A stretch of 37,730 nt of DNA from Sulfuritalea sp. (GCA_020853215.1 JADYZH010000150.1:1-37730), one strand, 5' to 3'. Counted from the first letter of the stretch, positions 1 through 37,730 are shown. Numbers and translations: made by a program. Notes: generated by a model not told the origin, from the sequence alone.

Positions 1-2
1 CC

Positions 3-254
3 AAGCCGGAACCGGCGGCGAAAGCCCGGGCGGCGCCCAAAGTCGCACTGAAACCGGTAGCCGCAAAGCCGGCGCGTTCGCGCGCGAAGAAGCCGGCAAC
101 GGTCGCGGCGGAACAGCGCCGGAATTACGTCGAGGTGGCGGCCTATCACATTGCCGAGCGGCGCGGCTTCGCCCCCGGCGATCCACTGGCAGACTGGATT
201 CAGGCCGAGGCCGAAATCGACCGGCTGATCGCGGCAGGGTTGCTTGGTGCTTGA
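3..254 (+). CDS. DUF2934-type protein, C-terminal part (truncated by window start)
   Basis: Open frame from the window edge to TGA at 252-254; Lys/Ala/Pro-rich stretch followed by RNYVEVAAYHIAERRGFAPGDPLADWIQAEAEIDRLIAAGLLGA, which resembles DUF2934 domains. Confidence 0.7.
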   Translation, partial: KPEPAAKARAAPKVALKPVAAKPARSRAKKPATVAAEQRRNYVEVAAYHIAERRGFAPGDPLADWIQAEAEIDRLIAAGLLGA

Positions 255-266
255 GTGGTTCTGCGC

Positions 267-2432
267 TCAGGCCGGCAGCAGCACGAGGGCCGCGAGAGGT
301 GGCAGGGTCAGGGAGATCGACGCAGGAAAGCCCATCCAGGATCTTGCCAGCGCCGGGACACGTCCGCCGTTACCCAGATCGCTGCCACCGTAGTGTGCCG
401 AGTCGGTGTTGAGCCGCTCGACATAGTCCTGCGCCAGAGGCACGCCGAGGCGGTAACCGTGGCGCGGCACCGGAGTGAAGTTCAGCACGATCACGGCATG
501 GCGTCCGTCACGCCCACGGCGCAGCCAGCTCACCACCGACTGGTCGGCATCGTGGCAGTCGATCCATTGAAAACCTTGAGGTGAAAAATCCAGTTCATGC
601 AATGCGACTTCGTTCACATACAACCGGTTGAGATCGCGCACCAGGCTCTTCATGCCGGCGTGGAGGGGGTATTGCAACAGATACCAGGGCAGTTCCTCGG
701 CGGCGCGCCATTCCGAGGACTGCCCGAGCTCCGCGCCCATGAACTGCAGCTTCTTGCCCGGCGCTGTCATCTGGTAGGCCAGCAGCAGGCGCAGGTTGGC
801 GAAGCGCTGCCATTCGTCGCCGGGCATCTTGCCCAGCAGCGAAGACTTGCCGTGCACCACTTCGTCGTGCGACAGCGGCAGGACGAAATTCTCGCTGTAG
901 GCGTAAAGCTGGCCGAAGGTCAGCCGCTCGTGGTTGTAGCGCCGATACACGGGGTCGTGCGCCATGTAGTCCAGCGTATCGTTCATCCAGCCCATGTTCC
1001 ACTTCATGGAGAAGCCGAGGCCGCCGAGCCAGGTCGGCCGCGACACCATCGGCCAGGCCGTCGATTCCTCGGCGATGGTCAGCGCGCCGGGGTAGTCGGC
1101 ATGCACCATTTCGTTCATTTCACGCAGGAAGGCGATGGCCTCCAGGTTCTCGCGTCCGCCGTGGACGTTCGGCGTCCACTCGCCGGCACGGCGCGAGTAG
1201 TCGAGATAGATCATCGACGCCACGGCGTCGACGCGCAGCGCATCGACATGGAACTCGGACAGCCAGTAGGCCGCCGAGGACAGCAGGAAGCTCCTGACCT
1301 CGTTGCGCCCGTAGTTGAAGACATGCGTGCCCCAGTCGGGATGCATCTTCTGCTTCGGATCCTCGTGCTCGTAGAGCGCGGTGCCGTCGTAATGCGCCAG
1401 CGCCCAGTCGTCGGCCGGAAAATGCCCCGGCACCCAGTCGAGGATGACGCCGATGCCGGCCTGGTGCAGGCTGTCGATCAGGAAGCGCAGGTCGTCGGCG
1501 CTACCGAAGCGGGAACTCGGCGCGAAAAAACCCGTGCATTGGTAGCCCCAGGATTCGTCGAGCGGATGTTCCATCAGCGGCAGGAATTCGACATGGGTAT
1601 AGCCCAGCTCGACGAGATACGGCACCAGCCGAACGGCCAATTCGCGATAGCCGTAGAAGCTGCGGTCCGGATGGCGCATCCAGCTGCCCAGGTGCATCTC
1701 GTACACGCTCATCGGCGCCGAAAGCCAGTCGCCGGTTTGGCCGCTGCGGGCTCGCGCCTGCATCCACGCACCGTCGTTCCATTCGTGCGCCGGATCGGGT
1801 GTCACGCAACAGGCGGAGGCCGGACGCCGTTCGAAGGCGCGCGCGCAGGGGTCGCTCTTCAGCTTCACCGCCCCGCTGCCGCGCAGACGCAGCTCGAAGC
1901 GATACAGTGCGCCGGCCGCCAGTTCCGGAATGAACAGCTCCCAGACGCCGGAACCCCCCAGGGTGGCCATCGGATTGACGCGGCCGTCCCAGCCATTGAA
2001 GCCGCCCACCACCGAGACACGCTCCGCATTCGGCGCCCAGACCCGGAAGCAGACGCCGGCAATGCCGTCGCGAACTTGCGGCACGGCACCGAATGTGCGC
2101 CAGGCCTGGCGCAAACGCCCGGCATTGAACAGGAACAGGTCGTCGGCCGGCGGCTGCGGCGCAAAGGAGTAGGTATCGTATTGCTTCACACCGTCGACAT
2201 CGAGGCGCCACGGCCGGGACGGCGCCGTTGCGCCCTGCCACTCGAACAGGTCGGTCCCCTTGCGCCGCGCCAGCGGCACCCACTGGCCATCGGCCAATTC
2301 CACCGCGACCGATTTTGCGTGCGGACGGAACACGCGCAGCCGCCAGCCGGCGCCTTCGGCATGAAGGCCGAGGACGGAAAAGGGGTCATGTTCGCGCGCT
2401 TCGAGCAATGCGGCGCAGGCGGAGCCGGGCAT
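267..2432 (-). CDS. glgB: 1,4-alpha-glucan branching enzyme
   Basis: 721 aa; N-terminal [12 protein letters not shown]13 motifs [76 protein letters not shown]. Confidence 0.97.
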
Positions 2433-2562
2433 GGTTATATACTCAGATCAGTTTTTGCTATCGTATTGATTGTAGCCGCAACGGAGAATTCACCAAGCAA
2501 TCGGTTCCCGGACACTGCGGCATCGGACCCGAGCAAGGGATCGGCCGCGAGGAGGCAGCGTC

Positions 2563-3822
2563 GTGAGAAACAGTGAAATCGCCCGCAATACCTTCGGCAT
2601 CGTACTCGCCGGCGGCCGCGGCAGCCGCCTGATGCAGCTCACCGACTGGCGCTCCAAGCCCGCCGTGCCCTTTGGCGGCAAGTTCCGCATCGTCGATTTC
2701 ACGCTGTCGAATTGCGTTAACTCCGGCATCCGCCGCATCGGCGTCGCCACCCAGTACAAGGCGCAGAGCCTGATCCAGCACCTGCAGCGCGGCTGGAGCT
2801 TCCTCGACGGCCGCTTCCACGAGTTCATCGACATCCTGCCGGCACAGCAGCAAGTCGGCGAAGACTGGTACCGGGGAACCGCCGACGCGGTGTTCCAGAA
2901 CCTCGACCTGATCCGGCGCAACCGGCCCAAGCACGTGCTGGTGCTTTCCGGCGATCACATCTACAAGATGAACTACGCGCGCATGCTGGCCGAGCATGCC
3001 GAACGCCAGGCGGATTTCAGCGTTGCCTGCATCGATGTCCCGCGGCTCGAGGCCACGGAGTTCGGCGTCATGCACGTCGACGACCGGCAGCGCGTGGCGG
3101 CCTTCGTCGAAAAGCCCAAGGATCCACCGGCGATCCCCGGACACCCGGACCGCGCCCTGGCCAGCATGGGCGTGTATGTCTTCAATGCCGACTTCCTCTA
3201 CGAACAATTGATCCGCGACCACGACGATCCGAAGTCCTCGCACGACTTCGGCAAGGACCTGATCCCGCATTGCGTCGACCGCTACCGGGTGTTCGCCCAC
3301 AACTTCGCCGATTCCTGCGTCGGCATGGACGAGACGCGGATTCCCTACTGGCGCGACGCCGGCACGATCGATGCCTACTGGGAAGCCAACATGGAACTGA
3401 CCAAGGTGACGCCGGAGCTGAACCTCTATGACGACGACTGGCCGATCTGGACCCACCAGGAACAACTGCCGCCTGCCAAGTTCGTCTTCGACGACGACGG
3501 CCGTCGCGGCATGGCGGTCGATTCGCTGGTCTCCGGCGGCGACATCATCAGCGGTGCGCTGGTGCGCCACTCCCTGCTGTTCTCGCGGGTGCACGTGCAC
3601 AGCTACGCCGAGATCGAGGACTCGGTGATCCTGCCCGACGTGCATATCGGTCGCCGCGCCAGGCTGCGCCGGGTGGTGATGGACAAGCATTGCCGCGTCC
3701 CCGACGGCGTGACCATCGGCTATGACATCGAAGCCGACCGCAAGCGCTTCCATGTCAGCGAAAACGGCATTGCCCTGGTGACGCCGGAGATGCTCGGCCA
3801 GCAGGCACATTACATAAGGTGA
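2563..3822 (+). CDS. glgC: Glucose-1-phosphate adenylyltransferase
   Basis: 419 aa, GTG start after [40 protein letters not shown]; divergent from glgB. Confidence 0.97.
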
Positions 3823-3949
3823 ATGCCATGATCGAACTTCCGATCGTGGCACTCACCAAGGTCATCATGGCCCCCCACCCCCGTTCCACGGCCGGCTTTG
3901 CACAGCCGGCCGGCTGCGGCGGCGCAAGGCAGTGCCTTGCGAAACCCCG

Positions 3950-3983
3950 CCTTCGCCCCCCGCCCCTGGGCGGGGGGCGAAGG
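3950..3983. repeat. 16-bp-stem GC-rich palindrome in glgC-GH57 spacer
   Basis: CCTTCGCCCCCCGCCC-CT-GGGCGGGGGGCGAAGG; preceded by GGCCGGCT/AGCCGGCC and CGCAAGGCA/TGCCTTGCG hairpins. Confidence 0.85.
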
Positions 3984-4042
3984 ATGCTCGCTACGCTCGA
4001 AATCTTGAACGATAGCCGCAGCCCTCGGTGCCGCCCCTGATC

Positions 4043-5776
4043 ATGAAACAGCTCGACCTCGTCTTCCTCTGGCACATGCACCAGCCGGACTATCGGGACC
4101 ACGGCGCGACCGGTACGGACGTAAAAGTCGGCGCTGGCGGTACGGCGGCCGGCGAATTCGTCCTGCCCTGGGTGTACCTGCATGCCATGAAGGACTATGT
4201 CGACATGGCGGCGCATCTCGAACGCCATCCGCAGATCCATTGCGTCGTCAATTTCGTCCCGGTACTTCTCGACCAGATCGAGGACTACGCGCAGCAGTTC
4301 GCCGATGGGCAGTTTCGCGACCCACTGCTGCGCATGCTGGCGACACCCGACCTCGAAAGCCTCGGCGTGGCCGACCGGAAGCTGCTGCTGGCGACCTGCT
4401 TCCGCAGCAACCACACCACCATGCTGGCGCCCTTCCCGCAATACAAGCGCCTGCACGAGATCTACCTGCTGCTTGCCAACGACAGCGAAGCGACCTACTG
4501 CTACCTGTCCGGCGCCTACTTCTCCGACCTCATGACCTGGTACCACCTGGCGTGGACCGGCGAGACCGAGCGTCGCCGCAACCCGCTGCTGGCGAAGCTG
4601 ATGAGCCAGGGCGAAGGCTATGACGCCGGGGACCGCCGACAGTTGCTGGACAGCATCGGCGAGCTGATCACCGGCCTGATTCCACGCTGGCGCGCGCTTT
4701 CCGCGCGCGGCCAGGTCGAAATCTCGTCCACGCCCAACACGCATCCGCTGTCGCCGCTGCTGCTCGATTTCAAGGTCGCGCGCGAAAGCCTGCCCGAGGC
4801 GCCGCTGCCCTTCAGCGCCGCCTATCCCGGCGGACGCAGCCGCGTCATCGCCCATATAGATGCCGCGCGCATCAGCCATGCCCGTCGTTTCGGCGCACCA
4901 CCGGTCGGCATGTGGCCGGCGGAAGGTGCCGTCTCCGAAGACTTTGTCAGGCACCTCGCCAACGCCGACTGTCGCTGGATCGCCAGCGGCGAAGGGGTGC
5001 TGAACAACAGCCTTGCCGCGAGCAATATCGACGATCCGCGTGCCGCCTACCATCCCTGGAAGCTGGAGCAGGCCCCCGGTTTGACCCTGTTTTTCCGCGA
5101 CGAGCGCCTCTCGGACCTGATCGGCTTCGACTATGCCAAATGGCACGGCCGCGATGCCGCCAAGCATCTTGTAGGGCAGCTGGAAGCCATCCTCGATGCC
5201 GCAGCCGGCGACGAAAATCCGGTAGTCAGCATCATCCTCGACGGCGAAAACGCCTGGGAGCACTACCCCTACAACGGCTATTACTTCTTCGAGGACCTCT
5301 ACGGCCTGCTCGCCGAGCATCCGCGCATCCGCACCACGACCTACGCCGAACTGCTGGCTCGGCCCGGCCCCCCCGCCGCGACCGTCCTGCCGCACCTGAC
5401 CGCGGGCAGCTGGGTGTATGGCACGCTATCCACCTGGATCGGCGACGAGGCCAAGAACCGGGGCTGGGACCTGCTGTGCGAAGCCAAGCAGAGCTGCGAC
5501 CGGGTGCTGGCCAGCGGCCGCCTCGACAGCGCGCAGGTCAGCGCGGTCAACGTGCAGCTGGCGATCTGCGAAAGTTCCGACTGGTTCTGGTGGTTCGGCG
5601 ACTACAACCCGTCAGCCGCCGTCGCCAGTTTCGACAGCCTCTACCGGCGCAACCTGGCGCGGCTCTATCGCCTGCTACAGCTGGAACCGCCTGCCGCTCT
5701 CGATACTCCCATTTGCGCCGGATCGGCAACCGCCAGCGGCGGCTCGATGCGCCGCGTCACCGTTTCACAATCCTGA
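4043..5776 (+). CDS. Glycoside hydrolase family 57 protein
   Basis: ORF 4028..5776; MKQLDLVFLWHMHQPDYRD, FVLPWVYLHAMKDYVDMAAHLERHP, GMWPAEGAVSEDF, ILDGENAWEHYPYNGYYFF. ATG at 4043 preferred over upstream start. Confidence 0.9.
   Translation: MKQLDLVFLWHMHQPDYRDHGATGTDVKVGAGGTAAGEFVLPWVYLHAMKDYVDMAAHLERHPQIHCVVNFVPVLLDQIEDYAQQFADGQFRDPLLRMLATPDLESLGVADRKLLLATCFRSNHTTMLAPFPQYKRLHEIYLLLANDSEATYCYLSGAYFSDLMTWYHLAWTGETERRRNPLLAKLMSQGEGYDAGDRRQLLDSIGELITGLIPRWRALSARGQVEISSTPNTHPLSPLLLDFKVARESLPEAPLPFSAAYPGGRSRVIAHIDAARISHARRFGAPPVGMWPAEGAVSEDFVRHLANADCRWIASGEGVLNNSLAASNIDDPRAAYHPWKLEQAPGLTLFFRDERLSDLIGFDYAKWHGRDAAKHLVGQLEAILDAAAGDENPVVSIILDGENAWEHYPYNGYYFFEDLYGLLAEHPRIRTTTYAELLARPGPPAATVLPHLTAGSWVYGTLSTWIGDEAKNRGWDLLCEAKQSCDRVLASGRLDSAQVSAVNVQLAICESSDWFWWFGDYNPSAAVASFDSLYRRNLARLYRLLQLEPPAALDTPICAGSATASGGSMRRVTVSQS
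4123..4147 (+). repeat. Dispersed 25-bp repeat, copy A (inside GH57 CDS)
   Basis: AAAAGTCGGCGCTGGCGGTACGGCG, 24/25 to copy G. Confidence 0.85.
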
Positions 5777-5784
5777 CTCCACTT

Positions 5785-7797
5785 ATGCCCATCAGCCTCC
5801 TGTTCGGGGTTCACGCCCACCAGCCCGTCGGCAACTTTCCCGCCGTGATCGACGACGCCCATGTCCGCAGCTACGGCATGTTTCTGCGGGTCATGGAGCG
5901 CTATCCGGAGTTCCGCTTCAGCGTGCATTTTTCCGGCTGGCTGCTCGACGTCCTGTTCGAGCGCTTCCCCGACGACATGGCGCGCCTGGCGGCGATGACC
6001 CGTCGTGGCCAGGTCGAGTGGTTCGGTTCCGGCGATTGCGAGCCCGTGCTGGCGGCGATCCCGCACCGCGACCGCGTCAGCCAGATCGCCACGCTCTCCG
6101 ACAAGATCGAACGCCGCTTCGGCATGCGCCCTTCCGGTGCCTGGCTCACCGAACGGGTCTGGGAGTCCTCGGTAGTGACCTCGCTGGTCGCCACCGGCAT
6201 CCGCTACGTGGCGGTGGACGACTACCATTTCCTCTGCGCCGGCGAAAGCCAGGATCGCCTCGACAGCTTCTTCTCCACCGACGAGGATGGCCGCCGTCTC
6301 GACCTGTTCCCGATCTCCGAGGCCGCGCGCTACCGCCTGCCCTTCTCGCCGGCGGGCGAAGCCGTGGCCTGGCTCGAAGACCTGGCGCGCCAGGGACGGC
6401 GCGCGGCGATCTACTTCGACGACATCGAGAAGTTCGGCATCTGGCCCGAAACCTACGAATGGGTATTCGAGAAAGGCTGGCTGACCCAGTTCGTCGAGGG
6501 CGTACTGGCCTCGCCCCTGATCCGCACCGAGACCTATGCCGAGTACCACGCCCGCGAGCGCACACGCGGCATCGTCTACCTGCCGACCACGTCCTACATC
6601 GAGATGAACGAATGGACGCTGCCGGCGCCGCGCGCGCGCGCGTATCACGCCCTGCTCGAACAGGAAAAGGCCGCCGGCCGCTTCGAGGCGCACAAGCCCT
6701 TCCTGCGCGGGGGCATCTGGCGCAACTTCATGTCGCGCTACCCGGAAGCCAACTGGATGCACAAGCGCATGCTCGGCGCCTCGCGACGCCTTGCCACGCT
6801 GCCGCCCGAGCAGCGCAGCGCGGAGTTGCAGGAGTACCTGCACCGCGCCCAGGCCAACGACGCCTACTGGCACGGCCTCTTCGGCGGCCTCTACCTGCCC
6901 CACCTGCGCCGCGCCATCTGGAACAACCTGTTGAAGCTCGAGGCGGCGCTGGAGCAACTGGCGCCCTGGCCGCGCCAGCAGCAGGGCGACCTCGACCATG
7001 ACGGCCATGTCGAAACCGCATTGCGCAACCCGTTCATCCACGCCTACGTACGCGACGACGGCCACGCTTCCCTGGTGGAATTCTCCAGCCTGGCCGTGGC
7101 GCACAACTTCGGCGACACGCTGCGTGCCTACGAGGAGGCCTACCACGCCAAGATCCACCTGGCGGACGCATGCCATGCGGCGCCGGCGGCAACCGAAGGC
7201 ATCTCCTCGGCCCACGACCGCGTCGCCTTCCTCCATACCATCCTGCCCGGCGATGCCGATCCGGACGAGCGGCCGCGCGGCATTTTCATCGACAGCCTGG
7301 TCGGCCGCAACGACATGCTGCGCCCCATCGCCTTCTACGCGCCCGGCGAGCTCCCCGGCGTGTGGACCGCCGCCGGCGAGGGTTGGCGCATCGGGAAGAC
7401 CTACCGCCTCGACGGCGACACGCTGAACGTCATTTTCCGCGCCGAAGGCGGCGCGCTGCCAAAGTCCATCGAAACCGAGCTGAACCTTGCACTGCCCAGC
7501 TGCGACGGCTATGGCGGGCGTTACGTGCTCGCCGACGGCAGCGTTCCCGGCGGCTTCGGCGAGGCGCTCGAACTCTCCGGCGTGCAACGGATCACGCTCG
7601 ACGACAGCGAACTGCGCGGCGCATTGCTGATCGAGGCCAGCCAGCCGGTGCGGCTCGAGGCACAGCCGCATCGCACCGTCTCCCAGTCCGAGGCCGGCTT
7701 CGAAAAAATCATGCAGGCCGTCTGCATCACGCTGGCCTGGTCGCCCGTGGCCGGCATCGAGCAGCGCATCGCGCTCAGGGTCGTGCCCGCATCGTAG
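5785..7797 (+). CDS. Second GH57 protein, alpha-amylase/4-alpha-glucanotransferase type with C-terminal DUF1926-like region
   Basis: Frame of ORF 4912..7797; start taken as ATG at 5785 (MPISLLFGVHAHQPVGNFPAVIDDAH); WLTERVWESSV, YFDDIEKFGIWPETYEWVFEKGW. Confidence 0.9.
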   Translation: MPISLLFGVHAHQPVGNFPAVIDDAHVRSYGMFLRVMERYPEFRFSVHFSGWLLDVLFERFPDDMARLAAMTRRGQVEWFGSGDCEPVLAAIPHRDRVSQIATLSDKIERRFGMRPSGAWLTERVWESSVVTSLVATGIRYVAVDDYHFLCAGESQDRLDSFFSTDEDGRRLDLFPISEAARYRLPFSPAGEAVAWLEDLARQGRRAAIYFDDIEKFGIWPETYEWVFEKGWLTQFVEGVLASPLIRTETYAEYHARERTRGIVYLPTTSYIEMNEWTLPAPRARAYHALLEQEKAAGRFEAHKPFLRGGIWRNFMSRYPEANWMHKRMLGASRRLATLPPEQRSAELQEYLHRAQANDAYWHGLFGGLYLPHLRRAIWNNLLKLEAALEQLAPWPRQQQGDLDHDGHVETALRNPFIHAYVRDDGHASLVEFSSLAVAHNFGDTLRAYEEAYHAKIHLADACHAAPAATEGISSAHDRVAFLHTILPGDADPDERPRGIFIDSLVGRNDMLRPIAFYAPGELPGVWTAAGEGWRIGKTYRLDGDTLNVIFRAEGGALPKSIETELNLALPSCDGYGGRYVLADGSVPGGFGEALELSGVQRITLDDSELRGALLIEASQPVRLEAQPHRTVSQSEAGFEKIMQAVCITLAWSPVAGIEQRIALRVVPAS

Positions 7798-7822
7798 AAT
7801 GAGGCAAAAGGCGCAGCAATGA

Positions 7823-7890
7823 CGCCCCCTACCCCCCATCCCCCGCCCCGGGGCGGAGGCTACTAATTTGCTCGCGATGCTCGATAATTG
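7823..7890. repeat. C-rich/palindromic intergenic element upstream of glgP
   Basis: CCCCCTACCCCCCATCCCCCGCCCCGGGGCGG (perfect CCGCCCCGGGGCGG at 7843-7856), then TTGCTCGCGATGCTCGATAATTGG. Confidence 0.6.
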
Positions 7891-7927
7891 GTAAGTACAG
7901 CATCCCGATTTCATTACGGTAATCATC

Positions 7928-10495
7928 ATGCCCGGCACCCGCTACAAGCTCGAAGTCAATCCCGAGATCCCGGCGCGCCTGGTGCGCCTCAACGAACTCG
8001 CCAATAACCTCTGGTACAGCTGGGACCGGCCAACGCGCACCCTGTTCGCGCGCCTCGGTCACGGCCTGTGGAAAGCGGTGCACCACAGCCCGAAGGCATT
8101 CCTCAAGCGCATGGACCAGAAGCGGATCAACGAGGCCGCCGACGATCCGGTCTTCCTCGGCACCATGAACCGCGTGCTGTCGGCCTTCGATTCCTATCTG
8201 GCTGAACCCAGGCTGCAGCTGCCAGGCAAGCCGCCGCTGCAGGCGAACGACCTGATCGCCTACTTCTGCGCCGAGTTCGGCTTCCATGAAAGCCTGCCGA
8301 TCTACTCGGGCGGTCTCGGCATCCTCGCCGGCGACCACTGCAAGGGCGCCTCGGATCTGCGCCTGCCTTTCGTTGCCGTGGGACTGCTCTACCGGCAGGG
8401 CTATTTCCACCAGACCATAGACCGCGACGGCAACCAGACCGCACATTACGCCGACAACGATTTCGACGACATGCCGATCGAGGCCGTCCGCGGCGAAGAT
8501 GGCGACGATCTTCGGGTCGGCGTGGCCTTCCCCGGGCGCATGGTGTGGGCCAAGATCTGGCGCGCTCGCGTCGGCAACAACAGCCTGTATCTGCTAGACA
8601 CGCAGCTGGAAGAGAACAGCGAAGCGGATCGCCAGATCGCGCACCAGCTGTACGGCGGCGACCGGCGCACCCGCATCGAGCAGGAAATCCTGCTCGGGAT
8701 CGGCGGCGTGCAGGCGCTCGCCGCGCTGGGGCTGCAGCCGACCGTCTGGCATATTAACGAAGGCCATGCCGCCTTCCTGGTGCTGGAGCGCGTACACGGG
8801 CTGATGGCAAGCCAGGGCATGTCTTTCGCCGCCGCGCTGGAGGCGGTGGCAGCCAACACGGTGTTCACCACGCACACGCCGGTTCCCGCCGGCCACGACC
8901 ACTTCGCCGACGATATGGTCATGCATTACTTCGGCGAAGCCTGCATGGCGGCCGGCGTCGACCGCGACGTTCTGCTTGGCATGGGCCGCGTCGGCGGCGG
9001 GGTCGGCAGCGGCGGCGAATTCAACATGACCGCCCTGGCCCTGCGCGGCTCGCGTTTCCACAACGGCGTCTCGCGCATCCATGGCGAAGTGTCCTCGCGC
9101 ATCTGCGGCGACATGTGGCCGCAGCTCACCGCCGCCGAGAATCCGATGGACTACGTCACCAACGCGGTGCACGTGCCGACCTTCCTCGCCACCGACTGGT
9201 ACGAGACCTTCGACCGCCACCTCGGTCTCGGCTGGCAGCACCGTCTGACCGACCAGAGCTGCTGGGATGGCGTACACCGCATCCCGGACCAGATCTTCTG
9301 GAGCATCCGCCAGTCGCTGAAAGCCCAGTTGCTGCACCTGGTGCACAGCCGGGTACGCCATCAGCACCTGCGCAACCAGGGCTCGGAAGCGCACCTGGAC
9401 CGCGTGCTGCGCAGCGCCGACCCGACCAATCCTACGGTGCTGACCATCGGCTTTGCCCGCCGCTTCGCCACCTACAAGCGCGCCGCACTGCTGTTCAACA
9501 ACCTCGACTGGCTGCGCGAGATCCTTTCCGATGCGCAACGCCCGGTGCTGTTCATCTTTGCCGGCAAGGCGCACCCGGCGGACGAACCCGGGCGACAACT
9601 GATACGCAAGATCGCCGAGCTTTCCCGCCAGCGTGAGTTCGAGGGCCGCATCCTGCTGGTCGAAGGCTACGACCTGCACCTGGCACGACGCATGGTGGCC
9701 GGCGTCGATGTCTGGCTGAACAATCCGATCTATCCGCTGGAAGCCTCGGGCACTTCGGGCATGAAGGCGGCCATCAACGGCGCCATCAACCTGTCGGTGC
9801 TCGACGGCTGGTGGGGCGAGGGCTACAACGGCAAGAACGGCTGGGCGATCAAGCCGGCCGCGGAAGGCCTCGACCCCGCACAGCGCGACATCGACGAAGC
9901 CCGCACCCTGTACGAACTGCTGCAGGACAGCGTGATCCCGATGTACTACCGCAATACTTCCCTCGGCTACTCGCCGGAATGGGTGGCGATGGCCAAGGAA
10001 TCGATCGCTTCGATCATGCCCCGCTTCAACATGCAGCGCATGCTTGTCGACTATGCAGAGAAGTTCTATTCGCCGGCGGCCGAACAGTGGCGCAAGTATT
10101 CCGCCACGGGCTTTTCCGGCGCGCGCGAAGTGGCCGACTGGAAGGCGCGGATCCACGCCGCCTGGCCGCGCATCGGGCTGCGTCGCATCGACAAGTCGGT
10201 GACGCGCATCGGCTACGGCGAGACCATGCTCTTCCAGGTGGCGGTGCAGCTCGATGGCCTGACGCCGGAGGACCTGACCGTGGAAATGGTGTTCACCCGT
10301 CCCGGCGCGCCGACCACGGTCCACGCCCGGCGTTACCAGCTGCAGCACGAGCGCCGGCTGGAAAGCGGCGAGCACCTTTTTTCGCGCGAGCTGACGCCCG
10401 ACCAGTGCGGCAAGATGGAATACCGGTTCCGCGTGTTTCCGACCCATCCGCTGCTGACCCATCCCTTCGAGATGGGCAAGATGCTCTGGTTGTGA
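7928..10495 (+). CDS. glgP: Alpha-glucan (glycogen/maltodextrin) phosphorylase, GT35
   Basis: 855 aa; [91 protein letters not shown]. Confidence 0.95.
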
Positions 10496-10505
10496 GCACG
10501 CCGTC

Positions 10506-12137
10506 ATGAAGCCGGCAACACGCGTCGCCTGGGACGGACTGGCGCGCCACGCGGCGGCGGGTTCCGGCGCCCGTTTGCGCGACCTGTTCGCCGCCGACGC
10601 GCAACGCTTCGCCAGGCTCTCCACCTCATGGAATCACTGGCTGCTCGACTACTCCAAGCAGCGCGTCACGCCGGAAACCATGGACCTGCTGCAGGCGCTC
10701 TGGCAGGTTGCGGATTTGCCGGGCTGGATCGCGCGCATGCGCGCCGGCGAAGCCATCAACCACACGGAAGGCCGCGCCGCGCTGCACATCGCGCTGCGCC
10801 ATCCCGCCGACAAGGGCCCGATCATGCATGCCGGCCAGGACGTGATGCCGGCGGTCCATCACGAACTGGCGAAGATGCAGCGGTTCGTCGCCGGAATCCA
10901 CGGCCGCCACTGGCGCGGCGCCACCGGCGAACCGATCAGCGACATCGTCAACATCGGCATCGGCGGCTCCGACCTCGGCCCGCGCATGGCCACCCAGGCG
11001 CTGATGGCTTTTCGCCACCCCGAGTTGCGCGTGCATTACGTCGCCAACCTCGACGCGGCCGACCTCGCCACGACACTGGCCACGCTGCAGCCGCGCAACA
11101 CCCTGTTCGTCATCGCCAGCAAGACCTTCACCACGCAAGAGACCATGCAGAACGCCGCCTCGGCGCGCGCCTGGCTGGTCGGCGCGCTGGGCGAGGCCGC
11201 GGTCGCCCGGCATTTCGTCGCGGTATCGACCAACCTCGGCGAAGTCGCGCGTTTCGGCATCGACCCGGCCAACGCCTTCGCCTTCTGGGACTGGGTCGGC
11301 GGCCGCTACTCCCTGTGGTCGGCGATCGGCCTGCCGCTGGCGCTGGCGGTCGGCTATGACAACTTCGAAAAGCTGCTGGCCGGGGCGCACGCCATGGACG
11401 AGCATTTCTTCAGCGCGCCGCCGCAGGAGAACCTGCCCGGCCTGCTGGCGCTGCTCGAAATCTGGAACAGCAACTTCCTCGGCGCCGACAACCGGGTGCT
11501 GCTGCCCTACAGCCAGTCGCTGGGCCTCTTGCCGCGCTACCTGCAGCAACTGGAAATGGAATCCAACGGCAAGCCCGTCGACCGCCAGGGCGAGCCCCTC
11601 GACTGCACCACGGCGCCCATCCTCTGGGGCGAGGCCGGCACCAACGGCCAGCACGCCTTCTACCAGCTGATCCACCAGGGTGGGCACCTGATCCCCTGCG
11701 AATTCATCGCCTGCCGTGAAGCGGATTTCGCCCTGCCCGGCCACCACGAAAAGCTGCTGGCCAACTGCTTCGCCCAGGGCGAAGCGCTGATGCGCGGCAA
11801 GACGCCGGACGAGACCTTCACCGAGCTGCGGGCCGGCGGCATGGCGGCCGACGAGGCGGCGCGCCTCGCCCCCTTCCGCAGCTTCCCCGGCAACCAGCCG
11901 TCGACCACGCTGCTGCTGCCGCGCCTCGATCCCTTCAACCTCGGCGCCCTGCTGGCGCTCTACGAACACAAGGTCTTCGCCGAAAGCGTTATCTGGGACA
12001 TCAATCCCTTCGACCAGTGGGGCGTCGAATACGGCAAGCAACTCGCCAGCCGCCTGCTGTCCATCATCGAAGGCAAGGCGTCCGCCGCCGGCCTCGACAG
12101 CTCGACCGCGGGGCTGATCGCCGCTTGCAAGCCATGA
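10506..12137 (+). CDS. pgi: Glucose-6-phosphate isomerase
   Basis: 543 aa; [65 protein letters not shown]. Confidence 0.97.
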
Positions 12138-12145
12138 ACCAATTT

Positions 12146-12285
12146 TCCGCAGATGACACAGATTTTCACAGATTAAAACTCGGCAATTCATCGGGTCGGA
12201 GGCAATCGCCGACAAACCCGATGGATGATGGGCAAGGCACGTCAAGCGTGTTGATCCATCTGCGTAAATCTGCGTAATCTGCGGA
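12146..12285. repeat. Long imperfect inverted repeat with nested hairpin, pgi-glgA intergenic
   Basis: Left arm TCCGCAGATGACACAGATTTTCACAGAT (12146-) pairs with right arm ATCTGCGTAAATCTGCGTAATCTGCGGA (12258-12285), about 24/28; inner CATCGGGT/ACCCGATG at 12189-12223. Confidence 0.8.
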
Positions 12286-12303
12286 TCAAAGGTTTTTTAC
12301 GGA

Positions 12304-13740
12304 ATGAAGATCCTTTTCTCCACGTCGGAGCTCGCGCCCTGGGTCAAGACCGGCGGCCTCGGCGATGTCGCCGGTGCGCTGCCGGCCGCGTTGCGCGCGC
12401 TCGGCCACGACGTGCGCGTGCTGGTGCCGGCCTATCCGGCGCTGTTGCAGGCCTTTCCCGGCGCCGCGGAAATCGCCCGCCCGCACTGGCTCGGCGGCCT
12501 GCTGCCGACGCCCGGCCTGCGCGAAGCCACGGCGCCCGACGGGACACCGCTGCTGTTGCTCGACTACCGCCCCTACTTCGACCGGACCGGCAATCCCTAC
12601 CTCGGCCCCGAAGGCCGCGACTGGCTCGACAACCACCTGCGCTTCGGCCTGCTCTCGCGCGTCGCCGCCTGGATCGGCTCCGAGGCCAGCACCCTGGACT
12701 GGGTGCCCGACGTGATCCACTGCAACGACTGGCAGAGCGCGCTGGCGCCGGCCTATCTCGCCTACGGCGCCGAGCGCCCGGTGAAGTCGCTGGTCACGGT
12801 GCACAACCTGGCCTTCCAGGGGATCTTCGACCACGCCGCGCTGTTCGAACTGGGACTGCCGGATGCGGCCTGGAGCATGCACGGCGTCGAGTACCACGGC
12901 TACCTGTCCTTCCTCAAGGCCGGCCTGCAGCATGCCGATGCGATCAACACGGTGAGCCCGGGCTACGCCCGCGAGATCCAGACCGATGCCGAAGGCATGG
13001 GCATGGCCGGCCTGCTGCGACATCGCGCGGCGGACCTCTCCGGCATCCTCAACGGCATCGACACCCGCGACTGGGACCCGGCGCACGACGGCCACCTGGT
13101 CAAACGCTACGGCTCGCGCCGGCTGGAGGACAAGGCGGCGAACAAGGCCGCGCTGCAGGCCGAGATGGGCCTCGACGTACGCGCCGACCGGCCGCTGCTG
13201 GCGGTGGTGAGTCGCCTTACCGAGCAGAAGGGGCTCGACCTGTTCCTTGAAGTCGCCGCGCGCGTCCTTGACCTGCCGGCACAGATCGCCGTGCTCGGCA
13301 GCGGCGCACACGCACTGGAACATGGCTGGACCGCATTTGCCCGGCGCCACCCGGGGCGCTGCGCGGTCAGGATCGGCTTCGACGAAGGCTTCGCCCACCG
13401 CATCGAAGCCGGCGCCGACATCTTCGTCATGCCCTCGCGCTTCGAGCCCTGCGGCCTCAACCAGATGTACAGCCTGCGCTACGGCACTCCGCCCGTGGTG
13501 CGCGCCACCGGCGGCCTGGCCGACACGGTGGTCGACGCCACCGATGAAAAGCGTGGCAACGGCTTCGTCTTCGGCCCAGCCACCGCGGCAGCCCTATTCG
13601 CCGCCCTGCAGCGCGCCGCCGTGGCCTGGCGCGACCCCACGCTCTGGCGCCGGCTGCAGAAGCACGGCATGGCGCGCGATTCGAGCTGGGCCGAGTCCGC
13701 CGGCCATTACGCCGCGCTCTACGAAAAAATCGCGGGCTGA
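12304..13740 (+). CDS. glgA: Glycogen synthase (ADP-glucose)
   Basis: 478 aa; MKILFSTSELAPWVKTGGLGDVAGALPAAL, HCNDWQSALAPAYL, VTVHNLAFQGIF, MPSRFEPCGLNQMYSLRYGTPPVVRATGGLADTV. Confidence 0.97.
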   Translation: MKILFSTSELAPWVKTGGLGDVAGALPAALRALGHDVRVLVPAYPALLQAFPGAAEIARPHWLGGLLPTPGLREATAPDGTPLLLLDYRPYFDRTGNPYLGPEGRDWLDNHLRFGLLSRVAAWIGSEASTLDWVPDVIHCNDWQSALAPAYLAYGAERPVKSLVTVHNLAFQGIFDHAALFELGLPDAAWSMHGVEYHGYLSFLKAGLQHADAINTVSPGYAREIQTDAEGMGMAGLLRHRAADLSGILNGIDTRDWDPAHDGHLVKRYGSRRLEDKAANKAALQAEMGLDVRADRPLLAVVSRLTEQKGLDLFLEVAARVLDLPAQIAVLGSGAHALEHGWTAFARRHPGRCAVRIGFDEGFAHRIEAGADIFVMPSRFEPCGLNQMYSLRYGTPPVVRATGGLADTVVDATDEKRGNGFVFGPATAAALFAALQRAAVAWRDPTLWRRLQKHGMARDSSWAESAGHYAALYEKIAG

Positions 13741-13746
13741 GCGGCC

Positions 13747-14241
13747 ATGCCGACGCCGACGCTGACCGTGATCGCCGCCGTCGCCAGGAACGGCGTGATC
13801 GGCCGGGACAACGCCCTGCCCTGGCACCTGCCGGCCGACCTAAAGCGCTTCAAGGCGCTGACCACGGGCCATGCCGTGATCATGGGCCGCAAGACCTGGG
13901 AATCCCTGCCCGAAAAATTCCGCCCCCTGCCCGGGCGGCAGAACATCGTCGTCACGCGCAATGCCGGCTACGCCGCCTCCGGCGCCACGGTCGTCAACTC
14001 GCTGGCGGATGCCGTGGCCGCCGCCAGCGGCAGCGAAGCCTTCGTCATCGGCGGCGCCGAACTCTACCAGGCCGCGTTGGGGCTGGCCGATCGCCTCGAA
14101 CTGACCGAGATCGCGCGCGACTACGATGGCGATACCGTCTTCCCCACCCGCGACCCGGCGCAGTGGCGCGAGACCGCGCGCGAGTCGCAGCGCGACGACA
14201 ACGGCCTCGACTTCGCCTTCGTCAGCTACGCGCGGAGCTGA
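13747..14241 (+). CDS. folA: Dihydrofolate reductase
   Basis: 164 aa; VIAAVARNGVIGRDNALPWHLPADLKRFKALTTGHAVIMGRKTWESLP; FVIGGAELY. Confidence 0.97.
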   Translation: MPTPTLTVIAAVARNGVIGRDNALPWHLPADLKRFKALTTGHAVIMGRKTWESLPEKFRPLPGRQNIVVTRNAGYAASGATVVNSLADAVAAASGSEAFVIGGAELYQAALGLADRLELTEIARDYDGDTVFPTRDPAQWRETARESQRDDNGLDFAFVSYARS

Positions 14242-14304
14242 AGCGCCGTCCCGGCAGCGCCTACTTTTCAAGGCATACCGTCTCCGGCCCGGCCGGTGGC
14301 ATGA

Positions 14305-15144
<840 letters not shown>

Positions 15145-15150
15145 GGCGTA

Positions 15151-15175
15151 CGCCGTGTTGCCAGCGCCGACTTTC
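15151..15175 (-). repeat. Dispersed 25-bp repeat, copy B (5' of sir2)
   Basis: Reverse complement reads GAAAGTCGGCGCTGGCAACACGGCG, 22/25. Confidence 0.85.
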
Positions 15176-15202
15176 CATGAGGTAATCGGCATCTCCAAAT
15201 CC

Positions 15203-15649
15203 TTAGCCAGGTATCTCCGCCTCCACCAGCTGCGCCAGCAGCAGCAGCGATTCCTGCCAGCCCAGATAACAGGACTCGGTGGGGATCGCCTCCGGGATGC
15301 CCTCCTGCACGATGTTCAGTTCCGTGCCGCAGGACACGGGGCGCAGGGCAACGGTCGTCACCATCGTGCCCGGCAGGTTGGGATCGTCGAAGCCGTCGGT
15401 ATGCCGGATGCGCTCGAAAGGCACCAGCTCCAGGTACTGGCCACTGAAGGCGTGCGTGTCGCCGGTGGCGAAGTTGGTGAAGGACATCCGGTAGCTGCCG
15501 CCGACGCGCGCATCGAGGTGCTGCACCTTGCCGGTGAAGCCGTGCGGCGGCAGCCACTTGGCCATCGCGTCGGGGTCGAGGAAGGCGCGGTAGATGCGTT
15601 CGGCCGGTGCGCGCAGGACGCGGTGCAGGGTGACGGTTCCGCCGGGCAT
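15203..15649 (-). CDS. SRPBCC/AHSA1-family protein
   Basis: 148 aa; LHRVLRAPAERIYRAFLDPDAMAKWLPPHGFTGKV...GGSYRMSF. Confidence 0.85.
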   Translation of the reverse strand: MPGGTVTLHRVLRAPAERIYRAFLDPDAMAKWLPPHGFTGKVQHLDARVGGSYRMSFTNFATGDTHAFSGQYLELVPFERIRHTDGFDDPNLPGTMVTTVALRPVSCGTELNIVQEGIPEAIPTESCYLGWQESLLLLAQLVEAEIPG

Positions 15650-15712
15650 GGCTGGCCTCTTTCTCTCGTGGGGTCGAGGAAGGCGCAGCCTACACCCGAT
15701 TCCGCCACGCGT

Positions 15713-15737
15713 ATAAGTCGGCGCCAGCGATGCGGCG
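15713..15737 (+). repeat. Dispersed 25-bp repeat, degenerate copy H
   Basis: ATAAGTCGGCGCCAGCGATGCGGCG, 21/25. Confidence 0.6.
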
Positions 15738-15776
15738 TGCGGGAACCCGGCGCCTTGGGCGCGATGGCGGCAGGCG

Positions 15777-16097
15777 CTAGGACGAAAAGCGATTCGGCTC
15801 CCTGCCCTCCTGCACGGCCCAGAAGATCAGGATGAGCCAGCCGATGATCGGGACAAACCAGAGCAGGAGGAACCATCCGCTCTTGTCCACATCGTGCAGC
15901 CGCCGCGCCCCGACCGCCAGGGACGGCAGCAGGATCGCCAGGGAAAACACGCCCGATACCGTCTCACCCATGATTCCCGCGGCAGCTGATGCGAGAAACG
16001 TGAACAGGAAGAACCACCAGTACTCGGACCGCGAAGCGCGCCCGCCGAAGGTGGCATATTTCGAGAAGCAGGTCTTGATGGACTCACCGAAGGTCAT
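15777..16097 (-). CDS. DUF805 membrane protein
   Basis: 106 aa; CFSKYATFGGRASRSEYWWFFLF, ARRLHDVDKSGWFLLLWFVPIIGWLILIFWAVQEG. Confidence 0.88.
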   Translation of the reverse strand: MTFGESIKTCFSKYATFGGRASRSEYWWFFLFTFLASAAAGIMGETVSGVFSLAILLPSLAVGARRLHDVDKSGWFLLLWFVPIIGWLILIFWAVQEGREPNRFSS

Positions 16098-16241
16098 TCT
16101 TAGTCTCCTTGCTCGCGCCGGCCGGAACGGCTTGCATACAGCGGGTTTCGGCTACGCCGGACCGGCAGCGTCGATTCGCGGGGATCCCAACGCCCGGCAT
16201 CAGCCGCGCGCGGAATTTGGTGCGGCGGCTGCGTGCCGCTC

Positions 16242-16550
16242 TCAGGCAACAACTTCGTCCACCTGAAGAATGGGCTGAATGTCTGTGTAGTTGGGGATGT
16301 CGCCCATGATCTCGGCGCCATGTTTGTCCAGGGTGGCCTGAAACTCTTCAGCCGACCGTATCCAGATGTTCGCCAGGCAAACGAATGCTGCCGGCGAACC
16401 GTTGGCGGAGGTGACGCCCTTGCGGACTTCGCTCCTTACCGCGTTCGCGCCCAGCAGGCGGGCCACCATCGGGATGTGTCGCGTCGCGTAGTAGTCGAAG
16501 TCGAACCTGGCGCCATCTTTTACCGGATATGCCACTGAAATGCAGAACAT
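16242..16550 (-). CDS. EthD-family / dimeric alpha-beta barrel protein
   Basis: MFCISVAYPVKDGARFDFDYYATRHIPMVARLLG (start at 16550 preferred; ORF opens at 16583). Confidence 0.75.
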   Translation of the reverse strand: MFCISVAYPVKDGARFDFDYYATRHIPMVARLLGANAVRSEVRKGVTSANGSPAAFVCLANIWIRSAEEFQATLDKHGAEIMGDIPNYTDIQPILQVDEVVA

Positions 16551-16640
16551 GTTGCTCCTCCTTGTGTTGGACGGCACCGGCACCGGCCCGCCGCGGCTTC
16601 AGCGCGCAGCGCCCGCATGGACCGCCGGATCGGGCGTCAT

Positions 16641-18887
16641 TTACTGTGCCACACAATCCACGTAATAGCGCACGCCGCCTTCGCCGCCGTTCTTGACCAG
16701 GCCGTGGATGTCGGTCTCGAAACCGGGGAAGCGCTCGTTGAAGTCGCGCGCGAACTTGAGGTAGCGCACGATGGTGGCGTTGAAGCATTCGCCGGGAATC
16801 AAGAGCGGGATGCCGGGCGGATAGGGGGTCAGCAGCACCGCGGTGACACGGCCTTCGAGTTCGTCGAGCGGCACGCGGTCGATCTCGCGGTGGGCCATTT
16901 TGGCGAAGGCATCGGCGGGGCGCATCGCCGGCACCATGTCGGAAAGGTACATCTCGGTGGTCAGGCGCGCCACGTCATTGGCCTTGTACACCTCGTGGAT
17001 CTGCGTGCACAGGTCCTTCAAACCGATGCGCTCGTAGCGCGGATGCTTGGCGACGAATTCGGGCAGCACCTTCCACAGCGGATGGTTGCGGTCGTAGTCG
17101 TCCTTGAACTGCTGCAGCTCGGTGACCAGGGTGTTCCAGCGGCCCTTGGTGATGCCGATGGTGAACATGATGAAGAAGGAATACAGGCCGCACTTCTCGA
17201 CGATGATGCCATGCTCGGCCAGGTACTTGGTGAGGATGGCGGCGGGGATGCCGAAGTCGTCGGCAAAATCGCCATCGACGTCGAGTCCCGGGGTGATGAC
17301 GGTGGCCTTGATCGGATCGAGCAGGTTGAAACCCCTGGCCAGCTTGCCGAAGCCGTGCCAGCGCTCGCCGGGCTTGAGCATCCAGGCCTCGCGCTCCTCG
17401 ATACCTTCCTCGGAAAGGTCCTTCGGGCCCCAGACCTGGAACCACCAGTCGGCGCCGAATTCCTTGTCCACCTTGCGCATGGCACGGCGGAAATCCAGCG
17501 CCTCGGCGATCGACTCCTCGACCAGGGCGGTGCCCCCCGGTTCCTCCATCATCGCCGCGGCGACGTCGCAGGAGGCGATGATCGAATATTGCGGCGAGGT
17601 CGAGGTATGCATGAGATACGCCTCGTTGAACACGTCGCGGTCGAGCTTGTTGTGCTCGGCGTCCTGCACCAGGATTTGCGAAGCCTGCGAAAGGCCCGCC
17701 AGCAGCTTGTGGGTGGACTGCGTGGAGAAGATCATCGATTCCTTGCAGCGCGGACGGTCGGCGCCGATGGCGTGGTAGTCGCCGTAGAAATCGTGGAAGG
17801 CCGCGTGCGGCAGCCAAGCCTCGTCGAAGTGCAGGGTGTCGATCTTGCCGTCGAGTTCCTCCTTGATGTCCTCGACGTTGTAGAGGATGCCGTCATAAGT
17901 GCTCTGGGTGATGGTCAGCACCCGCGGCTTGCCCTTGACCTGGCTGGCGAAGGGATGGGCGGCGATCTTCTTCTGGATGTTCTTCCAACTGAATTCTGCT
18001 TTCGGGATCGGACCGATGATGCCGTAGTTGTTGCGCGTGGGCATCAGGAACACCGGGATCGCGCCGGTCATCATGATCGCGTGGAGGATGGACTTGTGGC
18101 AGTTGCGGTCGACGATGACGATGTCGCCGGGCGCCACCGTCGAATGCCAGACGATCTTGTTCGAGGTCGAGGTGCCGTTGGTGACGAAGAACAAATGGTC
18201 GCTGTTGAAGATGCGCGCGGCATTGCGCTCGGACGCCGCCACCGGGCCGGTGTGGTCGAGCAGCTGGCCGAGTTCCTCCACCGCGTTGCAGACGTCGGCG
18301 CGCAGCATGTTCTCGCCGAAGAACTGGTGGAACATCTGGCCCACCGGGCTCTTGAGGAAGGCGACGCCGCCCGAGTGGCCGGGGCAGTGCCAGGAGTAGG
18401 AGCCGTCCGCCGCGTAATGCACCAGGGCGCGGAAGAAGGGCGGCGGCAGCGAATCCAGGTAGGCCCGCGCCTCGCGCACGACGTGGCGGGCGATGAACTC
18501 CGGCGTATCCTCGTACATGTGGATGAAGCCGTGGAGTTCGCGCAGGATGTCGTTGGGGATGTGGCGCGAGGTGCGCGTCTCTCCGTGCAGGAAGATCGGG
18601 ATCTCGGCATTCTTGTAGCGGATCTCTTCGACGAATTTGCGCAGGTCGAGCACGGCAGGGTCGAGCTCGGGGCCGGGGGTAAATTCCTCGTCATCGATCG
18701 AAAGGATGAAGGCCGAGGCTCGGCTCTGCTGCTGGGCGAATGAGCTGAGGTCGCCGTAGCTGGTAACACCCAGCACGTCGAGGCCTTCCTTCTCGATGGC
18801 GTCGGCCAGGGCGCGGATGCCGAGGCCAGAGGCGTTCTCGGAGCGAAAGTCCTCGTCGATGATGATGATGGGGAAATGGAATCGCAT
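16641..18887 (-). CDS. Orn/Lys/Arg decarboxylase (PLP fold type I, inducible/biodegradative type)
   Basis: 748 aa; N-terminal wing-like domain, HCPGHSGGVAFLKSPVG, FVTNGTSTSNKIV, HFDEAWLPHAAFHDFY, STQSTHKLLAGLSQASQI (PLP lysine). Confidence 0.92.
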   Translation of the reverse strand: MRFHFPIIIIDEDFRSENASGLGIRALADAIEKEGLDVLGVTSYGDLSSFAQQQSRASAFILSIDDEEFTPGPELDPAVLDLRKFVEEIRYKNAEIPIFLHGETRTSRHIPNDILRELHGFIHMYEDTPEFIARHVVREARAYLDSLPPPFFRALVHYAADGSYSWHCPGHSGGVAFLKSPVGQMFHQFFGENMLRADVCNAVEELGQLLDHTGPVAASERNAARIFNSDHLFFVTNGTSTSNKIVWHSTVAPGDIVIVDRNCHKSILHAIMMTGAIPVFLMPTRNNYGIIGPIPKAEFSWKNIQKKIAAHPFASQVKGKPRVLTITQSTYDGILYNVEDIKEELDGKIDTLHFDEAWLPHAAFHDFYGDYHAIGADRPRCKESMIFSTQSTHKLLAGLSQASQILVQDAEHNKLDRDVFNEAYLMHTSTSPQYSIIASCDVAAAMMEEPGGTALVEESIAEALDFRRAMRKVDKEFGADWWFQVWGPKDLSEEGIEEREAWMLKPGERWHGFGKLARGFNLLDPIKATVITPGLDVDGDFADDFGIPAAILTKYLAEHGIIVEKCGLYSFFIMFTIGITKGRWNTLVTELQQFKDDYDRNHPLWKVLPEFVAKHPRYERIGLKDLCTQIHEVYKANDVARLTTEMYLSDMVPAMRPADAFAKMAHREIDRVPLDELEGRVTAVLLTPYPPGIPLLIPGECFNATIVRYLKFARDFNERFPGFETDIHGLVKNGGEGGVRYYVDCVAQ

Positions 18888-18905
18888 TTTTTACCTACCC
18901 CCTAG

Positions 18906-18926
18906 CCCCCTTCCCGAGGAAGGGGG
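18906..18926. terminator. Hairpin in the intergenic region between dcd and the decarboxylase gene
   Basis: CCCCCTTCC-CGA-GGAAGGGGG perfect 9-bp stem; could be a terminator of dcd or a repeat-family palindrome. Confidence 0.4.
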
Positions 18927-19029
18927 TAACGGTTGTTCGTCCGCAAAAGCGCGGACTCCATTTATTGGCTGGCCCCGCCTTGGGGCGGCCCGGCGGCGGG
19001 GCCTCGCTCCGATAACCGCCTGTGCTCAA

Positions 19030-19596
19030 TCAGATCTTGGGCAGGGTGACGCCGACCTGCCCCTGGTACTTGCCGCCCCGGTCCTTGTAGGAGGTCTCGC
19101 AGACCTCGTCGGACTCGAAGAACAGCACCTGGGCGCAGCCCTCGCCGGCGTAGATCTTGGCCGGCAGCGGCGTCGTATTGGAAAATTCCAGCGTGACGTA
19201 GCCTTCCCATTCCGGCTCGAAGGGCGTCACGTTGACGATGATGCCGCAGCGCGCATAGGTACTCTTGCCGAGGCAGATGGTGAGCACGTTGCGCGGGATG
19301 CGGAAGTACTCGACGGTGCGTGCCAGGGCGAAGGAATTGGGCGGGATGATGCAGAAGTCGGCATTCACCTCGACGAAGGAATTCGGGTCGAAATTCTTCG
19401 GGTCGACGATGGTGCTGTTGATGTTGGTGAACAGCTTGAATTCGCGCGAGCAGCGGATGTCGTAGCCGTAGCTGGAGGTGCCGTAGGAGACGATCTTGTG
19501 GCCGTTGGCCTCGCGCACCTGGCCGGCCTCGAAGGGCTCGATCATCTTGTGCTGCTCCGCCATGCGGCGGATCCACTTGTCGGACTTGATGCTCAT
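19030..19596 (-). CDS. dcd: dCTP deaminase
   Basis: 188 aa; [95 protein letters not shown]. Confidence 0.96.
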
Positions 19597-19661
19597 GGTT
19601 GATCCGGAGGGAAGGAATGCAGGGGAGCGCAGTATACGGCCTAAGCTTCCCGCCGTGAAAC

Positions 19662-20330
19662 TCAGGCCAGCAGCCCGGCCAGGCGGGCGATGCCGGGCCC
19701 CGGGTCGTCGCGGCGGATGCCCAGCAGCGGGATGCCGCCGACGTGGTTGGTCAGGCTGGCCAGCGTCGGGCCCAGCGCCACGTCGGAGCCATCGCTCTCG
19801 TTAACCGCAATCGCGGCCACCGGCACGCCGGCGTGTGCCAGGCACTCCAGCGCGGTCAGCGTATGGCTCATGCTACCCAGGTAGCTGCCGGTGACCAGCA
19901 AGCAGGACAGGCCACTGGCGGCGATCCAGTCGCGCACGGTATGGTGCTCGTCGAGCGGGACCATGACGCCGCCGACGCCCTCGACCAGCAGCGGGCCTGC
20001 GGCCTTTTCCGCCGCGCGGCGGGTAAACGCCACCAGGGCGTCGAAGGGCACCAGGCGACCCTCGCGCGCCGACGCCATGTCCGGCGACAGCGGCGCCGCG
20101 TAACGCCAGGGGGCGATGGCGTCCAGCGCGCGCGCATCCACCGGCCGGCCCAGCGCCGCCAGCAGCGCCCCGGCGTCGCTCGCCGCGGGATCCGCGGGGT
20201 CGAAGCCGGAGAGCACCGGCTTCAGCGCCTCGGGGCGCTTGCCTTGCTCGCGCCAGTGGCGCAGCAGCGCGCAGGCAAGCCAGGTCTTGCCGATGTCGGT
20301 GCCGGTGCCGGTGATAAACTGCGCCCTCAT
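19662..20330 (-). CDS. bioD: Dethiobiotin synthase
   Basis: 222 aa; [43 protein letters not shown]. Confidence 0.94.
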
Positions 20331-20378
20331 TTTTTCCTCCGCCGCCGCATTCTAGCCGGCGCACCCGCCTCCCTCGAC

Positions 20379-21650
20379 ATGTCCGACTGGCTGACCCGGG
20401 GCCTCGACCACATCTGGCTGCCCTATACCCAAATGCAGACGGCGCCGGCGCCGCTGCCGGTGGTCGCCGCACAGGGCGCGCGCATCCGGCTGGCCGACGG
20501 GCGCGAGCTGATCGACGGCATTTCCTCGTGGTGGACCGCATGCCACGGCTACCGGCACCCGCACATCCACCAGGCGGTCGAGGCACAACTCGCCGCCCTG
20601 CCCCATGTCATGTTCGCCGGCTTGGTGCATGAACCGGCACTGCGCCTGGCAGCGCGCCTGGCCGCACTGCTGCCGGGCGATCTCGAACGCGTCTTCTTCA
20701 CTGAATCCGGCTCGGTGGCGGTCGAAGTCGCGCTGAAGATGGCGATCCAGTACTGGCGCAACAAGGGGCAGGCGGCCAAGCAGCGCATCGTGTATTTCCG
20801 CCACGGCTACCACGGCGACACCTTCGCCACCATGGCGCTGTGCGATTCCGGGGAAGGCATGCACGCGCTGTTCGCCGGCAGCATGCCGGACCAGATCGTG
20901 GCCGAGCTACCGGGCACGTCGGAGATGGCCACCGCCTTCGACCGCGTGCTCGCCACCCATGCCGAGCGTATCGCCGCGGTGATCATCGAACCCCTGGTAC
21001 AGGGCGCCGGCGGCATGCGGATGCACGACGCGGCAACCTTGGGCTTCATTGCCGACACCTGCCGCCGCCATGATGTCCTGCTGATCGCCGACGAAATCAT
21101 GACCGGCTTCGGCCGCACCGGGCGGATGTTTGCCTGCGAGGAAGCCGGCATAGTGCCAGACATCCTCTGCCTGTCCAAGGCGCTGACCGGCGGCACCCTG
21201 CCGCTGGCCGCCACCGTGGCGCGGCGCCATGTGTTCGACGCTTTCCTCGGCGACGACCCAGCGGCGGCATTGATGCACGGCCCGACCTACATGGCCAACG
21301 CCCTGGCCTGCGCCGCGGCGAATGCCTCGCTCGACGTCTTCGAGCGCGAACCAAGGCTGGAGCAGGTGGCGACGATCGAGGCACAGCTGCGCGCAGAACT
21401 CGAACCCTGCCGCGACATCGCCGGCGTTGCCGACGTGCGCGTCAAGGGCGCCATTGGCGTCGTCGAGCTGGCCGGGCGCGTCGACCTCAACGCCCTGCGC
21501 CGGCGCTTCCCCGAGCTCGGCGTCTGGCTGCGCCCCTTTGGCCGCGTGGTCTACCTGATGCCGCCCTTCGTCGTCACCCCCGGCGAACTGGCGACGCTGA
21601 CCGCCGCCGTGCGCCAGGTGCTCGCCGAGCGCGCCGCAACGCTGCCGTGA
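20379..21650 (+). CDS. bioA: Adenosylmethionine-8-amino-7-oxononanoate aminotransferase
   Basis: Start ATG 20379 (MSDWLTRGLDHIWLPYTQMQTAPAPLPVV) within ORF 19743..21650; DGISSWWTACHGYRHPHI, FFTESGSVAVEVALKMAIQYW, ADEIMTGFGRTGRMFACE, LSKALTGG. Confidence 0.95.
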   Translation: MSDWLTRGLDHIWLPYTQMQTAPAPLPVVAAQGARIRLADGRELIDGISSWWTACHGYRHPHIHQAVEAQLAALPHVMFAGLVHEPALRLAARLAALLPGDLERVFFTESGSVAVEVALKMAIQYWRNKGQAAKQRIVYFRHGYHGDTFATMALCDSGEGMHALFAGSMPDQIVAELPGTSEMATAFDRVLATHAERIAAVIIEPLVQGAGGMRMHDAATLGFIADTCRRHDVLLIADEIMTGFGRTGRMFACEEAGIVPDILCLSKALTGGTLPLAATVARRHVFDAFLGDDPAAALMHGPTYMANALACAAANASLDVFEREPRLEQVATIEAQLRAELEPCRDIAGVADVRVKGAIGVVELAGRVDLNALRRRFPELGVWLRPFGRVVYLMPPFVVTPGELATLTAAVRQVLAERAATLP

Positions 21651-22831
21651 AGCAATCGTTCGACGCCCTGCTGCGCCAGGAACTGGCCGCAATCGACGCC
21701 GGCGAACGCCGGCGCCGGCTGCGCGTCCTCGACAACGGCGACGGCGACGGCGGCCTGCGCGATGCGCAGGGTCGGCGGCTGGTTGACGTTTCGTCCAACG
21801 ACTACCTGGGTCTCTCGCAGCATCCGCTGCCCAAGGCGCGCGCCGCCGAATGGGCGCAGCGCCACGGCGCCGGCGCGCCGGCCTCGCGCCTGGTCACCGG
21901 CACGCGCGGGATCACGCTGGCGTTGGAGGAGAAGCTCGCCGCCTTCAAGGGCCGCGAAGCGGCGCTGCTGTTTTCCAGCGGCTTCCAGGCCAATGCCACG
22001 GTGATTCCGGCGCTCGCGCGTCTGGGTGAAATAGTCGGCGCTAGCGATACGGCAAATCGGGCGGCGATCTTCAGCGACGAACTCAACCACGCCAGCATCA
22101 TCCACGGCGCGCGCGCTGCGCGCTGCCCGGTCCATGTCTTCCGCCACAATGACCTCGACCAACTCGATGCGCTGCTCGGCCGGCATCCGGGACGCAAGCT
22201 GATCGCCACCGAATCGGTATTCAGCATGGACGGCGATCGCGCCGACCTGGCGGCGCTGGAAGGCATCGCGGTACGCCACGGCGCAATGCTGTATGTCGAC
22301 GAAGCCCATGCCACAGGCATTCTCGGGCTGCAGGGGCGCGGGCTCAGCGTCGGCCTGGCCGGGGTCGACGTGGTGATGGGCACGTTGGGCAAGGCCTTCG
22401 GCGCCTTCGGCGCCTATGTCGCCGGCTCGCGCGCCTTGATCGACTGGCTGGTGAATCGCTGCAGCGGCTTCATCTTCACCACGGCACTGCCGCCGCCAGT
22501 ACTCGGCGCGGTGGACGCCGCGCTGGAACTGATCCCGGGCATGGACGCGGAGCGGGTGCGGGTCGCCGCCCACGCGCAGCGCCTGCGCGAGGCGCTTTCC
22601 GCGCTCGGCATCTCGACCCTGGAGTCGACGACGCAGATCGTGCCGGCGGTGATCGGCGCCGAGGCCGACACCCTGGCGGCGGCGGCGCGGCTCGAAGCCG
22701 AAGGCTTCCTCGCCGTGGCGATCCGGCCGCCGACCGTGGCGCCCGGCAGCAGCCGCCTGCGCTTCGCCATCAACAGCGAGCTGGGCGATGCGGAGATGGC
22801 GCGGCTGATCGAGGCGCTGCAATCCCTCTGA
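21647..22831 (+). CDS. bioF: 8-amino-7-oxononanoate synthase, with an apparent ~11-aa insertion
   Basis: GTG start overlaps bioA stop (GTGA); VDVSSNDYLGLSQHP, SRLVTGTRGITLALEEKLAAFKGREAALLFSSGFQANA, YVDEAHATGILG, GTLGKAFGAFGAYVAG. Confidence 0.95.
   Translation: MKQSFDALLRQELAAIDAGERRRRLRVLDNGDGDGGLRDAQGRRLVDVSSNDYLGLSQHPLPKARAAEWAQRHGAGAPASRLVTGTRGITLALEEKLAAFKGREAALLFSSGFQANATVIPALARLGEIVGASDTANRAAIFSDELNHASIIHGARAARCPVHVFRHNDLDQLDALLGRHPGRKLIATESVFSMDGDRADLAALEGIAVRHGAMLYVDEAHATGILGLQGRGLSVGLAGVDVVMGTLGKAFGAFGAYVAGSRALIDWLVNRCSGFIFTTALPPPVLGAVDAALELIPGMDAERVRVAAHAQRLREALSALGISTLESTTQIVPAVIGAEADTLAAAARLEAEGFLAVAIRPPTVAPGSSRLRFAINSELGDAEMARLIEALQSL
22030..22054 (+). repeat. Dispersed 25-bp repeat, copy C (inside bioF)
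   Basis: AATAGTCGGCGCTAGCGATACGGCA, 22/25. Confidence 0.8.
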
Positions 22832-23923
22832 TCAGGTGTTCATCACCTTGATCGACGGGAACTTGCTGGTGTGGTCCTTGGCCTTCTCGGCGATCTTGAC
22901 CGCGATGCGGCGCGCGATGGTCTTGTAGATCACGGTGGCCGGGCCTTCGGGCTCGGCTTCGACGGTGGGCTTGCCGCCGTCCATCTGCATGCGGATCGCC
23001 ATGTCGAGCGGCAGCGCGCCGAGCATCTCGACGCCGTAGTCCGCAGCCATGCGGTCGCCGCCGCCGGAACCGAAAATGTGCTCGGCATGGCCGCACTTGG
23101 AGCAGATGTGGATGCTCATGTTCTCGACGATGCCGAGGATCGGGATGCCGACCTTCTCGAACATCTTGAGGCCCTTCCTGGCATCCAGCAGCGCGATGTC
23201 CTGCGGCGTGGTGACGATCACCGCGCCGGTCACCGGCACCTGCTGCGCCAGGGTGAGCTGGATGTCGCCGGTACCGGGCGGCATGTCGATGACGAGGTAA
23301 TCCACGTCGCGCCAGCGCGTCTCGGTCAGCAACTGGGTCAGCGCCTGGGTCACCATCGGGCCGCGCCAGACCATGGGCTGCTCGGGATCGATCAGGAAGC
23401 CGATCGACATCGCCTGGATGCCATGCGCATCCATCGGCTCCAGGCTCTTGCCGTCGGCGGATTCGGGCCGGCCGGTCGGAATGCCGAGCATGGTCGGCAG
23501 CGAGGGGCCGTAAATGTCGGCATCGAGCAGGCCGACGGTGGCGCCCTCGGCAGCCAGCGCCAGCGCCAAATTCACCGCAGTGGTGGACTTGCCGACACCG
23601 CCCTTGCCGCTGGCCACGGCGATGATGTTCTTGACCCCGGGGATCAGCTTGACGCCCTTCTGCACGGCGTGGGTCACGACTTTCGAAAACACGTTGGCGC
23701 TGATGTTGCCGATGCCGGGCAGCGCCTTGAGCGCGTCGATCACCGCGCCGCGGATGGCGTCGATCTGGCTCTTCGCCGGATAACCCAGTTCGACGTCGAG
23801 CGCCACGTCGCTGCCCGTGACCTTGATGTTCTTGACGCTTCGGCTGCTGACCAGATCCTTGGCGGTATTGGGATCGACCACCGCCTTGAGCGCGGTCTGG
23901 ATGCTTTGTTCGGTGATGGACAT
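22832..23923 (-). CDS. apbC: Mrp/NBP35-family Fe-S cluster carrier ATPase
   Basis: 363 aa; GKGGVGKSTTAVNLALALA, DADIYGPSLPTMLGI, DMPPGTGDIQLTLAQ, ENMSIHICSKCGHAEHIFGSGGG. Confidence 0.94.
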   Translation of the reverse strand: MSITEQSIQTALKAVVDPNTAKDLVSSRSVKNIKVTGSDVALDVELGYPAKSQIDAIRGAVIDALKALPGIGNISANVFSKVVTHAVQKGVKLIPGVKNIIAVASGKGGVGKSTTAVNLALALAAEGATVGLLDADIYGPSLPTMLGIPTGRPESADGKSLEPMDAHGIQAMSIGFLIDPEQPMVWRGPMVTQALTQLLTETRWRDVDYLVIDMPPGTGDIQLTLAQQVPVTGAVIVTTPQDIALLDARKGLKMFEKVGIPILGIVENMSIHICSKCGHAEHIFGSGGGDRMAADYGVEMLGALPLDMAIRMQMDGGKPTVEAEPEGPATVIYKTIARRIAVKIAEKAKDHTSKFPSIKVMNT

Positions 23924-23979
23924 GAAAGGCCTTTGCGGGTGACGAATTGAGGGAAAGACGATCTTCGGTCGCGGATTAT

Positions 23980-23995
23980 GTCCCGGAACCGGGAC
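23980..23995. promoter_or_regulatory. Perfect 16-bp palindrome in the apbC-metG divergent spacer
   Basis: GTCCCGGAACCGGGAC; candidate operator, function unknown. Confidence 0.35.
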
Positions 23996-24119
23996 CCCAT
24001 ACCCGAGTGAATTAGTCGGGATTTTATCTCAGGAAGCGCGGCTGTGCAAAGACATCGGGGCGGAGTCCGGCAATTCAAGGTCGGCGACAGTTGCGGCGCA
24101 CAACGGCCTGGCGGAAGTG

Positions 24120-24144
24120 AAAAGTCGGCGCTGGCGAGACGGCG
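24120..24144 (+). repeat. Dispersed 25-bp repeat, copy D (upstream of metG)
   Basis: AAAAGTCGGCGCTGGCGAGACGGCG, 24/25. Confidence 0.88.
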
Positions 24145-24235
24145 CCAAATCCCGCCCGGCAACGCGCCCCGGTACAATTCACTCCTTTAGTCGCGGCCGG
24201 CCACGCAACCGCCGCCGGCCACCGGAAAGCCATCC

Positions 24236-26404
24236 ATGACCCGCAAGATCCTCGTCACCAGCGCCCTGCCCTATGCCAACGGCGCGATCCACCTCGGCCA
24301 CCTGGTCGAGTACATCCAGACCGACATCTGGACCCGCTTCCAGAAGATGCGCGGCCACGAGTGCTGGTATGTCTGCGCCGACGACACCCACGGCACGCCG
24401 ATCATGCTGCGCGCCGAGAAGGAGGGCATCACGCCGGAGGCCCTGATCTCCCGCGTCCATGCCGAGCATTCGCGCGATTTCGCCGGCTTCCACGTCGCCT
24501 TCGACAACTATCACACGACGCACTCCGACGAGACGCGCCACTATTCCGAGGACATCTACGCCAGGCTCAAGGCCGCCGGACTGATCGAGGTGCGCGCGAT
24601 CGAGCAGTTCTACGACCCGGTCAAGGCCATGTTCCTGCCCGACCGCTTCATCAAGGGCGAGTGCCCCAAGTGCGGCACCAAGGACCAGTACGGCGACGCC
24701 TGCGAATCCTGCGGCGCGGCCTACGCGCCGACCGATCTGAAGAACCCGTATTCGGCCGTATCGGGTGCCAAACCCGAACTGCGTTCCTCCGACCATTACT
24801 TCTTCAAGCTCTCCGACCCGCGCTGCCAGGAGTTCCTGCGCCGCGCCACGCGCGAAGTCTGCAAGTCGCAGCCGGAGGCGGTGAACAAGTTGCAGGAATG
24901 GCTGGGCGAACCCGGCGAGAACAAGCTTACCGACTGGGACATTTCGCGCGACGCGCCTTACTTCGGCTTCGAGATTCCCGGCGCGCCGGGCAAGTTCTTC
25001 TACGTCTGGCTCGACGCGCCGATCGGCTACATGGGGTCATTCAGGAACTTCTGCGCACGGAAGGGGCTCGACTTCGACGAGTTCTGGGGCAGGGATTCGA
25101 AGGCCGAGCTGCATCACTTCGTCGGCAAGGACATCCTGTATTTCCACGCCCTGTTCTGGCCGGCCGAACTGGAGCACGCCGGGTATCGCATCCCGACCAG
25201 CGTCTTCGCCCACGGCTTTCTGACGGTGGATGGCGCCAAAATGTCGAAGTCGCGCGGCACCTTCATCACCGCCGAGAGCTACCTGGCGCAGGGCCTCAAC
25301 CCGGAGTGGCTGCGCTATTACTTCGCCGCCAAGCTCAACGGCACGATGGAGGACATCGACCTCAACCTTGATGACTTCGTCAGCCGGGTCAATTCCGACC
25401 TGGTCGGCAAATACATCAACATCGCCAGCCGCGCCGCCGGTTTCATCGCCAAGCGCTTCGATGGCAAGCTCGACGCGCGCCACCTCAACGAAACCTTCCG
25501 CGCCGAATTGCCGGGATTGATCGAGGCCGGCGAGGAAATCGCCGCACACTACGAGGCGCGCGACTATGCCCGCGCCTTGCGCCGGGTAATGGCGCTGGCC
25601 GACCAGGTCAACCAGTACGTAGACAAGCATCAGCCCTGGCAACTGGCCAAGCAGGGGGGCCAGGATGCCCGCCTTCTAGAGGTCTGCTCGCTCCTGATCA
25701 ACGCCTTCCGCCTGCTCACCATCTACCTGAAGCCGGTGCTGCCCAAGCTGGCACAACGCGCCGAGGAATTCCTCAACGTGGCGCCGCTGCACTGGGCCGA
25801 CTCCGGGCACTTGCTGCCGCCGTCCCACCTGATCAACGTCTACGAACACCTGATGCAGCGCATCGACCCGAAACAGGTCGAGGCCCTGGTGGCGGCCAAC
25901 CGCGAATCGCTGGCGCCCACCGTACAGTCCACCGTATCGCCGGCGCCGACTTCTGCGGAACCGCAGTCGCCACAGCGCCACGCCCAGCACCAACAGCATG
26001 TCGCTACCCCCCCTCCCCAGCCCTCCCCCGCGGAGGGGGGGGGAGCACGCGGCGGCGCGTTCGCGCCGGTTATCGGGATTGACGACTTCGCCAGGGTCGA
26101 CCTGCGCGTGGCGCGCATCGCCGACGCGCAGCATGTTGAGGGCGCCGACAAACTGATCCGCCTGACGCTCGACCTCGGCGAAGGTGGCACGCGCAACGTC
26201 TTCGCCGGCATCAAGTCGGCCTACGATCCGGCGCAACTGGTCGGCAGGCTCACGGTGCTGGTGGCCAACCTCGCGCCGCGCAAGATGAAGTTCGGCATGA
26301 GCGAGGGCATGGTGCTGGCGGCATCCGACGATGGCGGCAAGACACCGGGGTTGTTCCTGCTCTCACCCGACAGCGGCGCAATCCCCGGAATGAAGGTGAA
26401 ATGA
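24236..26404 (+). CDS. metG: Methionyl-tRNA synthetase with C-terminal tRNA-binding domain
   Basis: 722 aa; [55 protein letters not shown]-terminal [14 protein letters not shown]. Confidence 0.97.
25930..25954 (-). repeat. Dispersed 25-bp repeat, copy E (inside metG linker)
   Basis: Reverse complement reads AGAAGTCGGCGCCGGCGATACGGTG, 22/25. Confidence 0.8.
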
Positions 26405-26679
26405 CCCAGGTTGTTCGCCGCGTGCTCATCAGTGGCGTCGTGCAGGGCGTCGGTTTCCGTTATTCGATGCTTGCGCAGGCACGCCTGCTCGGCATCACGG
26501 GCTGGGTGCGCAATTGCCGCGACAGCCGCGTCGAGGCCGTGATCGCCGGTGACGCGGCGCAGGTCGAGGCAATGCTGGCCTGGAGCCGCATCGGGCCGGC
26601 CGGAAGCAGCGTGGCCGAGCTGATCGCCGAACCCGCCACCGGCGAATTCCATGATTTCGAGTTGCGGCCCACTGTCTAG
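26401..26679 (+). CDS. Acylphosphatase
   Basis: 92 aa; [46 protein letters not shown]; overlaps metG stop by 4 nt. Confidence 0.95.
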
Positions 26680-26807
26680 ATAAAGCTGTAATCTTTCCGT
26701 GGCAAACTCCGCTCCCGAGGGGGTTTACCCTGTCAATTCCACCCTACCCGCGCGCTCCCCATGCGTTAAGTTCAGCCATCCGTAACCAACCGTAAGCCGT
26801 CGCCATC

Positions 26808-27062
26808 ATGAGCACTGCCACCTGGAGCGATGAAGCCATCATCGCCAAGATTCGTGAAATCGCCAAGACCACCTTCGGCCTGGATCTGCCGGACAGCGGC
26901 CAGCCCATCAAGGATTCGGGGCTCGATTCGATGGCGTTGATCGACATCGTGATGGGCCTGGAAGAATCCTTCGGTTGCCAGCTGGCGCTGGAACGACTGC
27001 CGGCAAACCCGACGATCAACGACTTCGTGGCCCTGGTGCACGCAAGCCTGGCAGAGCCGTGA
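26808..27062 (+). CDS. Acyl carrier protein (dedicated, rpf-locus linked)
   Basis: 84 aa; IKDSGLDSMALIDIVMGLEESFGCQL, phosphopantetheine-type DSM motif. Confidence 0.88.
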   Translation: MSTATWSDEAIIAKIREIAKTTFGLDLPDSGQPIKDSGLDSMALIDIVMGLEESFGCQLALERLPANPTINDFVALVHASLAEP

Positions 27063-28285
27063 ACGAAGTCGTCATCACCGGCCTGGGCTTCGTTTCGCCC
27101 ATCGGCCAATCTGCCGTCGAAGTACTCGATCACCTGCGCGCGGTCCGCTCCGGCATCAGCCTCTGGTCGGCGAAAGGCTTCACCAAGACTTTCCCGGCCG
27201 GCATCGTCCACGGCGATTTCGACGATCATTTCGAAAAGAAGGATCTGCCCTACCTGGACCGGGTCACGAAAATGAGTGTCGCCGCCGCGGAGCAGGCCCT
27301 GGCCGATGCCGGCCTCCCCCCGGGTCTGGGCGAACCCGGGCCGCGCGCTGGCGTGTTTGCGGGTACCGTCAGCGGCGGCGCCGAAACCCAAACCCAGTGG
27401 CTGCGCGACTTTTCCGCCGGGGACAAGCAAACCGCCCGGCCCTTCACCCTCATGGCCGGCATGCACAACGCCCCGGCCGCCTGGATTTCCATCCGCCACC
27501 GGATCGTCGGCCCCGTGATCACCCATACCTCAGCCTGCTCATCCTCCGGCGCGGCGATCGGCGATGCGCTGCGCTGGATCCGCGCCGGCGATCTCGACCT
27601 GGCGATCGCCGGCGGCTGCGAGGCCACGCTCAATGCACCGGTCATGGGCGCCTGGGACGGCTTGCGGGCGCTGGCCCGTCCCGATGCGGACGACGTCGGG
27701 CGCAGTTGCCGGCCGTTTTCCCGCGACCGGAGCGGGCTGGTGCTAGCCGAGGGCGCCGTGTTCTTCGTTCTGGAATCCGCGGAGCATGCCGCGGCGCGCG
27801 GCGCCCGTATCCATGCGACGCTGTCCGGTTACGGCATCGCCTGCGATGCCCATCATGTCGGCTCCCCGCATTCGCGCGGACAGACCGCTGCCGTCACGGC
27901 CGCCCTGCGCGATGCCGGCCTACAGCCGTCCGAGCTGTCCTACATCAACGCCCATGCCACGGCGACTCCGACCGGCGACCCGGTGGAAGCAGCATCGCTG
28001 CGCGCCGCCCTCGGCGATGCCGCCGATGTCGTCCCCGTCAGCAGCACCAAGGCCCAGCACGGGCACATGCTCGGCGCCGCCAGCGCCATGGAACTGGGGG
28101 TCTGCGTCCTCGCCATGCAGCATGATTTCCTGCCGGCGACGGCCTTTCTCGACGACATCGACCCAGGCTGCCCGCTCCGCCACGTGCCGGTCGTTGCCGA
28201 GCGGGATGTGCAAATTCGCCACACATTGAGCCTGAGTGCCGGTTTTGGCGGTACAAACACCGCCCTGGTGCTCAGCAAGCGGTAA
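27059..28285 (+). CDS. Beta-ketoacyl-ACP synthase, KAS II-like
   Basis: GTG start overlaps ACP stop (GTGA); VVITGLGFVSPIGQ, active Cys in HTSACSSSGAAIGDAL, His motifs INAHATATPTGDPVE and KAQHGHMLGAASAMELG. Confidence 0.92.
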   Translation: MNEVVITGLGFVSPIGQSAVEVLDHLRAVRSGISLWSAKGFTKTFPAGIVHGDFDDHFEKKDLPYLDRVTKMSVAAAEQALADAGLPPGLGEPGPRAGVFAGTVSGGAETQTQWLRDFSAGDKQTARPFTLMAGMHNAPAAWISIRHRIVGPVITHTSACSSSGAAIGDALRWIRAGDLDLAIAGGCEATLNAPVMGAWDGLRALARPDADDVGRSCRPFSRDRSGLVLAEGAVFFVLESAEHAAARGARIHATLSGYGIACDAHHVGSPHSRGQTAAVTAALRDAGLQPSELSYINAHATATPTGDPVEAASLRAALGDAADVVPVSSTKAQHGHMLGAASAMELGVCVLAMQHDFLPATAFLDDIDPGCPLRHVPVVAERDVQIRHTLSLSAGFGGTNTALVLSKR

Positions 28286-28317
28286 CATTCGGCTTTCCAT
28301 TTGTGCTCGGGCATGCC

Positions 28318-29229
28318 ATGGTGAAGACCGCTTCCATCGCGCCGCACGTAGCCCGGGACGACAGTTCGCTGGCGACCCGGCTTGACAATTCGCTCGACAC
28401 CCTCTGGGTTTCCCTGCAGCCCGTGGACGGCCGGCCGCTCAACTTCTCGCCGGAACTGCTGGCCGGGCTGGAACGGCTGCTGGACCGGATCGAAGGGACT
28501 AACTGGCACTGGCAGGAGGACTCGCGCGAGTACCGTCTGCACTATCTGGTGCTGACGTCGAACCATCCGCGCCACTTCGCCCTGGGCGGCGACCTCGCCT
28601 ATTTCCAGTCCTGCATCGAGGGCGGCAACGCCGGCGCGCTGCGCGCCTACTCGATGCGCTGCCTGGAACTGGTCCGGCGCATATACGCCGCGGCGCACGA
28701 GGTCACCACCGTCGCCCTGGTCCAGGGGCGTGCCTTGGGCGGCGGCTTCGAAACGGCATTGAGCGCTACCCACCTGATCGCCGAACGCGGCGCGCAATTT
28801 GGCTTCCCCGAAATCGCCTTCGGCACCTTCCCCTGCACCGGCGGCATGACTCTGCTGGCCAACCGCATCGGGCTGCGCCGCGCCGCCGCGTTCATGCGCA
28901 ACGCGCGCATCCATTCCGCGACGGACCTGCACACCCAGGGCGTGGTGGATGAGCTGTGCGAGCCCGGCGAAGGCCCTGCCGCAGTGCAGCGCTTCATCGC
29001 GGAGCACCGCCGTCGCTACAACGCCCGCATGGCCCTGCAGCGAGCGGAAACGCGCATGGGCAGCTTCGACCTCGCAGAAATGCGCACCGTGGTCGAAGAC
29101 TGGGTGGCGACGGCAATGGCGCTGTCCGCCGAGGAGCGCCGGGTGCTCGATACCCTGGTGCGCATGCAGGCGGCCGATGCCGGCGCCGCCCCGGTCACGC
29201 CACCGATTTTCCTGAAGCGTTCGGCTTAG
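28318..29229 (+). CDS. rpfF: RpfF-like crotonase-fold enzyme, putative DSF-family signal synthase
   Basis: ORF 28303..29229 (GTG) with ATG at 28318; FALGGDLAYFQSCIEGG, VALVQGRALGGGFETALS, GFPEIAFGTFPCTGG, C-terminal EMRTVVEDWVATAMALSAEERRVLDTLVRMQ; overall layout of Xanthomonas RpfF as recalled. Confidence 0.85.
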   Translation: MVKTASIAPHVARDDSSLATRLDNSLDTLWVSLQPVDGRPLNFSPELLAGLERLLDRIEGTNWHWQEDSREYRLHYLVLTSNHPRHFALGGDLAYFQSCIEGGNAGALRAYSMRCLELVRRIYAAAHEVTTVALVQGRALGGGFETALSATHLIAERGAQFGFPEIAFGTFPCTGGMTLLANRIGLRRAAAFMRNARIHSATDLHTQGVVDELCEPGEGPAAVQRFIAEHRRRYNARMALQRAETRMGSFDLAEMRTVVEDWVATAMALSAEERRVLDTLVRMQAADAGAAPVTPPIFLKRSA

Positions 29230-31270
29230 CCGAATTGCGCCAATCGCGCAGCGCCGCAACGCTGTTGGCGCTGACGTCGGAGATCTCCATCGCGAGCTTG
29301 GTCCGCATCGCTTCCAGCGCCGCGATATCCGTCTGCATGATCGAGATCGCGGTGTTCTTGAGGCGAAACGCCCCCATCTGATGCGCGACACCCTTCAGGG
29401 CGTGCGCCAGTTTCTTGACCTCATCCCACTGCGCGTCGCCGAGCGCGTCGAGCAGTCCGGCGGTTGATCGCTCGATGTCGAGGACGGCATGATCGATCAT
29501 TTCCCCGAGGAATTCAGGCCGCTTGCTGATGGCCGCCACCTCCGCCAGTACCTCGGCATCGAGGTAGAGGATGGGTACCGCGCGCAGCCCCGGCGCCGTC
29601 CTGGTCTCGGCAGCAGGTGTCCCTTCCGGGAACGTGTCGGCCAGCACCTCGCGAATCTCTGCCAGCCGTACCGGCTTGCCGATGATCCCGCAGGCATCGG
29701 TGTCGCGCAGGCGCGCCGTGGTATCCGCCGATGTGTCGGCGGTCAGGAAGAATACCGGCGCCGGATCGCGCACGCCGAAATGGTAAACCTGCAGGACCTG
29801 GATGCCGTCCATGTCACCCAGGTTGTAATCGAGGAAGATCACGTCCGGCGCCTGTTCGGGTGTTGCCAGCAAGTCGAGCGCTTCCTGCCCCGAGGCGGCG
29901 ATACTGACGGCATGCCCGTCCTGCTCGAGGATCTCGCGCAGCAGGTGCAGGTTGGTGATATTGTCATCGACGATCAGGATCCGCAGGCGCATTCCGCCCG
30001 CGCGGACGGCGGCCACGGGCGGCTCCAGCGACCGCGCGTCGGCGCGCGGGAAATAGACGTCGAACCAGAAGCGCGAGCCACGCCCAGGCTCGCTCGATAC
30101 ACGAAGCTCGCCGCCCATCAGTTCGACGACATCCTTGCAGATCGACAGGCCGAGGCCGGTGCCGGTGGAGTGACGGGCGGAACCGGTCTCGAGCTGGACG
30201 AAGGGAGTAAAGATTTTTTCCTGGTCGGCCTGGGCGATGCCGATCCCGCTGTCTTCGACGGAGAAGCGCAGGTAGAACCTGCTGGGCGTGGCATCGAGCA
30301 CCATGACCCGGATCACGACCTGGCCTTCCTCGGTAAACTTGACCGCATTGCCGGCCAGGTTGAGCAGGGCGCGGCCCAGGTAGTGCGCATCGGCGATGCT
30401 TGCCGCATCAAGCCGCGGATCGATCAGCACCTGCAGGTCGAGATGCTTCTCGTTGGCCCTGGCGCGTACCGCGGCTTCCACCGTATTCATCAGTTCGCGG
30501 ATGTCGCAAATGCCGGGATTCAGGATCAGCGACTTGGCCTCATGCTTGGCCTGGTCGAGCAGGTCGGCGATGTCGTCCTGCAAGTGCTTGGCCAGGGCCA
30601 TGATGGTGCTTGCCAGCCTGCCTTCGGGCGCGGTCGGCGCCCCCATGTGGATCAGGTCGGCAGCGGAAACGATCCCGCCCAGTGGGGTGCGCAGTTCGTG
30701 CGAGACCTTCGCCAGCATGTCGGACTTGCCCCTGCTCTCGTCTTCGGCGCGTTGGCGCGCCGCGTGCAATTGGTCGAGCAGCAAGCCCACATAGATGGGA
30801 ACGATGATCAAGGGCACGGCAAAGGAAATTGCCCTGACCGGATTCTTCAGCCATTCCGGATGGATGGCGAGAATCAGCGCATATCCGGCCAGCGTAACGA
30901 CCTGGTTGACCGCCATGACGTACTTGTCTCCCGTGCGCAAGCCGTAACCCAAGCCGGAAAACAGTGCGAAGGCGACAACGATGCCGGCGGCGTTCTCCAG
31001 CAAGGGCAGCCAGAAAATCAGGAAAACCGCATCGAGCGCAGCAGTGCAATAGATGGCTGCGGGCCAAAACCGCTCCGGCAACCGCCTCGATGCCACCGAT
31101 GTTGCGGCGATATAGACGAAATAGCAGACGATGGCCCACTCCGCCCAAAGGAGGGCCCTGTCCGCGTAGTAATGAAGCCAGACCAGCACCCCCGTCATGG
31201 GGATGCCGATGAACGCACGCAGCCTGGACTGCTTCACCAGTACAGCTTGAAGTGTCGAAACGTGCCGCAT
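29195..31270 (-). CDS. rpfC: RpfC-like hybrid sensor histidine kinase (TM input, HisKA, HATPase_c, REC, HPT)
   Basis: 691 aa; several N-terminal hydrophobic segments, DMLAKVSHELRTPLGGIVSAADLI, FSVEDSGIGIAQADQEKIFTPFVQ, GTGLGLSICKDVVELMGGEL, REC ILIVDDNITNLHLLREILEQDG/FLDYNLGDMDG, HPT KLAHALKGVAHQMG. Confidence 0.88.
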   Translation of the reverse strand: MRHVSTLQAVLVKQSRLRAFIGIPMTGVLVWLHYYADRALLWAEWAIVCYFVYIAATSVASRRLPERFWPAAIYCTAALDAVFLIFWLPLLENAAGIVVAFALFSGLGYGLRTGDKYVMAVNQVVTLAGYALILAIHPEWLKNPVRAISFAVPLIIVPIYVGLLLDQLHAARQRAEDESRGKSDMLAKVSHELRTPLGGIVSAADLIHMGAPTAPEGRLASTIMALAKHLQDDIADLLDQAKHEAKSLILNPGICDIRELMNTVEAAVRARANEKHLDLQVLIDPRLDAASIADAHYLGRALLNLAGNAVKFTEEGQVVIRVMVLDATPSRFYLRFSVEDSGIGIAQADQEKIFTPFVQLETGSARHSTGTGLGLSICKDVVELMGGELRVSSEPGRGSRFWFDVYFPRADARSLEPPVAAVRAGGMRLRILIVDDNITNLHLLREILEQDGHAVSIAASGQEALDLLATPEQAPDVIFLDYNLGDMDGIQVLQVYHFGVRDPAPVFFLTADTSADTTARLRDTDACGIIGKPVRLAEIREVLADTFPEGTPAAETRTAPGLRAVPILYLDAEVLAEVAAISKRPEFLGEMIDHAVLDIERSTAGLLDALGDAQWDEVKKLAHALKGVAHQMGAFRLKNTAISIMQTDIAALEAMRTKLAMEISDVSANSVAALRDWRNSAKPNASGKSVA

Positions 31271-31578
31271 TAATCAGTATTCCACGATCGGTTCCAGTTT
31301 GCTCATTGCATTTGCAACAGCCTCCCAAGGCTACATCGTAATCGCCCGCCTTGCAGGTACTCGGACGCTACCGGACATGGCGGGATGCCGCAGCCCGCAC
31401 GCAGCTATCATCGCCAGAAACAGCCCGGTTTCATTCGGCAAACAGCGGCCGTTTTCCGCGGAGGGAAAGTGATCTTGCGCGGAGGGCATTGTTACTGACG
31501 CGATGGAGTGCTATTTTGTGGCTTGCACGGTGATGCTCAACCCTGCCGTGCCCGTACTTTGGATCATCAAGGCAGCCC

Positions 31579-32646
31579 ATGCGCCAGAACGTACTCGTAA
31601 TCGACGACCAGACCTCGAACGCCATGCTGATTGCCGAGATTCTCTCCGGCATCTCACTCGACATCGACGTCGTCACCTTTGTCCGGCCGCTGGAAGCCGT
31701 GCGCTACGCGGCAGAAAATCCGCTCGACCTGGTCGTCACCGATTTCAGCATGCCCGAACTCGACGGCCTCGGCATCATCCGTCAGCTGAAGGGCATGGAG
31801 CACCTCTTCGACGTGCCGATCGTCGTGGTTACCGCGCACGAAGGCATGGACGTCCGTTTTGCGGCCCTCGACGCCGGTGCGGCCGACTTCCTGACGCGAC
31901 CGATCAATCAGAGGGAATGCCAGTCGCGCTGTCGCAACCTGCTCAGGATGCGCATGTTCCAGCTGCAGAACAAGCGGCACGCCGAAGTACTCCAACAGCG
32001 CGTTGCCGAGGTAACGGAGGACCTACAGAGTCGCACAATGGAAATGCTGCGGCGTCTGGCCGTGGTCGCCGAGAAACGCGATTCAGAGACTGGACAGCAC
32101 CTGGTGAGAATGGCACGCTACTCGAAGCTGCTGGCGCGCGAAACAGGATTCAACGATGCCGAAGTCCATGTGATCGGTCTGGCGGCGCCGCTCCATGACA
32201 TCGGCAAAATCGGCATCCCCGACGGAATCCTGCTCGCGCCGCGACGCCTGACGGATGGCGAACTGGCCATCATGCGCACGCATCCGGACATCGGCTACGA
32301 GATGCTGCAAGGGTCCACCTCGGAATCGATGAAAATGTCGGCCGACATCGCCCGCCACCACCACGAGTGGTTCAATGGCGGCGGCTACCCCCTGGGTCTG
32401 CGCGGCGAGGAGATTCCGCTGTCGGCACGCATCGTCGCGGTGGCCGACGTCTGGGATGCCCTCCTCACGACCCGCCCGTACAAGAGGCCCTGGCCCGAGG
32501 AAGCCGCCATCGATCATCTTCGTGGCGGTGCCGGAGCCCAATTCGACCCGATGCTGGTGGAGGCCTTCCTGGCCAACCTCGAGAGCCTGCGTTCGATTCG
32601 ACATGAGTCGGACCTGGCGGAGACCGAACCACCGCCAGACCAATGA
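31579..32646 (+). CDS. rpfG: RpfG-like response regulator, REC plus HD-GYP (predicted c-di-GMP phosphodiesterase)
   Basis: 355 aa; VLVIDDQTSNAMLI, LVVTDFSMPELDG, PLHDIGKIGIPDGILL, HHHEWFNGGGYPLGLRGEEIPLSARIVAVADVWDALLTTRPYK. Confidence 0.9.
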   Translation: MRQNVLVIDDQTSNAMLIAEILSGISLDIDVVTFVRPLEAVRYAAENPLDLVVTDFSMPELDGLGIIRQLKGMEHLFDVPIVVVTAHEGMDVRFAALDAGAADFLTRPINQRECQSRCRNLLRMRMFQLQNKRHAEVLQQRVAEVTEDLQSRTMEMLRRLAVVAEKRDSETGQHLVRMARYSKLLARETGFNDAEVHVIGLAAPLHDIGKIGIPDGILLAPRRLTDGELAIMRTHPDIGYEMLQGSTSESMKMSADIARHHHEWFNGGGYPLGLRGEEIPLSARIVAVADVWDALLTTRPYKRPWPEEAAIDHLRGGAGAQFDPMLVEAFLANLESLRSIRHESDLAETEPPPDQ

Positions 32647-32753
32647 CCGGTTCGCAGGCGTCGGCCGAAAAATGGTGCCGGACGAATGCGCAGCCGGTAA
32701 AAGTTCTGTATGCTTGGCGTCGCTTTAGACCTAAAACTACAGGAGTAGCAACC

Positions 32754-32972
32754 ATGGCCCGCAAAAAGAAACTGGACTTTTCGGACATCGCGGATGTGCG
32801 CAAGAAGCAGAACATCAACCAGACCGAATTCTGGACGCGCTTCGGCGTTACCCAGTCGGGCGGATCGCGTTACGAGTCCGGCCGCAATATTCCCAAGCCG
32901 CTGGCGATCCTGCTGTGGCTGCATCGTTCGGGCAAGATTAGCGACAAGGATCTGGCGGAAGCCCGGAAGTAG
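32754..32972 (+). CDS. Small XRE-like helix-turn-helix protein
   Basis: 72 aa from ATG 32754 after an AGGAG; MARKKKLDFSDIADVRKKQNINQTEFWTRFGVTQSGGSRYESGRNIPKPLAILLWLHRSGKISDKDLAEARK. Confidence 0.8.
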   Translation: MARKKKLDFSDIADVRKKQNINQTEFWTRFGVTQSGGSRYESGRNIPKPLAILLWLHRSGKISDKDLAEARK

Positions 32973-33029
32973 GCAGCTGCCGTGCGCGGATTCCCGGCCG
33001 CTCCCCCGGGCAGCGGGCACGAGGCCTGA

Positions 33030-33479
33030 GTGATGATCGAGACCGCACGCGGCACGGTGCATGAGTGGCAGCGCGACCACATGGGCCACATCAACGTGCG
33101 CGCCTACATGGAGTTTTTCGAAGAGGCCTGCTGGCAATTCTATGCCATGCTCGGCATGACGCCGTCCCTGCTGCGCAGCGGTGCCCTGCACCTGGCCGCC
33201 GTGCAGCAGAACATCGGCTACCGCAGGGAACTGTATCCCGGTGACACCGTCGCGGTGCGCACCGGCGTGCTGGAAATGCGCGAGAAGGTGCTGCGCTTCC
33301 GCCACGAATTGTTCAATACCGAAACCGGCGATGTCGCCTCGATTTGCGAGTTCACCGTGGTCTGCCTCGACCCGGCAAGCCGCAAGTCGCAGGCCTTTCC
33401 AACGCAGGTGGCAGCGCGCGCCAGGGAGCTGATTCTGTCTGACACGGCAACCGCCACCAATTCCGCGTCCACACCATGA
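33030..33479 (+). CDS. Hotdog-fold acyl-CoA/acyl-ACP thioesterase (4HBT type)
   Basis: 149 aa; VHEWQRDHMGHINVRAYMEFFEEACWQFYAMLG. Start 30 or 33 ambiguous (MM). Confidence 0.85.
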   Translation: MMIETARGTVHEWQRDHMGHINVRAYMEFFEEACWQFYAMLGMTPSLLRSGALHLAAVQQNIGYRRELYPGDTVAVRTGVLEMREKVLRFRHELFNTETGDVASICEFTVVCLDPASRKSQAFPTQVAARARELILSDTATATNSASTP

Positions 33480-33961
33480 GGAAGCACGCGGCGGCGACAG
33501 TGATCGAGTTCGAGCCGGAGTACGTCGGCGGCCTCAAGAACATCTTTGAGGAAATGATCGTCTTCAACCAGCTCCTCGGCCTCAAGGTCACCTCGATCGG
33601 GCCGGACCGCGCCAGCGGCCGCATCGAAATGCGGCGGGAACTGATCGGGCACTACAGCCACAACCGGATCCACGGCGGCGTCATCAGTGCCAGCCTCGAC
33701 GCGATGGGCGGGCTGGCGGTGATGGCGGCGATTGGTGCGCGCCACATGGACGAGACGCCGGCGCAACGCCTGCACCGCTTTGGCAAGCTGGGCACCATCG
33801 ATCTGCGCATCGACTACCTGCGCCCCGGCATCGGCGACCGCTTCGAACTGCGCGCGGAAGTCCTGCGCCTCGGCTCGCGCGTCGCCACCACCCGCATGGA
33901 ATTCCTCGGTGCGGACGGCAAGCTGCTGTCCGCCGGCGCGGGGACCTACATCGTTTCCTGA
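33476..33961 (+). CDS. Hotdog-fold thioesterase (PaaI-like)
   Basis: 161 aa; RIEMRRELIGHYSHNRIHGGVISASLDAMGGLAVMAAIG, DLRIDYLRPG; overlaps previous gene by 4 nt. Confidence 0.85.
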   Translation: MRKHAAATVIEFEPEYVGGLKNIFEEMIVFNQLLGLKVTSIGPDRASGRIEMRRELIGHYSHNRIHGGVISASLDAMGGLAVMAAIGARHMDETPAQRLHRFGKLGTIDLRIDYLRPGIGDRFELRAEVLRLGSRVATTRMEFLGADGKLLSAGAGTYIVS

Positions 33962-33995
33962 CGTCGTTCCGGCGGCGACCGGCGGGCAGGCGCGA

Positions 33996-36900
33996 TCACG
34001 CGTAGATCACGGTAACGTTTTCCTGCCTTAGCCAATCCACCAGCCCGGCCAGCAGCGCATCGTCGAGCCGCACACGCCAGCTGTCGGGCAGCGGCAGTTC
34101 CGCAGCGGCATCGCCGTTGCGGTAGTTCAGCCGCACCGGGCAGGGGCCGTTGCGAAACGGTGCCAGCAGCGCCTGCAGGCGTCTGGCGTCGGAGCCGCCG
34201 TTCATGGTCAGGCGCAGGCTGCGGGCGAAGCGGCCGCGCGCCTCGGCCAGGGTGTAGAGCTTGTCGGCAGTGATGCGCAGGCCACCGCTGTAGTCGTCCT
34301 TCTGCACCTTGCCCTCGACCAGCAGCAGCTCGTCTTCCTTGATCTTGGCCCGCTCGGCATCCCACAGCTCGTTGAACACCGTCACCTCGAGCTGGGTGCT
34401 GCCGTCGTCGAGCGCTACGACAGCCATCTTGCCGCGGCGGGTCATCTGCGTGCGCGTCGACATCACCACGCCGGCCAGCAGCACCGGCTCGCGCTGCGGC
34501 TCGAGCTGGCCCAGGCGGCGCTTGACGAAGGCGGCGATCTCGGCGGCATAGGCTTGGTAAGGATGGCCGGAAAGGAAGAAGCCCAGCGCCGGCTTTTCGT
34601 TCATCAGTTGTTCGCGTTCCGTCCAGCGCGGTACATCGACATAGTGCACGGTGTCTTCCCGCGCGCCGCCGCCCGTGTCGAACAGGCCGCCCTGCAGGGC
34701 GTTGCGCTCGGCCTGCTCGGCCGCGTCGAGCGCCACGCCGGTCGACGCCAGCAGCCGGGCGCGATGATCGTCGATGCCGTCGAAGGCGCCGGCGCGGATC
34801 AGCGCCTCGATCACCCGCCGGTTCACCACGCGCTTGTCGATGCGGCGGCAGAAATCGAAGAGGTCCATAAACGCCCCCCCCGTTTCGCGCGCCTTGAGGA
34901 TCACCGAGAGCGCCGCCTCGCCGGTGCCCTTGATCGCGCCCAGCCCGTAGCGGACGGTCCTGCCATCCACCGGGTGGAAGCGGATGCCGCCGTGGTTGAT
35001 GTCGGGCGGCAGGAAGACCAGGCCGTTGTCGACCGCGTCCTTGTAGAAGAACTGGACCTTGTCGGTATTGGCCATTTCCGACGACAGCGTGGCGGCCATG
35101 AAGGCAGCCGGGTGATGGCATTTGAGCCAGGCCGTGTGATAGGCGACCAGGGCATAGGCGGCGGCGTGCGACTTGTTGAAGCCGTAGCCGGCGAACTTCT
35201 CCATGGTGTCGAAGATGTCGTTGGCCTGGGCCTCGCCGATGCCGTTCGCGGCGGCCCCGGTGACGAATATCTCACGCTGCTTGGCCATCTCCTCGGGCTT
35301 CTTCTTGCCCATCGCGCGGCGTAGCAGGTCGGCCGCGCCCAGGCTGTAACCGGCCGCCACCTGCGCCGTCTGCATCACCTGCTCCTGGTAGATCATGATG
35401 CCGTAGGTGGTGGCCAGCACCTTCTCCAGGCAGGGGTGCGGATAGACCACGCGCTCGCGGCCGTGCTTGCGGTTGATGAAGTTGGGGATGAAGTCCATCG
35501 GCCCCGGCCGGTACAGCGCGTTCAGCGCGATCAGGTCGTCGAGGCGGTCGGGGCGGGCCTTGACCAGCGCATCCTTCATGCCGCCGGATTCGAACTGGAA
35601 CACCGCCGTGGTGTTGGCGGTCTTGAACACCTTGTCATAGGTTTCGCGATCGTCGAGCGGCAGTGTGGCGAGGTCGATCCCAGCGCCTTCGACTTCCCGC
35701 GCCAGGCGCAGCGCTTCTTCGATGATGGTCAGCGTGCGCAAGCCGAGGAAGTCGAACTTGACCAGGCCCGCCTTCTCGACGTCGTCCTTGTCGAATTGCG
35801 ACACCACCGAACTCGTGCCGTCCGGCGAATACAGCGGGCAGAAATCGGTCAGCTTGCCCGGCGCGATCAGTACGCCGCCGGCGTGCATGCCGACGTTGCG
35901 GGTCAGGCCTTCGAGCTTCAGCGCCAGAGCCCACAGCTCGGCGACCTCCTCCTCGGCATCGATCCGGCCGCGGATCAGGGGCTCCTTTTCCAGGGCGTCC
36001 TTGAGCGTGATGCCGAGTTCGTTGGGGATCAGCTTGGCGAACTGGTCGACGAAATTGAAGCCGAGGTCGAGCACGCGGCCGACATCGCGGATCACCGCCT
36101 TGGCCGCCATGGTGCCGAAGGTGACGATCTGCGACACGGCATGCGCGCCGTACTTCTTCTTCACATAGTCGATGACGCGGTCGCGGCCTTCCTGGCAGAA
36201 ATCGATGTCGAAGTCGGGCATCGATACCCGTTCCGGATTCAGGAAGCGCTCGAATAGCAGGTCGTAGCGCAGCGGATCGAGGTCGGTGATGCCGAGGCTG
36301 TAGGCCACCAGCGAGCCGGCGCCCGAGCCGCGCCCCGGCCCCACCGGCACGCCGTTGTGCTTGGCCCAGTTGATGAAGTCGGCGACGATCAGGAAGTAGC
36401 CGGGGAAGCCCATCTTGACGATGGTCGCGATCTCGAAATCGAGGCGCTCGGCGTACTGCGACCGCCGACTTTCCCGCTCGGCGGGATCGGGATAGAGCAG
36501 TTCCAGGCGCCGCGCGAGGCCGGCATGCGACTCGCTGGCGAGGAAGGCCTCCAGCGGCTCGCCGGCGGGCGTCGGGAAATCCGGCAGGCGGCTCTTGCCC
36601 AGTTCCACCGTGAGGTTGCAGCGGCGCGCGATCTCCACAGAATTCTGCAAGGCCTCGGGCAGGTCGGCGAACAGCTCGGCCATCTCGGCGCAGGTCTTGA
36701 AGTACTGCTCCGTGCTGAAGCGCTGCGGCCGGCGCTTGTCGCCCAGCACATAGCCCTCCGCGATGCAGACGCGCGCTTCGTGCGCCTTGTGGTCGTCGCT
36801 GCGCAGGAACTGCACCGGGTGCGTCGCCACCAGCGGCAGGCCGAGGCGCGCCGCGAGGTCGGCGCTGGCGGCCACCAGCACCTCGTCTGCCGCGGGACCA

Positions 36901-37451
36901 TTGCGCCCGCCGGGACGCTGGACTTCGATGTAATAGGCGCCGGGGAACAAGCGTGCCCAGGCTTGGGCACGCACCTCGGCCTGGTCCAGCTTGCCGGCCG
37001 CCAGCAGTTGCGCGATGTCCCCCGCCGGGCCGCCGGAAAGCGCGATCAGGCCGCCGTTGTCGCCCTGCCCTAGCTGGCCGCGACCGATTTCGGCGCGACC
37101 GTGGCGCCTTGGCGCCAGATAGGCGGCGGTAAGCAGTTCGCACAGGCGCAGGTAGCCGGCGCGATTCTTCGCCAGCAGCAGCAGGCGCGTCGGGGCATCG
37201 TTGCGGTCCGCCGCCTCCTCGCCGACCCAGACATCGCAGCCGATGATGGGCTTGACGCCTTTGGCGCGGGCGGCCGTATAGAACTTGACCATGCCGAACA
37301 GGTTGGCCAGGTCGGTGATCGCCAGGGCCGGCTGGCCGTCGGCCGCCGCCTGCGCGATTGCCTCATCGATGCGCGTCAGGCCATCGGTGATGGAATATTC
37401 GCTGTGGAGCCGGAGGTGGACGAATTCCGGGGATTGCGGCACGGTGGACAT
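33996..37451 (-). CDS. dnaE: DNA polymerase III alpha subunit
   Basis: 1151 aa; FVHLRLHSEYSITDGLTRIDEAIAQA, VPVGPGRGSGAGSLVAYSLGITDLDPLRYDLLFERFLNPERVSMPDFDIDFCQEGRDRVIDYV. Confidence 0.97.
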   Translation of the reverse strand: MSTVPQSPEFVHLRLHSEYSITDGLTRIDEAIAQAAADGQPALAITDLANLFGMVKFYTAARAKGVKPIIGCDVWVGEEAADRNDAPTRLLLLAKNRAGYLRLCELLTAAYLAPRRHGRAEIGRGQLGQGDNGGLIALSGGPAGDIAQLLAAGKLDQAEVRAQAWARLFPGAYYIEVQRPGGRNGPAADEVLVAASADLAARLGLPLVATHPVQFLRSDDHKAHEARVCIAEGYVLGDKRRPQRFSTEQYFKTCAEMAELFADLPEALQNSVEIARRCNLTVELGKSRLPDFPTPAGEPLEAFLASESHAGLARRLELLYPDPAERESRRSQYAERLDFEIATIVKMGFPGYFLIVADFINWAKHNGVPVGPGRGSGAGSLVAYSLGITDLDPLRYDLLFERFLNPERVSMPDFDIDFCQEGRDRVIDYVKKKYGAHAVSQIVTFGTMAAKAVIRDVGRVLDLGFNFVDQFAKLIPNELGITLKDALEKEPLIRGRIDAEEEVAELWALALKLEGLTRNVGMHAGGVLIAPGKLTDFCPLYSPDGTSSVVSQFDKDDVEKAGLVKFDFLGLRTLTIIEEALRLAREVEGAGIDLATLPLDDRETYDKVFKTANTTAVFQFESGGMKDALVKARPDRLDDLIALNALYRPGPMDFIPNFINRKHGRERVVYPHPCLEKVLATTYGIMIYQEQVMQTAQVAAGYSLGAADLLRRAMGKKKPEEMAKQREIFVTGAAANGIGEAQANDIFDTMEKFAGYGFNKSHAAAYALVAYHTAWLKCHHPAAFMAATLSSEMANTDKVQFFYKDAVDNGLVFLPPDINHGGIRFHPVDGRTVRYGLGAIKGTGEAALSVILKARETGGAFMDLFDFCRRIDKRVVNRRVIEALIRAGAFDGIDDHRARLLASTGVALDAAEQAERNALQGGLFDTGGGAREDTVHYVDVPRWTEREQLMNEKPALGFFLSGHPYQAYAAEIAAFVKRRLGQLEPQREPVLLAGVVMSTRTQMTRRGKMAVVALDDGSTQLEVTVFNELWDAERAKIKEDELLLVEGKVQKDDYSGGLRITADKLYTLAEARGRFARSLRLTMNGGSDARRLQALLAPFRNGPCPVRLNYRNGDAAAELPLPDSWRVRLDDALLAGLVDWLRQENVTVIYA

Positions 37452-37510
37452 GTCGCGGCGATTTTACTCCCGCAGACTCCGGCCGAGTCTGCGGATTTCC
37501 CCTGCGTAGC

Positions 37511-37535
37511 CGCCGTATTGCCAGCGCCGACTTTT
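37511..37535 (-). repeat. Dispersed 25-bp repeat, copy F (inverted partner of G)
   Basis: Reverse complement reads AAAAGTCGGCGCTGGCAATACGGCG, 24/25. Confidence 0.9.
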
Positions 37536-37596
37536 GAGTCCGTGCCCTGAACAAGCATGCCGGGGCGAGTCCCGGCATTCTCACAACTGCTGCTGG

Positions 37597-37616
37597 ATTC
37601 CCGCCTTCGCGGTAAT
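37597..37616. repeat. dRS3-like palindrome
   Basis: ATTCCCGC-CTTC-GCGGTAAT (one mismatch), within GGATTCCCGCCTTCGCGGTAATGACGG, the ATTCCCGCN(n)GCGGGAAT type common in proteobacteria. Confidence 0.6.
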
Positions 37617-37627
37617 GACGGAACCCG

Positions 37628-37652
37628 AAAAGTCGGCGCTGGCGATACGGCG
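37628..37652 (+). repeat. Dispersed 25-bp repeat, copy G
   Basis: AAAAGTCGGCGCTGGCGATACGGCG, reference copy. Confidence 0.9.
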
Positions 37653-37662
37653 AAAGGCAATC

Positions 37663-37728
37663 TCAAACCGGCCGTCGAACCCAGTCGAGCAGCGGCTGCC
37701 ACTGCTCGATGTCCTTTTCCGCACGGCT
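37663..37728 (-). CDS. C-terminus of an unidentified protein (truncated by window end)
   Basis: Open frame to the window edge reading ...SRAEKDIEQWQPLLDWVRRPV-stop; plausible composition but too short to assign. Confidence 0.4.
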   Translation of the reverse strand, partial: SRAEKDIEQWQPLLDWVRRPV

Positions 37729-37730
37729 GG

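Follow-up and report, generated by a model that had tools for sequence, protein, structure and literature searches.

A Putative DSF-Family Signalling Locus with a Dedicated Acyl Carrier Protein and Ketosynthase in Sulfuritalea sp.

Introduction

Must a DSF-family signal be drawn off the common pool of fatty acids, as the usual view of these signals has it, or can it be built on a precursor line of its own? The question is raised by a locus of Sulfuritalea sp. in which an rpfF-like gene is accompanied by genes for an acyl carrier protein (ACP) and a β-ketoacyl-ACP synthase (KAS). The locus lies within a stretch of 37,730 nucleotides (GCA_020853215.1 JADYZH010000150.1:1-37730), the whole of which was analyzed and is referred to here as the window.

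Xanthomonas RpfF uses 3-hydroxyacyl-ACP and possesses both dehydratase and thioesterase activity (PMC4542539). Experiments in which RpfF was swapped point to the supply of substrate as what sets the type of signal (PMC4504480). No description of an ACP or KAS in an rpf locus was found in the open-access literature (subscription papers and supplementary files were outside the scope of the search), nor was any biochemistry, expression work, or signal assay found there for a member of the subfamily described below. The ACP/KAS variant of the DSF/Rpf system is real and conserved and, as far as the open-access literature searched is concerned, undescribed. We hold it fairly probable that the locus represents a self-contained DSF-family signalling variant with a dedicated precursor supply, although the structure of the signal is inferred, and chemical, transcriptional, and signalling data are lacking. 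This reading is based on gene content, intact catalytic residues, co-inheritance, subfamily-specific pocket residues, and the classic rpf position occupied in gammaproteobacterial relatives.

Organization of the Locus

The module consists of five core genes, all of them intact by ORF listing and Pfam scan. The first (26808..27062, plus strand) encodes a private ACP of 84 aa that passes the PF00550 model at 42.2 bits (cut-off of 20.8) and carries the phosphopantetheine serine within a GLDSM attachment site. It is followed on the same strand by a FabF-like KAS of 408 aa with a GTG start (27059..28285; PF00109/PF02801), which belongs to a separate clade, and by an RpfF-like DSF synthase of the crotonase type (28318..29229; 303 aa from its ATG, with an alternative GTG start at 28303), assigned through NF006452, the 3m6m structure, and its place in the RpfF clade. 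An RpfC-like hybrid histidine kinase of 691 aa is encoded on the minus strand (29195..31270), with Pfam HisKA, HATPase, REC, and HPt domains and an N-terminal membrane input, and a 355-aa RpfG-like response regulator with REC and HD-GYP domains (Pfam PF00072 and PF13487) lies on the plus strand (31579..32646).

These ORF calls bear out the gene order and strands given in an initial annotation of the window, as well as its GTGA overlap between ACP and KAS (4 nt, from the KAS start at 27059 to the ACP end at 27062) and its placement of the rpfF start shortly 3′ of the KAS stop, at a distance of 17 nt for the GTG or 32 nt for the ATG. The motifs it listed as intact, namely the ACP serine, the Cys/His/His set of the KAS, the two RpfF glutamates, the kinase relay, and HD-GYP, are likewise present, together with the KAS lysine. 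Missing from that annotation was a tail-to-tail overlap of 35 nt between rpfF and rpfC, and overlapping 3′ ends of the two genes also occur in 18 of 23 measurable relatives. The KAS-rpfF gaps among relatives are mostly short, ranging from a slight overlap to <100 nt, and such spacing would be compatible with co-transcription, for which there are no transcript data. Promoter and terminator scans gave no signal above chance.

Conservation and Co-Inheritance of the Module

The ACP-KAS-rpfF neighborhood first noted in this single sequence proved to be conserved. When an RpfF alignment was used to scan 84,980 species genomes, with loci picked by RpfF sequence only, 30 further loci were recovered in Beta- and Gammaproteobacteria with RpfF identities of 43–87%, followed by a gap and by next matches of ≤39%. 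A KAS and an RpfC-like kinase were present in all 30 loci, and 26 of these also have an ACP. Of the four loci without one, two are cut by contig ends, and the other two (L068 and L070) have no recognizable ACP. The KAS of L093 is found on the far side of rpfG-rpfC, and the ACPs of L072, L074, and L082 are found beyond rpfC. No KAS stood beside rpfF in about 53 other RpfF loci, most of which were read for only 1.5 kb on each side.

First searches at the family and order levels had found three relatives with the same gene set (RpfF identity of 44–47%), the KAS of one being cut by a contig end, along with many RpfFs of <40% identity without it. Within the family, a KAS at E<=1e-100 was found in three of 399 genomes, all with a subfamily RpfF, and the one further subfamily genome had a contig-cut KAS. 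A class-wide sample of 369 genomes contained no more KAS proteins of the private clade, which is therefore rare, and plasmid records held only more distant RpfFs (best, 39%).

Adjacent acpP and fabF genes are common in housekeeping fab clusters, and the same genome possesses such a pair on contig C196, consisting of a separate housekeeping ACP (AcpP), from which the private ACP is distinct, and a FabF fragment. It is on these grounds that the ACP and KAS might be taken for chance neighbors of rpfF or for a stray acpP-fabF copy unrelated to it. This is scarcely credible and is already refuted by conservation of the linkage, as the KAS is present in every subfamily locus against none of the other rpfF genes sampled, and it falls outside the FabF/FabB clades of the host.

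The RpfF and KAS trees proposed in the initial annotation, to which an RpfC tree can be added, contain matching clades: the KAS-linked RpfFs form a single clade with moderate support (91/81), as do the KAS proteins (100/99) and the RpfC homologues of the module (100/100). Moreover, the distance matrices of the three proteins correlate with one another (Spearman 0.65–0.79; 0 of 2000 permutations as high), a result to which species ancestry contributes. The variant RpfF is the sole RpfF in 15 of 18 genomes, with one of the remainder having two copies of it and two having an extra canonical RpfF. As separate observations, L071 and L092 each contain two KAS-RpfF copies of the subfamily in one locus, which suggests duplicated signal lines, and in Lysobacter sp. 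CFH 32150 (L072:3700-13450) a canonical rpfG-rpfC-rpfF set directly adjoins the ACP/KAS variant.

RpfF and Its Acyl Pocket

Among solved structures, the closest relative of the window RpfF is Xanthomonas RpfF (3m6m; E=3.7e-38). The protein has a Pfam ECH_1 domain, passes the broader NCBI model NF006452 (PRK08788; 249.9 bits, cut-off of 177), and fails the narrow RpfF equivalog NF053515 (147.7 vs. a cut-off of 550 bits). In a maximum-likelihood tree of 91 rows that included five ordinary enoyl-CoA hydratases and the RpfF of Xanthomonas campestris pv. campestris (Xcc), a 100/100 split placed it with the RpfFs, Xcc RpfF among them, rather than with the hydratases, in keeping with the identity it had initially been given.

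The catalytic residues Glu145 and Glu165 (Xcc E141/E161) are invariant in all 33 subfamily members, and the glycine-rich oxyanion loop (LGGG motif) is intact. The pocket beside the catalytic Glu161 (Xcc numbering here and below) has been rewritten: Gly169 is replaced by Cys in 32/33 members, Tyr173 by Met in 32/33, and Met170 in all 33, by Thr, Ser, or Asn in 32 and by Gly in one. The window RpfF has Cys-Thr for Gly169-Met170 (Cys173-Thr174 in its own numbering). Other RpfFs retain Gly, Met, and Tyr at these positions in 49/51, 49/51, and 42/51 cases, respectively, and Trp258 is unchanged in the subfamily. Met170 and Trp258 have been named in a review as possible precursor contacts (PMC9864630). 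The scan patterns held part of the Cys-Thr motif, so the uniformity of the pocket is partly a matter of ascertainment; three relatives found without any motif also carry the rewritten residues. These changes in the pocket fit a variant signal.

The Private KAS and ACP

The window KAS scores below the cut-off of the FabF equivalog (TIGR03150; 359.2 vs. 493.75 bits). Like FabF (KAS II), it belongs to the same family and has the Cys/His/His/Lys active site, these residues being invariant in 31/31 copies. Unlike FabF, the private KAS has Ala for Gly in the first His motif (NAHATAT for NAHGTST), His for Thr in the second (STKxxHGH), Ala, Ser, or Cys for the Phe before GFGG in the SFGFGG loop, and Arg, Gly, Ala, or Ser where the chain-length-limiting Ile of FabF (Ile108 of the E. 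coli enzyme) aligns. As placed by its tree, in which its clade stands apart from FabF and FabB, the private KAS is neither of the two. A recent origin by copying of the host FabF was ruled out by its position outside the host clades. In the cluster ACPs, the DS motif is retained in all 27 (the window and 26 relatives), making phosphopantetheinylation plausible, as a prediction without modification data.

It is conceivable that an ordinary DSF-family signal is still drawn from the housekeeping pool and that the ACP and KAS only raise flux or regulate supply without affecting structure. Xanthomonas DSF is made with housekeeping fatty-acid synthesis enzymes and a contribution from the auxiliary FabG2 (PMC4542539, PMC5941067), both RpfF glutamates are unchanged, and two loci have no ACP. 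We nevertheless regard this explanation as unlikely: the KAS forms a deep clade of its own in which residues near the active site have changed, the RpfF pocket has been altered in parallel with it, and nothing would require an enzyme pair that merely raises flux to be so strictly co-inherited with RpfF and RpfC. The reading of a dedicated supply line is preferred. Since ACP, KAS, RpfF, and RpfC are inherited as a set and the RpfF pocket has been remodelled, the chain length or branching of the signal is probably not that of Xanthomonas DSF, an inference made in the absence of product chemistry. The suggestion in the initial annotation of a possible DSF-family variant is thus supported by the distinct KAS clade and the rewritten pocket, with chain length, branching, and the cis-2-enoic nature of the product all inferred.

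RpfC, RpfG, and Signal Outputs

Hydropathy points to an N-terminal membrane input in the RpfC-like kinase, and the relay motifs are intact. Aligned with the canonical RpfC-like kinase of L072, it shows 31% identity across 557 aa, a stretch that takes in the final portion of the input domain. The window RpfG is 46–50% identical to the RpfGs in the clusters of three relatives and has the motifs LHDIGK, HPDIG, and HHEWFNGGGYP.

In some relatives, the core is accompanied by other output regulators. Beside the core of L080 (6973-8022) and L090 (13321-14364) is a response regulator with a class III nucleotide cyclase domain in place of HD-GYP, and one that resembles these by eye occurs beside the core of L083 (6999-8042); a change of second messenger is possible in the three loci. 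A REC-PAS-GGDEF-EAL protein is encoded beside the ACP of a Herbaspirillum-labelled cluster (L082:14178-16355).

Chromosomal Setting

In several relatives from the Rhodanobacteraceae and Lysobacterales, the module adjoins recJ-prfB-lysS, and its other side (e.g., in L094) holds rpfG followed by rpfC and by genes for a PilZ protein, an acyl-CoA ligase, and an aconitase. This is the setting of the Xanthomonas rpf locus, in which rpfA is an aconitase gene and rpfB an acyl-CoA ligase gene. Judged by its neighbors, the module of the Rhodanobacteraceae and Lysobacter relatives occupies the classic rpf site. The initial annotation had pointed out that rpfF adjoins rpfB in Xanthomonas. The lack of rpfB beside rpfF holds for the window but fails as a general mark of the variant, as an acyl-CoA ligase gene lies nearby in the gammaproteobacterial members.

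This position has a bearing on whether the product is a DSF at all. The module could make another acyl product, such as a specialized lipid or an RpfF enoyl chain extended by the KAS, in which case RpfF would supply a dehydration step and RpfC/RpfG would act as regulator or sensor, and the rewritten pocket beside Glu161 and the marks that set the KAS apart from FabF (NAHATAT, STKxxHGH, and the changed chain-length site) would suit such a role. However, the conserved core is without any ketoreductase, acyltransferase, export, or tailoring gene, the module sits at the rpf locus in relatives, and it always comes with an RpfC-like sensor, all of which make such a product quite improbable in our estimation.

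In the window itself, the module lies between acyP and a run of one HTH and two hotdog proteins (32754-33961; Pfam RsaL-like HTH_92 and two 4HBT). The latter had been counted as part of the locus. The genus-mate G517 has acyP and HTH-TE1-TE2, separated by ~5 kb of unrelated genes, but no rpf genes, so HTH_92 and the two thioesterases are chromosomal neighbors outside the module; distant module loci are also without them. The slot (26680-32750 in the window) is variable in the genus, and in G517 it holds other genes, which by their sequence resemble mla transport genes and one for a CHASE2-type adenylate cyclase. Contamination of the contig is unlikely, since both the bioF-apbC-metG-acyP order and HTH-TE1-TE2 are common to G517. 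The module is absent from about 20 genus-mates that were sampled and is therefore accessory in the genus. Elsewhere in the window (267-13740), a glycogen-metabolism-like run was noted from the ORF list only, comprising a branching enzyme, ADP-glucose pyrophosphorylase, GH57-like proteins, phosphorylase, and glycogen synthase.

Proposed Mechanism and Comparison with Known Systems

In the proposed pathway, the private ACP would be charged with malonyl or acyl groups, which the private KAS would condense to a 3-oxoacyl chain on that carrier. No ketoreductase is encoded in the locus, and reduction to 3-hydroxyacyl-ACP would fall to the housekeeping FabG. RpfF would then dehydrate this substrate to a cis-2-enoyl thioester and hydrolyze it, freeing a cis-2-unsaturated fatty acid, a reaction established for the Xanthomonas enzyme (PMC4542539). 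The RpfC-like kinase would sense the acid, and its phosphorelay would control the HD-GYP regulator and lower c-di-GMP.

The Xanthomonas rpf cluster (rpfB-rpfF/rpfC-rpfH-rpfG) resembles the module in its crotonase RpfF with both glutamates, convergent rpfC, and HD-GYP RpfG, and its position by prfB-lysS, together with genes for an acyl-CoA ligase and an aconitase, is shared by gammaproteobacterial relatives. The module differs in its private ACP and KAS, in the separate clades of RpfF, KAS, and RpfC, in Cys-Thr-Met for Gly169-Met170-Tyr173, and, in the window, in an rpfF without adjoining rpfB. In rpf-1/rpf-2 of Stenotrophomonas, too, RpfF and RpfC vary as a pair, and horizontal exchange has been proposed (PMC4517397), but there the variation concerns the N-termini of both proteins and is not known to include an ACP/KAS pair. 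Xanthomonas FabG2 is likewise a fatty-acid enzyme that is encoded away from the main fab cluster and contributes to DSF precursors (PMC5941067), but it is a reductase (XCC0416) and not an rpfF-linked KAS/ACP pair.

Implications for DSF-Family Signalling

Recurrence of the same arrangement in 30 other genome records means that some bacteria may use a dedicated precursor line and not the membrane-lipid pool. More tentatively, and with somewhat less than even confidence, a proteobacterial branch may possess a DSF-family signal with a distinct structure. A dedicated ACP/ketosynthase/RpfF line, kept apart from the synthesis of membrane lipids, would fix that structure, and a cognate clade of RpfC would read the signal, with exchangeable outputs (HD-GYP, REC-nucleotide cyclase, or REC-GGDEF-EAL) beside the same core.

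Which signal a species makes is reportedly determined by the supply of substrate and not by RpfF. If the reading favored here is true, evolution would have fixed that supply inside the signalling locus in the form of a conserved, co-inherited ACP/KAS/RpfF/RpfC unit, and the private KAS would control the very supply that signal type follows in known systems (PMC4504480). A small KAS gene would then offer a simple genetic handle on how the chain length and branching of a signal are set, and cultured genera, Dokdonella and Lysobacter among them, would be predicted to have signal variants.
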